From Amycolatopsis alba DSM 44262 (GTDB lineage Bacteria; Actinomycetota; Actinomycetes; Mycobacteriales; Pseudonocardiaceae): a DNA stretch of 64,000 nt. The stretch covers positions 7,649,605-7,713,604 of the forward strand of contig NZ_KB913032.1 in NCBI RefSeq assembly GCF_000384215.1, given 5' to 3'. Under the pieces are notes generated by a model. That model had not been told where the DNA came from. It ran no database searches and was given only the letters and a program-made list of their open reading frames with translations. The position numbers were made by a program, and so were the translations under genes. How positions within the stretch are numbered: the first letter of the stretch is position 1; every line of letters begins with the position of its first letter. This document shows positions 1 to 64,000 of this stretch, piece after piece.

Positions 1-35
1 TCGGCGGCGGCGTCGACGCGTGCGCCGGTGGTCAC
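1..35 (-). CDS. Start of a gene running off the left edge
   Basis: The stop TGA of the AT-ACP gene (32-34) overlaps a GTG at 35-33 in a GTGA arrangement, the same coupling seen at other junctions of this operon. Reading leftward the frame is open (V-T-T-G-A-R-V-D and on) to the edge. Only 11 codons are visible, so the product is unknown. After an AT-ACP protein a ketosynthase-bearing PKS subunit would be a natural guess, but that is inference only. Confidence 0.35.
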   Translation of the reverse strand, partial: MTTGARVDAAA

Positions 36-1408
36 CGCGCGTCTCCTCGGGACGCGTCCGCGCGCGCGGAGAGGATGCCGTAGATCGCGTCGCTCACCGC
101 GCCGAGCGTCTCGTGCCGGGCTGGCTGGAGGTCGTCGGGAAGGTCCTCCAGGCCATACCGCGCCAACACGCGCACCAGCAACTCGGTGCGCTTCATCGAA
201 TCGACGCCAAGGTCGGCTTCGAGGTGCGCGTCCGGGGTGAGGACCTCCTCGGGGTACTCCATCGCGTCCGCGTAGATGGCGCGTACCTCGGCGAGGACCG
301 CCTCATGGGTGACGCCGTCCGCCTCCTGCCCGGATGGTGCCGGAAGCGCGTCGGGTGGGAGAGCCGGTTCGGCGTCGTGCTCCGGAGACGACGTCGGGCC
401 GGATGTGGTGTGCTCGGCCGTGTCCGGGCGTGCCGCGAGGAACGCGACCGCCTCCGCTAATTGCCGCTCCACGGCGTCGCCTCCGAAAGCGAACGTCGTC
501 ACCTCTGGGAAGGCGGCGCGGACAGCCCCGGTGAGCGTGCCGCCGGCACCGACTTCCACGAAGACCCCCGCCCCCGCACGGCGCAGCAGGCCGACGGCCG
601 GGCCGAAGGGCACCGGGGCGAGCAGGTGCAGCCCGAGCAGACGCGGCAGGTCGTCCCCGTCGCGGTAGTACCGGCCGAGGATCGGAGAGTAGACCGGCGA
701 GATGAACGGGGCGCGCGGGTAGTCGAGGATCGCGGCGACGAGCGCGCTGCTCGCGGCGGACACCGCCGGACTGTGGAACGCCACTGGCGCGTACAGGCGG
801 GCGGCGCTGATGCCGAGGGCGCTGGCGACCGCCTCGATCGTGCCCAATGTCGCCGTCGGGCCGGAAACCACACACTGGTGAGGCCCGTTGTCGACGGCGA
901 CCGCGACGCGGTCGTCGCCGGCCAGCCGCACGATCGCGGCCGCCGTGTCGACGGTGCACGACAGTGACGTCATGCCTCCCGCGACACCGCCTTCGTCGTC
1001 CTGTGCCACCGCGATCACCCGGTGGCAGACGATCCGCGCGGCGTCGGTGAGTTCGAGGGCGCCGCCGCACGTCAGCGCGGCGATTTCGCCAAGGCTGTGC
1101 CCCACCAGCACGTCCGGCGTGGCTCCCCGCGCGCGCAGCATGCGGTGGACGCTCACCGAAGACGCGAACACGGCCAGTTGCAGGATCGCCGCATCCGCCC
1201 GGAACAGCTCCGCGGGGTCGGGCGGGTCCGGTCGGAACACCTGGTCGATCACGCTGGTGCGCAACAGATCCTGGGCCGCTTCGTCGACGATGTCGAACGT
1301 CTCGCGGACCGGCTCGTCACCCCGCCGGTACTCGGCCGCCAGGAATCCTTGACGGTATCCGCCTTGGCCGGGGAACAGCCCGACCGAGGTCTCCACATCG
1401 AGAGGCAC
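32..1408 (-). CDS. Acyltransferase-acyl carrier protein (AT-ACP) didomain protein
   Basis: About 458 aa. Residues 8-320 are a PKS/FAS-type acyltransferase: FPGQGG near the start, nucleophile motif GHSLGE (Ser105) and a malonyl-type APVAFHSPAV segment. After a Pro/Glu-rich linker an ACP follows, with DLGVDSMKR (phosphopantetheine Ser404). This ACP motif resembles those of polyunsaturated fatty acid and enediyne-type iterative synthases (LGIDSIKR) more than modular PKS ACPs. I chose the GTG at 1408 because GGAGGG lies 6 nt upstream; a GTG at 1426 overlapping the preceding stop (GTGA) is the alternative. It probably loads and carries malonyl units for a synthase partly beyond the edge. Confidence 0.85.
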   Translation of the reverse strand: MPLDVETSVGLFPGQGGYRQGFLAAEYRRGDEPVRETFDIVDEAAQDLLRTSVIDQVFRPDPPDPAELFRADAAILQLAVFASSVSVHRMLRARGATPDVLVGHSLGEIAALTCGGALELTDAARIVCHRVIAVAQDDEGGVAGGMTSLSCTVDTAAAIVRLAGDDRVAVAVDNGPHQCVVSGPTATLGTIEAVASALGISAARLYAPVAFHSPAVSAASSALVAAILDYPRAPFISPVYSPILGRYYRDGDDLPRLLGLHLLAPVPFGPAVGLLRRAGAGVFVEVGAGGTLTGAVRAAFPEVTTFAFGGDAVERQLAEAVAFLAARPDTAEHTTSGPTSSPEHDAEPALPPDALPAPSGQEADGVTHEAVLAEVRAIYADAMEYPEEVLTPDAHLEADLGVDSMKRTELLVRVLARYGLEDLPDDLQPARHETLGAVSDAIYGILSARADASRGDAR

Positions 1409-1422
1409 GGCGAACCCTCCAG

Positions 1423-3168
1423 TCACAGGTGTTCCGCCGGGACGGCGGGCTTGCCGCCCCGGTCCAGTCGATGACACTTCAGCGCTCGGAGTACGTCGTC
1501 GCCGAGGTCGATCACTTCCGGCGGCCTGCCGGGCCGGGCCACCGCGCACGCGTGCGTGACCAGACCGGCGGCAACACGCACCAGCACCCCGTCGCGCACC
1601 ACGAAGTACTCGATCCGCGCGTCGTAAGCTCGCCGGCGGTACACGTCCTTCACGCCGTAACGGACGTACAGTGTCTCGTCCGCCGTCGCGACCGGGCCGA
1701 GCCGCAGGCGCAACGAAGTAATCGGGTAGTACAGCGACTTTCGGGCGTCCTCGGCGACCGGGACCACCCGGTCGAACCGGAACCTGTCGTCGGTGTCACG
1801 CCAGATCTCGACCAGCCCGTAGTGCGAGAGCCACTTCTTCTCCGAACACAGATATAACGGCACGCGCAAGGACCAGGTGAACGCTCGGGGACTGTCTGCG
1901 GCCAGTGCGTCCTCGGCGCTGCCGCCCTCCGGGACGACGATGTCGGCGCTGCCGGGCACACGATCCCGCAGGGCGGACACCTCCGCGACCGGGATCCCCG
2001 GCACAGCGGGCGCACGGTCCGCGCCCCGGCCATCCAGCCCCACGTGCACGACCTCGTAGGTGGCGTGCGACACCGGGGCCGGGCCATCCGGAGTAGTGAC
2101 CTCGACCTGTGCTGCGAGTCGCCCGTGTTCTCCGAACCGGACCCGCGCCACGGCGTTCTCGCCGGCCCGCACGAAACGCTTGATCACCAACGACGACGAC
2201 ACCACCCGCATCGACAGACGATGGTCGTGTCGCAGGACCTCCGGGGCGAATCCGTTCGCCGAGTGCCAGCCGACCAGCGCCTGCTCCCCGAGATCCGCGT
2301 GGCCGACCAAGTCGACCAGCGACTCGAAGTAGGTATGGGCGTTGCCGATCGCCAGGTCGACGGTGACATTCGCGTCCGGGTCGGACCGGTCCTCCCGCCG
2401 TGGCCGCTCGCACGCCCTGCCGTCGACCAGTTCCACGACCTCCCGGAGGACCTCGTCCGTACGGCTGAAGTGCGGCAGGTGCCCGGCGTGGTCGAGGAAC
2501 ACCGCGTGTGCGTCCGGGAGCGCTTCGGTGAGCCGTTGCGCTCCCCCGCCGGACTCCCCCGGGTCGCACAGAACGGTGACCGGCACCCCTACCGAGGCCA
2601 GCGGCAGACGGTGAACGTTCCCGACGAGTTCGACGATCGGTTCCGAACAGTCCCGCCAGAAATCGCCGAAGGGGATGTCCCCCATCACGCGCGGTTCGTC
2701 CTCGAGACCGGACGAGGCTCCGTCGGTCCCCGAGACCACCTGTCGCAATGTCGCGGACACCAGGTCCCGCACACGCTCGCGCTGATCGGATTCCGGTCCG
2801 TCGGGCGCACCGAGGAGCCCGGGCGCCAGCAGCACCGCCGCGCCAGTCGGCGGGTCGGGACTGGTCGCCAGGAGTTGGAGCAGGGCGTTGGCGCCGAACG
2901 AGTGGGCCACGATGAGGTCGGGCTCGACACCGAGCTCGTCGACAGCCCGCGCGATCCACCACGCGGGCGTGCCGAGGCGCCGCCACCCCACGTCGGTCGC
3001 CGACCTCCATGGCAGGTCGAAGGCGAACACCCGCCATGACGGGTCGAACCGCTCGCGCAGCGGCAGCCAGCTTCGCCACGTACCCGCCATGCCGTGCACG
3101 AGTGCGATCGTCGGACCGGTCGCCCCGGGGCTGAGGCTGCGCACGCGGGCGTCGAGGCTGTGGTTCAC
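1423..3168 (-). CDS. Alpha/beta-hydrolase fused to a C-terminal hotdog-like (thioesterase/dehydratase) region
   Basis: 581 aa from a GTG start with GAAGGG upstream. Residues 15-250 are an alpha/beta-hydrolase: oxyanion stretch HGMAGTW, nucleophile elbow AHSFGA (Ser89), and a catalytic-His candidate in DHAGHLPHF. From about residue 275 the sequence looks like one or two hotdog folds of the acyl-CoA thioesterase type (ESLVDLVGHADLG; later SHYGLVEIW and FDRVVPV). The likely job is hydrolysis or release of an acyl-ACP or acyl-CoA intermediate. It sits 48 nt after the flavoenzyme gene and is coupled to the AT-ACP gene. The hydrolase call is firm; the hotdog call is from pattern only and needs a profile search. 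Confidence 0.7.
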   Translation of the reverse strand: MNHSLDARVRSLSPGATGPTIALVHGMAGTWRSWLPLRERFDPSWRVFAFDLPWRSATDVGWRRLGTPAWWIARAVDELGVEPDLIVAHSFGANALLQLLATSPDPPTGAAVLLAPGLLGAPDGPESDQRERVRDLVSATLRQVVSGTDGASSGLEDEPRVMGDIPFGDFWRDCSEPIVELVGNVHRLPLASVGVPVTVLCDPGESGGGAQRLTEALPDAHAVFLDHAGHLPHFSRTDEVLREVVELVDGRACERPRREDRSDPDANVTVDLAIGNAHTYFESLVDLVGHADLGEQALVGWHSANGFAPEVLRHDHRLSMRVVSSSLVIKRFVRAGENAVARVRFGEHGRLAAQVEVTTPDGPAPVSHATYEVVHVGLDGRGADRAPAVPGIPVAEVSALRDRVPGSADIVVPEGGSAEDALAADSPRAFTWSLRVPLYLCSEKKWLSHYGLVEIWRDTDDRFRFDRVVPVAEDARKSLYYPITSLRLRLGPVATADETLYVRYGVKDVYRRRAYDARIEYFVVRDGVLVRVAAGLVTHACAVARPGRPPEVIDLGDDVLRALKCHRLDRGGKPAVPAEHL

Positions 3169-3216
3169 GCTGTAGTCGTCCCTTCGCGTCGTCGGACCGG
3201 TGCCGGGCGGGCCGGC

Positions 3217-5148
3217 TCAACCAGGCGGGCCTCCCTGCGATGGACTCGACGCGCGGTGACCGTTGCCCCGGATCCCCCGTGCCACGCCCAGCCGTTCACG
3301 GGCGGCTACGCCCACTTCGTCACCCCGGTAGAAATCCTGATAGTCCGGCTCGGCCAAGGGTGCGCGCAGTTCCGCGTTGGTGACCGCGAAACCGTCTACC
3401 AGCAACCCCGCCAGCGGCAGGATCTCCGCGCACAGCCGGTTCGCCACCTCCGGGACTTCGAGCACCTGCTCGGCGGTGAGCGCGTGGGAGGCGAGCAACC
3501 ACCCCGATTCCCTGCCGATCCAGGTGACGCCGAACATCGTCGCCAGCAAGGTCAGCCCCGATCTCGCGGTCTCCGACCCAGCACGGTCGATCTCCTCGGC
3601 GAAAAGCTCCATAGCGGTGGCGACACCGCGAGCCGTCGCCACGGCGAGCGCGGCGTCGGCGACCGCGTTCCACGCGTCCAAACCCGAACCCGAATCGCGC
3701 GCCGCCCTCATGAGCCGGGCCCTGGTCTCCGCATGCAGCGCGTCCGCCCGGAAGTCGAGCACGGCACGCAAGAAGAGCAAGTCGGTCAACGACCGCCCCG
3801 CGGGATCCGGCACCTCAGGAGTGGGTCCCGGTCTGCCGAGCATCCGGCCCGCCGCTGCCGCGAGGACCACCTGGTTGTCTCCCTCGGCCGGGATACCCGC
3901 CTGGACCAGGCCGACGTACTCGGCGATCCGGTTCACCCCGAACATCCCCGGTGCGCCGCAACGCTCCCGGCACATCTCGACCACATCCCGGGCGCTCCAG
4001 CCGACCAGCGCCTTCGTGATACCGACAAGAACCGTCAGCTCTGGGTCCTGCTCCTCCTGTGCGGCCACGAACCGCCGTTTGGCGTGGTTGGCCAGGAACG
4101 ACAGAGCGTAGGTCTCGGCCATCCCGCGGAACAGCGCCAGTTGATGGTTGCGGTAGGAGATGATCGCCACGCGCTTGCGGCCGACACCGGAGGTCGTCCG
4201 CCGCAGGCTGTAGCGCACGGTGATGTACAGCGCGGCGCGGGCGCACGCCGCCAGTCCCGAGGGGATGCCGACCCGGCCGGCGATCAGCGCGCTGGTCGCC
4301 AGGGCGAACCGCGTCGACTTGCCGGGCACGTCACTGACGAAGCGGCCGTCGTCGGTCACCGTCCCAGCGCGGCCGGAAAGCAGATGCCCGCGTGGCACTC
4401 GCACGTTATCGAACGCCGTCAGGCCGTTGTCCAGCGACAAAGTGGGCTTCTCCGGCAGCGGGACCACCCGCACACCAGGTCGCGATCCGCTCCGGTCCCC
4501 GAGCGGGACCAGAAACGGGAACACCCCGTGATCCTCGTCCGACACCACCAGCCGGGCGAGCACGACCGCGATCTTCGGCGTCGCGGCGGGCACGGTGTTC
4601 GGCATGAACTTCTGGGCCGCGTTCGTCGGCGTGTTGAGCACGAACTCGTCCGTCGCCGGGTCGTAGACCGCCTCGGTCTCCAGATGCGCCAGGTCGTTGC
4701 CGTGACCGAGCTCGGTCGCCAGGAACACACCCGTCGACCGCATCGAGGCAGCCTCCGACAGGATCGGGTCAAGGTCGGCACGACCACGCCCGTTCGCCGC
4801 CACTGTGCACATGAACAGGGTGTAGTGGATCAGCAGGATCGTGGAGGCGGTGCAGTCCGCCACCGCGGACCAGTCCAGCAGCGCCATGATCCTGGTGTGG
4901 TCGAGTGTGTGGCCGTCCCACACCGGGAACCGCTCACCGAGAAACCCTGCCCTCCGGTAGGCCAGCCCGGCCCGCTGAGCGTGGGTAAGCCCCTCCCGGG
5001 GCTCGAACAGCTTGTCCCGCAACGCTTCCTGCACAGCGCGGTGCACGGTGTCGTAGGACCGGTCGTAGATCGCGTCGACCAGTGCCCGGTGATCCGCGGG
5101 CGACCCCGCGGTGACGCGGATCCCGGCTTCCCCTGTCGTCGGCGTCAC
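3217..5148 (-). CDS. Acyl-CoA oxidase/dehydrogenase-like flavoprotein
   Basis: 643 aa from the GTG at 5148, which overlaps the ACP stop as GTGA. The layout matches long acyl-CoA oxidases (about 650 aa) rather than 380-aa dehydrogenases: helical N-terminus, beta domain with ATELGHGNDL and NTPTNAAQKFMP, then DNVRVPRGHLL, and a C-terminal flavin-binding helical half with CRERCGAPGMFGVNRI and EGDNQVVL. It should oxidise an acyl thioester to the alpha,beta-unsaturated form using FAD. Placed directly after a free ACP, it may act on the ACP-bound chain; that is inference. The long ORF on the opposite strand across this region is a shadow. Confidence 0.85.
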   Translation of the reverse strand: MTPTTGEAGIRVTAGSPADHRALVDAIYDRSYDTVHRAVQEALRDKLFEPREGLTHAQRAGLAYRRAGFLGERFPVWDGHTLDHTRIMALLDWSAVADCTASTILLIHYTLFMCTVAANGRGRADLDPILSEAASMRSTGVFLATELGHGNDLAHLETEAVYDPATDEFVLNTPTNAAQKFMPNTVPAATPKIAVVLARLVVSDEDHGVFPFLVPLGDRSGSRPGVRVVPLPEKPTLSLDNGLTAFDNVRVPRGHLLSGRAGTVTDDGRFVSDVPGKSTRFALATSALIAGRVGIPSGLAACARAALYITVRYSLRRTTSGVGRKRVAIISYRNHQLALFRGMAETYALSFLANHAKRRFVAAQEEQDPELTVLVGITKALVGWSARDVVEMCRERCGAPGMFGVNRIAEYVGLVQAGIPAEGDNQVVLAAAAGRMLGRPGPTPEVPDPAGRSLTDLLFLRAVLDFRADALHAETRARLMRAARDSGSGLDAWNAVADAALAVATARGVATAMELFAEEIDRAGSETARSGLTLLATMFGVTWIGRESGWLLASHALTAEQVLEVPEVANRLCAEILPLAGLLVDGFAVTNAELRAPLAEPDYQDFYRGDEVGVAARERLGVARGIRGNGHRASSPSQGGPPG

Positions 5149-5393
5149 GGCCGCGCCTGCCTTCCAGCGCCGTTCTCGTCCACTGCGGCGGCGGCCTCGG
5201 CCAGCGTCCGATCGAGATCGGTCGCCGGATCGATGTCGAGGCCGAACTCGTCCTCGAAGAGCACTGTCATCTCGACCAGCGAGAGAGAGTCGAGATCCAG
5301 TTGCGTGAAGGTGATACCCGGGTCGAGTTCCGACCTGGGCAGGTCGAAGTTGCTCACCAGCAGTTCGCAAATGCGGTGGTAGCTCGATGTCAC
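5145..5393 (-). CDS. Free-standing acyl carrier protein
   Basis: 82 aa from the GTG at 5393, preceded by GGGAGAGAGG. The attachment motif DLDSLSLVEM is clear (Ser36), with the usual helix I before and acidic helix III after (FEDEFGLDI). It is the first gene of the minus-strand operon and is coupled to the flavoenzyme by GTGA. It probably carries the substrate of that enzyme. An in-frame ATG much further upstream gives 31 extra basic residues that do not look like ACP. Confidence 0.85.
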   Translation of the reverse strand: MTSSYHRICELLVSNFDLPRSELDPGITFTQLDLDSLSLVEMTVLFEDEFGLDIDPATDLDRTLAEAAAAVDENGAGRQARP

Positions 5394-5705
5394 GCCTCTC
5401 TCCCGCCCGTCGGATTCGTCATGAACTCGTCGTTTCGGGGCACACCCTGTGTGGCCGCGTGCTCGCGACCGAGCGGTTTCGTTCATGTCCGCCCGTTTGG
5501 CCGAGCAGTGGGCGCCGTCTGCCTACCTGGTCCGTCGCGCGGACCTGTCGCCGGCTCAGGAAGCCGCCTCTTGTCCGGATTTCTTCCAGTCTCGCTGGAG
5601 ACACCGCGTTGGCTGTTCTGGTGGCGGAGGTCAGCACGTCGGCGACATCTGTGAGATCACAAGGGTCGTGGGTACTGCTGTCCTGGAGCCGGTAGCGTGC
5701 CCCAC
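5394..5705. other. Leader region of the ACP operon, no gene seen
   Basis: About 310 nt between the ACP start and the ACP pseudogene. No reading frame here has family features. It must hold the promoter of the minus-strand operon, but I cannot point to convincing -35/-10 boxes. Confidence 0.4.
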
Positions 5706-5911
5706 TCACAGCTTTCCGCCTGCGGCCAGGCCGCTCGCCTCGTCCTCCGCGAGCGGGACACCGAGCAACTCCGCGAGACGGCCGCTCAGTTCCACTTGAT
5801 CGAGCGAGTCCAAACCGAGCTTCCACTGTGACGTGGTCACTCACCTTGCACGGCTGCGCATCGAACTCAGCGACCAAGACATCAATTAACGACTCGGCGC
5901 ACTTTCGGCAT
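5706..5911 (-). pseudogene. Frameshifted acyl carrier protein remnant
   Basis: A good start (AAGGAG, 5 nt, ATG at 5911) leads into a frame that stops after nine codons. A second frame reads ESLIDVLVAEFDAQPC and VSDHVTVEA, ACP helix I. The third frame continues KLGLDSLDQVELSGRL then AELLGVPLAEDEA, which is the phosphopantetheine motif with helices II-III, ending at TGA 5706-5708. Joined, the three pieces make one ordinary ACP of about 70 aa, so two indels have broken it. A sequencing error is possible but two in 200 nt argues for decay. It was probably a paralogue of the intact ACP just downstream. Confidence 0.6.
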
Positions 5912-6211
5912 CCGGACTCCTTTCTCCCAACACCAAGTGACCGAGCGCTCGAAGGTTTCTTATCACTGATCTCGCGCTGTGAGCGGACAGCTCGACAGCG
6001 GTCCGCGCCGAGATCTGTCAGCGTGGCCCTGTGCGCCGCATAACTATACCCGGCCACCACAGGAGAGCGAGCGACGATTCCATAACACAAAAACACGCGT
6101 TGGATTCCGTGTTGCGGGACAGAACTTTGCACTCCTGTCTTCGAGGTTCATACTGTGCAACCCAGTGCGCAGCACAGACGAACTGAACAGATGAACGAAA
6201 GGCGCCCGACG
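5912..6211. other. Intergenic, nothing recognised
   Basis: About 300 nt between the ACP remnant and the next minus-strand ORF. It is less GC-rich than its surroundings. No gene, repeat or hairpin that I can support. Confidence 0.4.
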
Positions 6212-6778
6212 TTAGGCGACCGTCAGGACGCCCAACGTTCCCTCGGGCATTTCGCCGTAATCGGTGGCCAGCGAATACTTCGACAGGCTGGAGCCGTTCG
6301 GCCTGGTCCGGCCCGCCGCGCCGAAATGGGTCTTCACGGTGTCGCGGTTGATCGGCCCGGCGACCGCGGACGCGTTCTCAGCAAGGAAGGGCTGCTGATC
6401 CAGCCATTCGGAAGTTCGCCGTAGCGAGCCCAGGCCGCCCGCGGTAGTCGCCGGCCGTCGTAGTGATTCCAGGTGTTGAACGCGGCGAAGGACAGTACCG
6501 ATCCTGTGTCGCCTGTGTTCCGGGTCGACCGGGATCTGCTCGGTCACTCCGGTCGGGTCGGCCCCGCGCAAGCACAAGCGAATGTTCGCGATCGGCCGGT
6601 CGCGCAGGTCGAGGACGATCCGTTCCAGGCCGGCCCGAGTCGCCGGCGGGCACGCCGTCAGGATCAGCATGACCTGACCGTTGCCCTGACGTTCGTGCGC
6701 GAGCGCGAGGTCGACTTCCAACCACGCCGCCCACCGCATTCCTAGCTCGCCGCAGAGACAGCAGTAGTGGCGGTGCAT
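6212..6778 (-). CDS. Hypothetical protein with Cys/His-rich N-terminus
   Basis: 188 aa from the only in-frame ATG. Third codon positions are strongly G/C (about 17 of 19 in a stretch sampled near 6545-6600), so this frame looks coded. The N-terminus has HRHYCCLCGEL, and the open frame continues upstream of the ATG for about 22 codons with two more cysteines (HCLNGDLL, RRNCSFD) before a TGA. It may therefore be a 5'-truncated gene or start at a rare codon. The family is not recognised. A metal-binding N-terminus is possible from the Cys/His content only. Confidence 0.4.
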   Translation of the reverse strand: MHRHYCCLCGELGMRWAAWLEVDLALAHERQGNGQVMLILTACPPATRAGLERIVLDLRDRPIANIRLCLRGADPTGVTEQIPVDPEHRRHRIGTVLRRVQHLESLRRPATTAGGLGSLRRTSEWLDQQPFLAENASAVAGPINRDTVKTHFGAAGRTRPNGSSLSKYSLATDYGEMPEGTLGVLTVA

Positions 6779-7301
6779 CCACAGGGCAGGGTCGAACGAA
6801 CAGTTTCGCCTGCCGAAGTCGAGCAGATCTCCATTCAGGCAGTGCTCGTACCGTCACTCCGGGCGAACGGGCAGGCTCCAGGTCGGTGCAAGTATCTCTT
6901 CGCCTGATTGTCGAACTGGCGTTCTGCTCGTCACAAGTGTTACGGGTACACGGTCTGACCGCCAGTTGTGACGAGAGGTGATGATCGGCGCCACCGCTGC
7001 CCTCGGTTGCGGTGGCGTGCGGAGCGGTTCGGGGGTGGCGGGACACGAAGGGGTGGTTCGCGGCGACGGTCGGGTTTTGTCGCGGATTGGTCGTGTTTTA
7101 CTGAGATCGCAGTCGAGGTGCGCACCTCTTCGTCAGTTCGGTCCAGGCCCGTTGCCGGTGCGGACAGGGTCGGCGGTATCGCCTGGTCGCGGTGGCGTGG
7201 GTGTCCGTTTGTCCCGGGGTACGGGTCCGAGCCGATCCGTAGACGGCCGCAGCATCGTGGCATTCGTGCGGTGCTGTACGGCCAGACCAGGAGAGTGCCG
7301 G
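6779..7301. other. Divergent intergenic region
   Basis: About 520 nt between the minus-strand hypothetical gene and the plus-strand secreted protein. ORFs crossing it on both strands are arginine- and proline-rich shadows. It should hold the promoter of the glycine-rich protein; no boxes are clear enough to report. Confidence 0.35.
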
Positions 7302-8354
7302 ATGACTCAAGACACTGATTCCCCGCCGGTTCGCAGCTGTTCCGCCGGGCGGCGGTGGGCGCTGCTCGCCGTGGCTGCGGCGGTGACCACCGCCGGCGTC
7401 GTCGCCGTCCCGCCGACAGCTCGCGCCGTGGCCGGCCGGACCTACGACCGGCCCGGGCTATACATCTTCACTGTGCCTAACGGAGTCACGGCGCTCACCG
7501 TGCGCGTATGGGGTGGCGGAGGCGCCGGCGGCAACGGCGGGAATGGCTACGACCCAGGCATAGCCGTTCACTCTGAGCGAGCCGGCGGAGGTGGGGGCGG
7601 AGGGGGCGGCGGAGGCGGCTACCTCGAATGCGCGCTGACCGGGGTCACCCCCGGTCAGCGCTACATCGTGACCGTCGGCGCCCCCGGCGTGCGTAAGCTG
7701 GCCGACAGCATGCGGCAGCGCCTCCGCCTTGTCATCGGATTTCTCCAGTCCGGGAATATCAACTACGCCGTCGCCGGCCTCGTATCGATTCTGCCCAGTG
7801 GGCTTCCCGTTGCCCGAGAGGCTCTGAACCTCGTGCTGAGTGGCGATGTCGACGGTGCCGTCGTCCGGCTTATCGCGGTCGTCGAGCGCGGAGGGGACCT
7901 GGCGGGTGGAGGCAGCGCCGTGGTCGGTGCCGGTGACCCGGCCACCGCGGTCCGCGCCCCGGGTGGCGACTCCGCAACCGAGGGGGGCCAAGCTCAGAAG
8001 AAGACCGGCGGACCGGGCGGCCCCGGCGGAACCGGTGCCACTGCGCCGACGTGCACCGGTTCCGGCGATGCCACCGCGACTGTTCTCAACATGGTCTCCG
8101 GTGGCAACGGCAGCACGGGCGCAGACGGCACCGCCGGGTCTCGCGGCAACGGAGGCGCAGGCGGGACCGGCGGTACCGGCTTCAACGGCGTGGGCGGCGG
8201 AGGAGGCGGAGGCGGCGGAGCCGGCACGGCCGACAGCTTCGGCGGCAGGGGCGGAGCCGGGACCGACAAGGGTGGATATGGCGGCAACGGAGAGCGGTAT
8301 GCCCCTGCCAGCGGCGGTGCCGGATCCCCTGGGCGGGTAGCCCTCAGCTGGTAG
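7302..8354 (+). CDS. Secreted glycine-rich protein
   Basis: 350 aa from the ATG at 7302, preceded by AGGAGAG; the longer upstream frame lacks a ribosome site and family features. Residues 1-50 are a signal peptide: GRRWALLAVAAAV, hydrophobic stretch, then PTARAVAG with an A-x-A-like cleavage site. Next comes YIFTVPNGVTALTVRVWGGGGAGG, the opening of the glycine-rich domain found in secreted and tail-fibre-like proteins, with long Gly runs at about 90-105 and 285-335. A central segment (about 130-210) is not glycine-rich and looks helical. Function is unknown; a surface or matrix role is inferred. No link to the biosynthetic genes is visible. Confidence 0.75.
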   Translation: MTQDTDSPPVRSCSAGRRWALLAVAAAVTTAGVVAVPPTARAVAGRTYDRPGLYIFTVPNGVTALTVRVWGGGGAGGNGGNGYDPGIAVHSERAGGGGGGGGGGGGYLECALTGVTPGQRYIVTVGAPGVRKLADSMRQRLRLVIGFLQSGNINYAVAGLVSILPSGLPVAREALNLVLSGDVDGAVVRLIAVVERGGDLAGGGSAVVGAGDPATAVRAPGGDSATEGGQAQKKTGGPGGPGGTGATAPTCTGSGDATATVLNMVSGGNGSTGADGTAGSRGNGGAGGTGGTGFNGVGGGGGGGGGAGTADSFGGRGGAGTDKGGYGGNGERYAPASGGAGSPGRVALSW

Positions 8355-8717
8355 CCGCTCCCGTCCATACCCGGGTCGGCGGCGCCCGCCAGCATGCCGA
8401 CACCGCCGACCCCGGACACCGCCCGGCCTCGTCCCATGTCGACAATCACCTGTTTCTGATGCCAGTTATCACCTGATCACCACGTCGCGTCGCGACCGTG
8501 TTCGTTGTGGGATCGGGCGATCGGCGGGCTGCAGCCGAGGCGCCGCAAGCCGCTGCTGCAGCGACGGGTGGGCAGTGAGGACGTCATCTCGAACCGCGCG
8601 TGAGTCGCCCTGCGACGTCGAACGCGCACTGCTCGATGATCGCCCCTGGGAACCCCCTGCGCCGCATGGCGCTCCCGCTTCAGCATGTCTAGCGACCAGC
8701 CGCACCCGTCGATGCTG
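8355..8717. other. Region between convergent genes
   Basis: About 360 nt between the stop of the glycine-rich protein and that of the methyltransferase. No coding signature. A terminator is expected, but only a short palindrome near 8480 (GTCGCG/CGCGAC) is visible and its loop is too tight to call. Confidence 0.35.
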
Positions 8718-9521
8718 TCAGGACGTAGATCGGCCCCAGGCGCAGACGAATGCCATGGTGAAATCGCGGTAGTCCGGGTCGTTGAACCGGTCGAGGGCGT
8801 GTCGCAGCGTTATGTGGTCGATGAGGCCGGCGTCGACCATGTCGGTGCTCAGGTGGGCGAGGGTGACTCGCCAGAACTCGTTGATGGCGCCGCCGCCGCT
8901 GGTGGCGGCCAGTGCCCCGGAGACGTCGACCTCGGCCAGGCCCGCGGCGCGCAACGCGGCAGGCAAGTTCCGCGCCCACTGGAAATCACTGCCCAGAGCG
9001 TCGGCCATGAGGTGCTCGAACGCGGTCAGGGCGTCACCGACCGCAGGATCGAGCAACGCTCCCGTGGGAAGCAGGATCGGTTCTTCAACGACCAGCCATC
9101 CGCCCGGTGCCAGCCATCCGGCGACACGGGACAACACCGCATCGCGATCGGGCAAGTGCGTGAACAAGGCCCGGCTGTGGATGAGGCCGAACGCCCCCTG
9201 CCGGAACTCAGGCCCGTCGACCACGTCGTGTTGCACGACCGTGAGGTTCGGCTCCCGCAGTCTTCGCAGATGGTGAATGTCGGTGTCCGTGGCCAGCACT
9301 GACCCGTGCAGGCACTGGGTGGCCAGCCATCGTGCGATGGAGCCGCGGCCGGCGCCCAGTTCGAGGCAGTTGCACTGCCGGGGCAGGCGGAGCCGTGCCA
9401 GGACGCCGATCGTGAGCGGATCGCAGAGCGCTTCCAGCGCCCACAACCGCCGCTCGTCCGCACTGAGTGGCCCTGCCGAACCGGATGTCCGCTGGTCGGC
9501 AGCGGTGGCAACGATATCCAT
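8718..9521 (-). CDS. Class I SAM-dependent methyltransferase
   Basis: 267 aa, ATG at 9521 with GAGAGGA upstream. The SAM-binding motif I is LELGAGRGS (about residues 54-62). It is followed by an acidic strand end (ATDTD), a motif II-like QHDVVDGP, and LAPGGWLVVEE as the post-motif. These show a Rossmann-type small-molecule or lipid methyltransferase. Substrate cannot be told. It is monocistronic between a convergent gene and a decayed lipocalin-like gene. Confidence 0.8.
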   Translation of the reverse strand: MDIVATAADQRTSGSAGPLSADERRLWALEALCDPLTIGVLARLRLPRQCNCLELGAGRGSIARWLATQCLHGSVLATDTDIHHLRRLREPNLTVVQHDVVDGPEFRQGAFGLIHSRALFTHLPDRDAVLSRVAGWLAPGGWLVVEEPILLPTGALLDPAVGDALTAFEHLMADALGSDFQWARNLPAALRAAGLAEVDVSGALAATSGGGAINEFWRVTLAHLSTDMVDAGLIDHITLRHALDRFNDPDYRDFTMAFVCAWGRSTS

Positions 9522-9705
9522 GGCGTCCTCTCACAAAGGGAACCAGCCCGACCACGCCATCTCGTTCGGGAACCGATCTGATGTGGTGCCGCTGCCCGTC
9601 CGCGACGGCGCCTCACGCTGAGGTCGAGATCAGTTTTCGATCCCTGCAAAAAGACGGACGCAAATGGGCAGGTGATGGTATTCACCGGGGGGCTGTTGCC
9701 TAGGT

Positions 9706-10079
9706 TTATGTGGTTCTGTGCCAGGTCAGCAGGAACTGCGCCGAGCGGTCGGGAGGGCCGCTGAGCCGCAGCACATCGGCCGAGTCGTTGCCCGCGATCA
9801 GCGTGGCCCATCGTGTTTGCCTGCTTCCCGCGCCGAACGGCCAGGTCGCGACCAGCGTGTGGTGCGTGATTACTTCTCGCTCCACTGTGTAGGTGCCGGT
9901 GTAGCCCAAGGATTTCCCGAGCCTAGGCATTCGCCGGGAGGCCACGTGGACGGTGGCCGAGAAGTGCCCGCTGGCGTGCAGAGCAGCGTTCCCCGGCAGC
10001 GAGGTCGCACGCTCCGACCGCTGTGTGCAAGGAACACTTCGTCCAGTAGCCAAGCACCTACCAGGTCTTCCGATGTCAT
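9706..10079 (-). pseudogene. Frameshifted lipocalin-like domain protein
   Basis: From the ATG at 10079 the frame reads MTSEDLVGAWLLDEVF, then LLCTPAG, the start of the bacterial lipocalin-like fold (usually LVGxWRL...YTPDGxMSA). One frame over, the sequence continues HFSATVHVASRR, GYTGTYTVE and ADVLRLSGPPDR to the stop at 9706. A single missing base near 9963-9966 would restore one protein of about 124 aa. It is either a recent pseudogene or one sequencing error. It follows a thioesterase remnant on the same strand. Confidence 0.6.
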
Positions 10080-10153
10080 GGAGAAACCGCGATGGTGTTG
10101 CGCGGGGTCAACCGTTTTCACGAGATGCTCCTCTTCCTGTTCGCACAGCCGGG

Positions 10154-10292
10154 TTATCGGCCGGAGAGCCAGTGACAGATGCTTCGGGCGGTTTCCGGTG
10201 CGTGGTCTTCGATCATGGAAAGGTGTGTACCGTCCACGGCGCTGGTGTCGTGGCGAGCGAAGCCTGCCCCCGGCCAGCAGAATCGTCGTCAT
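10154..10292 (-). pseudogene. Thioesterase C-terminal remnant
   Basis: A strong ribosome site (GGAGGAG, 5 nt, ATG at 10292) starts MTTILLAGG. One frame over, the sequence reads GFARHDTSAVDGTHLSMIED, then HAPETARSICHWLSGR and TAA at 10154. The second part is the tail of a PKS/NRPS-type thioesterase, with the catalytic His region DGTHLSMIEDHA. The nucleophile and core are missing, so an internal deletion plus frameshift has joined a start to a tail. It is evidence that a synthase-release gene once lay here. Confidence 0.5.
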
Positions 10293-10552
10293 GAGAGCTC
10301 CTCCATTGCCGTGCGTTGTACGGCACCGAGTTCTCGGTGCGGGTCGTTCCTCTTCCAGTAAGCCCGCACCGGTCTCGCTGGCCAAGGTGTGTGTGACGTC
10401 CGGGTTGTTGCGGATCGGGGCACCGTTGAACGCGGCGGTCCTCTTCCGCGGCAGCTGGTACCAGTCCGGCGACTCGCACCCGATTGGCGCAATTCAACCG
10501 ACGCGCCAATGGGTAGTTCTTTGACCAGAGCCCGCCGAGGAGGGAGATCCGG

Positions 10553-11890
10553 GTGGCACCGAACCATTTGCTGCGGAACCTGCTCACCGAATCCGGCTGG
10601 ACCGGCCAGAAACTGGCGGATCACACCAACAGGCTGGGCGCAGAGGCGGGACTGCGACTGCGTTACGACCGTACCGGCGTCGCACACTGGTTGACCGGCA
10701 GATGCCCGCGCCCGCCGGTCCCGGAGTTGGTGGCCGAAGCGTTCACGCGCCGGCTGGGCCGGCGAGTCACGGCGGCGGCCACCGGCCTGGAGCGTGGCGC
10801 CACCACGGCCCCGCCGCGGTGGCGGACCGACGTCACCGCCGAACTGACGAACCTATGCCGCGACGGCGCCGCCACCCGGCGCGCGCTCTCCGGATGTGTC
10901 TACAGCCTGGCCGCCTTGTCCGTTCCCGGCTGGGCCGATCTGGCGAGCATCGCGGGCGCGGAATGCCCGGCAGAAGACACGGGCAAGGTCGAGCGCTCCG
11001 AACTCGACGCCGCCAAGGCGATGCTCGAACTGTTCTCCACCGCGGACCTGAGCTTCGGCGGCGGGTATGTCCGACCAGCGCTCGCTCGCTACCTGCACAC
11101 CACGATCGCCCCATGGCTGCGTTGGGGAGCGGCACCGGCCGTGCGGGCCGACCTGTTCGTCACGGCGGCGCAGCTGTGCTACCTCTGCGGTTTCCTGTGC
11201 TTCGACGATGAGCTGCACGGGATCGCGCAACGGTACTACCTCATCGCCGCCCGCCTGTCCCGTGCCGCCGGGGACGCCCTGCACTACGCCATCTCGTTGC
11301 GGGCCTTGAGCGTGCAGGCCCGGATGCTCGGGCACCGGACAGCGGCGGTCGATCTGGCCACCACGGCGGCCCGCGCACTCCCCCGAAGCGCGCCCGCGCT
11401 CACCCGCGCGTTCCTGATCGGCCAGGTCGCCGCCGCCGAAGCCGCCGCGAACGACCAACGCCACGCGGTGATCCACCTGCGCGCCGCCGAAAACCACCTC
11501 GATCACTCCCGCGACACCGTGTCCCCAGTGGGTACCTACCATCCTGCCGCCCTCTCCCACCACCACGCGGCCGTCCGCGCCTGCCTCGGCGAACGCCCCG
11601 CCGCGGTCTCCGCACTGACCCGCTCGTTACGCTGTCGGCCCCCATGCGAGCGCCGCGCCCGCGCGATCACCCTGGCCCGGCTGGCCGAGCTACACCTCGA
11701 CGCCGGTGAGCTCGACCGTGCGTGCCAGACGTGGAACCAGTTCCTCGACGACTATTCCCACCTGCGTTCCCAGCGTGCCGACACCGCACTGGGAACGCTA
11801 CGGGCACGTCTGCGGCCACACCTCGCCTATCCCCCGGCGCTCTCGGTGACGCACAAGGCGGCCGAGGTATCCCTCGCCAAGGCGGCGTGA
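10553..11890 (+). CDS. TPR-type transcriptional regulator-like protein
   Basis: 445 aa, GTG at 10553 preceded by GAGGAGGGAG. Residues 5-60 (LLTESGWTGQKLADHTNRL to VAHWLTGRCP) resemble the degenerate helix-turn-helix at the start of actinomycete TPR regulators. The rest is all-helical tetratricopeptide-like repeats (for example YYLIAARLSRAAGDALHYA and LARLAELHLDAGELDRA). Such proteins often sit beside secondary-metabolite genes and control them. It is convergent with the IspH-like gene and the two coding ends overlap by 64 nt. Targets are unknown. Confidence 0.75.
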   Translation: MAPNHLLRNLLTESGWTGQKLADHTNRLGAEAGLRLRYDRTGVAHWLTGRCPRPPVPELVAEAFTRRLGRRVTAAATGLERGATTAPPRWRTDVTAELTNLCRDGAATRRALSGCVYSLAALSVPGWADLASIAGAECPAEDTGKVERSELDAAKAMLELFSTADLSFGGGYVRPALARYLHTTIAPWLRWGAAPAVRADLFVTAAQLCYLCGFLCFDDELHGIAQRYYLIAARLSRAAGDALHYAISLRALSVQARMLGHRTAAVDLATTAARALPRSAPALTRAFLIGQVAAAEAAANDQRHAVIHLRAAENHLDHSRDTVSPVGTYHPAALSHHHAAVRACLGERPAAVSALTRSLRCRPPCERRARAITLARLAELHLDAGELDRACQTWNQFLDDYSHLRSQRADTALGTLRARLRPHLAYPPALSVTHKAAEVSLAKAA

Positions 11891-12927
11891 AGTGCCGTGT
11901 CGTGAAACACGACCGTGCCGGATCCGTTCCGTGTCGTCCGGACTTGACGGTAAGGCTCGGTGACGACCCGGCGGCGCATGACTGCCAGCGGCCCGAGGCC
12001 GGAGACAACCGTCATCACCTCCTCGGCCACCGACGTCCCGGCAGGGCCTGCCACGGCCAACCCCACGGTGGCAGCCCCTGCCAGCCACTCGAGACGTAGG
12101 TCCGCGAGCTTGCCGACCCGATGTGACGGACAAGATCTCCCACGTGCCCATCCGATCAGTTCCTCACCGGCACGCTCCCCCTCCGGACCACAGACCAGCA
12201 GTACGTCAGCGGCCGCCGCGACCGACCACAACGCCTCACGCCGGTCCGAAGCCGCATAACCGAACCCGCGGGGGTGCGGTCCCCGCAACCGGGGAAACCG
12301 GTGCCGCAACACCTTCACCACCTCGGCGGCGTCCTCGACCGGCGCCTCTGGCGCCACCACATACGAGACCCGGTCAGGATCGATTCCCTCCACAGGAAAA
12401 GTCTGATCTGGCGCTATCACCCGCACTGCGGCTTGCCCCGCACAGGATGCGACCGCCTCCGCCGACCACGCCGGACCGATCACCAGGACGGTGTCACCTC
12501 GCTGGACGTACTCCAGCGCCCTCGCCGCCACCGCCGCGACCGCCTCCCCGCCACCAATCGTGCTATCGGACGCCGCGACAAGAACACGCCGCGTTCGGAC
12601 CACGGACGACCACCGCTCGATCAGCTCGTGCACCAGGACACCCCCGGACTCATCGGTGATTCCGATCGCCACCCCCAATCCCACCGGCCTCCCGTCGTGA
12701 TCCAGATACGACATCGTGTGGGCGACGGAATCCCCTGCCGTCACGGGTCGCAGGTAATCGATGCATACCTGGAAGCCCATTTCCCGGGCGAGTTCGGCGA
12801 TCAGCGGCGCCGCCGGGCAACTCACCACGCCCCGGGTCGGATGGTCGAACCGCGCTGCCACGACGACTTCACCGGTCTCGGCACCGCCGCTACCAAAGGA
12901 CGTTCTTTCCAAGGATCTGCCAACCAT
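11827..12927 (-). CDS. IspH (LytB)-like protein lacking recognisable Fe-S cysteines
   Basis: 366 aa, ATG at 12927 with GGAG 5 nt upstream. The C-terminal half aligns by eye with 4-hydroxy-3-methylbut-2-enyl diphosphate reductase: VSYVVAPEAPVEDAAEVV then LRHRFPRLRGP, ASDRREALWSVAA and LEWLAGAATVGLAVA. In true IspH three cysteines hold a 4Fe-4S cluster, the third in D-I-C-Y-A-T-x-N-R-Q. Here that site reads GFGYAASDRREA, and the first-Cys region (R-G-F-C-A-G-V) reads DSTIGGGEAV. Residues 20-110 (VVVAARFDHPTRG) are an N-terminal portion not in normal IspH. So it is a paralogue that probably does not reduce HMBPP. A broken copy sits at 55435, beside the mevalonate genes. Confidence 0.7.
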   Translation of the reverse strand: MVGRSLERTSFGSGGAETGEVVVAARFDHPTRGVVSCPAAPLIAELAREMGFQVCIDYLRPVTAGDSVAHTMSYLDHDGRPVGLGVAIGITDESGGVLVHELIERWSSVVRTRRVLVAASDSTIGGGEAVAAVAARALEYVQRGDTVLVIGPAWSAEAVASCAGQAAVRVIAPDQTFPVEGIDPDRVSYVVAPEAPVEDAAEVVKVLRHRFPRLRGPHPRGFGYAASDRREALWSVAAAADVLLVCGPEGERAGEELIGWARGRSCPSHRVGKLADLRLEWLAGAATVGLAVAGPAGTSVAEEVMTVVSGLGPLAVMRRRVVTEPYRQVRTTRNGSGTVVFHDTALHAALARDTSAALCVTESAGG

Positions 12928-15227
12928 GCCAACTCCAAAGCTCGCGCCTGGCCGCTCCTTTTGGCGCGACCATAGTGATCATCAAGCGAGACGACTATGG
13001 CAAGCGCCCGACACGGCCCACAACGAAACGAACGGGATACCACCCTTCTGATGTGCATCTGCACGAGCAAATGCAAAACAAGAAGCATGCGCCGGCAAGC
13101 ATGACACCGAATAAAGAGTTGCAGTTCACGAAAGTCGAACACTATTCACGAATTCGCGAAAGCCAGGCAGAAAACGCGTGCGGTAGTCACCCCAGCGTCG
13201 TACGTCGTCCTGCGCACTCTGCGATCCTGGACACCATCGAAGCCTTGACATCCACGAGCGGTGCGCCTCCGAGCGCAGCCACATGATCAACAATCGCACC
13301 CGCAACCCGATCGCAGCGACGACCGAGGCAACAGAGGGAACAACAGATCAGCCGAGTGTCGTCATACCGCCAACCGTGATCACGCCCATTGACACAGGAA
13401 AATTTCGAGATCAGGACGCAGCACTAGTCGTCAGGGAGTGCATCAATCCAGGGACACACCTGACCAGCCGTCGGCCCGGACCACCCCTGACATCGGGTCC
13501 CCTCTCGACGCCCCACGACTCGCTCCAGTCTAACCGTCAGCCGGGATCCTCAACAACATCCACCGGCGCGCCCAACGGCTGCCAACACATAGCCGGATCA
13601 ATCAGAGAAAAGGGACATACCGGCTCACTTCTCCCGCCGACCGAACGTGCCTACCCCTGGTCCTGAGCCAGGAACGGTCGGCCACAAACAGCCTGAGAGC
13701 GCGAACGATCACGCTGACGGCTCTGTCCAGTTGGCCTGCTTCCTGTGCCGACTGGTCAAGGAAGGCATTGAACTAAGCCAGGATCACTTCGGACTCAGTC
13801 GTACCCAGGACCGTCTCTACACCTTGCCGCTGCGGTACATCGTGCCACCCCCACCTGTTCTCCAAGATACCCTCGCTACAGAGCTAAACCCTGGCGGTGC
13901 CGGTAGCAGTTTCGCTACCGTCGAGCAGACTGTGCCGCCAGTCGTGCGGCCCCCTCCCCGATCGGACGCGCACGAATCGACATTGAACACATACGGAACA
14001 TGCCTCCTGCGTGAAGGTCTCGCTTTTCCCCACTTTTACAGTAACATGTCGTCCATCTTTCGGAGGATATATATTCAGGTTTCACGCAGGTAGACTCTAT
14101 ATGTCCTCACCAGGCTAGCTGCGGAAACATCCAGATGCCATGCAGCTTGACAAGCGGCACAATCGGACACGTTGACTTTATTTTCAACGATAAGCATTAC
14201 TAGGGTTTAACGCGGGCGTTTTCTATTTGAAAAATTTTGTCGCGCCGGAATCCTCGACCACGCTCATTATTTTTACTTAAATCGCCTCCGAGGCGATACT
14301 TCCCGCTTATCTGTCTGTTGTTGTCTACTAACGCCAACGCCACCGACATCCCCATCATCTTGCCGACTGCTCGGGGAACCATCTTCCGCGTTCGAGACTC
14401 AGTAGCTCACAAGGGCTCCTGCGGAGCTCCAAGCGATCCGCGCGAACGTCACCTCCTTCAGATCTGGCCAGACGCGCGCCGTCCATACGAAGTACTGAAA
14501 GCCGCCAAAATAGGATTGCTCTGATTCAGTCGCTGGCTACACCATAAGCAAGACATCTTCCGGTGTCTCGCATCGCAGGTGCAACGCGTTGAGGAGGAAG
14601 AGGAAGCAAATAAGCTCCAGACGCGCGGATCGACCTCCTCGAAGAACAGCTACTTCCCCAGCAGCAGCTCACACGAAGGCGAGCCAGGACACAGCTCATC
14701 GGCGAGACAGTCGGTCTCACGACCGAGACTAGAACCACGACTCCGTTCCGTAGCTCCCGCGTGAGTCATGTGCGGCGTATTCCCCTAAGCGACCAGCCGC
14801 GATTGCTCAGAGTAACACAGGCGAGACACGCCTCTCACAAAGAGCCCATGCCATGCACTCGCCGAACCTTTACCGCTTTCATCACACCTTTCACCTAGCC
14901 TGAAGCGCCCGCGAAACACTGAAATCGTAGCTGAAATAAGACCAAAGAATCTTTTCTTGTCAATCTGCCAACATCGAGTGCGGTTTTATCATTGTGCACC
15001 TGCAACTGCACGAGACACAGTGGCCGATGACCCACATTAGAAATGGACAATTTATCCTCAGGTCCGCGAGAGGTAGATCAACTACACAGAAGTGTGCACA
15101 GCCTCGCAATTGACCGGTTGGCGGTACCGAACTGATGACAGCATGCGATTCAATTGTTTGCGACTTCAGACACCCAAGCCGACTGAAGCTCAAATACTCA
15201 GCCCAGCTCTTTCGAAAGGTTTCCGCG
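12928..15227. other. 2.3-kb gene-poor, lower-GC stretch
   Basis: No ORF here has family features or an actinomycete third-position pattern. The longest open frames (13283-13666, 13647-14093, 14237-14524, all plus strand) have mixed codon use and no recognisable motifs. Around 14040-14260 and 14880-15060 the sequence is clearly AT-richer. It reads like non-coding or long-decayed, possibly imported DNA between the IspH-like gene and the IclR gene, and must contain the promoter of the latter. Confidence 0.5.
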
Positions 15228-16031
15228 ATGCCACCAGGCAGGAATCCAGGAAATGCGGACACTCAAAATCCGCAAACCAGCCAGTTTATCAGCAGGATTC
15301 TTGCTATTCTTTCTTTTATTCAAAGTGTCGACAAACCTACGCGCCTATCACTAATAGCGCAGGAGACAAGAATTCCAAAAACCACCACTCATCGCCTGCT
15401 CGTCGAACTGGTGGAGCATGACATGGTGCGTCGTCACGGAAATTACTACACCCTTGGTCCTTCAGTTTTACGACTAGCAGAGAAACGCGGCTCTGAGCGC
15501 GAAGTTCTACGCCGCGCAATCAAGCCAGTATTACTTCAGCTCCACTCAAGAACGGGTTACATTGTCGGCCTTGCAGTGCCAAATAGTTCATCAATCAGAT
15601 TTATTGACACCGTCTACAATGAAACGTATATTCCCACCATTCAGAAACTCGAAAGCAACTACCCCTTGTCAACCAGTGCGGCGGGAAAAATCCTACTTGC
15701 CTATGATTCAAATCTCACGACTTGCATAGTTCCCGGACACCGAGGGTCCGCGCAAAAAAATAATACCATCGCTATTCCACCAGATTTTGCAGAGGAACTT
15801 TTTAGAATTAGGGAGCAGCGGATGTCCACGGTCGCAGCTTCCGCATCGACAGACATAGCGGCTGCCGCGGTTCCGATATTCGACGCTGAGCAACGGGCAG
15901 TGGCAGCCCTGACCCTTGGCGCATACAATGATTGTTTTCAGCTTGCCTTAGCTCGTGTCATGTTACGCAAGGCGGTCGACCACGTGGCTTTACTAACACG
16001 ACGTCACGCCGCTCAACCTTGTCAAAGCTAG
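15228..16031 (+). CDS. IclR-family transcriptional regulator
   Basis: 267 aa from the ATG at 15228, which has GAAAGG upstream; an in-frame ATG at 15135 adds 31 unlikely residues. Residues 20-80 form the IclR winged helix: SRILAILSFIQ, LSLIAQETRIPKTTTHRLL, HGNYYTLGPSVLRL. The effector domain follows with TGYIVGLAVP, PLSTSAAGKILLA and TDIAAAAVPIFD. It probably controls neighbouring metabolic or biosynthetic genes. Codons are much AT-richer (TTT, ATT, AAA common) than in the flanking NRPS genes, a sign of transfer. It stands alone, with a dead Tn3 transposase directly downstream. Confidence 0.9.
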   Translation: MPPGRNPGNADTQNPQTSQFISRILAILSFIQSVDKPTRLSLIAQETRIPKTTTHRLLVELVEHDMVRRHGNYYTLGPSVLRLAEKRGSEREVLRRAIKPVLLQLHSRTGYIVGLAVPNSSSIRFIDTVYNETYIPTIQKLESNYPLSTSAAGKILLAYDSNLTTCIVPGHRGSAQKNNTIAIPPDFAEELFRIREQRMSTVAASASTDIAAAAVPIFDAEQRAVAALTLGAYNDCFQLALARVMLRKAVDHVALLTRRHAAQPCQS

Positions 16032-16319
16032 ATCCACGGTCTGCCTAGGAGATCCCTCGGACGTCGGCCACCTGCGGGAGCTCGCGGTTGGTCGATTGCG
16101 CGAACAGCACCGCTATCAGGTTCCGCTTCGACTCTGGGATGAGGTCCTGCTTGTCGCCGGCTTGAGTGAAGCAGTCCAGGCTAACATCAGCTGCTTGCCG
16201 CTGATGTTACTGCTCGACACAAGCACTCCGTCCTCTTCGGACAGACAGTGGTCCCTCGCCTGCGGCCGGTCCATTACCGCGCAGGTCTTGAGCAGGCGCT
16301 TGGCGCAGTTGGGCTCTCG

Positions 16320-17141
16320 ACGTATAGTCAGGTGACTGACCAGCACATCACCCAAGGTACGAAGATCATTGTCGCCACGAAGCGCGAAGCGCACTACGGC
16401 TTCGACGAGATCCTCGACAACGCCGCCGACACCCGATCATCGAGCACGCGACCGTCCTACGGTGTCGGGCTGTTCGACCTGCTCTGGTGGCACTGTCATC
16501 GCGGATCCACGATCCGGGCACGATTACCCCCTTTTCGGGCCGGCTCGAAATCAGCGGCCGAGTCGGCGTTCTCCACTGACCGGACCACTGCTAACCCGCA
16601 AGCTCTACACCGGTCTGATCGCCGAGCATCGGGGTGACCTACTGTGCCTGGTAGGGCCATTGAAAGTTCGGGCACGCCACCGCGTCTCTGCTGGTCGGCA
16701 GGCTCCTGCCTCCGGGAGGCAGAACGCGCTCGCCACAATGCTCACGGACTACCGCGTACTCCACAGACCGTCTATGCCGCTCGGTTCCTGTCCGACCCGC
16801 CTGCCGGCGCTAAGATCTCCCGACGGCCAAAATCAGGATGGCTCGCTGCACGAACTCGAGTGATATCTGCTCGACGCCCACGAAGGCATGGTCTCGGCCC
16901 GCCATTTTTAGGGCCAGGCCGAGCAGGCCTGGTGCCTAACTGTCGAAACCAACACTGTGATCACGTGAACGACCGAGTGCTACAGCCCGGCAGTCGACTA
17001 GATGCGCGCGGCCGACTCCTGGATCGATGAGAGGATCCTCGTCAACATCTCCCCTGCCCGCTCGGAGAACATCAACCTCTTCGACGCCACCGAGGTGACA
17101 TCGAAGGCGTCCTCGCCAAGCTTGGCCCAACCGGACACTAG
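16320..17141 (+). mobile_element. Decayed Tn3-family transposase (C-terminal half)
   Basis: Pieces in several frames follow the order of a Tn3-family DDE transposase: TDQHITQGTKIIVATKREAH and FDEILDNAAD, then GLFDLL, LLTRKLYTGLIAEHRGDLL, SGRQNALATML, EQAWCLT, SPARSENINLFDATEV and DIEGVLAKLGPTGH with TAG at 17139-17141. At least four frameshifts and one in-frame stop break it. Neither the N-terminal half nor the long terminal repeats were found. It lies between the IclR gene and the end of the NRPS operon, so a transposon has probably shaped this border. Confidence 0.65.
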
Positions 17142-17288
17142 TCGCTCAGCATCCGCCACGCGCCGTTTCGACGGATAGAATCCCTCCATGCTGATGCTTA
17201 GAGAAAATTCTATGCCCGCCGCGGCTGGAATATTTTACCTAGAACATCTGGTTGCGGAAGCGCTACACCGTTCCCGCGGATCGCGGCA

Positions 17289-17492
17289 TCATAATTCTGC
17301 GCGGCGCACTGACCGTGGGCGCAGATCAGTCCAATGCTTGCTAATGTAGCTAAGACATATGCTTCGCGATCGCGCTTCTAGGACCACGTTCCATCCGACC
17401 GGCGCTGCGATCTCCTTCGGCCACAGCGAATATTGTCCCTCTTCATTTAACAAAACATGATAAATTCCACGGTCGTCTTCGAAGGGATTCAT
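17289..17492 (-). CDS. MbtH-like protein
   Basis: 67 aa. The family signature is complete: NPFEDDRGIYHVLLN, EEGQYSLWP, PVGWNVV, then HWTDLRPRSV. MbtH-like proteins bind NRPS adenylation domains and help them fold or activate. It is the last gene of the operon. The ATG at 17492 overlaps the NRPS stop (TGATG), and AAGGAG in the end of the NRPS gene serves as ribosome site. A GTG one codon earlier is also possible. It probably serves one or more of the three A domains encoded upstream. Confidence 0.93.
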   Translation of the reverse strand: MNPFEDDRGIYHVLLNEEGQYSLWPKEIAAPVGWNVVLEARSRSICLSYISKHWTDLRPRSVRRAEL

Positions 17493-20400
17493 CACACTCC
17501 TTCATCAAGAAAAAGATTCTCTATTTTTACCTCAGGGTAGCGCACCGCTGCGCCTAGAACTCCCCTGAAGCTATCGAGAATGCGCCGCGCGGTGCCTTTA
17601 TTGAAGAGGCTTTCACTGTATTCAAGCTTGCAACATAATCGCCCGAGTTCGGTGACAATGAAGTCGAATTGCAGATCAAACTTTGCGGTTCCATTATCGG
17701 CAACGCTTATTTCGGACCTATCGCCGTTGAACTCTATATTAGACCAACTGCGATCGTGCAGGTTGGCCGCAACCTGAAACAAGGGGTGGCGACCGATATG
17801 CCGAGGTGGATTAATCATTTCCACTACCGCCCCGAAAGGAACATCTTGATTCTCGAGTGCGCCAAGGACTACATCTCGGGTACGGCGTACAAGTCCACGA
17901 AAGGTCGGTGCTCCGGAAGTATCGACACGCAGGACGAGCGTATTGGCGAAGAAGCCAACCAGGTCGATCCAGGCTGCGTCCGGGCGGCGAGCCGTGACGG
18001 TACCGATCGGTATGTCGTGCCCCGCGCCATATCCCGTCAGCACGACGGCGAGCGCAGCCTGCAGAATCACGAACAGGCTGCAGCGTTCCTCGCGCGCCAG
18101 CGCGCTGGCCGCCTGATGGCTCTGCTGCGGTAACTCCATCGACACAAGCCCGCCACCGTAGGCAGGCCACGCAGGGCGCGGCGAGTCGGCAGGCAGGGGC
18201 AACTCTTCGCGCAGGCCAGCCAGGGAATGTCGCCAGAAGGCGAGCTGCTCCTTGAACAGGCCGGCCGTCTGGGCCAGATTCAGCTTTTCCCACCGAGTGA
18301 AGTCGTTGTAGCGCAACACCGGGAGTGGTAGCCCCGGTGCACGTCCCACATGGCGAGCCCGGTAGGCCACGCCGAGATCATGGAAGAGCGGAACTATCGA
18401 TGCTCCGTCGCACGCGACGTGATGCACCAGCAGAAGTAAGACGCTCCGACGTCTCCCGATGTGCAGCAGCAGAGCGCGGACGGGCAACTCGTGAGCTAGG
18501 TCGAACTCGGATCGAACGGCTTTCCGGATCTCTGATTCGAGTTCGGAGGCGGGGATGGTGTCACTTCTGAGCGGAACAATAGATGCGTTGATGACCGATC
18601 GGAATTTCCCTTCAGGGCTCATCGGGTGCGTGGTTCGCAACGGCTCGTGGCGTTGCGCGACGTCATTCAAAGCCTCTTGCAGAGTGACGGCATCCAGCTT
18701 CTGGGGCACGTCGAGAACAAGGGGAACATTGTAGAGGACGCTCGTCGGTGCAATCTTACCGAATAGAAGTATTCCCTGTTGCCCGACACTGGGTTCCGGG
18801 GTGGAGTCACGGTCGGGTACCGGTACCGGAACGCCTGTCGCAGCCTGACGGCCCGCCTCCACGCAGGCGAGAAGTTCCTTGAGCGTTTGGGCCTCCAGGA
18901 CTGTACGCACTGACAGGGTCGAATGACATCGCTGGCGTATTCGATGCGTCAGCAGCATTGCCTTGAGTGAGTCGCCACCGTCTTCCAAGAACCGGGATTC
19001 CACTCCGGCGGGCGGGCAGCCCAGGATCTCCTCCCAGATCTCGGCGACGTTCTTTTCCAAGTCAGTCCAAGGCTTGGTTGTCGTACTCTTATCCGTGTGG
19101 CACACCTCCCACTCCGCCAGCGCGCCACGATCCACCTTGCCGTTTGACGTGAGCGGCAGTTTGTCTACCTCGACGATCCTTCCGGGAAGCATATAACTGG
19201 GAAGGTACTTCTCGACGGAGGTACGAACGTCGTCGATGTCCAAGCGGACCGCGTTGTTTCGCGTCACGTAGGAGACGAGTCGCGTGTACCCATTCTTTTC
19301 GACTTTCACCACCGTGACAGCTTGTGCGACTTTCGGGATCCGCGTCAACGCGTTGTCAATTTCGCCCAGTTCGATTCGAAAACCGCGTATCTTGACCATG
19401 TCGTCACTTCTGCCGAGGAACTCCAGCCCGCCAGGTCCGCTGCGCACCCTGTCTCCTGTGCGATACATGCGGGAGCCCGGAGGTCCGAAGGGGTTTGCGA
19501 CGAAACGTTCCGCAGTGATCCCGCTACGACCCAAGTAGCCGCGCGCCAAACCGGACCCCGAGAGATAAAGTTCCCCATCGGCTCCTTCCCCCACGGGGCT
19601 CAAGGTATCGTCGAGGACCATGGTGCTCATGTCAGGCATCGCCGTCCCGATGGGGATTCGTTCCGGTACGGGTCGTTCGGACGAGAGCCTGTGGAAAGTG
19701 GCGAAGGTAGTCGTCTCGGTGGGTCCGTAACCGTTGACCAGCACCAGATTTGGACACCTTTTCAGTACTTCGCGTACTGCGAAGGCTGAAGCGGCCTCGC
19801 CACCAAACCAGACCTCTTTGGCGCCGGAGAGACAATCCGGTTGAACCTCAGCAAGCGCGGCGAAGAGTGCCGACGTGAGAAAGACCCCTGTCACGTCGAA
19901 TTCGGCGATAACGCGTGTCAGGGCTTCCGGGTCCATCGTGTCGAAGGAATCGCCGGGGACGACGATCTCCCAGCCGTTGAGCAACGGTACCCATAGTTCG
20001 TAGGTCGAGGCATCGAAGGACGTGGGCGAATGCAGCAGCACACGGCGGTGCGCCTTATTTCGCCACACGGCGCAGCGTCCGAAGCTGACCACGGCGCGAT
20101 GGGTGATGCCGACCGGCTTGGGTTTCCCGGTGGAGCCGGAGGTGTGCATGATGTAGGCGAGTGACTCCGTCGTCACCGGTGTCGGGTCCGGGCTCTGAGC
20201 CGCGTGCCCTTTGTCTTCGGCGAGCAGGGTTGGAAGCCCCGATTCCGCCGCGTGCAGCGCGTTCGCGCCGTCGGTCAGCACGATCTGAGCGTCGACTCCC
20301 GCGAGCACGGCAGTCCTGCGCGCAGCAGGATCGGCCGGGTTCACCGGAACGTAGCACCCTCCCGCTTTGAGAACCGCGAGCACCGAGATCACGAAATCGG

Positions 20401-20593
20401 CTGAAAGGTTCTGCTGGAGACCAACCGGCGTCTCCTGCGCTACCCCGGCGTCACGGAGTGCGATGGCGAGCATGTCGGACTCGTGGTCCAGTTCCGCGTA
20501 CGTCAGACAGGAACCGCGTTGGCGAACTGCTACAGCGCTGGGACGATCGTTCGCTCGTGCCTTAAACTCCTCGGTGATCGTCGATTGTTTCAT
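17492..20593 (-). CDS. NRPS module A-PCP-C
   Basis: 1033 aa. A domain about 8-495: HTSGSTGKPKP (A3), NGYGPTETTTF (A5), YRTGDRV (A7), KIRGFRIELGEID (A8), NGKVDR with the A10 lysine (Lys486). PCP about 510-580 with DGGDSLKA (Ser542). C domain about 605-1030 with HHVACDG at 724-730, an intact HHxxxDG. Hand alignment gives the binding-pocket code D-A-Y-F-W-G-G-T-F-K, close to valine-type codes; treat this as a hint. The C domain at the C-terminus implies that the amino acid loaded here is passed to another protein's PCP, or that it condenses with a partner supplied in trans. The ATG overlaps the upstream NRPS-PKS stop (ATGA), so the two are coupled. Confidence 0.92.
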   Translation of the reverse strand: MKQSTITEEFKARANDRPSAVAVRQRGSCLTYAELDHESDMLAIALRDAGVAQETPVGLQQNLSADFVISVLAVLKAGGCYVPVNPADPAARRTAVLAGVDAQIVLTDGANALHAAESGLPTLLAEDKGHAAQSPDPTPVTTESLAYIMHTSGSTGKPKPVGITHRAVVSFGRCAVWRNKAHRRVLLHSPTSFDASTYELWVPLLNGWEIVVPGDSFDTMDPEALTRVIAEFDVTGVFLTSALFAALAEVQPDCLSGAKEVWFGGEAASAFAVREVLKRCPNLVLVNGYGPTETTTFATFHRLSSERPVPERIPIGTAMPDMSTMVLDDTLSPVGEGADGELYLSGSGLARGYLGRSGITAERFVANPFGPPGSRMYRTGDRVRSGPGGLEFLGRSDDMVKIRGFRIELGEIDNALTRIPKVAQAVTVVKVEKNGYTRLVSYVTRNNAVRLDIDDVRTSVEKYLPSYMLPGRIVEVDKLPLTSNGKVDRGALAEWEVCHTDKSTTTKPWTDLEKNVAEIWEEILGCPPAGVESRFLEDGGDSLKAMLLTHRIRQRCHSTLSVRTVLEAQTLKELLACVEAGRQAATGVPVPVPDRDSTPEPSVGQQGILLFGKIAPTSVLYNVPLVLDVPQKLDAVTLQEALNDVAQRHEPLRTTHPMSPEGKFRSVINASIVPLRSDTIPASELESEIRKAVRSEFDLAHELPVRALLLHIGRRRSVLLLLVHHVACDGASIVPLFHDLGVAYRARHVGRAPGLPLPVLRYNDFTRWEKLNLAQTAGLFKEQLAFWRHSLAGLREELPLPADSPRPAWPAYGGGLVSMELPQQSHQAASALAREERCSLFVILQAALAVVLTGYGAGHDIPIGTVTARRPDAAWIDLVGFFANTLVLRVDTSGAPTFRGLVRRTRDVVLGALENQDVPFGAVVEMINPPRHIGRHPLFQVAANLHDRSWSNIEFNGDRSEISVADNGTAKFDLQFDFIVTELGRLCCKLEYSESLFNKGTARRILDSFRGVLGAAVRYPEVKIENLFLDEGV

Positions 20594-23500
20594 CGAACTG
20601 CCCCGCCGGCGTCATCCGTGCCACCGGGCACGGCCGGATCGGTGGTGATTCCGCCGACCATGGTGATGAGTTCCGCAGTCTGTACGAGAGTCAGACCGTT
20701 GACGAGCAACCCGGACGGTGTTCGCAGACCGATCTCTGGCCGCGCCGCGCCCTCTGCGCGAGGCTCACGCGGGCCGCTCGAAGAGTCGGTGTCGGCCAGC
20801 GAGTACTCGATGATTTCGGCGACTTCACGTACGTGAGGCTCCTCCACGACGGTCAAGTGGTTCCCCGGCACGGTGTGGACGGCGACATCACCGGTGCAAA
20901 AATGCTTCCACGCAGTCTCGTGTGATTTCACTTCGCCGTCGATCTCGTCGTTCGCGCGCAAATAGAGCAGGTCGACCGGTATCGCCGAGGGCTGATGGTG
21001 GCGGATCGCTTCGACGGTTGCCGCCATGACCTCGCGCGCACGCGGGTCGTGGTCCATCGCGCTACGCATCGCCTGCCAAGCCCGCGGTGCAGCGGAGCGG
21101 TATCCGTCGAACACGCTCAGGACATCGGCAGGGTCCGGCAGGCCGTGACGCTCCTCTGGCGATGGAGTGTCGATCATGACGATCAAGCTCACTTCGTGAC
21201 CGCGGTCGAAGAGTTGGCGTGCCATTTCCTGGGCGATGAGGCCACCTGCGGAATGGCCCCCGAGCACGTACGGGCCTCGCGGATCTGCATCAAGGAGTTC
21301 AGTGACGTTGCGCTCCGCTATGTCCTCGATCGTGGACGGGATGGACTCGCCGGGTTCGAGTCCGTGAGCGCGGAAGCCTTGCACTGTGCGGCTTTGCTGG
21401 AGGCAGTTGACCAGTTCGCGGTACGAAAAGACCGTTCCGCCGAGCGGCGGGAGGAGGTACAGGGACGTCCGTGTCGCCGGTCCGGTTCGCAGTGTCGTCA
21501 TCAGCGGCGACGTGGGTTCCGCGGCTTTGATCGACTCGGCGAGTGCTCCGAAGGTCGAGTGCTCCAGCAGGGTGTGTGTGGACAGCTGAGTTCCGAGTTG
21601 TTCCTGGATGCGGCGGCGGAAGACGATGGCCAGATGCGAGTCACCTCCGGAGCGGAAGAAGTCGTCCGCGGGGTCGACGTCGTCCACACCGAGCAACTCA
21701 CACCACAGTTCGGCCAGTGGTTCCGCCGTTGGAGCCTGTCGCCGGTCCACCGACGTCGATGTGACATTGTCCCGGCGCAGGTCCGGAGGTTGTTGAGCTG
21801 TTCTGGTGAACACGGTGCCGGGAAGGGCGACCTTGTGGGGCGGGTCATGGTGGACGGCGTTCCAGTCGATCCGGACGCCATGGCACCATAGGCGGGCTGC
21901 CAGGCAGGCCATCTGATGAGATTCCGAGGTGTCGGCGAGGAGGGGCGCGATCGCTAGTCGTTCGTCTCCGTAGTCGGGGTGAAGCTCTGCTGACTGGACG
22001 AGCGATTTCCCCGGGCCGACGTGGACCAGCGTTAGCTCAGGGTCTTTGAGCAAGGTCGTCAAACTGTCGGCGAGGCGCGCGGTGTTGCGAAGGTGTCGCG
22101 CCCAGTATCCGGGATCCGGCGCTTCCGCGGGGTCCAGCCAGCTTCCGGTGAGCCCGGAAATCATCGGGATCTTCGGCCTGCGGTGCGCCAGCGTGGCGCC
22201 GTATTCTTCGAGTTTGCCGAGGGCGGGCAGCATCGTCGCGGAATGGGCTCCCGCCGCGACCGCCAGTCGCCGCACGTTGACGTCGTCCTGGCGAAGCTTC
22301 TCCTCCAGCCGCGAAACATCGTCGACAGGGCCGGAAACCACGCAGTTCTTGGCACTGTTGACGCAGGCGAGCGAAAGTTTCTCGCCGAGGCGGGAGCGCA
22401 GCTCGTCTTCTCCCAGTCCGACGACCAGTGACGCCGCGGGTGGGAGTTCGTCGATCAGGCGGCCGCGGAGGGCTATCAAACCGACCATTTCGGGCAGGGT
22501 GAGGATCCCGGCGACGTGAGCGGCGACGCATTCGCCGAGGCTGTGTCCGAGCAAGGCCGCCGGGGCGATACCCCAAGAACGCAACAACGCCGTGAGCGCC
22601 ACTTCGGTAGCGGCGATACTCGACAAGTTCAGGGATGGGCGCAGGAGTGCTTCGGACGCGCTATCGGTCGACGAGAACGTGAGGGCCCGCAAGTCACAGT
22701 CGAGCTCTGCATCGAAAAGCTCCGCACTGGCGTCGAACGCGTGGCGAAACGCTGCCTCGCTTTCGTAGAGTTCGCGCCCCATGAACGGGTGCTGTGAACC
22801 TCCGCCAGGGAAGAGGAAGGCCACTTTCCCGGTACGGACCTGAGCGGTGAAGACGTCCTGGTGTCCTGGAGTCGTCAGCAGCTCGGACGCGTCCTGGCGG
22901 GTTTTGCACACGGCGGCTCGTCGGTGGTCGAATACAGCGCGGCCTCGTTGGAGTGTGAAGGCGACGTCAGCCAGGGCCGTGTCGTCGGCCTGGGTCGAGA
23001 GGTGCTCGGCCAACCGGGCGCAGGTACGATCCAGCGCCGAGGATTCGCGGGCCGATACGGGCAGAACCTGAGTCCGCGCACGACGGGCTGGCGTGTCCCT
23101 CCTGGGGCGGGGTGCTTCCTCGACAACGAGGTGCGCGTTGGTTCCACCGAGTCCGAACGAACTGATACCGGCTCGACGGGGCCCGTCCGACTCGGGCCAG
23201 TCGATCGTCCGCGAGTTGACCTCGAAGGGGCTCTGGTCGAGTTCCAGATGCGGATTGGGGTGCCGGAAGTGCACCACGCCGGGTATTCTCCGGTGCCGGA
23301 GGGCCAAGACTGCGGTGATCAGGCCGGTGACGCCTGACGCGACGTCCAGGTGCCCCAGGTTGCTCTTGACGGAGCCGAGAACGCATTTGGTCTTCCGGGG
23401 CCCGGAGTCGCCAAAGACGCGCGTGAGCGCCCTTACTTCGATGGCGTCACCCAAGGCAGTGGCCGTTCCATGCGCCTGGACATACTCGATGGAGCCGGGG

Positions 23501-26220
23501 TTCACTCGAGCCGCGCGGTGCGCGGCTTCGATGACCTCGATCTGTCCCTCCACACTCGGCGCGGTGAAGCCGGCTTTGCGAGAGCCGTCGTTGTTGACGG
23601 CCGACCCGCTGATCACGGCGTGGATCATGTCGCCGTCTGCGAGCGCGTTGTGGAGTCGTTTGAGAACTACGACGCCCGCACCTGCCGCGGGCACTGTGCC
23701 CTGGCTGTCGGAGTCAAACGGACGGCAGTGGCCATCGGGGGACAGCGCTCCGCCCTCTTCGTAGGTGTAGGACTTCGTACCGGGCGCGGGCAGACTGACG
23801 CCGCCGGCAAGCGCCATCTCGCAGTCGCCTGCCAGGAGGCTCCGGCAGGCCATGTGCACCGCCACCAGCGACGTGGAGCACGTCGTGTTGATGGTCACCG
23901 CCGGGCCACGCAGCCCCAGGCGATGAGCGGTGTGCGCGCAGAGCATCTGCATGGGGTTCGCGAACTCGGCGCGTTGCCGGGCCGCGCCGTCACCTTCGGT
24001 GGCTCGGATGACGTCCAGCCAGTGGTAGGGCACTCCGGTACCCCCGAACACGCCGACGGACGCCGTGATCGAGTTCGGCGCGTAGCCCGCGTTCTCGAGG
24101 GCTTCCCATACCGTCTCCAGGAAAAGCCCCTGCTGTGGATCGAACTCCCGGGCGTCCGCCGAGGTGAAGCCGAACAGGGCCGCGTCGAACTCTCCGGCTC
24201 CTGGTGGCCATCCGTGGGTGCCCACCTCACGGACCCCCGACTGCTCAGCGGTCGTGCCGGATGTGTCCGTGGAGTGTTCGAGGCCTTCCTGGCATTGCTC
24301 GAGCATCTCCCACAGTTCACCGACGTCGGCCGCACCGGGGAACCGGCCGGCCATGCCGACGATCGCGATCCCCGTCGTGTCGGAGCCGTTCGGATCGTCG
24401 TCTTGAGCGTCCGTCGGCTTCGGGGACTCGATCGTCCCGATGTGCTCGGCGAACTGCCGGAGCGTCGGGTGCTCGAACAGGGCGGTGACGTCGAGTTCCA
24501 CGCCGTGCCTGTCGGCCAACAGCTTGTGGAGACGTAACGCGATGAGTGAGGTTCCGCCCAGCTCGAAGAAGGGTACGTCGATGTCGATCGGCGAAGTATC
24601 CAGTACCTCAGCCCACAAGCTCTGCAGAGTCTCGACCGTGACGGGCTCGCGCTGTTCCTTGACCTCGTTCGATTCCCGCTCTCTTTCAGCCGGCGTCCCG
24701 AGATCGGCGGGCACCGGCAGGGCACTGCGGTCCATGTATCCGAGCGGGGTCAGCGGGATCTCCGGTACCGGAACGTAGAGTGACGGAAGCATTGCTCTCG
24801 GCAGGCGCTCCTGGAGGTACGATCGAAGCTCAGCGACCTGCAGGTGCTCGTCACCGGCCTCGACCACGTAGGCAACCAGTCGTTGTATTCCTGCGGAGTT
24901 CTCTCTCACCATGGCCGCGCAGAGCTTCACCGCCGGATGCGCGCCGAGCGTCGCCTCGATCTCGGACAATTCGATGCGGACCCCGTGCAGTTCGACCTGG
25001 CTGTCCGCTCGTCCGACGTAGAACAGGTCGTCATCCTCGCCGCGCCGGACCAGGTCCCCGGTTCGGTACATGCGTTCACCGGGTGAGCCGAAGGGGCACG
25101 CGACGAAGCGCTCCGCCGTCATCGCCGGTTGCCCGAGATAGCCTCGAGCGACCACCGGCCCAGCGATGTACAGTTCCCCCACGGTATCCGGGTTCACTGG
25201 AGCCAAAGCCGAGTCGAGCAAGTACATCCGTGCTCCGTCGACCGGTGGCCCCAACGGTGGGTCGCCCGCGCCGGAGAAGACGTCGGACAGGGTCGTCGCG
25301 ATGGTCGTCTCAGTCAGACCGTAACCATTGACGATCCTCACCCGGTGAGACCACTCCCGGACGAGTTCGCCCGACCAGGCTTCCCCCGCCAGTACGACGG
25401 TGAGTTCCGGCGAGGGCACCTCGTATCCTTCGAGCAGCGCTAGTACGGCCGGTGGTAGCACAACGTTGCTGATCCTGCGGTCTCGCAACGTCCTGGCCAG
25501 GGCCGGTCCCGGTTGCAGGTCGTCCGTGTCCGCTACGACGAGTGTGGCTCCCAGCACCAGCGCCATGAGTTCCAGCACGAAAACGTCGAAGCTAGGCGAC
25601 GCGTACTGCAAGACCCTGCGGCCCGGCTCCACCCCCAACTGCCTGCGCACTGTTCGCGCGACACCGGCAAGTCCGGCATGGGTGACGGCGACGCCCTTGG
25701 GCCTGCCGGTCGATCCGGACGTGTAGAAGACGTAGGCCACACTTCCGATGTCGATGGCGACAGATCGGCGTACACCAGGCGCTTCCTGCTGTACATCCGC
25801 CGCGGACGGCTCGGCGAGTATCGATTCGGGAGTGATGACAGGGCATTTCGGTCGTACAGGGAAGTTGTCTTCATCCGCGATCAGCATCGTCGCCGACGCG
25901 TCGGTGAGCATCGCTTCGATCCGCCGAAACGGAAGACGAAGGTCGATCGAGAGGAACGCCGCACCGGCCTTGCTGATCGCCAGAACAGAGACAACAAGTT
26001 CCAACGAGCGCGGTAGCGCGACAGCGACGATGTCTTCGGGCCCCACGCCGTGGCTCGTCAACCGCTCCGCCAGCCGGCCGGCGCGTGCGTCGACTTCGGC
26101 ATAGGACAGGTGCCGTGTGCCCAGTTCGATCGCGACCTCATCCGGACGCTGTGCCACCTGAGCGGCGAACAGGTCCGCCAGTGACGCCTGCTCGCCTGGC
26201 TCGTCAAGATTCCGTTTCAT
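20590..26220 (-). CDS. Hybrid NRPS-PKS: A-PCP-KS-AT-ACP-TE
   Basis: 1876 aa from the ATG at 26220; the frame is open further upstream into the neighbouring gene. A domain about 15-505: A3 FYTSGSTGRPKG, A5 GYGLTETT. The A10 segment reads LGYMDR instead of NGKVDR, so the catalytic lysine is a tyrosine. PCP Ser near 558 (LGGTSL). KS about 615-1040 with TTCSTSL (Cys781), AHGTA (His917) and KSNLGH (His957), all active residues present. AT about 1130-1500 with GHSLGE (Ser1227) and AGAHS where HAFH/YASH is usual. ACP near 1590 (SGGDSH). Type I thioesterase about 1620-1850 with GHSAGG. It should add one malonyl-type unit to an aminoacyl group and release it. A C-terminal tail of about 60 aa follows the TE. 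Confidence 0.92.
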   Translation of the reverse strand: MKRNLDEPGEQASLADLFAAQVAQRPDEVAIELGTRHLSYAEVDARAGRLAERLTSHGVGPEDIVAVALPRSLELVVSVLAISKAGAAFLSIDLRLPFRRIEAMLTDASATMLIADEDNFPVRPKCPVITPESILAEPSAADVQQEAPGVRRSVAIDIGSVAYVFYTSGSTGRPKGVAVTHAGLAGVARTVRRQLGVEPGRRVLQYASPSFDVFVLELMALVLGATLVVADTDDLQPGPALARTLRDRRISNVVLPPAVLALLEGYEVPSPELTVVLAGEAWSGELVREWSHRVRIVNGYGLTETTIATTLSDVFSGAGDPPLGPPVDGARMYLLDSALAPVNPDTVGELYIAGPVVARGYLGQPAMTAERFVACPFGSPGERMYRTGDLVRRGEDDDLFYVGRADSQVELHGVRIELSEIEATLGAHPAVKLCAAMVRENSAGIQRLVAYVVEAGDEHLQVAELRSYLQERLPRAMLPSLYVPVPEIPLTPLGYMDRSALPVPADLGTPAERERESNEVKEQREPVTVETLQSLWAEVLDTSPIDIDVPFFELGGTSLIALRLHKLLADRHGVELDVTALFEHPTLRQFAEHIGTIESPKPTDAQDDDPNGSDTTGIAIVGMAGRFPGAADVGELWEMLEQCQEGLEHSTDTSGTTAEQSGVREVGTHGWPPGAGEFDAALFGFTSADAREFDPQQGLFLETVWEALENAGYAPNSITASVGVFGGTGVPYHWLDVIRATEGDGAARQRAEFANPMQMLCAHTAHRLGLRGPAVTINTTCSTSLVAVHMACRSLLAGDCEMALAGGVSLPAPGTKSYTYEEGGALSPDGHCRPFDSDSQGTVPAAGAGVVVLKRLHNALADGDMIHAVISGSAVNNDGSRKAGFTAPSVEGQIEVIEAAHRAARVNPGSIEYVQAHGTATALGDAIEVRALTRVFGDSGPRKTKCVLGSVKSNLGHLDVASGVTGLITAVLALRHRRIPGVVHFRHPNPHLELDQSPFEVNSRTIDWPESDGPRRAGISSFGLGGTNAHLVVEEAPRPRRDTPARRARTQVLPVSARESSALDRTCARLAEHLSTQADDTALADVAFTLQRGRAVFDHRRAAVCKTRQDASELLTTPGHQDVFTAQVRTGKVAFLFPGGGSQHPFMGRELYESEAAFRHAFDASAELFDAELDCDLRALTFSSTDSASEALLRPSLNLSSIAATEVALTALLRSWGIAPAALLGHSLGECVAAHVAGILTLPEMVGLIALRGRLIDELPPAASLVVGLGEDELRSRLGEKLSLACVNSAKNCVVSGPVDDVSRLEEKLRQDDVNVRRLAVAAGAHSATMLPALGKLEEYGATLAHRRPKIPMISGLTGSWLDPAEAPDPGYWARHLRNTARLADSLTTLLKDPELTLVHVGPGKSLVQSAELHPDYGDERLAIAPLLADTSESHQMACLAARLWCHGVRIDWNAVHHDPPHKVALPGTVFTRTAQQPPDLRRDNVTSTSVDRRQAPTAEPLAELWCELLGVDDVDPADDFFRSGGDSHLAIVFRRRIQEQLGTQLSTHTLLEHSTFGALAESIKAAEPTSPLMTTLRTGPATRTSLYLLPPLGGTVFSYRELVNCLQQSRTVQGFRAHGLEPGESIPSTIEDIAERNVTELLDADPRGPYVLGGHSAGGLIAQEMARQLFDRGHEVSLIVMIDTPSPEERHGLPDPADVLSVFDGYRSAAPRAWQAMRSAMDHDPRAREVMAATVEAIRHHQPSAIPVDLLYLRANDEIDGEVKSHETAWKHFCTGDVAVHTVPGNHLTVVEEPHVREVAEIIEYSLADTDSSSGPREPRAEGAARPEIGLRTPSGLLVNGLTLVQTAELITMVGGITTDPAVPGGTDDAGGAVR

Positions 26221-26261
26221 GCCCACTTGCTCACCTCTCGGATGAACTCGATCTCGGGTCC

Positions 26262-27032
26262 CTATACGGCCTTCATCACGACTTTTCCGAGTGTCGTGAA
26301 CGTCGCTTCGATTGAACTTCCCTCGCCGAATTTCAGGGCCTCCGCCCACGCGCCTGCGAACACCATGTTGTCCGCGCCAAGGCGCTCGTCCTGTTCCGCG
26401 AGGGCTCGCGCCAGCCACGCCACAGATTCCGCGGGGTCGCCGAGCACAGCCGTGCTGCGACCACGACGAGTTTCTCCGTCCACCGTCAGGATCATCTCTT
26501 CGTTTTCCAGTTGCACGAGTTCCCGTCTGACGGGATCACCCAGGACCATGTACCGGGAGACCGAGTTGTCCGCGATGATGTCGACTTCTTCGATAGCCCA
26601 GTCGGCGGTACAGGAGTCGAGAACTTCCAGAGTCGGTACGAGGTGAGTGGTGGCGGCCCAGACATCCTCCGGCGTCGTGCCGTGACCCGGCAACTCCGCG
26701 TTCAAGATGAAGCCGACCTCTCCTTCCACGAGCGGGAGCATCAGCTTCCCGACGGACAACTCCGCCTGGCTGGCCAGTATCATGTCCTCGGTGACGTAGC
26801 CGAAATGAGGGGCTGTCAAGTTGAATTCTCGCCGAATTGCCGCACTTGCCCCGCCCACTTTGAATCCGACCAGTACATCACCTTCGTCTTCATCCATCTC
26901 CCGAAGGATTCGCTGAATCAAGTACCCGTCCTGCCCGGTCATGTCCGGATACCTGCTGGATATCGGGCTGACCGGCGTCCGGTTCAGCCGCGCTCCGCGG
27001 AGTTCACCTGCCAGTTCACGGTGGATCGACAT
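26262..27032 (-). CDS. 2-hydroxypenta-2,4-dienoate hydratase / 2-oxo-4-pentenoate hydratase-like enzyme
   Basis: 256 aa from the ATG at 27032, with AGGAG upstream and 4 nt after the aldolase stop. It belongs to the MhpD/DmpE hydratase-decarboxylase group of the fumarylacetoacetase superfamily: VGFKVGGASAAIRREFN, PHFGYVTEDMIL, LVEGEVGFIL with the metal-ligand E-x-E pattern, and LEVLDSCTADW. The known reaction is hydration of 2-hydroxypenta-2,4-dienoate to 4-hydroxy-2-oxovalerate, which is reversible. With the aldolase and dehydrogenase directly upstream it completes the lower meta-cleavage trio. In this NRPS operon it may instead run in the dehydrating direction to a 2-oxopentenoate; that is inference. 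Confidence 0.85.
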   Translation of the reverse strand: MSIHRELAGELRGARLNRTPVSPISSRYPDMTGQDGYLIQRILREMDEDEGDVLVGFKVGGASAAIRREFNLTAPHFGYVTEDMILASQAELSVGKLMLPLVEGEVGFILNAELPGHGTTPEDVWAATTHLVPTLEVLDSCTADWAIEEVDIIADNSVSRYMVLGDPVRRELVQLENEEMILTVDGETRRGRSTAVLGDPAESVAWLARALAEQDERLGADNMVFAGAWAEALKFGEGSSIEATFTTLGKVVMKAV

Positions 27033-27036
27033 GGAA

Positions 27037-28062
27037 TCACTGCTCCTGTCCGGCGGAAATCGATGTGGCGACTTCGAGGATGACGTCCTCTTGGCCTGCC
27101 ACCACTCTGCGCTCACCCAGCTTCATCAAGATCTGACGAGGATCCACTTTGAACTTCGCGGCCGCCTTCCTCGTCGGACCGGCGAATCCCGAGAAGACAC
27201 CGGCTATCCCGCTGGTGATGGTGATCGCGTCGTTCGTGGGGACCCGCTTCACGAACGTGGAATGCGCCAACTCCGCCGCGTCGAGAGATTCGAAGAACCT
27301 CAGCCGGGTTTTGATCGCCGAGTTGCGAACGTTCGCCGCCAGCAACTCCAGTGCCGCGTTGCCCGCACCCGCGCCGAACCCGCGAGCGGTGACGTCGATG
27401 ATCGACGCCCCCGACTCGATCGCGGTCAAGGCGTTGGCTACGGCGAGACCGCGGTTGTTGTGCGCGTGAAACCCGACCTCGATGTTCAACCGGTCGACCA
27501 GTGTACCGACCTTCTCCTGCACGTCGTAACGCGTGTAGGCGCCGGCCGAATCCATAAGGATCACCGCCTTCGCGCCGTAGCCCTGCATCAGCTTCGCCTG
27601 CGCGAGCAATTCGTCGGCGGAAATCATGTGTGTCATCAGCAGGATGCCTTTGACCTCCACCCCCATGGAATCGAGAAGCGTCATCTGCTGCTGGGTGACG
27701 TTCGCCTCGGTACAGTGAGCACCCACCCGGACTTCGTCGACGCCGCAGTCGATCGCCGGTTTGAGATGCCGCTCGATACAGGAGAACCCCGGGAGTGACA
27801 TCACTCCGAGCCGTGCGTTTCGCAGCTGTGCTTTGGCCGTACGAAGCATCGTCAGGTCGTCCACGGCCGCCAGGCCGATCTGGATCGACGAGGCTCCGAG
27901 TCCGTTCCCGTGGCCTACCTCGACGACGTCGACACCGGCGCGATCGGCGGCCTGTGAGTACGTTCTGATGTCCTCGATCGATAACTGGTGAGCGACCGCG
28001 TGACTTCCGTCCCGCAGGGTCGAGTCGCAGATGGTGACCGGTACCTCACCATGCTTCACCAT
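27037..28062 (-). CDS. 4-hydroxy-2-oxovalerate aldolase
   Basis: 341 aa, the usual length for MhpE/DmpG/BphI. The N-terminal TIM-barrel motif CDSTLRDGSHAVAHQ carries the metal-binding Asp. VVEVGHGNGLG, GFHAHNNRGLAVANAL (metal His pair) and ARGFGAGAGN are all typical. It splits 4-hydroxy-2-oxovalerate to pyruvate and acetaldehyde, or makes it in reverse, using a divalent metal, and normally channels acetaldehyde to its partner dehydrogenase. The ATG at 28062 overlaps the end of that dehydrogenase by 7 nt, as expected for a complex. Confidence 0.93.
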   Translation of the reverse strand: MVKHGEVPVTICDSTLRDGSHAVAHQLSIEDIRTYSQAADRAGVDVVEVGHGNGLGASSIQIGLAAVDDLTMLRTAKAQLRNARLGVMSLPGFSCIERHLKPAIDCGVDEVRVGAHCTEANVTQQQMTLLDSMGVEVKGILLMTHMISADELLAQAKLMQGYGAKAVILMDSAGAYTRYDVQEKVGTLVDRLNIEVGFHAHNNRGLAVANALTAIESGASIIDVTARGFGAGAGNAALELLAANVRNSAIKTRLRFFESLDAAELAHSTFVKRVPTNDAITITSGIAGVFSGFAGPTRKAAAKFKVDPRQILMKLGERRVVAGQEDVILEVATSISAGQEQ

Positions 28063-28958
28063 GTCAGCTCCCTCGCTCGCTCCTCCGCCAACGCGACGGC
28101 GGCGCAGGAGATCACATCCAGGTTTCCCGCGTAGTCGGGCAGCCAGTCCCCGAGACCCTCCACTCGCAAGGTCAACTGCACCGTGTTGCCTGAGGACACG
28201 GGTGGGACGACGACCTGGTATCCGGGCACGTACGACCGGATCTTGGTCTCCATCTCGGAGACGCGCTTGCGCAGCAGGTCAAGGTCGATCTTCTTCGATG
28301 TCGTCGCCGCCACGGCGTTGCGCATCACCACACCTGGCTTGGCCGGATTCAAGACCAGTATCGTCTTGGTTTCGTTCGTGTGGCAGAACTGGCGGGTCGC
28401 GTTCTCGGTCGCGACGACGTACTCGTCGATGTTGGCCCTCGTGGCGGGTCCCACGCTGGCCGACGAGGTGGTGGAAACGATCTCCAGGTAGTCGAGGCCG
28501 TCCGTCGCGTCGCATATGGCTCGAGCCATGGGGACCGCGGCCTGGCCACCACAGGTGACCATGCTCGCGTACTGGAGCTCCAGGCACTCGGCCAGGTTCA
28601 GCACTGGGATGCAGAATTTGCCGAGCTTCGCAGGCGTGAGGTCTATGAACGACTTTCCCGTCGGCTCGAGAGCCCGCCAGTGCCGGGCAGCGCCGTCAGC
28701 GGTCGACACGTCGAGCACCATGTCTATCTCGTCGATGTGGTCGAGGACGGCGTCGATTCCCTCGATACTCGTGGGGACACCGCGGCGGGTCGCCTCCAAC
28801 AGCCCAGGAGAGTCAGGTCGACGACCCGCGAACAACACGCACCGCAGGAATCTCGAACCCAGTACCTTGCACAGCAGGTCCGTCCCCAACGCACCCGTGC
28901 CGACTATTCCGATGCGAACCGGAGTGGGCCGGGCACGCTCTCTGTTCCTCGTTGTCAC
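28056..28958 (-). CDS. Acetaldehyde dehydrogenase (acylating)
   Basis: 300 aa from the GTG at 28958 (GGAGG 6 nt upstream), matching the usual 300-315 aa of MhpF/DmpF/BphJ. Rossmann motif IGIVGTGALGTDLL, catalytic Cys in SMVTCGGQAAVP, then ATRANIDEYV and HTNETKTILVLNPA are diagnostic. It interconverts acetyl-CoA and acetaldehyde with NAD. Here acetyl-CoA reduction would feed the aldolase. It follows the reductase-ended NRPS by 26 nt. Confidence 0.93.
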   Translation of the reverse strand: MTTRNRERARPTPVRIGIVGTGALGTDLLCKVLGSRFLRCVLFAGRRPDSPGLLEATRRGVPTSIEGIDAVLDHIDEIDMVLDVSTADGAARHWRALEPTGKSFIDLTPAKLGKFCIPVLNLAECLELQYASMVTCGGQAAVPMARAICDATDGLDYLEIVSTTSSASVGPATRANIDEYVVATENATRQFCHTNETKTILVLNPAKPGVVMRNAVAATTSKKIDLDLLRKRVSEMETKIRSYVPGYQVVVPPVSSGNTVQLTLRVEGLGDWLPDYAGNLDVISCAAVALAEERARELTW

Positions 28959-28984
28959 TCGAATCCTCCGTCGCGGGTCATGGA

Positions 28985-31900
28985 TCAGGTGATGTAGCCG
29001 CAGCCCTCGAGATAGTCGAGGTAACGATCGATCATGCCGGTGTCGACGGGTGGGCATTCCGGCCCTCCCTCGGACAGCGCGGCCTCAAAATTGGTTCGAC
29101 CGTGGGCCGGCACCGGATTGGAGAGATTCTCCGGTCTGGCCGTCAGATAGGGGAGAAACGGGGTCAAGGGGAACGTCGGATCAGCGAGTGATTCGTCCAC
29201 GCAACGACGAGCCCACTCCTCGTAGGGCAGCTCGGTCACCGAACGACCCCTGGCACGCAGTCGTTCGATGAGCAGGGCGGAGTCGGCGGGCTGTCCGTTG
29301 GTCACGTGGAACACGCGGCCTCGGGGGTGCTCGCAGCGAACAAGATGCATCAGTGCGTCTGCGACGAAGTCAACCGGTACGAGATTCAGTGGATAACGCA
29401 CCGCGGGTGCGATCTCTGATTCCGCAGCCGTCTTCATAAGGGCGGTCAGTTGCGTGCCGGTACTCCAAATCCCGCGACCTGTCGTGCCGCTGATCTCGTG
29501 CGGACGGTAAATGCTGCCGGGCAATCCGTGGGTGAAGGCCTGGCTGAGAAGGCGCTCGGCAACCCACTTGGTCTGTGTGTATCCCGTCTCGAGCCCGCTG
29601 GGATCCGGCAGAGGTTCATCCTCGGAGACGAAGCGTTTTCCGGACAGGGCACTGATACTGGACACCAGGTGCACGGCCTTGCGCCTGTGAGTAGTGGCCA
29701 ACCGAAGCACCGTGTGCATACTGTCGACGTTCGCCGGCCGCAAGGCTGTGTACGGATAGGCGAAGTTGACGTGCGCTCCGTTGTGGACGATCACTTGAAC
29801 GTTTCCGCACAACTTGTCGAACACGCGCCGAGGCAGGCCGAAGTCAGCCTGGGAAAGATCGCCGGGCAACGCGACAACCCGACTTCCGACGATGTCGCCA
29901 GAGAGACCGTAGCGGCGAAGCCCGGCTACGAGGCGAGTTCTCGCGGCCGATGCGTCCTGCGCGCGAACCAGGCAGTGGATCGTGGCGTTCGTGTCCCGGA
30001 TGAGCCGATCGAGGAGAAAAGGACCGAGGAACCCGGTGGGGCCGGTGAGAAAGATATTTCGAGGACTCATGAGGTCCGCGACCACCGGCAGCCCGAAGTC
30101 GAGATCGTCGCGCAGGCGCGCCTCGGCCCACAGATCCGGCCGGTGCCGTCCATTGGTAAGAGCGGAGGTGCCGATGGCGGCACGATCGACCGCGTGCGCG
30201 AAGTTCCGCACCGAGGGTCCTTCAAGCATCGCTCCGACCAGGGCCGGCCCTTGCTCGGCTCGTATGCCGAGCCTCTCCTGTATGGAAGCGACGGCTTGCA
30301 CCAACTGCATCGACTGCCCGCCACGGGCGAAGAAGTCGTCGTGTGGCCCCAGCGGCCCCACCGTGAGCAGATCCCCCCACACCTCGGCAACCGTGCGCTC
30401 GGTGCTCGAGGCGAACTCCGCAGCCGACCTGACAGAGAGTGTCGCGGGCTCCGGCGACGGCAGCCTGGATCGGTCCACCTTGCCGTTGCTGTTCAACGGC
30501 AGTTCGTCCAAAACCAGTATCTGGGCCGGGACCATGAATCCCGGCAGCCGGTCCCGGACATACTCGGAAAGCATGTCGGTGAAGGGTGCGTGATCGCCAC
30601 AGGGAGGTTCGTCGAAGACCGGTTCACGCACCGATGCGACCCACGCGACAAGCCGGTCATGCCCGGACGCCGACGGCCTGATGTCGGCGACGACACCGCT
30701 GACCTGCGGATGGGTCGACAAGACCGCCTCGACTTCGCCAAGTTCGATGCGATAGCCGTTGATCTTGACTTGCCGGTCGATGCGGCCGAGGAACTCGAGG
30801 GAGCCGTCAGGCAGCCATTTGACCTTGTCGCCGGTACGGAAGAGCCGTTGATCAGATCTCATCAGGTCGACGAACGGGTTGGTGACGAACCGCTCCGCCG
30901 TCCGCTCGGGATCTCCATGATATCCGACGGCCAGGCCATCTCCGCCGGACCACAGTTCGCCGGGCTCTCCGGTACCTGCCAGACTTCCGTCCGGCCGGAC
31001 GACGTAGCTGGTGGAGTTCGCGGTCGGCCGTCCGATCGGCACCGTGGTTCCCGCCTCCACGTGTTCGACGACCTGCCACGTGCACACGATCCCGGTCTCG
31101 GTCGGGCCGCATGAGTTGACGAGACATTGAGGCCTCCCCCGGTCGAGTACCGCTCGAACGACCGCCGGGTTGATCACATCGGCGCACGAGATCAGGTAGC
31201 GCAACCGGGCGAACATGTCCGGCCGGTGCGAGCCGATCTCATTGAACACACCGGCGCTGAGCACCAGAATCGTGGCTCGCTCGGCTTCGAGCTTCTGTGC
31301 GAACAAGTTCGGTGACAGCAGGACATGCGGATCGATCAACACCAAACGAGCCCCGTTGAGCAGTGCGCCGAAGACTTCCATGCAGGACACGTCGAATGCC
31401 AGACTCGACGTCCCCAGCCACACGTCGTCAGGTCCGACTGCCAGCCCATCCCAGCCGACCACCAGACGAGCCGGAACCCGGTGAGGCACGCTCACCGCCT
31501 TCGGCTGCCCGGTGGTGCCGGAGGTGAACATGACGTAGGCGGTCGTTCCGCCATCCGGGCCCGCCACCTGTGGATTCACTTCCCGCTCATCCGCGGGAGG
31601 CACTCGCCAGGAAACCTTCCTGCACTCCTCACTGCCCCGGAGTGCCTTGCCTGGCTCATCGAGTACCACTCGCACTCGGGCCTGCTCACACATGCTCGCG
31701 AGGCGAGAGCGCGGCAACGCGGGGTCGAGCGGCACGTAGACCGCACCGGCCTTGAGTGTCCCCAGAATCGCGGCGATGGCCGCGATTGACGTGCGCGCAG
31801 CGACCCCGACGTGATCGCCGACCGTGATCCCCGCGGCGATCAACCGCGACGAAATGGCATTCGCCATGCGATTCAAGTGCCGATACGAGACGGTGAAGTC

Positions 31901-32053
31901 GTCACCGGTGATCGCAGGGAGATCCGGGACCTGCTTCACCTGCTCCTCAAACAGTCTGTGCAGAGTCGCGTGTCGTGGATAGCAAGTCTTCGTGTCGTTC
32001 CATTCGGAAATCTGCTCTCGAAGGTCTTTGCCATACTCGGCCACCATAGTCAC
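28985..32053 (-). CDS. NRPS A-PCP-reductase
   Basis: 1022 aa. A domain about 25-530: MFTSGTTGQPKA (A3), SCGPTETG (A5), FRTGDKV (A7), KINGYRIELGEVE (A8), NGKVDR (A10, Lys525). PCP about 545-615 with RGGQSMQL (Ser581). A thioester reductase domain fills about 660-1020: LTGPTGFLG (NADPH site, 670-677) and GYTQTKWVAE (Tyr825, Lys829), as in carboxylic acid reductases and NRPS R domains. It should activate one carboxylic or amino acid and release it as an aldehyde or alcohol. The hand-read pocket code D-V-M-V-I-C-S-I-V-K matches nothing I know. GTG at 32053 (AAGGGG 4 nt before) or ATG at 32047 are both possible starts. First gene of the minus-strand operon. Confidence 0.92.
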   Translation of the reverse strand: MTMVAEYGKDLREQISEWNDTKTCYPRHATLHRLFEEQVKQVPDLPAITGDDFTVSYRHLNRMANAISSRLIAAGITVGDHVGVAARTSIAAIAAILGTLKAGAVYVPLDPALPRSRLASMCEQARVRVVLDEPGKALRGSEECRKVSWRVPPADEREVNPQVAGPDGGTTAYVMFTSGTTGQPKAVSVPHRVPARLVVGWDGLAVGPDDVWLGTSSLAFDVSCMEVFGALLNGARLVLIDPHVLLSPNLFAQKLEAERATILVLSAGVFNEIGSHRPDMFARLRYLISCADVINPAVVRAVLDRGRPQCLVNSCGPTETGIVCTWQVVEHVEAGTTVPIGRPTANSTSYVVRPDGSLAGTGEPGELWSGGDGLAVGYHGDPERTAERFVTNPFVDLMRSDQRLFRTGDKVKWLPDGSLEFLGRIDRQVKINGYRIELGEVEAVLSTHPQVSGVVADIRPSASGHDRLVAWVASVREPVFDEPPCGDHAPFTDMLSEYVRDRLPGFMVPAQILVLDELPLNSNGKVDRSRLPSPEPATLSVRSAAEFASSTERTVAEVWGDLLTVGPLGPHDDFFARGGQSMQLVQAVASIQERLGIRAEQGPALVGAMLEGPSVRNFAHAVDRAAIGTSALTNGRHRPDLWAEARLRDDLDFGLPVVADLMSPRNIFLTGPTGFLGPFLLDRLIRDTNATIHCLVRAQDASAARTRLVAGLRRYGLSGDIVGSRVVALPGDLSQADFGLPRRVFDKLCGNVQVIVHNGAHVNFAYPYTALRPANVDSMHTVLRLATTHRRKAVHLVSSISALSGKRFVSEDEPLPDPSGLETGYTQTKWVAERLLSQAFTHGLPGSIYRPHEISGTTGRGIWSTGTQLTALMKTAAESEIAPAVRYPLNLVPVDFVADALMHLVRCEHPRGRVFHVTNGQPADSALLIERLRARGRSVTELPYEEWARRCVDESLADPTFPLTPFLPYLTARPENLSNPVPAHGRTNFEAALSEGGPECPPVDTGMIDRYLDYLEGCGYIT

Positions 32054-32468
32054 GTAACCCCTTCATTCGAACCATTGCTGATACTAGACATCCCTCCACG
32101 CTTCGTCCGGCCGTTGTTCCGCGCCACGGGACATGAAGTTCCTGTGTTTCGTCTCGCGGAACAACGGGTTGATCGGCGACGTGGTTCACTCATACTGGAC
32201 AAGGAGAATCGACCCCTACGCAGGAAGCGAGGCTCGGATCTTAGCCCGGCACGAGTACGGCGCCTTACTCGAAACGGCTGGTCCCGGCCAGCCGAACGGC
32301 ATAGGCGATGTACCGACAGGGAAACGGGGAGCGATGACCCGCCCGCACAAGTACGACGACACGGAACAGTCAAGTCAGGGTGAAATCGGTGTTCTTGAGG
32401 TCGCGGAAGCGATCATCGACACCTTCAATACCCGTAGGGACCATCGTCAGGACGTGGAGGAAGCGAAC
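32054..32468. promoter_or_regulatory. Divergent promoter region of the NRPS cluster
   Basis: About 415 nt separate the two outward-reading halves of the cluster. An open frame on the plus strand starts at 32133 but lacks family features until the ATG at 32469. No operator palindrome stands out to me. Confidence 0.5.
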
Positions 32469-33179
32469 ATGGCAACCCTGGACGTACCCGATAAAGTGGA
32501 GCAGTCGCAGAAGAGCAAAAGCGACGTTCGGCTGGCGGCCGACGAACTCGTCGCGTCGTTGAAAGACGTTGCCGTCAAAAATGACTTCCTCGTCAAGGCT
32601 CAGGAAGGCAAGCTGACCGAAGCCAATATTCACACCCTGCTTCAGATCGAAGACAAAGGCTTGGCCGGGCTGCTGGGACCGGTCACCGCCGCCGCGATCA
32701 AGTACGCCGACCGTCCCGAAACCGCGGATGCCCTGCTGGACCTGGTCAAGCTTCTTCGCGCCGATCAGCAATTGGCCCATGCCGCGGCCTTGTCTTACGG
32801 CACCCCGCCGGAGCGCTTTCCCGGCGAACACCTCAACGTCAACGCGATCCCGTACTCGTACGTGGGGTTCATCACGTGGATGGCGGGCTATCGCAATGCC
32901 GCGGAGTTCGCGCTCATGGCGTACCTTGACATCTCACTATGGCACCAAACTTGCGTATTGCTGACGCCGGCGCTGGAGAACCATCCCGGCGGACTGCCTC
33001 GGCCCGTGGTGGACTACTTCGCCAAGTACGTGGAGCGTCCGGCCACACTTGACAGGTTGATCGCCATCGCCGAGGAGGCCGTCGAGGCCGGAGTGAATCT
33101 TCAGCAGGCAATCGGCACCGCGAAGCTGACCGAATACTTCGTCGCCGAGATCTGGCGAGTCGCCGCGGAAGATCGGTGA
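32469..33179 (+). CDS. TenA/haem-oxygenase-like fold protein
   Basis: 236 aa from the ATG at 32469, with GGAGG upstream. All-helical. Spaced acidic and His residues recall the TenA/haem-oxygenase-like superfamily: TLLQIEDKGLAGLL, LRADQQLAHAAAL, then AEFALMAYLDISLWHQ and LTEYFVAEIWRV. That group includes thiaminase-like enzymes and di-iron oxidases that act on amino or fatty acids in biosynthetic clusters. Metal ligands cannot be proven by eye. It starts the plus-strand half of the cluster, ahead of a P450, so an oxidative role on a building block is inferred. Confidence 0.6.
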   Translation: MATLDVPDKVEQSQKSKSDVRLAADELVASLKDVAVKNDFLVKAQEGKLTEANIHTLLQIEDKGLAGLLGPVTAAAIKYADRPETADALLDLVKLLRADQQLAHAAALSYGTPPERFPGEHLNVNAIPYSYVGFITWMAGYRNAAEFALMAYLDISLWHQTCVLLTPALENHPGGLPRPVVDYFAKYVERPATLDRLIAIAEEAVEAGVNLQQAIGTAKLTEYFVAEIWRVAAEDR

Positions 33180-33368
33180 CCTCCCGGTCCTTCCGGCAGC
33201 GCGGACCAGCGCTACCCGCTTCGGTGACAGGATGTGACGACGTCCGTAACTTGCGGGAAGGACAGGGAGTCTGACCCTTCGGGGCCACCGCAGACCCAGT
33301 ACGGGTGGCCCCACCAGGGGAATCGCAACAGAAGCCACGTCGCAGGTCGACCTTCGGGGAGCTGTTTT

Positions 33369-34751
33369 GTGAGGTCATCACATAGAGGAAACCACGTCGC
33401 CAAGTTGGGAGTGTCGCCCTGGCGGCTACCTTTGGTGGGGAATGCTTGGCACCTTCTTGTCCATCCGTTGACGTTTCTCCGGCAGCAGCGCGAACTCGGT
33501 GACATCGTGGAGTTTCGCCATGGCAACCGGCGGGTCTACTTCGTCAACGACCCTGTGCTGGCACACGAGGTCCTCACTGGCCAGCGCGCCAATTTCCCCA
33601 AGGGGGGCCCGGTCATCAATGCCGCCCGAGCCCTGGGCAGAAACGGCTTGTCCACCACGACCGACGAAAGTCTTCATCATCGGCAACGTCGATTGATGCA
33701 ACCGCTGTTCCATCATTCACGGTTCCCGGCCTACATCGCCGCCATGCGCGAGACGGTCGAAGAGATCACGTCGTCATGGCGAGAAGGTGAAAAGGTTCGC
33801 ATCGACAGTGTCGCGTACCAGATTTCGTCCGCGGTTCTGTCGCGATGCCTGTTCTCGGGGAAGCTGGGCTCAAACGCCACGAGAGACTTCATGACTCTTT
33901 ACCCCAGCGTCGTCGGGGGCATCGGTAGGCGAGCAACGCTGCCGATGCCCTGGTTGCATCGGCTGCCCACGGCCGCCAACCGTCGGTACACCCGCGACCT
34001 CGCGACCATTCATCGGGTGACTGACCAGCTCATCGCCGATCACGCCGCCGGTGACGAGACCTATGACGACATCCTGTCCGCCCTTCTCGAGGCCAGGGAC
34101 GACGACACCGGCAAGACCATGTCGGAGTCTCAGGTTCACGACGAGGTGGTCACTCTCATCAGCGCGGCCAGCGAAACGACGGCGCAGACGCTGTCGTGGG
34201 CTCTGCGTGTCCTCGCGAAGGACACCGAACTCGATCGGCGGGTGGCGGCGGAACTGCAGGGCGTACTGGCGAATCGGGCCCCCAGGCATCAGGACCTCCA
34301 GGAACTGCCGCTGCTCAGCGCAGTCGTGTCCGAGACGTTGCGCCTGTACCCACCCCTGTGGCTCGTGTCCCGTTACGTCCCGAATGAGACCGAGCTAGGT
34401 GGTGTCCTGCTCCGGGCCGGCAGTGAGGTGTACATCAGCGCATTCGCCAATCATCACGACGCCGAGCTCTTCCCGAGTCCCGAGGTCTTCGACGTCACCA
34501 GGTGGCTGCCCGGGGCGCCGACCCCCGGCAGAGGCGCCTACATACCTTTCGGCATGGGCACCCGTAAGTGCATCGGCAACGAATTCGCCTTGGCGGAGCT
34601 GATGACGACGCTCGCCATCTTTCTTCAACGGTGGCGGCTGTCTCCACAGCACGGCGGGCGGCTGAGCAAGCCGAAGGTCGCGTTCACTTACGGTACGGGA
34701 CCGTTCACGCTTGTCGCAAGCCAGCGCCGCTCTGGTCCTCCTGAGCACTGA
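33369..34751 (+). CDS. Cytochrome P450
   Basis: 460 aa from the GTG at 33369, placed because GGGGAG lies 7 nt upstream and the proline-rich SPWRLPLVGNAWHLL anchor follows shortly. I-helix ISAASETTAQT lacks the usual AGxDT but keeps acid and Thr. E-x-x-R is SETLRLYPPLW. The haem loop is FGMGTRKCIGNEFA with the ligand Cys. The sequence is of the self-standing CYP102/CYP110-like type. It probably hydroxylates the NRPS/PKS product or a precursor. It lies 189 nt after the TenA-like gene and 31 nt before the aminotransferase. Confidence 0.93.
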   Translation: MRSSHRGNHVAKLGVSPWRLPLVGNAWHLLVHPLTFLRQQRELGDIVEFRHGNRRVYFVNDPVLAHEVLTGQRANFPKGGPVINAARALGRNGLSTTTDESLHHRQRRLMQPLFHHSRFPAYIAAMRETVEEITSSWREGEKVRIDSVAYQISSAVLSRCLFSGKLGSNATRDFMTLYPSVVGGIGRRATLPMPWLHRLPTAANRRYTRDLATIHRVTDQLIADHAAGDETYDDILSALLEARDDDTGKTMSESQVHDEVVTLISAASETTAQTLSWALRVLAKDTELDRRVAAELQGVLANRAPRHQDLQELPLLSAVVSETLRLYPPLWLVSRYVPNETELGGVLLRAGSEVYISAFANHHDAELFPSPEVFDVTRWLPGAPTPGRGAYIPFGMGTRKCIGNEFALAELMTTLAIFLQRWRLSPQHGGRLSKPKVAFTYGTGPFTLVASQRRSGPPEH

Positions 34752-34782
34752 TCTTCCGAACCACCCACGCGGGGGCAAGCAT

Positions 34783-36090
34783 ATGAGCAGGGAACCAAAG
34801 AACCAGGTGCTGCGGTCAGACACCCTGCACCGGTCGTTATCCGATCCAGCCGTCACCTCGATGGGGTTCCTCACCGAGGTCGCCGGCCGCTATCCGGAGG
34901 CGATCTCGTTCGCGCTGGGCCGTCCGTCGGACGTGTCTTTCGAGGTCCCCGCGTTGCACCGCTACCTGAGCCGGTTCGTCAGTCACTTGATCGACGATCT
35001 CCACTACGGCGAAGCCGGCGTCCGGGACGTACTTTTCCAGTACGGCAGCCCCAAAGGCTTCATACAGCACCTCATCGCGCGCAACCTTCACGTGGATGAG
35101 GGGATCGAGGTCGCCCCGGAGTCGATCGTGGTCACGGTGGGCTGTCAAGAGGCGCTCTTCCTGGTGCTGCGAACGCTGTCACGGGACCGGCGCGATGCGG
35201 TCCTGGCGATCTCGCCGACCTACATGGGGCTGACCGGAGCGGCAAGGCTGTTGGACATGCCGGTGCTGTCGGTCGACGGCGGCGTGGACGGCGTCGATGT
35301 GGCCGCGCTCCGAGAACGAGTGCGTTCCGCCCGGAGCGAGGGGCTGCGCCCTCGGGCGCTCTACATCATTCCGGACTTCGCCAACCCAGCGGGAGTGACG
35401 ATGCCGACCGCGTTGCGCCACGAACTGCTGGAAGTCGCGGACGCGGAGAACATCCTGTTGCTCGAAGACAATCCTTACGGCCTGTTCCGCACCACCGGCA
35501 GACGACCGCCGACGCTCAAGGCCCTGGACCCGGAGCACCAGGTGGTGTACCTCGGTTCGATGGCGAAGACGGTGTTCCCCGCGGCCAGGGTCGGCTACAT
35601 CGTGGCGGATCAGCCCGTGTTTCACGATCGCGGCGGGAACTCGCTGCTCGCGGACGAGCTGGCGAAGCTCAAGGGCGCGCTCACCGTGAACACGTCGTCG
35701 ATGGGCCAAGCGATCGTAGCCGGAAAACTGCTGGAAAACGACGGCAGCCTGCTGCGATCCAACACCGCCGAGATCTCGCTCTACCGCCGGAACCTCGAGC
35801 GGTTGCTGAAAGGTCTGGATCACCACTTTGGGGATGTGCCAGGTGTAGGGTGGAAGGCACCCGATGGCGGTTTCTTCGTCGTCGTCAGCATGCCCTTCCC
35901 AGCGGACGACACGCTGCTCGAGAAGTCGGCCCGTGAGTTCGGAGTGCTCTGGACCCCCATGAGCTACTTCTATGACGGGGAGGGTGGGCAAGCACAGCTC
36001 CGGCTCTCGTGCAGCGATCTCACCCTCGACGACATCGACGAGGGGCTGCGTCGTCTAGCCGCCTTGACGACCGCACGGTCGCAAACCTAG
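34783..36090 (+). CDS. PLP-dependent aminotransferase (class I/II)
   Basis: 435 aa from the ATG at 34783. Fold-type I signatures: SIVVTVGCQEALFL, YIIPDFANPAGVTMP, LLLEDNPYG, and the PLP lysine in YLGSMAKTVFPAARVGY. It resembles 2-aminoadipate/aromatic aminotransferases (LysN/MocR-like) without the GntR DNA-binding domain. In this cluster a plausible substrate is the 2-oxo acid made by the aldolase trio, giving 4-hydroxynorvaline or allylglycine for an NRPS; that is inference. It closes the plus-strand half of the cluster. Confidence 0.92.
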   Translation: MSREPKNQVLRSDTLHRSLSDPAVTSMGFLTEVAGRYPEAISFALGRPSDVSFEVPALHRYLSRFVSHLIDDLHYGEAGVRDVLFQYGSPKGFIQHLIARNLHVDEGIEVAPESIVVTVGCQEALFLVLRTLSRDRRDAVLAISPTYMGLTGAARLLDMPVLSVDGGVDGVDVAALRERVRSARSEGLRPRALYIIPDFANPAGVTMPTALRHELLEVADAENILLLEDNPYGLFRTTGRRPPTLKALDPEHQVVYLGSMAKTVFPAARVGYIVADQPVFHDRGGNSLLADELAKLKGALTVNTSSMGQAIVAGKLLENDGSLLRSNTAEISLYRRNLERLLKGLDHHFGDVPGVGWKAPDGGFFVVVSMPFPADDTLLEKSAREFGVLWTPMSYFYDGEGGQAQLRLSCSDLTLDDIDEGLRRLAALTTARSQT

Positions 36091-36223
36091 TGGGGCCAAC
36101 TGTGCACCACCACCACCCGTGGGGTCGCCCCCCCCCCGGAGCTGCCATTCAGCCCTCGCAATGGGTCATTCTCTCTCCCCCCTCCCGCGAGGTAGCCCTG
36201 CGTGGTCGAATCGGTCGCCCTAG

Positions 36224-36781
36224 GTGAACAATCAGGCGGTGCCCGACGCCTCCCCCACCACCCCCGACGAACTGCCCTCGGCATTGGCACGCCTGACGAC
36301 CTCCTTGCCGGGGCTCTCGCCCTCGGTACCGCAGCTCGTTCTGCACGCCCTGTGGGACGGTCTCGGGCTCGCACGCGCGTGCGGACTGGCAGCCGCGCGA
36401 ACCGCACCGGCCGAGTGGAACAGCAGGCAGCGCAACGCCGAAACCGTCGAATACCTCCTCGCGCGTGAACTGGCCCGGACCGCGGCAGCCACCAGCCGGC
36501 CCCTCTCACATCGGAGCACAACCGCAGCCACCGAAGCCCGCGGAACCACATGGGCAGCCATCGTCGTCCAGGCGATCCTCGACTTCGCCCACACCGCGGA
36601 ACCCCTCGCTCGTACCACAGCCGAGACAGCGGCCACATGGGACGATCAACGCAGCTTCGCAGCGTGCGTGAGCCTGTTCAGCGAACTCGCCGCATGCTGG
36701 CGCGGTGAACGCCCCGCCTACCAACTGCGGTACACCGACACCCGGACCTCGCCCTGGTGGAACCACCCGCCCTGTTTCTGA
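36224..36781 (+). CDS. Hypothetical protein
   Basis: 185 aa from a GTG at 36224. Third positions are strongly G/C, so this frame looks coded rather than its overlapping minus-strand rivals. The protein is helical, alanine- and threonine-rich, with a C-terminal tryptophan cluster (ACWRGE, PWWNHPPCF). No family recognised. It is 134 nt downstream of the aminotransferase, across a run of about ten C residues near 36130, and may not belong to the operon. Confidence 0.5.
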   Translation: MNNQAVPDASPTTPDELPSALARLTTSLPGLSPSVPQLVLHALWDGLGLARACGLAAARTAPAEWNSRQRNAETVEYLLARELARTAAATSRPLSHRSTTAATEARGTTWAAIVVQAILDFAHTAEPLARTTAETAATWDDQRSFAACVSLFSELAACWRGERPAYQLRYTDTRTSPWWNHPPCF

Positions 36782-36869
36782 GCACAGCCCTGCCCCCGTC
36801 CTGCGCTGGCACCGAACAGGCCACCATGTGGCGACGCGCGGCAGAATGAACCTGGACCCGGTGCGTCGG

Positions 36870-37270
36870 TTATTGGTATCCGTTGCACTGCCGCAGGAGG
36901 TTGAGCCCGAGCTGGGTGCACGTGTGCCAGACGGCCTTGCCGTCGCGGCGGGTGGTGATCAGATGAGAGTGCCGCAGAGTTTTGGCGTGTTCGGAGATCG
37001 TCGATTTGGCCATGCCTAGGTCGCGGGCGAGGATGGTGGTGGTCCGGGGTTGGGTGAGGTGTTCGAGGACTGCCGCGCGACCGCGGCCGAGAAGGTCAGC
37101 CAGAGGTGTACTCGTGGTGGCATGGTCTATCAGTGGCAGAGGTGTCAGGGCCGGGTAGACGAGGACGTTCCCGTCCGGGTATGGGCCAGCCAGCGGAGGA
37201 CCGGTCCAGAAGACCGACGGCAGCAGGGTCAGACCCCGGCCGTCCAGCCGGACCTCGACGTGACCGGGCA
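36870..37270 (-). pseudogene. C-terminal part of an ArsR-type regulator
   Basis: From about 37266 leftward the frame reads GHVEVRLDGRGLTLLPS, TGPPLAGPYPDG, then the winged helix LLGRGRAAVLEHLTQP, TTTILARDLGMAKSTISEHA and AVWHTCTQLG. This matches the second half of the roughly 320-aa ArsR regulators that carry a long N-terminal domain. The N-terminal half is missing. The 176-aa open frame exists only because it reads on out of frame through a different gene remnant. The DNA-binding region itself is intact. Confidence 0.6.
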
Positions 37271-37515
37271 CCCCTCGGCGAGCAACTCGGCTCGAAGTCC
37301 GGGAAAGAATTCCTCCATCTGATTCGCGCCACGCGCCAGCAGGGCGTGTGGATAATGGGACTGCGGAACCCTGGGTGGTGTTCAGGACCGGGTTCGCCAT
37401 CCTGCTCCACTACGGCGACCTGGCGAAAATGGTCGGACAGCACGCGAGCAGTCGGCAGGCCAGCGAAGCCGCCGCCCAATACTATGGCACTGCCCCACGA
37501 CTTTGTTCTCCTCAT
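37262..37515 (-). pseudogene. N-terminal remnant of an FAD-dependent monooxygenase
   Basis: ATG at 37515 with GAGAGG upstream starts SAIVLGGGFAGLPTARVLSD, the FAD Rossmann motif GxGxxG, followed by VAVVEQD. After one frameshift near 37350 it continues HYPHALLARGANQMEEFFPG then RAELLAEGCP, typical of squalene-epoxidase-like or tailoring monooxygenases. It then breaks off inside the ArsR remnant. At most 85 of about 450 residues remain. A deletion has therefore fused the head of an oxygenase gene to the tail of a regulator gene. Confidence 0.6.
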
Positions 37516-37676
37516 CACTTGCCTCTCGCGTGTGAAACGACTGACATCTAAGCTGACGACGCGTTCGCGGCACCCAGTTTCCGCGCAACATTATTGTGGA
37601 TTGTCGTGGTTGAAATCATCGCTTTGGGAGCAGGCCTCGAAGTCTTTTCCGCTTTATTCGAGAGGTGCCGTTCGTG

Positions 37677-39311
37677 TTACGGACCCCGCCTGTCCATCCG
37701 GTCGGTCCTGGTCTGCGGATGGCCGGCCTGCGCCGGGACGGTGTGGTGATGGTTGGTGCGCTGGTGGAGGTGGGCGAGGGAGAGCAGGCAGAAGATGTCA
37801 GCGACCAGCGGCACGTAGAAGACGAAGGGGCGTGGTCCGATGACGTCGGGTTTCGTCGGTAACGTACCGTCGGGGCGCTGGTGGGCCAGCAGGTAACTCG
37901 CGGCGGCGGCGGCAGGCTGGGGGTCCGGTTGCGTGCCACATACGGTGATCAGGCCGTAGGCGGTGCTCACCGGATCGCTGCGGTCCCCGTCTTGCTGTCC
38001 CCAGCCGCCGTCCGGGTGCTGAGTGCTCAGAGCCAGGTCGACCGCTTTGCGGACCATCTGGTCTGTTCCGGGTACCGGGGGCAGCCCAGGGCGGGTGGCC
38101 ATGAGTACGGCGCGGAAGATCGTGTGCCAGCGGCTGCTGCTCCAGTCCGGTGGGAACGAGCCGTCCGGGCGTTGCTGCTCGACCACGAAGTTCAGGCCAC
38201 GACGGAGGGCTTCGCGGTGGCGTAGCGGTTGGAGGGTGAGGGCGTCCAGTGCGGCCACGGTCATGCTCGCCTCCGAGGGTGCACCCTTGACGTAGGTCGG
38301 GTAGCCGCCTTCCTCGCCGGCCACGTCGGCCAGCGCCCGCCAGCCGGACTCGACGGCGCCGCGGACGGCCGGATCGCCGGTTAGGTGCAGGAACTGCAAC
38401 GCCACCGAGATGTCGTCGACGTCGGTGACCTCGGCGGTGTCGGTGACAGACCAGCCACCGTCGGGTTTCTGCTGTCGCAGGACGTGCTCGCGCAGGGCAG
38501 CGCAGGTCGATTCCAGGCCGCCGACGGTGGCCAGTGCGATGCCTCCGGTGACGGTCGTCCAGGTGTCGGTGTCGGTGATGAACGGGATACCACCGTCCGG
38601 GCGCTGGTGCGGCGCGAGCCGGGTGATGCCGTCGGCGATCTCCGGCTCGGTGCCGGGCAGATAAGCCAGGGCGTGCAGTACCCAGAGGTGGATCAGCACG
38701 TTGCCTTCCCAGATTCCCCGGTGCCGCTGGGTTCGCTTCAGCCGGTTCACGTCGGTCTCGGTGACCAGGTCGATCCTGCCGGAGGTGGCGGCCAGGACGA
38801 CTTTGACGGCGGTGACCTGTGTCTTGGCCCAGGGATGCAGGCCACGCAGGTCAAATGCCCCGGGCGAGGATTCGAGTTCGGCGCGCGAGTCGTCCGTGGT
38901 GGCGGCCAGCAGCCGCACGAGCCCGTGCAGCAGGGCTCGTTTCCGTCCCCGGGTGAATTCGGGGGCGTGGTCGAGTACGGCCTCGATGGCTTCGTCGGGC
39001 AGCGCGGCGTGCGTGCCCAGTGCCAGGTCGGCCAGCACGCGGTCCAGCCCATCTGGGCTGGTGGTGTGGTCGGTCAGGAATGCCCGCAGGGCGTGGAGGT
39101 TCACCGGTTCGGTGGCGGCGGGGACGCGTTCGAGCAGGCGCAGCGCCAACGCCGATTCGAGCACCCTGCTGCGGCAGTGATCACGCAGTGCGCCCTCGTT
39201 GTCGACACGGCCCGCGACCGACCGGGCCAGCGCGGCCAGGCCGGTGGAGAAGGCGCCGGGGTCGAGGGGTATGTCGTGGTAGCGGGTGCCGGTGGCGGGT
39301 TCACAACGCAT
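37677..39311 (-). CDS. Class II terpene cyclase (DxDD type)
   Basis: 544 aa from the ATG at 39311, chosen for GGGAGG 6 nt upstream inside the end of the HAD gene. The protonation motif DVDD is at residues 297-300. QW-like repeats fit the beta-gamma fold: GLRPHQRPDGGIPF-type and QQKPDGGWSVTD, QQRPDGSFPP, TQHPDGGWGQQD, AHQRPDGTLP. Bacterial two-domain class II cyclases of about 500-550 aa turn GGPP or FPP into bicyclic diphosphates (copalyl, drimenyl). No class I DDxxD domain is present, so the diphosphate must be removed elsewhere; the adjacent HAD phosphatase is a candidate. Part of the GGPPS-P450-HAD-cyclase operon. Confidence 0.9.
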   Translation of the reverse strand: MRCEPATGTRYHDIPLDPGAFSTGLAALARSVAGRVDNEGALRDHCRSRVLESALALRLLERVPAATEPVNLHALRAFLTDHTTSPDGLDRVLADLALGTHAALPDEAIEAVLDHAPEFTRGRKRALLHGLVRLLAATTDDSRAELESSPGAFDLRGLHPWAKTQVTAVKVVLAATSGRIDLVTETDVNRLKRTQRHRGIWEGNVLIHLWVLHALAYLPGTEPEIADGITRLAPHQRPDGGIPFITDTDTWTTVTGGIALATVGGLESTCAALREHVLRQQKPDGGWSVTDTAEVTDVDDISVALQFLHLTGDPAVRGAVESGWRALADVAGEEGGYPTYVKGAPSEASMTVAALDALTLQPLRHREALRRGLNFVVEQQRPDGSFPPDWSSSRWHTIFRAVLMATRPGLPPVPGTDQMVRKAVDLALSTQHPDGGWGQQDGDRSDPVSTAYGLITVCGTQPDPQPAAAAASYLLAHQRPDGTLPTKPDVIGPRPFVFYVPLVADIFCLLSLAHLHQRTNHHHTVPAQAGHPQTRTDRMDRRGP

Positions 39312-39921
39312 GCGGTACCTCCCGGTGATCATCGGCCAGGTATGGCCGGACATCCACGACGTCCATTCCCGCGTCGCGGGCGGCGCGGATGCCGTGCTCG
39401 GTGTCCTCGAAGGCCAGACAGTCCCGCGGTGGCACGGCCAGCCGTTCGGCCGCGAGCAGGTAGGCGTCCGGTGCGGGTTTGAGCCGGGCTACGTCTGCTC
39501 GCGTCACGATGGTGTTGATCAGCGGTAGCAGGCCGGTGGCCGCCAGGCCGGCGCGGACATTCCGGATGTCGTTGACGGATGCGACGGCGACCGGAATGGT
39601 GGCGGCACGCAGGACTTTTGCCACGATGGCGATCTCACGCACCATGCCGGCGCGAGGCCGCCACTGCGCGCTGGCGCTGGTGCACAGCTGGTCATCGGTG
39701 CAGCGCAGTTCGGTCGCCTGCTCGTGCCTCAGGCGGTAGCGCAGCTCCGACAGATCGCCCAGGTTGACTGTGCGCAGCCAGTCCAGTGATATTCCGGGGC
39801 AGCCGTGCTCGGTCAGCGCGGCCTGGACGGCGATCACGTTGACGTCACCGGTGTCCACGAGGGTTCCGTCGAAATCGAAGATCAGCGCCCGATACGACCC
39901 GGTGTCGGGGGAAAGGGTCAT
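39301..39921 (-). CDS. HAD-superfamily phosphatase
   Basis: 206 aa. HAD motif I FDFDGTLVDTGD (nucleophile Asp16, Asp18), motif II VAVASVNDI, motif III Lys in ADVARLKPAPDAYLLA, and motif IV FEDTEHGIRAA. It looks like the beta-phosphoglucomutase/phosphatase branch with a cap domain. The ATG overlaps the P450 stop (ATGA) and its end overlaps the cyclase start by 11 nt, so it is tightly coupled to terpene genes. HAD domains fused to class II cyclases act as diphosphatases in bacterial drimenol synthases; this may be a split version. That role is inference. Confidence 0.88.
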   Translation of the reverse strand: MTLSPDTGSYRALIFDFDGTLVDTGDVNVIAVQAALTEHGCPGISLDWLRTVNLGDLSELRYRLRHEQATELRCTDDQLCTSASAQWRPRAGMVREIAIVAKVLRAATIPVAVASVNDIRNVRAGLAATGLLPLINTIVTRADVARLKPAPDAYLLAAERLAVPPRDCLAFEDTEHGIRAARDAGMDVVDVRPYLADDHREVPHAL

Positions 39922-41156
39922 GCCTGCCCACCCGCGGGGGCAGCCGGTCCGATGTGGATGGGCAGGGTCTTGGGGCCGCGGACCTGTCCCGCTGTCCAGG
40001 TCACTGTGGACGGATCGGGCAGGCTGAATTCCGGGAACCGCTCGAGCCGCACTTCCAGTGCCACCCGCAATTCCATCTGGCCAAGGTGGGCTCCGATACA
40101 GCGGTGGATACCGAGGCCGAACGCGACGTGCCGGTTGTCCGCCCGGTCGAACTCCGCCGGGTCACGATTGGCCGAGGGAAAGGACATCAGGACCCAGTCC
40201 TCGGCCTTCATGTCCGCGTCCCGCCAGCGCATGTCCCGGGTCACCGGCCGGGCCGTCATCACCGGCGCGTGCGCCCGCAGCAACTCCTCCTCGGCGGTCG
40301 GCAGCAACGCGGACTCCGCCACCAGGCGGGCCCGGTCGGCCGGGGTCGTGGCCAGGTGCAACAGTGCCGCGCCGATAGCGCTGGCCGTGGTGTCGATATC
40401 GGCGACCAGCAGCGCCGCTAACGTGCCGTAGACATGCAGCGGATCGAGCTCGCGCCCGTTCAGTTCAGCTTCCAGGACACGGGTGGTCAGATCGTCCCTC
40501 GGGTGGTCGAGGTGGTCGTGGATCTGGGCCGGCAGGTAGGTCAGGCGCTCGCCCGCGCGGTCGCTGCGTGTCTCGGCCGAGACATTGACGTCCTGCAACG
40601 TACTGGTCGCGAAATGCTGCACCCGCGGCGCGTCCTGCTCGGGAAACCCGAGCAGTGTCACCATCAGGTGGGTGGGGATCAGCTGGGTGTACTCACTGAC
40701 GGCCTCAACCTGATCCCGGCCGGCGAGCGCGTCGATCAGCCCGTGACAGTACGCGCGCGTCACCGGCTCCAGGCGGGCGACGGAGGCCCGGGAGAACGCG
40801 GACGAGAGCAGCCGTCGTGCGCCGCGATGGAACGGCAGGTCGGACGACGCCGGGGGCAGCACCCCGACCGGTGCCGCCCCCAGTGGCGGGCGCACGTTGC
40901 CGACCACGAACGCGCGGGAGGAGAAACACTCGGCGTCGTGCGCTGTCGCCGAGACGTCCTCGTACCGGGTGCCCAGCCACGCACCGCCGAACCGCTCGGT
41001 GCGCGCGACTGGGCGACGCTGGCGCAGGTCGTCCTGGATGCGATGGAAACCGGTGGCCCACTCCGGTTCCGGATCGGTGACGATCTCACTGCGCGCGCCG
41101 CGCATCCTCAGCTGTAGCCCGGACCGCACCTCGGCGAACCTGTCGTGCAGGCTCAT
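39918..41156 (-). CDS. Cytochrome P450
   Basis: 412 aa, the usual size of soluble actinomycete P450s; ATG at 41156 with GAAGGGAAGG upstream. I-helix LLVADIDTTASAIG with acid-Thr pair, E-x-x-R in EEELLRAHAPV, and haem loop FGLGIHRCIGAHLG with the ligand Cys. It starts 11 nt after the polyprenyl synthase stop and is coupled to the HAD gene. It probably hydroxylates the cyclised terpene. No ferredoxin gene is visible nearby. Confidence 0.93.
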   Translation of the reverse strand: MSLHDRFAEVRSGLQLRMRGARSEIVTDPEPEWATGFHRIQDDLRQRRPVARTERFGGAWLGTRYEDVSATAHDAECFSSRAFVVGNVRPPLGAAPVGVLPPASSDLPFHRGARRLLSSAFSRASVARLEPVTRAYCHGLIDALAGRDQVEAVSEYTQLIPTHLMVTLLGFPEQDAPRVQHFATSTLQDVNVSAETRSDRAGERLTYLPAQIHDHLDHPRDDLTTRVLEAELNGRELDPLHVYGTLAALLVADIDTTASAIGAALLHLATTPADRARLVAESALLPTAEEELLRAHAPVMTARPVTRDMRWRDADMKAEDWVLMSFPSANRDPAEFDRADNRHVAFGLGIHRCIGAHLGQMELRVALEVRLERFPEFSLPDPSTVTWTAGQVRGPKTLPIHIGPAAPAGGQA

Positions 41157-41167
41157 CTGCCTTCCCT

Positions 41168-42277
41168 TCAGTGATCGCGACGGAGGATCAGGCCGGCCAG
41201 GGCCGCGAACTCATCGGCGGGCCCCGGAGCGGGCTCGGCTTGGTCCAGGCGGGCCAGCGCCTCGTGGACCTGCCGATCGGCTTCAACACGAGCCCACTCC
41301 CGCCCGCCGCCGGCCTCGATCAGGTGGGCCACGTGCGTCAACTCCGGTGCTGTGAGCGGCCGGTCAAGCGAGTAGAACTCGGCCAGCTCCGCGCCCGCCG
41401 TGCTGTGTGAGTTCAGGGCGGCGACCACCGGCAGGGACTTCTTGCGGCGCTGCAGATCGGCGAAGACCGGCTTGCCCGTGACCTGTGAATCACCCCAGAT
41501 GCCCAGCAGGTCATCGATCAGCTGGAAGGCCATACCGAGGTGGCGACCGAACTCCGAGAGGCACTCGATCTGCCGTCCGGTGCCTCCGCCGAGCAGCGCA
41601 CCCAGCCCACAGGCGCAGCCCAGCAGCGCGGCGGTCTTGCCATGCGCCATCGACAGGCACTGCGCGAGATCGACCGCCGCCCGGGTCTCGAAGTCCAGAT
41701 CCATGCTCTGGCCCTGGATCAGTGCGGCGATCGCGCCCGAGACCATCCGCAGCCCCTGGCCTGCCGCCGGATGCGGAGCCTCGGCCAGCACTTCCAGAGC
41801 CAGCGACACCAACGCGTCTCCCGCCAGGACCGCGTGCGGGCTGCCGAACACCACCCACGCGCTCCGGCGGTGCCTGCGAGTGTGATCACCGTCCATGATG
41901 TCGTCGTGCAGCAACGAGAAGTTGTGCACCAATTCCACCGCCACGGCTCCGGCAACCGCATCTGTGACATCGCCCCCGACAGCCTGAGCGCAGCCGAACA
42001 CCAGTGCCGGGCGTAACGCCTTGCCACCACTGGCATCAGCCTGCTCACCGCGTTCGTCCCACCAGCCAAAGTGGTAGCCGGCGACCGTGCGAACCGGCTC
42101 TGGCAGCCGATCCACCGCGGCACGCAAACCCGGATCCAGCACTCCACGAACCTGAGTCAAAATCGCCGGCTCCGACCTGGGCACCGGAATCCGCACCCCA
42201 CCCGCGCCAGGCGCGGTACCGCGGCCGGTCCCGCCCGCCGCGGCATCCGCCCCTTGACCTCGTAGCGTGTGGCGCAC
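41168..42277 (-). CDS. Polyprenyl (probably geranylgeranyl) diphosphate synthase
   Basis: 369 aa from a GTG with GGAGGG upstream. First Asp-rich motif LLHDDIMDGDHTRR, second LIDDLLGIWGD, GKALRPALVF near the start and GQSMDLDFE (helix F GQ motif) are all present. It condenses IPP with an allylic diphosphate. The first-motif pattern and neighbours (class II cyclase) suggest GGPP, but FPP cannot be excluded by eye. First gene of the terpene operon; IPP would come from the mevalonate genes at 51-55 kb or the host. Confidence 0.92.
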   Translation of the reverse strand: MRHTLRGQGADAAAGGTGRGTAPGAGGVRIPVPRSEPAILTQVRGVLDPGLRAAVDRLPEPVRTVAGYHFGWWDERGEQADASGGKALRPALVFGCAQAVGGDVTDAVAGAVAVELVHNFSLLHDDIMDGDHTRRHRRSAWVVFGSPHAVLAGDALVSLALEVLAEAPHPAAGQGLRMVSGAIAALIQGQSMDLDFETRAAVDLAQCLSMAHGKTAALLGCACGLGALLGGGTGRQIECLSEFGRHLGMAFQLIDDLLGIWGDSQVTGKPVFADLQRRKKSLPVVAALNSHSTAGAELAEFYSLDRPLTAPELTHVAHLIEAGGGREWARVEADRQVHEALARLDQAEPAPGPADEFAALAGLILRRDH

Positions 42278-42794
42278 CTAGCCCTCCATTCCCGTGGTAA
42301 TTACCCCAGCGGCGATAACGGTCAGCCACTTTCGCGCTAATTGCCTCGGTGGCGATAACGAAATGGGGATCGAAGATGGTGAATGCGGCTGTCGCACCTG
42401 ACCATAACGTCCACCCGGACATGCAAGCGACCTTGTTTGTGCAAAAGTCACTGAATGTCGCAGGCGACCGGTCGTTCGCTACCGGCCGCACTCAATGGAC
42501 ACCGACATGGGGGAGAACGCGAGTCACCCACCCAGGGAATTTTGGCAGTTCTGCCTATCAGAACCAGTTACTCGCCGCATCCGGCAGGGCCCAGCAAGCC
42601 GGCTGCCGTTAAACCCGTGCCCCCACCCGAACCCGGGGCCTCGTAGCACGACTGAACGCTGCCATCGGGGTGTCGAGCTGGAACTGAGGGAATCTCCACG
42701 ACCGCGCGTGCTGGCGACTGGGCGCGATGTCAGTGACCTCCACTGGGCACATCGAGCTCAGGACCGGTTTTCCGGCGGGCAATTGTGGGCGGAT
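42278..42794. other. Upstream region of the terpene operon
   Basis: About 515 nt. Near 42300-42360 two similar segments (TTACCCCAGCGGCGATAACG and, 40 nt later, TTGCCTCGGTGGCGATAACG) form an imperfect direct repeat in the likely promoter of the polyprenyl synthase; it could bind a regulator. No gene seen. Confidence 0.4.
42300..42360. repeat. Imperfect direct repeat in the terpene operon promoter
   Basis: Two copies of a roughly 20-nt unit sharing GGCGATAACG, separated by about 20 nt, lie 24-83 nt upstream of the polyprenyl synthase start. Position and spacing suggest an operator. No matching regulator site is known to me. Confidence 0.45.
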
Positions 42795-43000
42795 TCAACT
42801 GGTCGACGCAACGCCGGGTGGATTGCTGTCTGACTGAGAGAGTAGTTGATCGAGTGCTTCGCCCAGGCTGCGCCATCCGAGGCGTTTGCGTGGCCGGTTG
42901 TTGAGTTCGACTGCGACGAACTCGAGGTAGTCCGGGTAGTAGCCCGACAGGTCGGTGAACTTCGGGAAGTACTGCCGAACAAGGCCGTTCGTGTTCTCCC
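42795..43000 (-). mobile_element. IS30-family transposase C-terminal remnant
   Basis: The frame reads ENTNGLVRQYFPKFTDLS, LEFVAVELNNRPRKRLGW, then SLGEALDQLL to TGA at 42795. The N-x-N-G-L-x-R-Q-Y-F-P-K motif with catalytic Glu and the NNRPRK stretch are diagnostic of IS30. Only about 67 residues remain and the fragment begins immediately after the stop of the PKS remnant. Confidence 0.75.
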
Positions 43001-43001
43001 C

Positions 43002-44120
43002 TCACTTACCTCGGACGTGAGGGTCGAAGTCCGGTGTCTGACTCGCGTATGCGGCGTTCGGTTCAGCGCGAGGAGCGGGCACAGTGGGCTGCGCGGAGTG
43101 CATCCTGTCCAAGATGTGGCGGGCGAGGTCGGTGATACCGGCGGCGTTGGTGATCTCCAAGGTAGTCGCGTTGTAGGCGAGGCGATCTCGGATGGCGACG
43201 ACGACTTCGGCGGCCATGAGAGAGTCGAGGCCGAGTTGGTCGAGCCCGCGATCGCGACGCAGGCGTCCGAGGTCGGTTTGCAGTGCTTTGGCGATGACCT
43301 CGGCTACGACGTCGGCGACGAGAGGCAGCGCCTGTTCGGGTGCTGCGGCGGCGATGCGCTCTCTCAGGCTGCCCGGGCCGACGTCGTCGTGACTGCCGTC
43401 GGGGTTGACGGCCTCGAAGCGGGGCTTGGACACAATCGGCAGTACGCGTTGCAGACGGTTCCAGTCGAATCGTCCGGCGACGAGCACCGGACTATCGCCG
43501 GTCAGGTTGCGATCGAGTACTTCGAACGCTTCGTCCGGATGTACAGGTTTCAGCCCTGCGTGCCGCACGGCGCCGTACAGGTCGTTGCGTACGACGTACC
43601 CGGTCTCGCCGATGGCGCCCCAGCCGATGGCGACACAACGGCGGCCGGCGCGACGCTGGGCGCGGGCGAGCGCTTCCAGGGCGAGGTTGCCCGCGGCATA
43701 GTTGGCTTGTTTGGCGTTTCCCACGGTGGCGGTCATCGAGGAGTAGCTGACGAAGAAGTCGAGGGGGTCGTCGCGGGTGAGCGCGTCGAGCGACCAGGCC
43801 CCGTGCATCTTGGGAGCGAGGGCGGCGCGGATGCCCGTCTCGTCGAGTTCCGCCAGTTCGGCATCGCTGAGCACCATGGCGACATGGATGACGCCCTTGA
43901 TGGGTCGGCCATCGGCGCGGAGATGCTGCAGGACGCGACGCAGTGCGGAGGCGTTGGCGACGTCACTGCGAGTGCGGTGGCTTCGGCTCCGACTGCCTCG
44001 AGAGCATCGAGCACAGCAGGTGCTCCGGGGCTGTCCGGGCCACGCCCCAGACGCCGCCGACCACGGCTGTAACGCGCCGCCGAAGAGGGCGGGGCAGCTT
44101 GTGAGCGCCCATGCCGTTGA
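43002..44120 (-). pseudogene. Type I PKS remnant: partial ketoreductase plus ACP
   Basis: Intact part: ketoreductase C-terminal half (PIKGVIHVAMVLSDAELAEL, FFVSYSSMTATVGNAKQANY with catalytic Ser/Tyr, GWGAIGETGYV) then ACP with LDQLGLDSLMAAEVV, ending at 43002. Upstream, pieces in other frames (VLDALEAVGAEATALAV; MGAHKLPRPLRRRVTAVVGG) show the ketoreductase Rossmann part broken by two or more frameshifts. No KS or AT is left. It is the 3' end of a lost PKS, truncated near 44120 next to the methyltransferase gene. Confidence 0.75.
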
Positions 44121-44140
44121 TGTTGTCGCGGGTCTCATCA

Positions 44141-44986
44141 TCACCCACCTTGGTGAGCCGCCGCCACGCACCAGATCATCCGGCCGCGCAGATCTTCGTC
44201 GTCCACGATCGGCGGGACGGGCCGGCCGTAGGAAACCGCCAATTCCCGAATATCGCGCACCTCGGACTCCCATCCGAACCGGGACAGCCAGCCGGCCGGA
44301 TCATCGAGATGGGAAAGCCACGGCTCCCCCAGCGACGCCACCTGATCAGCAACCTCACAGCCCGGCTGCTCGATCTGGGTGATCCGGTTCATGTGTTCGA
44401 CCAACAGCACGGTGCCGTGACCGCCGAGTTCACTCAGCGCACCGATCAAGCGGTCGCCCTGCTCGCCGGAAAGGTACAGCAGCACCCCTTCGACCAGCCA
44501 TGCCACCGGTTCACCCGGGTCCAGCCCCGCATCCACCAGCGCGGGAACCCAGTCCTCGGCGAGGTCGGCATCCATCACCACCCGGCGGCACCCCGGTACC
44601 CGCCCGCCCTTGGCGAGCGTCGCCTCTTTGAAGCGCAGCAACGTGGGCCGGTCCAGTTCGAACACGGTCACCCCTGTCGGCCAGTCCAGCCGGAACGCGC
44701 GGGTATCCAGCCCTGCACCCAGAACCACTACCTGCCGACCTCCGTGCCGGACAAAACGCAGCAACCGCTTGTCCAGGAACCGAGTGCGCACCGCGAACAT
44801 ATCTCCCAATACGCCAGCCAGCGGTCCCCGCTCAGACGTCTTCCAGCCCGCAGCGGCCAGGAAGTCACCCGCCAGGGGATCGTCGAGCATTCGATCCTTC
44901 CGATGCGACTCCGCCCATCGGGCCGCCGCAGCCGTAAGCGCAGTAGCACTCACTCCCCTGCTGTCCGTCCCACGCGTGTTCACCAT
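44141..44986 (-). CDS. LCM-type O-methyltransferase (SAM-dependent)
   Basis: 281 aa. Leucine-carboxyl-methyltransferase family features: RTRFLDKRLLRFV, VVVLGAGLDTRAFRLDWP (SAM motif), VFELDRPTLLRFKEATL, and AWLVEGVLLYLSGEQ. Such enzymes in actinomycetes methylate hydroxyl or carboxyl groups of polyketides. It reads away from the iterative PKS gene and may act on its product. Its end abuts the PKS remnant. Confidence 0.88.
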   Translation of the reverse strand: MVNTRGTDSRGVSATALTAAAARWAESHRKDRMLDDPLAGDFLAAAGWKTSERGPLAGVLGDMFAVRTRFLDKRLLRFVRHGGRQVVVLGAGLDTRAFRLDWPTGVTVFELDRPTLLRFKEATLAKGGRVPGCRRVVMDADLAEDWVPALVDAGLDPGEPVAWLVEGVLLYLSGEQGDRLIGALSELGGHGTVLLVEHMNRITQIEQPGCEVADQVASLGEPWLSHLDDPAGWLSRFGWESEVRDIRELAVSYGRPVPPIVDDEDLRGRMIWCVAAAHQGG

Positions 44987-45477
44987 CGTGTCACCACCTC
45001 CTGGGCACTACCACCAGAAACCCCTTGGACGTCGAGACCGCCCCGACTTCGTCGCTCGCAATCAGGCCGGGTACGTCCTCAGCACGTCCCTCCCCCGACA
45101 TCCGAACCCTGTCCTTCGATCCGACGTGGGTGCCGTTTTCCGACCAGGGTCATTTTCTTTCGTCGGTCGGCGCCGAAGGTAGGCCACCGGCATGAATTCC
45201 GCGACGCGCTGTCCCCCCTCACGGAGCAGCAGCTCGCAGACCGCGCCCGTACAGAAGTACGATGACAGCAGCGGCCACCCCATTCCGTTACGATTCCGTG
45301 TAATGGGCCACAACGGGACTTCTGATTGCTTGCTGAAGTGGCGATCATGGCGGCTGCGTCGAGAGTGTGGAGCTGAGAGTTACCGAAATCCGTGGAGATT
45401 TCAGGCCGATCCAGATCCCATCGCCCCGCCTGTGAGGCAGGCCGGCGACCGAATTTCGCCTTCGAGGGGAGCAGATC
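44987..45477. other. Divergent region upstream of the iterative PKS
   Basis: About 490 nt between two outward-reading genes. Overlapping ORFs lack family features. It should contain promoters for both the methyltransferase and the PKS. Confidence 0.4.
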
Positions 45478-48400
45478 GTGCCTGAACAAGCCACTCCTGA
45501 CGACAACGGAGCTTTCCTCGAGCCGATCGCCATCATCGGCATGAGCTGCCGGTTCGCCGCCGGGATCGACTCACCGGCCACATACTGGGACTTCATGGTC
45601 GCCGGACGTGAATCGGTTGGCCCGGTCCCCGAGGGTCGTTGGGATAGGTACGCCACGCAGAACCCCGATAGCGCGGCGGTCCTGCGCGGAACGACCAATG
45701 TCGGCCACTTCATCGCAGACATCGCCGGATTCGACGCGGAGTTCTTCCGGATCACCCCGCGAGAAGCCCGGCAGATGGATCCGCAACAGCGCATGATGCT
45801 GGAAGTCGCCTGGGAGGCGCTGGAAAACGCCGGGATACCCCCGGCCGACGCGCACACCGACTCCGGGGTCTTCGTCGGGGTCGGGTCCAACGACTACGGG
45901 CGGCGTCTCCTGGAGGATCTGCCCGGTATCGAGGCGTGGACCGGGATCGGCGCGGCACTGTGCGGCGTGGCAAACCGGACTTCGCACGCCTTGGACCTTC
46001 ATGGGCCCAGTGTCGCGGTCGACACCGCGTGTTCCTCCTCCCTGGTGGCTATTCATCAGGCATGCCAGACGCTCCGGCTCGGAGAAGCTCCCATGGCACT
46101 CGCCGGAGGTGTCATGCTCATGGCTGGCCCGGCCTTGTCGGTGGTGCTGGACGCCGCGGGCGCGACTGCCCCGGACGGCAGGTCGAAACCATTCGACGCG
46201 GCCGCGGACGGCTACGGGCGTGGCGAAGGCTGCGGTGTCCTCGTTCTCAAGCGGCTGTCGGACGCCTACCGTGACGACCACCGCGTCCTCGCCGTGATCC
46301 GGGGCAGTGCCGTTGCGCAGGAAGGCCGGACCGACGGCATCATGGCCCCGAGCCGCGAGGCGCAGGAAAGTCTGCTGCGGCGTACCTACCGACATTGCGG
46401 TGTGGCCCCGGAGACGGTCGACTACGTGGAAGCGCACGGCACGGGCACTCCGGCCGGAGATCCCGTCGAGGCTTCCGCCATCGGAACGGTTTTGGGCGTG
46501 GGGCGCCCGGAGGCACGACCTTGCCTGATCGGGTCGGTCAAGAGCAACATCGGGCATTTGGAAGCCGCCGCAGGGGTGGCCGGAGTGATCAAGACAGTCC
46601 TCGCGCTGAACCGTGGGCGGATACCGGCCACCTGTCTGACCACCGGACCAAGTCCCAGGATCGACTGGGCGGGTTTGAGCCTCAGGCTCGTCGATCGTCT
46701 CACCAACTGGCCCACGACTGACCACCCCCGCCGAGCGGGAGTGGCAAGCTACGGCTACGGCGGAACCATCGCCCACCTCGTTCTGGAAGAGCCGCCTCGA
46801 CGACCACCACGTGAGCACCCCCACCTGGACACCGAAATCCGCCCCTATCCGGTTTCCCACGCCACGCCCGACGGCGTCGCGGCCCAAGCCACCCGGCTCG
46901 CCGGCTGGCTCGAAAATGCCGAGGACGACAATCTCCTCGCGACAGGACGCACACTCGCCATGAACCGGACGCACATGCCGGCACGAGCGGTCGTCATGGC
47001 GCGAAACAGGGATGAGCTGCTCCGCGGCTGGCGTGCGCTGGCCGAAGGGCGGCCGTCGAACGACGTGCTGGCCGGGCCCCTGGGGCGGCCGGCACCCGAC
47101 ACGAACGCTGTCTGGGTGTTCTCCGGCCACGGAGCCCAGTGGCCCCGAATGGGCGCAGGACTGCTCGGCAGCGAGCCCGCTTTCGCCGAGGCCCTCGACG
47201 AGATCGACGCTGTGTTCCTGCGAGAAATGGGTCTGTCACCCCGCGAGGTGCTGCGGCAACCGGACCTGGGCGGCGTCGACCGTGTCCAGGCGACGATCTT
47301 CGCGGTGCAACTCGGCCTCGCCGCCGTGTGGCGCTCCTATGGGCTGCGCCCCGCGGCGGTCATCGGCCATTCGGTCGGCGAGATCGCCGCCGCGGTCACG
47401 GCCGGGGTCCTCAGCGCCGAGGAAGGTGCCGTATTGGCTGCCCGCCGATCACGGCGCCTGCCGCAGGTGGCGGGCAAAGGCGCGATGGCGATGGTGAGCC
47501 TGCCGTTCGACAAGGCCGCCCAGCGGCTCGCCGGCTCGCCACAGATCGCTGCCGCGATCGCCACATCACCGAGCACTTCGGTGATCTCAGGTGATCAGGC
47601 GGCATTGGACGAGCTACTCGAGATCTGGCGATCCGAAGGGATCTCCGTCCGACGAATCGACTCCGACGTCGCGTTCCACAGCCACCACATGTCCGCGCCC
47701 GCCGCCGAGTTGGCCTGCGCCGTGGCGCACCTGAGGCCGAGGCCGGCACTCGTTCCGCTCTATTCCACGGCTCTCGAGGACCCCAGAAGCAAGTCTCCTC
47801 GCGATGCCCGGTACTGGGCGACCAACCTGCGCGAACCGGTCCGATTCGAAGCAGCGGTCACGGCGGCCCTTGACGACGGGCACCGGGTCTTCCTGGAAGT
47901 CTCGGCACATCCCGTGGTCACCCATTCCGTGGAGGAAATCATCGAAGCGGCAGGGGAAGCCGGTGGCGCCACGGCACACACCCTGCGACGCGGCAAACCC
48001 GACCGACCCACTCTCCTGGCCAACCTCGGGTCCCTGCATTGTCACGGTGTCCGTGTCGACTGGAACCGCGTATTCCCCGCCGCGCCCCTGGCCGAACTAC
48101 CCGTCACAGCGTGGAATCACCGCCCCCACCTGGCCGAGCCGTCCGTCCCGACGATCGGCGTGACCAGCGGCCACGATCCCGATTCGCACACCTTGCTGGG
48201 AGTCCACGCCGACGTATTCGGCACCACCCGGGGCCGGATGTGGAGCACTCGGCTGGACGAGACCAGCCGCCCTTACCCTGGCAGTCACCCAGTGCAGGGC
48301 ACCGAAATCATCCCCGCAGCCGTACTGCTGAACACCTTCTTAGCCACAGAAACCGCCGCACCGATCCTCCGTGACGTACGACTGCTCACTCCGGTTCCAG

Positions 48401-50682
48401 TGGGGGCGCCTCGTGTGATCCAGGTAGTCCTGCAAGATCGAGTCGTGCGATTGAGCTCACGCTCCGAGGACACCTCGAACGAGGACGAGAAGAGCACTGC
48501 CTGGCTCACTCACACAGAAGCTGTCTTGCACACTCCAGTACCCGACGAGGCTTGCCCACCAGCGCCTCACTCCCGCTCGCCTGAACGAGCCGAGGACCCC
48601 GGATTCGTCATCAACCGGCTGGCCTCACTCGGAGTCGCCGCGTTGGGCTTTCCCTGGCATATCAAGGACCTCCGCCGAGGAAAAGGAACTCTCCGCGCCG
48701 AGATCACCGTCGACCCCGGGAACGTACTGCCGGCCCTGACCTGGGCCGCGTTGCTTGATTCGGCGTTCTCCGTCGCTTCGGTGGTCTTCCCGGATCCACC
48801 ACGGCTGCGCATGCCCGCCCACATCGACGAAGTCATGGTGGTTGGGCCGCCTCCGGACGTGGCACTCATCGAAGTATCCCTGCGTCCGGCCGAACAGGAA
48901 CCGGACACAGTCGATGTGCTCGTCCATACCACCGAGCAGGTGGTGGTGGCACGACTGTCAGGTCTGCGATACGGCGAGTTCGAGTCTGACGACTCCCATG
49001 AACCGGTCTGTCCGCAAAGGCTGATCCACAATGTGACCCGTCGCCCCTGCGACCTCGGAAGAACCGGCAAGCATCTGCGCTCGGTCGGCGTGCTCGGCAC
49101 CACCCCGCTTGCCGAAGCCTTATCGTCTCGTCTTCGTCAGGAAATCGTGGACGTCCGTGCTTTCGGCAGACTCGACGAGACCGGCGACCATGCCCCGGAA
49201 ACGATCGTCTTTGTCGCACCCGACACCACGGAACCAGTCGCCGATCAAGCCATCGCCAACACTCAGGCGGTCACCCGACTGATCCACCGGCTGGGTCGCG
49301 GGAAAGTCCGACTCTGGTGTGTGACCCGGGGAATGGGCGAAGCCTGTACCGCCACAGGCCTGGCACACGCTCCCTTGTCCGGGCTCGCCCGGGTCGCCAG
49401 GACCGAACACGGTGACCTGTGGGGCGGACTCATCGACCTGCCCGATCACCCCACCGCGGAGGATCTGTCCATCCTGACCAGAGTCCTGCGCTCCCCTTCG
49501 GACGAACCTGTACTGCACATCCGAGACGGCAAGGTATGGGGCACACGGCTCGTACCGGCCGATGCTGGCTGTAGCTCGGCTCCACTGATCTCCTGCCGCC
49601 CGGAAGGGACCTACCTGATCACTGGCGGTCTGGGGGCCTTGGGCATGCGAATCGCGCACTGGCTGGGAAAGCAGGGGGCGCGCCGTTTGGTCTTGCTCAG
49701 CCGACGAGCGCTGCCCGCAAGGGATCGTTGGAGTGACAAGCTCGATCCCACGACCAGTGGCCTCATCACGCGAATCAGGCGACTGGAAGAGCGCGGCATC
49801 ACGGTCCGGACGGTATCCGGCGACGTCGCCGACACTGGCCGGTTGAAGAACGAACTGCTGACGAGCAACCTGCAACTGCCTCCGATACTCGGAATCGTGC
49901 ACGCCGCCGGAGTGGTACGGAACGAGATGCTGCACGACATGACCGACGCCTCGATCCACGACGTTCTGCGCCCGAAGGTCGCCGGAGCCCTCGCTCTGCA
50001 CGAAATGTTCCCGCCGGGCACGCTGGACTTCCTTGTACTTTTCTCCTCCGCTGGACAGCTGCTGGGACTACCTGGACAGTCCTCTTACGCTGCGGCCAAC
50101 TCATTCCTCGACGCGATGGCGTCACACCGCCGGGCCGAAGGCCACAACGACACAGTCAGCATCGCGTGGACAAGCTGGCGAGGCGCCGGCATGTCGACAT
50201 CCTCCGCCGCGATCGATGTCGAACTCGACGAGCGCGGCACCGCGGACATCACCACGGCCGGAGCGCTGAAGGTCCTGGCGCGGATCAACGACCGCACGGC
50301 CAACCTAGCGGTATTACGGGTCCTGCCGGACGACCCGAGTGTGGCTCGCCCGGCCGTGCTGCGAGACCTGGCCCCGCCTGCCGAAGCCCCGGCGGCGTCG
50401 ACCGGACGCGGAGACTGGGCTCGGCTCGACGGAGACGAACTACGAAAGCATCTGTATCGCGAAGTCACCGCGGCCGTCGCCGCGGCGATCGGCGTCGAAC
50501 CGACACAGGTCGATGCCGGAATGCCCCTCACCGAGATGGGTTTCGACTCCGTCATGTCCACTGGGCTGCGCCGTGCGCTGGCGAAACGGCTCCGCGTTCC
50601 TGTGGCACCCACCCTCATGTGGGAGCACCCCACGGTGACCGCCATCGCCGAGCACTTCGCCGAAACACGACGGAAGCCATGA
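45478..50682 (+). CDS. Iterative type I PKS, 6-methylsalicylate-synthase type (KS-AT-DH-KR-ACP)
   Basis: 1734 aa, GTG start with GAGGGGAG upstream. KS 12-430 with DTACSSSL (Cys185), EAHGTGTP and KSNIGHLEAAAG. AT about 545-870 with GHSVGE (Ser632) and malonyl-type DVAFHSHHM. DH/product-template-like region about 900-1180 with HPVQGTEIIP (His937). KR about 1375-1610 with TGGLGALG (from 1382) and QSSYAAANSF (Tyr1537). ACP about 1650-1734 with MGFDSVMS (Ser1691). There is no TE. Length, single module and missing TE match bacterial 6-methylsalicylate and related naphthoate synthases. It likely makes a small aromatic acid, possibly joined to a terpene. It ends convergently to the mevalonate operon. 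Confidence 0.9.
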   Translation: MPEQATPDDNGAFLEPIAIIGMSCRFAAGIDSPATYWDFMVAGRESVGPVPEGRWDRYATQNPDSAAVLRGTTNVGHFIADIAGFDAEFFRITPREARQMDPQQRMMLEVAWEALENAGIPPADAHTDSGVFVGVGSNDYGRRLLEDLPGIEAWTGIGAALCGVANRTSHALDLHGPSVAVDTACSSSLVAIHQACQTLRLGEAPMALAGGVMLMAGPALSVVLDAAGATAPDGRSKPFDAAADGYGRGEGCGVLVLKRLSDAYRDDHRVLAVIRGSAVAQEGRTDGIMAPSREAQESLLRRTYRHCGVAPETVDYVEAHGTGTPAGDPVEASAIGTVLGVGRPEARPCLIGSVKSNIGHLEAAAGVAGVIKTVLALNRGRIPATCLTTGPSPRIDWAGLSLRLVDRLTNWPTTDHPRRAGVASYGYGGTIAHLVLEEPPRRPPREHPHLDTEIRPYPVSHATPDGVAAQATRLAGWLENAEDDNLLATGRTLAMNRTHMPARAVVMARNRDELLRGWRALAEGRPSNDVLAGPLGRPAPDTNAVWVFSGHGAQWPRMGAGLLGSEPAFAEALDEIDAVFLREMGLSPREVLRQPDLGGVDRVQATIFAVQLGLAAVWRSYGLRPAAVIGHSVGEIAAAVTAGVLSAEEGAVLAARRSRRLPQVAGKGAMAMVSLPFDKAAQRLAGSPQIAAAIATSPSTSVISGDQAALDELLEIWRSEGISVRRIDSDVAFHSHHMSAPAAELACAVAHLRPRPALVPLYSTALEDPRSKSPRDARYWATNLREPVRFEAAVTAALDDGHRVFLEVSAHPVVTHSVEEIIEAAGEAGGATAHTLRRGKPDRPTLLANLGSLHCHGVRVDWNRVFPAAPLAELPVTAWNHRPHLAEPSVPTIGVTSGHDPDSHTLLGVHADVFGTTRGRMWSTRLDETSRPYPGSHPVQGTEIIPAAVLLNTFLATETAAPILRDVRLLTPVPVGAPRVIQVVLQDRVVRLSSRSEDTSNEDEKSTAWLTHTEAVLHTPVPDEACPPAPHSRSPERAEDPGFVINRLASLGVAALGFPWHIKDLRRGKGTLRAEITVDPGNVLPALTWAALLDSAFSVASVVFPDPPRLRMPAHIDEVMVVGPPPDVALIEVSLRPAEQEPDTVDVLVHTTEQVVVARLSGLRYGEFESDDSHEPVCPQRLIHNVTRRPCDLGRTGKHLRSVGVLGTTPLAEALSSRLRQEIVDVRAFGRLDETGDHAPETIVFVAPDTTEPVADQAIANTQAVTRLIHRLGRGKVRLWCVTRGMGEACTATGLAHAPLSGLARVARTEHGDLWGGLIDLPDHPTAEDLSILTRVLRSPSDEPVLHIRDGKVWGTRLVPADAGCSSAPLISCRPEGTYLITGGLGALGMRIAHWLGKQGARRLVLLSRRALPARDRWSDKLDPTTSGLITRIRRLEERGITVRTVSGDVADTGRLKNELLTSNLQLPPILGIVHAAGVVRNEMLHDMTDASIHDVLRPKVAGALALHEMFPPGTLDFLVLFSSAGQLLGLPGQSSYAAANSFLDAMASHRRAEGHNDTVSIAWTSWRGAGMSTSSAAIDVELDERGTADITTAGALKVLARINDRTANLAVLRVLPDDPSVARPAVLRDLAPPAEAPAASTGRGDWARLDGDELRKHLYREVTAAVAAAIGVEPTQVDAGMPLTEMGFDSVMSTGLRRALAKRLRVPVAPTLMWEHPTVTAIAEHFAETRRKP

Positions 50683-50769
50683 TCCACCCGTATGTCGCCG
50701 ACCCGGTCGGCGGCTTCAGGGAATCGGGTACCGGTTTGCGCCAAAGGCAGCGGCTCGTCGAACTTCGTG

Positions 50770-50796
50770 AAGATCGCCATCGGATGCGGCGATCTT
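50770..50796. terminator. Hairpin between convergent PKS and IPP isomerase genes
   Basis: A perfect 9-bp stem, AAGATCGCC (50770-50778) and GGCGATCTT (50788-50796), with a 9-nt loop, lies 88 nt after the PKS stop and 191 nt past the isomerase stop. It could serve both strands. There is no long T run, so the call rests on position and stem. Confidence 0.5.
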
Positions 50797-50987
50797 GTTC
50801 GTCGATACTCGTCTACAGCTTGCTCGCCAGGCCAGCGGTCATGGGTCCAGAGCCGGTCCACGAACTCATCGTCACGGTGTCCTTAGCCAATCGTCAACGT
50901 CGAGGCCTCGATGAGATAGTCGGCGGTCCTCGCAGGCGCGCACGATGGCGTCGGCCAGGACCGTTTCTCTTCCGACGCGATGTGGAA

Positions 50988-52067
50988 CTAGCCGTCCGGT
51001 CCGCCCGCGTAGGCGGATCCGCTGCGGGTCGCCAGGCGCCCGGTGTCGACCCCGCGATCAGCGCAGAACGCTCGAAGCTCGCCTTGAATCAGGACATCTC
51101 GATGGGTCAGGGCCTCGATGTCGGGTGCGCCGAGCGCGGTCATCAGCGCGCCGAGTTGATCGAGCCAGTCCATGATCTGCGCCACCAATGCCGCAGCGCC
51201 GCCTTCGAGCACAGTCTTGAGGAAGCGACCGGAGACGCCTGCCGCGGAGGCACCGAGGGCGAGCGCCCGTGCGACGTCGAGAGGGTGCCGGACGCCGCCG
51301 GAGGCCAGCACGGCGATCCCGAGTCCTTGCGTGTCCAGGAGACAGGCCGGTGTCGACTGCCCCCAGGTGTCGAGGAAGTCGTAATCGCCCCGGGGGCGCC
51401 TGTGGTTTTCGACGCGAGCGAAGTTCGTGCCACCGCGGCCACCGACGTCCGCCACGTGCACTCCCGTGTTGCGCAGGGTCGAGACGGTCTCGCGGCTGAG
51501 GCCGAATCCGACCTCCTTCACGATCACGGGAACCTCGACCCCCCGCACGATGTCTTCGATGTTCCTGGTCCAGGACCCGAACGACCGGTCTCCCTCCGGC
51601 ATTATCGTCTCCTGGATGGCGTTGAGATGTATTTGCAGGGCATCGGCATGCAGGAGATCGATGATCCGGCGCGCCTGCCCTGCCGAGGTCGTCGCATTGA
51701 TGTTCGCCATGACGAAGCCGTCCGGGTTTTCGCGGCGCATCACGCTGAAGGTGTCCGCGGTCGTTTCGTCCTTGAGGTATGCGCTCATCGAGCCGGTGGC
51801 GATGGGCACGCCGGTCTGCTGGGCGGCGATGGCTAGTTCCCGGTTGATGGCACCGGTGTTGACGCTGCCGCCGGTCATCGCGTTGACGTAGAGCGGAACC
51901 GGCCATTCCATCCCCGCGAACCGGGTAGTCAGGGAGACCTCGGACCTGTCGATACCTGCCAAGGCATGGTGGACGAACGACACGTCGTCGAAATGGTTGT
52001 ATCCCGACGTCTGACGCTGCTGCTCAGAGGCCAGCCGGACATGGTCATCCTTGCGGTTACCGGTCAT
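50988..52067 (-). CDS. fni: Type II isopentenyl-diphosphate delta-isomerase (FMN)
   Basis: 359 aa from the ATG at 52067, which overlaps the phosphomevalonate kinase stop (ATGA). Typical type II features: RKDDHVRLA, YVNAMTGGS, IATGSMSAYLKD, HLNAIQE, VKEVGFGLS, DVGGRGGTNF and VSGRFLK. It interconverts IPP and DMAPP with FMN and NADPH. Last gene of the mevalonate operon, as in other actinomycete mevalonate clusters. Confidence 0.95.
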   Translation of the reverse strand: MTGNRKDDHVRLASEQQRQTSGYNHFDDVSFVHHALAGIDRSEVSLTTRFAGMEWPVPLYVNAMTGGSVNTGAINRELAIAAQQTGVPIATGSMSAYLKDETTADTFSVMRRENPDGFVMANINATTSAGQARRIIDLLHADALQIHLNAIQETIMPEGDRSFGSWTRNIEDIVRGVEVPVIVKEVGFGLSRETVSTLRNTGVHVADVGGRGGTNFARVENHRRPRGDYDFLDTWGQSTPACLLDTQGLGIAVLASGGVRHPLDVARALALGASAAGVSGRFLKTVLEGGAAALVAQIMDWLDQLGALMTALGAPDIEALTHRDVLIQGELRAFCADRGVDTGRLATRSGSAYAGGPDG

Positions 52068-53185
52068 CGCGCCTCCTGCGGCAGCGGTGGTACACGAATC
52101 GGGGCGGGCAGTACCTTCGCCGACGCCCACTGCTGGTGTAGCCGCTCGATGTTCGGGGCCTCATCGGCGTCCAGGATGGCGATGCCGCAGTCACCGCCTC
52201 CGGCACCGGAGGGCTTACCTGCGCCGCCGACCGACTCCGCGGCGTCACACAACGCTGTCAGCCGGTCGGTGAAAATGCCCAGTCCGAGTTCCTTGTCGAG
52301 TCGGCCCAGCAGGTTCCGGGCAGAGCGGATCTGCCGCAACAATTCACGGTCGTCTCCCAGGACCAGCGCGCGCATCGATGCCCGGACACATTCGGCGCTG
52401 TCCGCCAGAAAGGCCTTGTACACTCGCTTTTCTGACCAGCTTCGGTTCGTTGTCAGTGCCGAGAGCAGCGACGTGGTACTGGCCGGTTCACCGGTCCATC
52501 CCACTTCCAAGGCGAGCTTCTCGGGGGGAGGTAACCGCCGGAGTCCGAAACCCGGCCACGTCGCGCACAGTGTTTCTTCGATCCCCCGGTGTCGGGCCAT
52601 GTCGAGTACCGCGACTCGATCGGGCGCGTAGTACGCCAGCCAGCCTCCCCAGATGCCGGCCGCGAGGTCGGCGCCGGATGGCCCGGGGTCGATTCGGGCC
52701 GTCGCGAGCAGGGCGAGCCGGAACCAGGTGTCATAGGAAAGAGGCAGGCCGCTGTACTCGGCCACGGCCGCGATGGTCGCCACCGTCACCGCGCCGCTGG
52801 AGCCGAGTCCGAGTTTTGTCCCGTGCTCGTGCAGGTCGCTGGTGATCGAGACTTCGAGCGGGAGCACTGGCAAGCCGCGCTCGCCCAGCAGTTCGTCCAC
52901 TATCTCGATCGCGGACACGACATGCGCCATGTTCTGGCGGGCGCTTCGCTCGTCATCCGGGGTGCTCCCGGTCAGCAGGCGGCCGTCCCGCCGCAGCCGG
53001 GCCCCACGCGGGCACAGATCCGAGGTCAGGACGACATCGCCGGAAGAAGCACCGGACACCGTCACGCTTACCTGCCGGTCCACACTGACCACAATCGCCG
53101 GATAGCCCGGCTCGACCACCGCGTATTCCCCGATGATGAACAGCTTTCCTGGCGACCGCCGGACGATCGTCCTGGTGGAGGTCAT
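52064..53185 (-). CDS. Phosphomevalonate kinase
   Basis: 373 aa from the ATG at 53185 (ATGA with the decarboxylase stop). GHMP kinase motifs: SPGKLFIIGEYAVVEPG at the N-terminus, KLGLGSSGAVTVATI as the ATP loop, and GAGGGDCGIAILD near the C-terminus. It makes diphosphomevalonate from phosphomevalonate. Gene order fits the Streptomyces mevalonate cluster (mevalonate kinase, decarboxylase, phosphomevalonate kinase, isomerase). Confidence 0.93.
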   Translation of the reverse strand: MTSTRTIVRRSPGKLFIIGEYAVVEPGYPAIVVSVDRQVSVTVSGASSGDVVLTSDLCPRGARLRRDGRLLTGSTPDDERSARQNMAHVVSAIEIVDELLGERGLPVLPLEVSITSDLHEHGTKLGLGSSGAVTVATIAAVAEYSGLPLSYDTWFRLALLATARIDPGPSGADLAAGIWGGWLAYYAPDRVAVLDMARHRGIEETLCATWPGFGLRRLPPPEKLALEVGWTGEPASTTSLLSALTTNRSWSEKRVYKAFLADSAECVRASMRALVLGDDRELLRQIRSARNLLGRLDKELGLGIFTDRLTALCDAAESVGGAGKPSGAGGGDCGIAILDADEAPNIERLHQQWASAKVLPAPIRVPPLPQEAR

Positions 53186-54180
53186 CCTGGCTCCTCGGTT
53201 AGCAGGGCGGCTCCAGTGCCGCGGCGGGCGACGACCGTCGTGCAGCCAGGTACCGCTTCCCGCATTCTCGCCGCCACCCGATCGGCGTCTCCGGGGCTGC
53301 ACAGCACTTTGACGTTCGGTCCCGCGTCCATCGTCGCGTAAGCGGACGTACCCTCGTCTCGTAGCGCCGTCACGTTGTCGAGTACGTTGAGTGTCGGCGC
53401 AGCCAGATAGCGCACCGCCGGTCGGGCCGCGAGCATGGTGGCGTGCATGCCCAGCGCGTTACGTTCGGCGATCTCGCCGACCATGTCGAGGTCGCCGCGT
53501 TCCAGCGCGGTCCTCATGTCAGTCAGATCGGCGCGGCTGGACTCGATCCACGCTCGATACAGCGGCGAGGTCTCGACAGTGCTTCTCATGGCCGTCCGGC
53601 TGGACAGCGCTTTCGGTGCCGTGTCGATCAGTGTGATCACCATCGCGGGGTCGAATTCGACACCGATTTGCTCGGCGAATGAGCCGGGATCGTCCTCGCC
53701 GGCGTGCCAGAGCACGAACCCGCCGAAGACCGATCGCGCGGCCGATCCGGACCCGCGGCGTGCCAGGCGTGACAGGTCGGTGGCGTCGAGTTCCAGGCCG
53801 TAGGCTTCGGCGGCGGCCAGGGCCAATGCGGCGAAAGCACTCGCCGAGGACGCCAACCCTGCCCCCATCGGGCCGTCGTTGTGCGTGCTCACCACGGCCG
53901 ACTCGGTACGGCCTGCCCGCTTCCGTACCAACTCCAGGAAACCGACCACACGCCGCGACACGGTTCCACTCGCGGGTACCCCGTCGACAGTCACCCGGTC
54001 GACGTCCCCTGTCTGTCCCACGTGGAGAGTCGTAGTGGTGGGAAAGACGTCCAAGGTGAGCGAAAGGCTGTCCGCCCACGGGATGACCTGGTCTTCGTCG
54101 CGTTTGCCCCAGTACTTGATCAACGCGATGTTGGGATACGCCACCGCAGTCACGCCCTGGTCAGCTGCCAACACCGGCAT
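53182..54180 (-). CDS. mvaD: Diphosphomevalonate decarboxylase
   Basis: 332 aa. Signature VAYPNIALIKYWGKRDED at the N-terminus, SLSLTLDVFPTTT, GAGLASSASAFAALALA (ATP loop) and FGGFVLW, then AYATMDAGPNVKVLC. It converts diphosphomevalonate and ATP to IPP. The start is uncertain: ATG 54180 gives a length near known homologues; GTG 54174 has GGAGG at 8 nt; GTG 54153 would overlap the mevalonate kinase stop as GTGA. Confidence 0.93.
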   Translation of the reverse strand: MPVLAADQGVTAVAYPNIALIKYWGKRDEDQVIPWADSLSLTLDVFPTTTTLHVGQTGDVDRVTVDGVPASGTVSRRVVGFLELVRKRAGRTESAVVSTHNDGPMGAGLASSASAFAALALAAAEAYGLELDATDLSRLARRGSGSAARSVFGGFVLWHAGEDDPGSFAEQIGVEFDPAMVITLIDTAPKALSSRTAMRSTVETSPLYRAWIESSRADLTDMRTALERGDLDMVGEIAERNALGMHATMLAARPAVRYLAAPTLNVLDNVTALRDEGTSAYATMDAGPNVKVLCSPGDADRVAARMREAVPGCTTVVARRGTGAALLTEEPG

Positions 54181-55190
54181 ACCCTCCTCAACGGCGCACG
54201 CCAGGTCTTGACGGCTCCCGCCTCCTCCAAGCGCCTCGCGACCGTCGATGCCGTTCCCGCATTGTCGGTCACCGCGATCAGACACCCCCCAAGGCCACCG
54301 CCCGTGATCTTGGCGCCGAGAGCTCCGGCGCGCAACGCAACCTCGACCAAGTCGTCGATCTGGTCCGTGCTCAAACCCGCCTCGCGCAACAGTCCGTGAG
54401 CTGTCGTCAGCCTTGCGCCGAACTCCTTGGCTCGGCCGTCGGCCAAGTCGCCCATGCTCGCCCAGGTTTCACTCTCGACCATGTCCACGAACCTCGCCTG
54501 ATAAAGCGGTTCCCTCGCGAACCGTCCCCGGAGCAGTTCGACAGCGTCCCTGGTCCTCCCCGCGACCCCGCTGTCGGCGATGACCACCACGCCGTCGAAC
54601 CCGATCCGCAGGCGCTCGACGGCACCGCCGGAGAACAAGATCGGCACCGACGAACCCACCGCGTGCGCGTCGACGCCGCTCGCGCGCCCGTGCACAACGG
54701 ATTCCGCGGCCTGTACGAGTTCGAACACCTCCTCGGCATCCAACCGGCGACCGAAGAGGTCCGCCACCGCGAGCACGACCGCCCTGGCATAGGCCGCACT
54801 CGCACCCAACCCACGCCCCAGAGGAATCGAGCAGGCGACACGCACATCCACCCACATGGTGCCCGGCACACCGAACCGGTCCCTCAACCGTGCGATCAGG
54901 CCCGGCAAGCCGCCCTCAGCCTGATTCACCGCCACCACATCGGCGACTGGCGGCAACACGAACGAGATCGTGTCCCGCTCCGCACTGGAACCGTCTGCCG
55001 ACGCTGTGACACGCAGCCCCGGAACGGGAACGGCCAGCGCCGGAGCCCCGTAGACGACCGCGTGCTCTCCCAGCAGGATGACCTTGCCGTGGGCACGGCC
55101 GGTCCCAACCGAGCTCTTCCCAGCGACCGCCCCGCAGGACGCCGACATCGGCTCAGCCAACGAATCCACCTCCGCGCGCTCAGCTTCCAC
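54150..55190 (-). CDS. Mevalonate kinase
   Basis: 346 aa from the GTG at 55190 (AGGA upstream). GHMP motifs: GRAHGKVILLGEHAVVYGAPALA, IPLGRGLGASAAYARAV (ATP loop), GVDAHAVGSS and KITGGGLGGCLIAV. It phosphorylates mevalonate. First gene of the operon, divergent from the IspH-like pseudogene. HMG-CoA synthase and reductase, needed to make mevalonate, are not in this window. Confidence 0.94.
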   Translation of the reverse strand: MEAERAEVDSLAEPMSASCGAVAGKSSVGTGRAHGKVILLGEHAVVYGAPALAVPVPGLRVTASADGSSAERDTISFVLPPVADVVAVNQAEGGLPGLIARLRDRFGVPGTMWVDVRVACSIPLGRGLGASAAYARAVVLAVADLFGRRLDAEEVFELVQAAESVVHGRASGVDAHAVGSSVPILFSGGAVERLRIGFDGVVVIADSGVAGRTRDAVELLRGRFAREPLYQARFVDMVESETWASMGDLADGRAKEFGARLTTAHGLLREAGLSTDQIDDLVEVALRAGALGAKITGGGLGGCLIAVTDNAGTASTVARRLEEAGAVKTWRAPLRRVCRCWQLTRA

Positions 55191-55434
55191 TGTGCGTCCT
55201 GGTCCCGTTCATCCAGTAGATGCGTCACCGGGCACCGGGACCAGCCAGATGGGCAGCGGATCCGTTGAACGACGCATCGTGTTGAAGACCAGGCAAGCTC
55301 ACCCGTTCGCACTCGACGTAAGTCACAGCGTATGAACGCGATATTGCGTTCGATATCGGGATGTTCCGAGTGTCCTTCCCGACGATCATCGACGCGCAGC
55401 AGCCTGTCCCGTTCTGACCCCTGGAGTTGGGATC
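55191..55434. promoter_or_regulatory. Divergent region of the mevalonate operon
   Basis: About 245 nt between the mevalonate kinase start and the IspH-like pseudogene start. It is AT-richer near 55320-55370, as expected of a promoter. No clear operator seen. Confidence 0.4.
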
Positions 55435-56480
55435 ATGGGCCGCAGATCCCTGGAGCACAGATCCTTCCCCATCGGAGGTAACGCGTCGGACGAAGTCGTT
55501 GTAGCGAGCAGTTTCCACCATCCTCAACGAGGAAAGGTGCGCTGCCAGGCAGCTGCTCTTCTCGCCGAACAAGCGCGGGGCGCCGGTTTCCTCGCCACAA
55601 TCGCCGATGTCACCCACGGTCAGACGGGGAACTCGTTCGAGCGGAGCGTGACGCTCCGGCCGCCTCCAACCTCGACTTCGACGGCGAAGTCATCGGGATG
55701 GGCATGGCGACGAAAACGACGCCCACGCGCCGGCCCTGACGAGGCGGCTGGTGCAGCGGTGGTCGTCGATGGTGCGCACTAGCCGCGCTCTGCTCACGAT
55801 ATCCGATTCCGGAGCGAAACCGAGCACGTCGGCGGGGACGCGGGTACGACAACTCGCGGCCAGGAGCGACACCGTGCTGGTGATCACTGCATCGAAGTCC
55901 GCCGCCAGCTCCGTGACGTCGTACGCGCCGCGCGCTTCGGTACCGATCACCGCGGTCAGCGATCTCAACTCTCTCGGCGACGTCTATCCCCAGCATGTCT
56001 CCTACCTCGTGGCACCAGGAACTCCCCTGGAGGACACCGCAGACATCGTGCGCGCGTTGTACGGTCGATTCCCACGGTTGCGAGGCCCCACCCGCGCGAA
56101 TTCGCCTACCAAGCGTCAGATCGTCGTGAAGCGCTGCGCTCGGTGGCCGCCGCCAGCGACGTTCTACTCGTCTGTGGATTGCACGCCGCTCGTTCCGGAC
56201 CGGAACTGGACGACTGGGTGGCACGCACCGGCTGCCCAGCCCACCACGTGAGCCGACTCGGAGACCTGAAGAGCGAATGGTTGGTCGAGGCGTCCACGGT
56301 CGGCATCGCGGCGGCCGACGAGGCGGGGATCAGCTCACGACAGCACTATCCGGACTCGGCCCCCTCGCGGTGGTACGCCGCCGCGTCATCACCGAACACA
56401 GTCTCGGAGCCGGCCACGGTTGCATTTCCCAGACAGCCGGCACCGGACAGGACGGGATGTTCACAATCGGCTGGGGATGA
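55435..56480 (+). pseudogene. Broken second copy of the IspH-like gene
   Basis: The pieces follow the intact protein at 11827-12927 in order but in changing frames: SLEHRSFPIGG, EVVVASSFHHPQRGKVRC; then RWSSMVRTSRALLTISDS, DTVLVITAS; VSYLVAPGTPLEDTADIVRA, RFPRLRGP; EFAYQASDRREALRSVAAA (frame-corrected), SDVLLVCGLH, CPAHHVSRLGDLKSEWL; and LSGLGPLAVVRRRVITEHS to a TGA at 56478-56480. At least four frameshifts. The site of the third Fe-S cysteine reads E-F-A-Y-Q-A-S, so this copy had also lost it before decay. It is divergent from the mevalonate operon, so the IspH-like family travels with these genes. An insertion sequence sits 43 nt downstream. Confidence 0.75.
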
Positions 56481-56523
56481 TCCAGCCCCGGGCGGAGTTC
56501 GGTCGCTCTGCCGACCACCATTA

Positions 56524-56541
56524 GGGCGTGTTTCCTGGATC
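56524..56541 (+). repeat. Left terminal inverted repeat of the insertion sequence
   Basis: GGGCGTGTTTCCTGGATC. It matches the right end in 17 of 18 positions. Confidence 0.85.
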
Positions 56542-56559
56542 TCGATCTATAGATCCGGT

Positions 56560-57478
56560 AGATCGTGGTGGGTATTTGATCGGCACGATCTGCGTCATGA
56601 GGAGTGGGAGCGGTTGCGGTCGTTGCTGCCGTCGAATCCTGGCCGTGGTGGTCGGTGGGCTGATCACCGGGCCACGATCAACGGGGTGTTCTGGCGGGCC
56701 CGCACCGGGTGCCCTTGGCGGGATATGCCCGCCGAGTACGGAAACTGGGTCACGGTCTACAAATGCCACAACCGGTGGTCGCAGGATGGGACGTGGGCGA
56801 TGATTCTGGACCGGTTGCGGGCTGGGTGCGACGAGGCCGAAGGGATGGAGTGGACGGTCGGTGCGGACTCCACCGTGGTCCGCGCGCATCAGCACGCCGC
56901 CGGAGCCCGCCACGACCGGGCCGCCGCGGCTGACACAGGGGGCTGGGGCGAATGACACGAAATCCCGGGTTGGCCGTCAGGCTCTGGGGCGCTCGCGTGG
57001 TGGGCTGTCCACCAAGATTTGTCTGGTCGCCCACCGGCGGTGCCGGCCGATCGCCCGGTTGACCAGCCCGGGTCAGCACGGTGATTCGCCCCGCTTTACC
57101 CCGCTGCGGATCCGGATCCGGATCCGGATCCGGCGTCGTGGTCTGGGCCGGTCCCGGGTCCGGCCTGCTCGGGTAATGGCGGACAAGGGTTGCTCCTCCA
57201 AAGCCAACCGGGCTTACCTGCGCGGGCGCGGGATCAAAGCGGTGGTCCCGGTCAAAGAAGACCAGAAAGCCAACCGCCGCAAGCGCGGCTCGGCCGGTGG
57301 CAGACAACCGTCCTTCGACGCCGAGCGCTATAGGGACCGCAACACCGTCGAGCGTGCCTTCAACAAGCTCAAGGCGTTCCGGGCCGTGGCCACTCGATAC
57401 GACAAGCTCGACATCATCTATCAGGGTACCATCGACGTCGCCTCGATCAAGATTTGGCTCCGCGACCCCGTTCCATGA
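56560..57478 (+). CDS. IS5-type transposase in two overlapping frames
   Basis: Frame A (to TGA ending 56955) reads EEWERLRSLLPSNPGRGGR, VFWRARTGCPWRDMP and WTVGADSTVVRAHQHAAGA with the first catalytic Asp. Frame B (to 57478), shifted by +1, reads GRSRGGLSTKICL, VMADKGCSSKANRAYLRGRG with the second Asp, and DRNTVERAFNKLKAFRAVAT with the Glu. A shift in the overlap, perhaps near the G runs at 56937-56952, joins them, as in other IS427-type elements. No canonical start codon is present in frame A between the left repeat and EEWERL, so the start is approximate and the gene may be inactive. Confidence 0.75.
57108..57131 (+). repeat. Four tandem GGATCC units inside the transposase
   Basis: Four perfect hexanucleotide copies encode an Arg-Ile repeat between the first and second catalytic Asp regions. 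Six-base units keep the frame open whatever the copy number. Confidence 0.9.
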
Positions 57479-57494
57479 TCCAAGAAACACGCCC
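57477..57494 (-). repeat. Right terminal inverted repeat of the insertion sequence
   Basis: On the minus strand GGGCGTGTTTCTTGGATC. The last bases of the transposase gene lie within it. Confidence 0.85.
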
Positions 57495-57497
57495 TAG

Positions 57498-58030
57498 TGC
57501 CGGGCGTGCGGACGTAAACCAAGAGCTGAGACTGGTCCAGGCAATAACCCGCACGCCCGGGAGCGCAGGCGGCCTGGCCCTGCCGTCGCGATAACAACCC
57601 TTCCCTTGCTGCGAAACACTCTTGATCGGCACAAGAGTTCTCGCCCCATGCGCGGGCAGCCCTACTCGCAACACTCCTCATGGGAGAAACCCGAGGCGGA
57701 CCGCTTGCCGACCAAGACAGCTTTGCCACAGCAATACCCTTTCCATCGGACAGATCCCGGCACGCTGCCCCTGCCTCCGCAGCAGCCGCAACGATCAACG
57801 CTCCGTTGCGCGGAAAGGCGCTGGTTCAACACGAGCCTGCTTTCAACAACGACAGCACTCTGCAGTCCTTCCGGCGAAGCCCGATCAATGGCTTAACTAG
57901 ATCGAGGCTCATCAACCGACAGCATCCACGGCTCGATGACCGCAAACCTGGTTCTCCTCCAGCTCTGTGGACCGGTCGGGAAACTTCCGTATCCCCATCT
58001 TTGTTCGCAGACCGACGCAAAGGCAGGATC
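57498..58030. other. Region between the insertion sequence and the first methyltransferase
   Basis: About 530 nt. ORFs here have no family features. It should hold the promoter for the methyltransferase gene. Confidence 0.35.
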
Positions 58031-58897
58031 ATGACAATCGAACATAGCTCCACGGTACGCACCGACCTCGAGAAGGCTGCCTTCGACTACTACGACAACA
58101 AACGCGACGACCGCATCAACCTCGACCTCGGAAGCACCGACGGCTATTACCATCACCACTTCGCCGTGGGCGATTTCGATCGCACAGTCCTCGCTCTGGA
58201 CGGCGATGCCCGTGAGGAGGCCATCAATGTCGAACTGCACCGTATGGAAACCAGGCAGGTCGACGTCCTCACCGAAGCGCTTGGCGAGGTGCCGGCCACG
58301 GCTCGCATCCTCGACGGAGGTTCCGGCCGCGGGGGCACCGCCCTTCTGCTTCACAAGGCTTTCGGATGCCGAGTGGATGGCGTGAACATCTCCACTTATC
58401 AGAATTCCTTTGCACGCAATCAGGCCCAGGCACACAAATGTGCCGACAGCGTTCAGTTCCACGACTGCAACATGGCCTCGACAGGCTTCCCAGACGCTTC
58501 CTTCGACTACGTGGTCACCAACGAAACCACCATGTACATCGACACGTACGAGACGTTCGCGGAGTTCGCCCGCATTCTCAAACCGGGCGGTCGCTACGTG
58601 CTGGTCACCTGGTGCAACAACGACGCCATCGATCCGCACCCCCCGGAAGCGACCGCGATCGACGAGCACTATCACTGCCACACCCACCGCCGCACCACCT
58701 ACCTGAGGGCACTCCTGGACGCCGGCCTGGTTCCTTACGAGGTCGACGACCTCACTGAACCCGCTATCCCCTATTGGGAACTCCGGTCCCACTCCGACCT
58801 CGCAACGGGAATCGAAAAGCCGTACCTCGACGGCTACCGCAGCGACCGCGTGAACTACATCCGCATCGCCTCCCGTCGCGCGTCCGGCGACCACTGA
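58031..58897 (+). CDS. Geranyl-diphosphate-methyltransferase-family C-methyltransferase (first copy)
   Basis: 288 aa from the ATG at 58031 with AGGCAGGA upstream; the frame is open for 117 codons before it without features. N-terminus: FDYYDNKRDDRINLDLGS and GYYHHHFAVGDFD, the substrate-side motif of GPP 2-C-methyltransferases. SAM motif LDGGSGRGGTALLL. Later VTNETTMYID, LKPGGRYVLVTW, RRTTYLRALLDAG and PAIPYWELRSHSDLATGIE are all GPPMT-like. Relatives methylate C2 of geranyl diphosphate or C-methylate IPP itself. With a second copy at 61992 and a polyprenyl synthase after it, it should make C-methylated isoprenoid units. Confidence 0.88.
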   Translation: MTIEHSSTVRTDLEKAAFDYYDNKRDDRINLDLGSTDGYYHHHFAVGDFDRTVLALDGDAREEAINVELHRMETRQVDVLTEALGEVPATARILDGGSGRGGTALLLHKAFGCRVDGVNISTYQNSFARNQAQAHKCADSVQFHDCNMASTGFPDASFDYVVTNETTMYIDTYETFAEFARILKPGGRYVLVTWCNNDAIDPHPPEATAIDEHYHCHTHRRTTYLRALLDAGLVPYEVDDLTEPAIPYWELRSHSDLATGIEKPYLDGYRSDRVNYIRIASRRASGDH

Positions 58898-58943
58898 CGG
58901 GGCCACCCGACCACACCGCACACCAACCGGAAGGACAGCGAAC

Positions 58944-59075
58944 ATGACCGCGGCCGACGCCTCCGCCCTTCCATGCCTCACAGACGTGATCCATCGCGCC
59001 CGTGAATTCACCCACAACGGTCTCGCGCAGGCAATCGTGAAGTTCCTGCCGACGCCTGGCACGCAAGCCTTTTGA
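58944..59075 (+). CDS. Short ORF (43 aa), possibly a truncated gene head
   Basis: ATG 46 nt after the methyltransferase stop, with GAAGGA 7-9 nt upstream, encoding MTAADASALPCLTDVI and ending PTPGTQAF. Codon use is actinomycete-like. The product is not recognised. It may be the start of a gene lost when the next 200 nt (AT-rich) were rearranged. Confidence 0.35.
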   Translation: MTAADASALPCLTDVIHRAREFTHNGLAQAIVKFLPTPGTQAF

Positions 59076-59276
59076 CCACAATGCGTCAGCACATCACTCG
59101 ATATACTATACCGAGAAATGACATCGAATCTTTTACGCAAAACAACGAGGTCAACCTGGAGAATTTTTATCGATCACCATGAAGGAGAAGTAAATATCAG
59201 CCACACAGGCAATGGAATATACTCTCAGCGCGCCCGAACAGCATATATTCGAAGTCCGTCACCTCGAGGCGAGAGA

Positions 59277-61272
59277 TCACTTCATTTTGCAAACGTTGCT
59301 GTTGTCGAAGTAGTACTCGCCGCGCGAACTGGTCTTGGTGGTGGCCACCAAGGTCCCGTCCTTGCCGTAGAGACGGACGATGGCGCCGGAGTCCGGTTTC
59401 TCGGTCGGGTCCTGGACGCCGTCGTACTAGACGCGGTTGCCGATCTGCGGCGGCGCGAGGTCGCACAGGACCTCCAGGTCGGCCATCCCGCCGCCCTTGC
59501 CGAAACTACAGGTCAGCAGGTTGCAGAGCTGGCCGTCGACGCGCTGGCCGGTCGTGCGGTTCACCCTGCCAGGGCCGCTGGAGTAGGTGACGTCGATCGG
59601 GTTCACGAACTGCGACAGCAGCGTCGTCTCCACCTTCGACAACGTGATACCACCGTAAGCCGCTTCCTGGTGGAAGCCGGTGAGCCAGTCTCCGGGGTAG
59701 TACTCGCGAACCTCTGCCCGCTGGATCCCGACATTGGCGCGGGTGGCGTTGTTGACGCAGCCATCGTTGCCGTCCATCACATAGGCATCCGAGGCGTCCG
59801 GGCAGGCGCGGTTGAGGTCACTCCCGGAGCCGGGGTTGACCAGGATCTGCGGCGGTCCGGGAGCCCTGTCCTGGTTGAGTCCGTACTGGTCGGCGAAACG
59901 GTCACGGAAACCCAGGATCAGGTCCCCGTTGGTGTCCTGCACGATGTCGGTCAGCATCGGCTGCGGGTACCCGACCGGGGTGGTGCAGGTGATGCCGTCC
60001 TGGGTGGTGCGGTAGGTGTCCGACCAGGTGTACCAGCCGTTGCCCTTGCAGGGCTCGAGGTTGAACGCCAAACCCCGCGGGAAGTTCGGCGGCTGGTTCA
60101 TCACGATGGGGCCGAAGCTTCCGCCACAGGGTCGAACTTGTACACCACGGCACGCATGTCGGCCTTGTCATCGGTCGACTGACCGGAACACACACCACCG
60201 ACGAACACCACCCTCGTCCTGCGTCCCCAAGCCGAACGGGCGCCAGTCATCCGCCGACGGACAAGCCGGATCCGGGATGGGATGGACACCGATCGGCGCG
60301 CTCGCCGTGGGCTGTGAGGCGTCGTAGCGGTAGAGCGACCGGCCGGCGAGGTTCACCGCGAGCACGGTCGACCCGTCCTCGGGGACGTCGACGTCCCCGA
60401 GGCCCTCCTTCCCCACCGCCGGGCGAAGCCCAGGTCCATGTCCACCGTCTGGTCGTGCGCGGTGGTCCCGGTACCGGGAACGGTGGTGAACAGCGCCGTC
60501 TGGCCGGTGGTGCGATCGGTGCGGTAGATCGCGCCCGATCCACCAGGGCTGTAGTTGGCGACTCGCTTGGCGAACGCGCCACTGAAGATGGCGCGGTCCT
60601 GCTCGCGGTAACCGATGCCGTACAGTGCCCCGGTGGTCGCCCGGTCGGACAGGTTCGTCACCTGAGCATTGGTGCCGTCGGCGTTGTACGGGAACGTCAG
60701 CAGCGTGCGCGACTCGGTGTCCGGCCCGGGGACGTCGCTGCGGATACACGTGGTCGCCACCGGCGCGTTCTGCTGGCAATAGTCACCAGGATTCCACAGC
60801 GCCGTGGGGTAGGAGACCGACTTGCCACCGGGAGATCCACGGACTCCTCGGTACTGCTGAGCTTGCCGGGCGCCTCGTCCAAACCAGCCCGGTCCGCGAA
60901 AGCCGAGTGCAGCACACCGGGCTGCGGATTGATCACCTCAATCCGGTACTTCCCACCGACCAGCGCCGTGTCCGCGGGAGCGAGCATCGCGGTCCCGTCC
61001 ACCGTCGTGCGCGCCTCGATCGGGGCACCCGCGTCATCGATGAGCCGGACCACGACATTCGGCATCCCCGGTTCCAGCACGGCGTCATGGGCGCCGTTGC
61101 CGTTGATCTCACGCACGACCCGGACGGTCACCGTGCCGTCGCCGGGGGCGGCCGCCGCGGGCTGATCCGGGATCAGCAACAGCTGCGTGGTCACCGCGGC
61201 CAGCACTCCGCCGACAACAGTGACCACACCCGCTCTCTTCAACGGCAGGCCGGAATATTTTCCGCGCTTCAC
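59277..61272 (-). pseudogene. Decayed secreted SdrD-B-type surface protein
   Basis: GTG at 61272 (AAAGG upstream) starts a signal peptide (LKRAGVVTVVGGVLAAV to PAAAA) and an SdrD-B-like domain (VTVRVVREINGNGAHD, PNVVVRLIDDAG). It continues in other frames: ESRTLLTFPYNADGTN, GALYGIGYREQDRAIFSGAF, DVPEDGSTVLAVNLAGRSLY, then MMNQPPNFPRGLAFNLE and QIGNRV. There an amber TAG (59427-59429) replaces the expected Trp of N-R-V-W, after which YDGVQDPTEK, SGAIVRLYGKDGTLV and SRGEYYFDNSN continue to TGA at 59277. At least three frameshifts plus one nonsense codon. Such proteins are long and wall-attached, so the C-terminal part is also lost. It interrupts the methyltransferase and prenyl-synthase genes. 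Confidence 0.75.
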
Positions 61273-61991
61273 CAGAAACTACCTTTCGGACCGCAACTCG
61301 ACGCGGTGAGCATCCGCAGAGTTCAGCTGGACAGAACAAAGAACGTCGAGACACGTGGCAGGGCGTCGGAGCTACTCTGCTGTGATCCGAGTGCTCACAG
61401 CAGGCGCGTACCGCAAGGTGGACCTTCATAACCTTTACCGCGCCGCCCGCCGCCAGCGTGGCCACGAAGGCGACATCGTCGCTGTGTGGTGACTGGGCGA
61501 GCCCTAGGCAGGACATTTCCTGTGGCGGATGGGGCTCGTTGAGACCGTGTCTCCGATGCTCACAGCTGAGGCTGATCGGCACGGCCGGGCGAGCTGAACG
61601 GGACAGGTGAGGCAGATGCGGATGGCGACGAGCAGATGTGGCATCACATCGCCGGGCAGGCCGTCGAATGAACCCTATTCGACGGCCGAAGTCTTGTCGG
61701 CGCGGGTCCGGGACGGGCCATCGTGATCGCGCGTGCCCGACGTTCCGCGCTCGGACGATGACGCAAGGGGCAGGTGAACGCACTGATCGCTACACGCTGG
61801 TCCCCCAAGCACCAGGCAAGAGTGTGCGTGCAACACGCCGAAATCTTCAACAAGCAGATACAAGTATCCCCTGTCGAGGAGCCTCGACAGGCCCTTAGAG
61901 TTCTTGAGGTGCACGCTGCGAAAGACGGCGATCACGGTCGTTCGGCGTTCACAGGATGCACTCCGGACGAGTGTCGAGTGGAGGTTCACCC
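61273..61991. other. Intergenic, nothing supported
   Basis: About 720 nt. Overlapping ORFs on both strands are Arg/Ser/Pro-rich shadows. It should contain the promoter of the second methyltransferase gene. Confidence 0.35.
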
Positions 61992-62852
61992 TTGAATCAG
62001 CCCATCGCCAAGATCGACAGTCTCCATGAGCAAGCCTGCTTCGAGTTCTACGAGGGCAAACGAAACGATTTGATCAACCTGCTACCCGGCGACGATGGTT
62101 TTGTTCATTCGCATTTCGCGGTGACCGATTTCGACCACCGAGTACTAGACGCGCCCGACGACCGGCGGGAAGAAGAGATTCTTCGCGAACTGCACAGGAT
62201 CGAAAACTTGCAGGTTGAAGCACTACTTGACTTCCTGGGCCCCGTCGATGCCGACCAGCACGTCATGGACTCCGGTTGCGGACGAGGCGGCACGTCTTTT
62301 ATCGTATACGACAGACATCACTGTTTCGTTCGTGGTGTCGACTTCTCACCGTACCGCCTCGAATTCGCAGGGAAGATCGCCAGCCAGCGCAAGGTCGAGG
62401 ATCGGGTCACGTTCCACCAGAGCAATATGACTGGCACCCCGTTCGCGGACGACACCTTCGATGTGGTGATCAACAACGAATCACAGGAGCACCTGGAAAG
62501 TATGGACGCGCTGTGCCGCGAAAATTCACGGGTGCTGAAGCCTGGCGGCCGGTTCGCTGTCGCGACGTGGGTCGCCGACAGCTGGAAAACGCAACAGTCG
62601 GAAGAAGTCACAGCGATCGACTCCCACTATCGAACCCGAATTCACACTCGAGCGACCTACTTGCGGGCCATGGTCAACCACTCCCTGATCCCGATCCGAC
62701 TGGATGATCTCACCGAAGCAGCGATACCTTACTGGCAGTTGCGCTCCGAGTCATCCCATCGCAGTGGCGTGGAACCTTACTTCCTGTCCGCCCTCGGGAA
62801 GCGAATCATGAACTATCTATTCGTCATCGCCGAGTACCAACCGGGCGCATAG
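61992..62852 (+). CDS. Geranyl-diphosphate-methyltransferase-family C-methyltransferase (second copy)
   Basis: 286 aa. A TTG at 61992 is the best start because GGAGG lies exactly 7 nt upstream; an ATG at 61956 lacks such a site. Motifs parallel the first copy: FEFYEGKRNDLINLLPGD, FVHSHFAVTDFD, SAM loop MDSGCGRGGTSFIV, INNESQEHLESM, LKPGGRFAVATW, RATYLRAMVNHS and PYWQLRSESSHRSGVE. The HHH of the first copy is HSH here. The two are clearly divergent paralogues, so they may methylate different substrates. The polyprenyl synthase starts 47 nt downstream. Confidence 0.87.
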   Translation: MNQPIAKIDSLHEQACFEFYEGKRNDLINLLPGDDGFVHSHFAVTDFDHRVLDAPDDRREEEILRELHRIENLQVEALLDFLGPVDADQHVMDSGCGRGGTSFIVYDRHHCFVRGVDFSPYRLEFAGKIASQRKVEDRVTFHQSNMTGTPFADDTFDVVINNESQEHLESMDALCRENSRVLKPGGRFAVATWVADSWKTQQSEEVTAIDSHYRTRIHTRATYLRAMVNHSLIPIRLDDLTEAAIPYWQLRSESSHRSGVEPYFLSALGKRIMNYLFVIAEYQPGA

Positions 62853-62899
62853 CTGGAGTTGCTGCCGTACTGCGCGAGCGGGCACTTGGAGGACAAGAC

Positions 62900-64000
62900 A
62901 TGCCGACGGAAACAAACGAACACGTGCAACGTCGAGTTGCGGAAGAATTGGAGAGATTCTTCGCGCACAAGCGCAGAGAATTCGGTGATCGCCGTCTGCG
63001 GTCGGTACTCCCGGTGCTGTGCAATTTCACGCTGGCGAGCAAACACATCCGGTCCCTGTTCTGCTATTGGGGATGGCGCGGCGCGAGACCTGGCCCGAGC
63101 GAACCTGACCGAGAGCTGATCTCAACATGCGCCGCTTTAGAACTACTGCACGCCGGCCTTCTCGTCCACGACGACATCGTTGACGGCGACGACACCCGAC
63201 GTGGACAGCCTACGGTGCGCCGCTCCTTTGCAGACATCTCGCCGCACCCGGCGAACGCGAACCGGCAACAGCGGACAGGCGACGACGCAGCGCTGCTCGC
63301 CGGAGACGTTCTGCTGACTTGGTCTGCTGAACTGCTCCACTCCATCGACACATCCCATAGCCGCAAAGACGCCATGATGGCGCACTTCTACCAGATGTGC
63401 AATGCAGTCACCCTCGGCCAGCTGACCGAGGCATTCACCCCCGTCCAAGGGAGTTCCCTGGCCGACGCATTGGAGATCAGCAGGCTTAAGACCTCCAGCT
63501 ACAGCATAGAAGGACCATTAGCCCTCGGCGGAGTTCTAGCGGGCGCGGCACCGGAAGTTCTCGACGTGTACCAGAGATTCGGACGAGGGCTAGGTGAAGC
63601 AATACAACTTCTTGACGACGTCGTAGACGCCTTCTCGGGAATCGAAGACTCGACGCGGGTCACGCCAGAGGTTATCGCGGAGCTGCGACAACCGAAACCG
63701 TCCTCGTTAATCCTGGCGGCCACCGAACGCGCACAACCTCATCAGGCCGCTCGAATAGCGCGTCTCTACGGAGACCCCTATCTCGACGAGGCGGGTGCCG
63801 CCGAGCTTCAACAGGTCATTATCGCGACTGGCGCCCGAACCGCAATGGAAGAGATGCACCGCCAGCGTCTGGCAACAGCACTGGAGACTCTCCGTGAGCT
63901 ACCCGACCCGGGCGAAGCGTGTCACGAGTTGACAAATCTGGCGAAGATGTTCGCCGGCAGCCTCATCCGTCACGCCGACTCCGTGCCGCCAGCCGGTGCA
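62900..64000 (+). CDS. Polyprenyl diphosphate synthase, cut by the right edge
   Basis: ATG at 62900 with TTGGAGGA upstream; the frame is open for 367 codons to the edge. Features: LELLHAGLLVHDDIVDGDD (first Asp-rich motif), ALLAGDVLLTWSAELL, NAVTLGQLTEAF (GQ motif), KTSSYSIEGPLALGG and AIQLLDDVVDAF (second Asp-rich motif). It is a trans-polyprenyl synthase distinct from that at 41168. Behind two isoprenoid C-methyltransferases it may accept methylated IPP or allylic units. Family members are about 350-370 aa, so it should end just outside the window. Confidence 0.9.
   Translation, partial: MPTETNEHVQRRVAEELERFFAHKRREFGDRRLRSVLPVLCNFTLASKHIRSLFCYWGWRGARPGPSEPDRELISTCAALELLHAGLLVHDDIVDGDDTRRGQPTVRRSFADISPHPANANRQQRTGDDAALLAGDVLLTWSAELLHSIDTSHSRKDAMMAHFYQMCNAVTLGQLTEAFTPVQGSSLADALEISRLKTSSYSIEGPLALGGVLAGAAPEVLDVYQRFGRGLGEAIQLLDDVVDAFSGIEDSTRVTPEVIAELRQPKPSSLILAATERAQPHQAARIARLYGDPYLDEAGAAELQQVIIATGARTAMEEMHRQRLATALETLRELPDPGEACHELTNLAKMFAGSLIRHADSVPPAGA

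Follow-up and report, generated by a model that had tools for sequence, protein, structure and literature searches.

Gene identities and operon organization

The 64-kb window (the whole stretch of DNA analyzed) carries genes for an acylating acetaldehyde dehydrogenase, a 4-hydroxy-2-oxovalerate aldolase and a hydratase/decarboxylase-family protein, flanked by A-T-R and A-T-KS-AT-T-TE megasynthase genes, all on the reverse strand (Table 1). The three enzyme families are those of the lower meta-cleavage pathway (MhpDEF, DmpEFG, BphHIJ), in which they work in the catabolic direction, in the degradation of aromatic compounds. What, then, does this trio do within a nonribosomal peptide synthetase (NRPS) operon? 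With moderate confidence, and from sequence comparison, we favor its being a cyclomarin-type building-block cassette without the C-methyltransferase, which would supply a 2-amino-4-enoic acid to the NRPS line.

Table 1. Coordinates and assignments of the cassette genes and their neighbors in the window.
Feature	Coordinates	Strand	Details
Acylating acetaldehyde dehydrogenase homologue	28056..28958	-	300 aa from GTG 28958; TIGR03215
4-hydroxy-2-oxovalerate aldolase homologue	27037..28062	-	TIGR03217
Hydratase/decarboxylase-family protein	26262..27032	-	256 aa from ATG 27032; TIGR03220 below cut-off
NRPS-like A-T-R (adenylation, carrier, thioester reductase)	28985..32053	-	Pfam, TIGR01746; code DVMVICSIVK
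Hybrid A-T-KS-AT-T-TE	20590..26220	-	Pfam; start ATG 26220; code DVLVVAGIAK
NRPS A-T-C	17492..20593	-	Pfam; code DAYFWGGTFK
HpgT-type PLP aminotransferase (class I)	34783..36090	+	Start ATG 34783; candidate last step
Probable TenA-fold protein paired with A-T-R	32469..33179	+	236 aa; ATG after GGAGGAAG
IclR-type regulator	15135..16031	+	PF01614 and PF09339
Cytochrome P450, terpene-oxygenase-like	33234..34751	+	PF00067, 239 bits; NF045812, 315 bits, below cut-off 800

The original prediction of a lower-pathway trio between two megasynthase genes was borne out. The aldolase passes NCBIfam TIGR03217 (342.9 bits, cut-off 286), the dehydrogenase passes TIGR03215 (305.7 bits, cut-off 282.25) and Pfam matches identify the neighbors; the hydratase is a family match only. 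The same prediction described overlaps that force co-translation, and here the layout differs. Dehydrogenase and aldolase truly overlap (7 nt, ATGGTGA), but the other three junctions that involve the trio or its flanks do not. The apparent overlaps at 29057/28985, 27116/27037 and 26418/26262 arose because the first start codon of each open reading frame was taken. Inferred starts that fit the homologous part of each protein place the dehydrogenase 26 nt after A-T-R (GGAGGA lies upstream; the frame counted from 29057 is too long), the hydratase 4 nt after the aldolase and A-T-KS-AT-T-TE 41 nt after the hydratase. A further overlap of 4 nt (ATGA) joins A-T-KS to A-T-C. Despite the fewer overlaps, the trio and the megasynthase genes form a compact, co-oriented operon.

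Aldolase and dehydrogenase

Alignments read by eye show that the aldolase signatures RDGxH and HxHNN are intact and that the VTCGGQ signature of the dehydrogenase is conserved; the catalytic roles of the signature residues in these enzymes and in the hydratase are presumed. The aldolase can be aligned to PDB 4lrs and 1nvm, and the dehydrogenase matches 7z3s and DmpF-type chains. By family, an aldolase-dehydrogenase complex with channelling is probable here, as in the meta-cleavage systems. These have Tyr at position 290 of the aldolase (BphI numbering), a stereocontrol site at which the window aldolase carries Phe. Phe occupies this site in 17 of 19 aligned rows, including that of the window; Tyr is retained only by the other aldolase of this genome (L002), and L107 has Cys. 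At the pocket positions Leu-87/Leu-89 of BphI, the window has Met-88/Leu-90 and the cyclomarin-like rows have Leu/Ile (assuming, as we do, that BphI and DmpG numbering differ by one residue). We rejected the pocket as a guide to the aldehyde, as these differences are too conservative to choose one.

The aldolase and the 80 nearest full-length rows among the matches listed (the best 120 of 8000 scored) form one starred branch with support 100/97, which also includes the cyclomarin-like rows. The tree comprised P0002, P0010-P0089, five more distant rows among the matches listed and ten locus copies. P0010, at 80% identity, belongs with P0011 and P0012 to the sister group of the window aldolase. 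A distinct aldolase/dehydrogenase pair occurs elsewhere in the genome, where the aldolase homologue is 37% identical. The cassette aldolase was found in none of 79 other genomes of the genus at E<=1e-110 (best other match, 6.2e-89). Five of the 79 have aldolases 45-47% identical, and at one of these five loci (L086) the gene adjoins dehydrogenase and hydratase-family genes.

Relative loci

We counted 12 distinct relative loci of the aldolase clade with readable context. Identical sequences were left uncounted (L102=L009, L103=L012 and L104=L008, from G899, G974 and G939; the hit in G936 is L010). Dehydrogenase, aldolase and hydratase genes are present in all 12, so the co-occurrence of the trio is beyond chance. 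A C-methyltransferase candidate occurs in 11, hydroxyphenylglycine genes with a halogenase in six, and a DMATS-type prenyltransferase beside the trio and methyltransferase in three. NRPS-type matches were found in nine (in L008, only pieces at contig ends); the other three loci are contigs of only 9.6-11.3 kb. The original prediction would have been weakened by relatives with the trio in a catabolic island lacking NRPS genes, and these nine loci place it near such genes. Because of this setting, and because the genome has a separate aldolase/dehydrogenase pair and further hydratase homologues elsewhere, the trio looks biosynthetic and appears to belong to the NRPS operon.

Outside the clade, and excluded from the 12, are 71 loci (L015-L085) with 47-55% identical aldolases. 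All encode aldolase and dehydrogenase, and one (L085) has the hydratase type of the window, together with a methyltransferase of the cassette family (32%).

Comparison with known biosynthetic systems

An excerpt of PMC8068612 describes the formation of the 2-amino-3,5-dimethylhex-4-enoate of cyclomarin from isobutyraldehyde and pyruvate via a four-gene cassette. The pathway run backwards, as originally proposed, stands insofar as the findings agree with a C5-type amino acid made from an aldehyde and pyruvate; the claim that no characterized cluster has this logic does not, since by that excerpt cyclomarin already uses it (PMC8068612). Shared by the two systems are the aldehyde plus pyruvate logic and the setting in an NRPS cluster. 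We take the four genes to be cymE-H of Salinispora arenicola CNS-205, with gene-to-step assignments that are our assumption, and the cassette enzymes presumably belong to the same families as the window trio. The window differs in lacking a SAM methyltransferase of the cassette family and a prenyltransferase match, and in its assembly line. At the sequence level the comparison runs through three cyclomarin-like relatives (L006, L010 and L014): their aldolases are 67-68% identical to that of the window, but for the hydratases identity is no higher than 38-40%.

In the hydroxyphenylglycine/halogenase clusters (L008, L009, L011, L012, L013 and L100/L101), dehydrogenase, aldolase and hydratase genes stand in one row, like those of the window; NRPS genes are present in L011 and L100/L101. 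Unlike the window, these clusters have genes for a methyltransferase, HPPD, HMO, prephenate dehydrogenase and a halogenase. A second precedent is presumably nikkomycin, in which we understand NikA/NikB (SanN/SanM), an acylating dehydrogenase and an aldolase, to act biosynthetically before a transaminase. That route, we assume, makes pyridylhomothreonine and includes no hydratase. Our literature searches found no paper joining nikkomycin with aldolase and acetaldehyde dehydrogenase, and none joining allylglycine, nonribosomal peptide synthetase, aldolase and biosynthetic gene cluster. An excerpt of PMC13397446 contains no cluster information.

The short aldolase-hydratase gap leaves out the SAM methyltransferase gene expected there in a cyclomarin-type cassette. 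No match to the cassette family was found in the window at E<=1, and the genome has nothing beyond four partial matches (26-38% identity). Other SAM methyltransferases are encoded in the window (8718-9521, 44141-44986, 57680-58897 and 61956-62852), and one of these could in principle replace the missing enzyme.

Proposed pathway

From enzyme families and signatures, the aldolase clade, recurrence in all 12 relative loci and the cyclomarin precedent (as excerpted from PMC8068612), we infer each reaction and its direction, as well as the aldehyde, transaminase and receiving A domain. The dehydrogenase would reduce an acyl-CoA to an aldehyde, which the aldolase would join to pyruvate to form a 4-hydroxy-2-oxoacid. 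Acetaldehyde is one candidate among others for this substrate. The hydratase, acting in reverse, would remove water to give a 2-hydroxy-2,4-dienoate/2-oxo-4-enoate. Methylation at C3, as in cyclomarin-type clusters, would be skipped. An aminotransferase, perhaps the HpgT-like enzyme, would then produce the 2-amino-4-enoic acid, and one of the three A domains would load it. With acetyl-CoA as the starting acyl-CoA this amino acid would be allylglycine, and with isobutyryl-CoA it would be 2-amino-5-methylhex-4-enoic acid. Alternatively, the output may be the 4-hydroxy precursor of the 2-amino-4-enoic acid.

The window is thus probably a variant of cyclomarin-type logic in which one of four cassette genes is absent and an unfamiliar assembly line is fed. 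If so, the cyclomarin building-block route is modular, with a dehydrogenase-aldolase-hydratase core reused with or without methylation across cluster kinds. It would open alkene-bearing amino acids to genetic work, and the aldolase clade could mark such clusters among the many that are unread. A bolder suggestion, which we make tentatively, is that a methyltransferase-free cassette branch uses acyl-CoA and pyruvate for de novo synthesis of L-allylglycine, or of a different 2-amino-4-enoic acid that is unbranched or prenyl-type, and that the unusual A-T-R/A-T-KS-AT-T-TE/A-T-C line with its TenA-like partner builds this residue, which carries a chemical handle, into a new natural-product scaffold.

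Aminotransferase

The originally predicted aminotransferase was recovered as a class I enzyme with the start given in Table 1. We assign it to the HpgT-type sequence family: at least 119 other homologues among the matches listed are 56-65% identical, and many of them carry the name (S)-3,5-dihydroxyphenylglycine transaminase. Enzymes of this type usually function in arylglycine formation. The window enzyme may make an arylglycine or other residue; a housekeeping transaminase would then aminate the 2-oxoacid of the trio, or the cluster would take it up as a keto acid. Besides family membership, this rather unlikely alternative gains from the wide spread of HpgT-type homologues in the genus (28 of 80 genomes at E<=1e-120, versus one of 80 for the cassette aldolase) and from the L101 homologue (59%), which sits in a hydroxyphenylglycine cluster. 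Yet arylglycine precursor genes were not found in the window (no HPPD or HMO match at E<=1e-2), and the lone FMN_dh-family gene seen (50988-52130) lies among mevalonate-pathway-like genes. A second HpgT-type aminotransferase is encoded elsewhere in the genome, beside Hpg-type genes. The arylglycine role is compatible with the dehydrogenase, aldolase and hydratase steps proposed above.

Hydratase-family protein

The hydratase-like protein matches four hydratase/decarboxylase models and passes none (best, TIGR03220, 2-oxopent-4-enoate hydratase, 155.6 bits versus a cut-off of 408.8); the genome has five TIGR03220 matches, all under the cut-off. No Pfam match was found at E<=0.001, and PDB 2wqt and 5d2i are matched. 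In the tree it falls into an unstarred group (84/93) with 11 cassette rows, and its own branch is long, 1.59 versus at most 0.43 in those rows. The other 19 rows share 17 invariant columns, and the window protein breaks two of these (R141C and G221D). Eleven of the 12 other cassette rows break none and L007 breaks one; several non-cassette rows break two to seven. The protein appears to be a fast-evolving copy. We rejected a broken gene, as the reading frame is intact.

The long branch, the four failed curated cut-offs and the broken columns mean that the dehydration step may be absent or different. The 4-hydroxy-2-oxoacid would then be transaminated to a 4-hydroxynorvaline-type amino acid. 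Loss of the methyltransferase, which removes the partner needing the dienol, points the same way, as does a Phaeobacter plasmid that carries aldolase, dehydrogenase, aminotransferase and ATP-grasp genes with no annotated hydratase within 10.5 kb. Nevertheless, the intact gene has kept its operon place and its product retains K, ExE and E (read by eye). We consider this alternative unlikely.

Assembly line and neighboring genes

Three A domains were identified by Pfam, with code positions assigned by motif; none of the three codes was matched to a substrate, and we take that of A-T-C to resemble Val/Ile codes. A-T-R stands first in the operon, which suggests an acceptor other than a dehydrogenase-derived aldehyde: the trio might extend by pyruvate an amino-aldehyde released by A-T-R. 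This is very improbable, because dehydrogenase and aldolase occur together in all 12 relatives, the R domain is unmatched in those loci at E<=0.1 (a 35-residue stretch in L007 has E 0.38), and an A-T-R paralogue elsewhere in the genome keeps a TenA-like partner with no trio in the 56 kb around it.

Insertion of a catabolic island into the operon by chance, as the enzyme family names might suggest, is hardly credible given that other genera also have these three genes close to NRPS genes, that the genome has a separate aldolase/dehydrogenase pair and hydratases, and that Tyr-290 has changed to Phe. A catabolic meta-cleavage operon would also be expected to include a ring-cleavage dioxygenase and a meta-cleavage hydrolase. 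The window has 227 listed ORFs, and no ring-cleavage family was detected in the 38 that were scanned. One alpha/beta-hydrolase match is 23 kb away (1423-3168), and a second corresponds to the TE of A-T-KS.

For the TenA-like protein, the database search recovered no homologue other than the protein itself, and Pfam gave no direct match. It is 38-40% identical to the protein beside the paralogous A-T-R, and its probable fold was assigned because that paralogue weakly matches PF03070 (TENA; 24.5 bits, cut-off 22). A structure predicted from the single sequence has a mean pLDDT of 43.4. The pairing with A-T-R points to unknown chemistry. The IclR-type regulator probably belongs to this cluster; a 51% identical homologue lies beside the paralogous A-T-R in L125. 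The P450 may belong instead to the neighboring terpenoid genes.

Cassette and operon layout

The trio of acylating dehydrogenase, aldolase and hydratase-like genes is a genuine biosynthetic cassette of a known kind, the cyclomarin type without its C-methyltransferase, and, judging from sequence, is probably functional. Genes on the minus strand occur in the order A-T-R, acylating dehydrogenase, aldolase, hydratase-like gene, A-T-KS-AT-T-TE and A-T-C (NRPS-type genes are named by domain order). The aldolase and dehydrogenase scored above the curated cut-offs of NCBIfam TIGR03217 and TIGR03215, respectively; the hydratase-like protein matched four related NCBIfam models, each under its curated cut-off. 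Start codons were chosen to agree with the homologous region, and purine-rich stretches precede them. With these starts there are gaps (26, 4 and 41 nt) at three junctions originally predicted to overlap, and true overlaps are limited to 7 nt between dehydrogenase and aldolase and 4 nt between A-T-KS and A-T-C. The operon is indeed compact, but the long overlaps arose largely from the choice of start codons, and to say that they force co-translation was too strong.

Coordinates of genes in the window and of A-T-R/TenA-like pairs elsewhere
Feature	Coordinates	Strand	Remark
A-T-R	32053-28985	-	first gene in reading order
Acylating dehydrogenase	28056-28958	-	
Aldolase	27037-28062	-	
Hydratase-like gene	26262-27032	-	
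A-T-KS-AT-T-TE	26220-20590	-	3' of hydratase-like gene
A-T-C	20593-17492	-	last in reading order
Other methyltransferase genes	8718-9521, 44141-44986, 57680-58897, 61956-62852		far from trio
A-T-R/TenA-like pair, window	28985-32053 with 32469-33179		
A-T-R/TenA-like pair, own-genome locus L125	15851-19756		
A-T-R/TenA-like pairs, locus L129	2288-6199 and 9111-12854		

The original work on the cyclomarin cassette is reportedly that of Schultz et al. in 2008, and we take its genes to be those named cymE-H. As described in the relevant passage of PMC8068612, this four-gene cassette starts from isobutyraldehyde and pyruvate. Cyclomarin is thus a characterised precedent, and the original statement that no characterised cluster has this logic therefore falls. 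Reasoning from cyclomarin chemistry, the hydratase run in reverse would give a dienol that is nucleophilic at C3, the methyltransferase would then methylate that carbon, and transamination would come last to yield 2-amino-3,5-dimethylhex-4-enoate. The building-block logic was known already; what is new is the variant without the C-methyltransferase, and the unfamiliar assembly line and product side.

The window differs from cyclomarin-type cassettes in the absence of this enzyme. Cassette-family methyltransferases had no match in the window at E<=1, and four partial matches (26-38% identical) genome-wide. The cassette enzyme matches general Pfam methyltransferase models and, weakly, 2-ketoarginine methyltransferase (51 bits, cut-off 425). 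Because the window contains four further methyltransferase genes, one of them could substitute for the missing one.

Relatives and distribution

Twelve distinct clade loci were readable: L006-L014 (nine), L097/L098, L100/L101 and L105 (on an Embleya replicon). All 12 have the dehydrogenase, aldolase and hydratase, and all except L007 a SAM methyltransferase of one family. NRPS-type matches were found in nine (in L008 as short pieces at contig ends only); the three loci without them are contigs of just 9.6-11.3 kb. A DMATS prenyltransferase lies immediately upstream in the cyclomarin-like loci L006, L010 and L014. Given this gene context, the check for a catabolic island in NRPS-free relatives did not refute the predicted biosynthetic role. 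Genes for HPPD, HMO, halogenase and prephenate dehydrogenase occur in six loci (L008, L009, L011, L012, L013 and L100/L101), a hydroxyphenylglycine/halogenase cluster family with the full cassette, including the methyltransferase.

The window sits within a 9.81 Mb single-contig genome. Among the best 120 of 8000 aldolase matches, the top 80 are 64-80% identical to the window copy, and past those identity is <=56%, bar two short fragments. In the aldolase tree, one starred branch (100/97) holds these 80 together with the window copy and eight locus copies, and within it the window copy groups with database rows P0010, P0011 and P0012 (100/98). None of the 79 other genus genomes encodes a near relative (best E-value 6.2e-89). 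Aldolases with 45-47% identity occur in five of them, in one case (L086) next to dehydrogenase and hydratase-family genes. Matches at E<=1e-110 occur in 1/389 other genomes of the family and 5/392 of the genus of genome G102; at E<=1e-90 there are none in a phylum-wide sample of 395 other genomes. Thus, the cassette is rare and patchy. Genus mates G065 (L086) and G005 (L088) have a different aldolase (46%) with a dehydrogenase, and L086 a hydratase-family gene. Aldolases with 47-55% identity (L015-L085, many phyla) occur together with the dehydrogenase in 71/71 loci.

Enzymes of the pathway

The part of PMC3962088 on BphI describes loss of C4 control when Tyr-290 is changed to Phe, and inverted control with a second change. 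This residue aligns with Phe-290 of the window aldolase. Phe occupies the position in 17 of 19 aligned aldolases, including four from outside the cassette clade; of the remaining two, the other aldolase of this genome (L002) has Tyr and L107, a Phaeobacter plasmid locus, has Cys. Since Phe replaces Tyr, product stereochemistry may be unlike that of the catabolic enzyme. The aldehyde is not readable from the pocket because the positions of BphI Leu-87 and Leu-89 are too conserved. Of L015-L085, the one locus aligned (L085) has the Phe-290 motif, as do three similar database rows.

The window hydratase is 38-43% identical to those of 11 cassette loci, which are 58-96% identical to one another, and 32% identical to that of L105. 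In the hydratase tree the window and the 11 cassette rows group at 84/93, without strong support, and the window end branch is 1.59 (<=0.43 for the 11); the L105 copy groups with three hydratases encoded elsewhere in the window genome. The alignment shows that K, ExE and E are retained. The window protein departs at two of 17 columns invariant across 19 other rows (R141C and G221D). Of the same 17 columns, 11 of the 12 other cassette rows break none and L007 one, and some non-cassette rows break 2-7. Either substrate preference shifted on loss of the methyltransferase or dehydratase activity is gone.

The gene at 34783 (TRANSAMINASE) belongs to the HpgT-type aminotransferase family, with homologues in 28/80 genus genomes, in L101 (59%, adjoining Hpg genes) and in L105 (47%). 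A second copy in the genome, at 5.36 Mb, adjoins HPPD/HMO/halogenase-like genes. Because no Hpg genes were seen in the window, that this enzyme acts on the 2-oxoacid from the trio is a fair guess, no more.

Assembly line and neighborhood

The assembly line has a single C domain and three A domains, whose specificity codes read DAYFWGGTFK, DVLVVAGIAK and DVMVICSIVK (last K assumed). The protein encoded at 32469-33179 has no database homologue except itself. At 6.26 Mb in the same genome, an A-T-R 51% identical to that of the window lies beside a 38-40% homologue of this protein, which has a weak TENA_THI-4 match (24.5 bits, cut-off 22). In genome G045 one A-T-R adjoins a 25% homologue, and a second is a single 1247-aa frame whose C-terminal part matches the TenA-like protein. 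No convincing R-domain match was found in the sequence available for the 12 cassette loci. Given the pairing elsewhere and these loci, A-T-R and the TenA-like protein form their own unit, separate from the trio; the pair is uncharacterised. The window cluster probably includes the IclR gene at 15135, since a 51% homologue adjoins the paralogous pair at 6.26 Mb. Also adjoining that pair (L126:1866-11241) are beta-branching-type genes: HMG-CoA synthase, enoyl-CoA hydratase, LnmK-like, ketosynthases and a PLP enzyme.

Window positions 36870-62852 are a dense terpenoid/polyketide neighborhood, with genes for a squalene-hopene-type cyclase, HAD phosphatase, P450, prenyl diphosphate synthase (matching NF041169, family 2 encapsulin cargo), GHMP kinases, an MVD-like protein, a KS-AT-DH-KR-ACP PKS and methyltransferases. 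Elsewhere, L107 (Phaeobacter piscinae plasmid pS26_80, 209-4733) has consecutive ATP-grasp, aldolase, acetaldehyde dehydrogenase and aminotransferase genes followed by an MFS gene, and resembles a small pathway for a gamma-hydroxy amino acid dipeptide. L106 (Streptomyces venezuelae NRRL B-65442 plasmid, 6223-12775), with FAH-family protein, dehydrogenase, aldolase, KAS III, ACP, CoA ester lyase, MaoC and GNAT genes, is apparently a further biosynthetic use of the dehydrogenase and aldolase.
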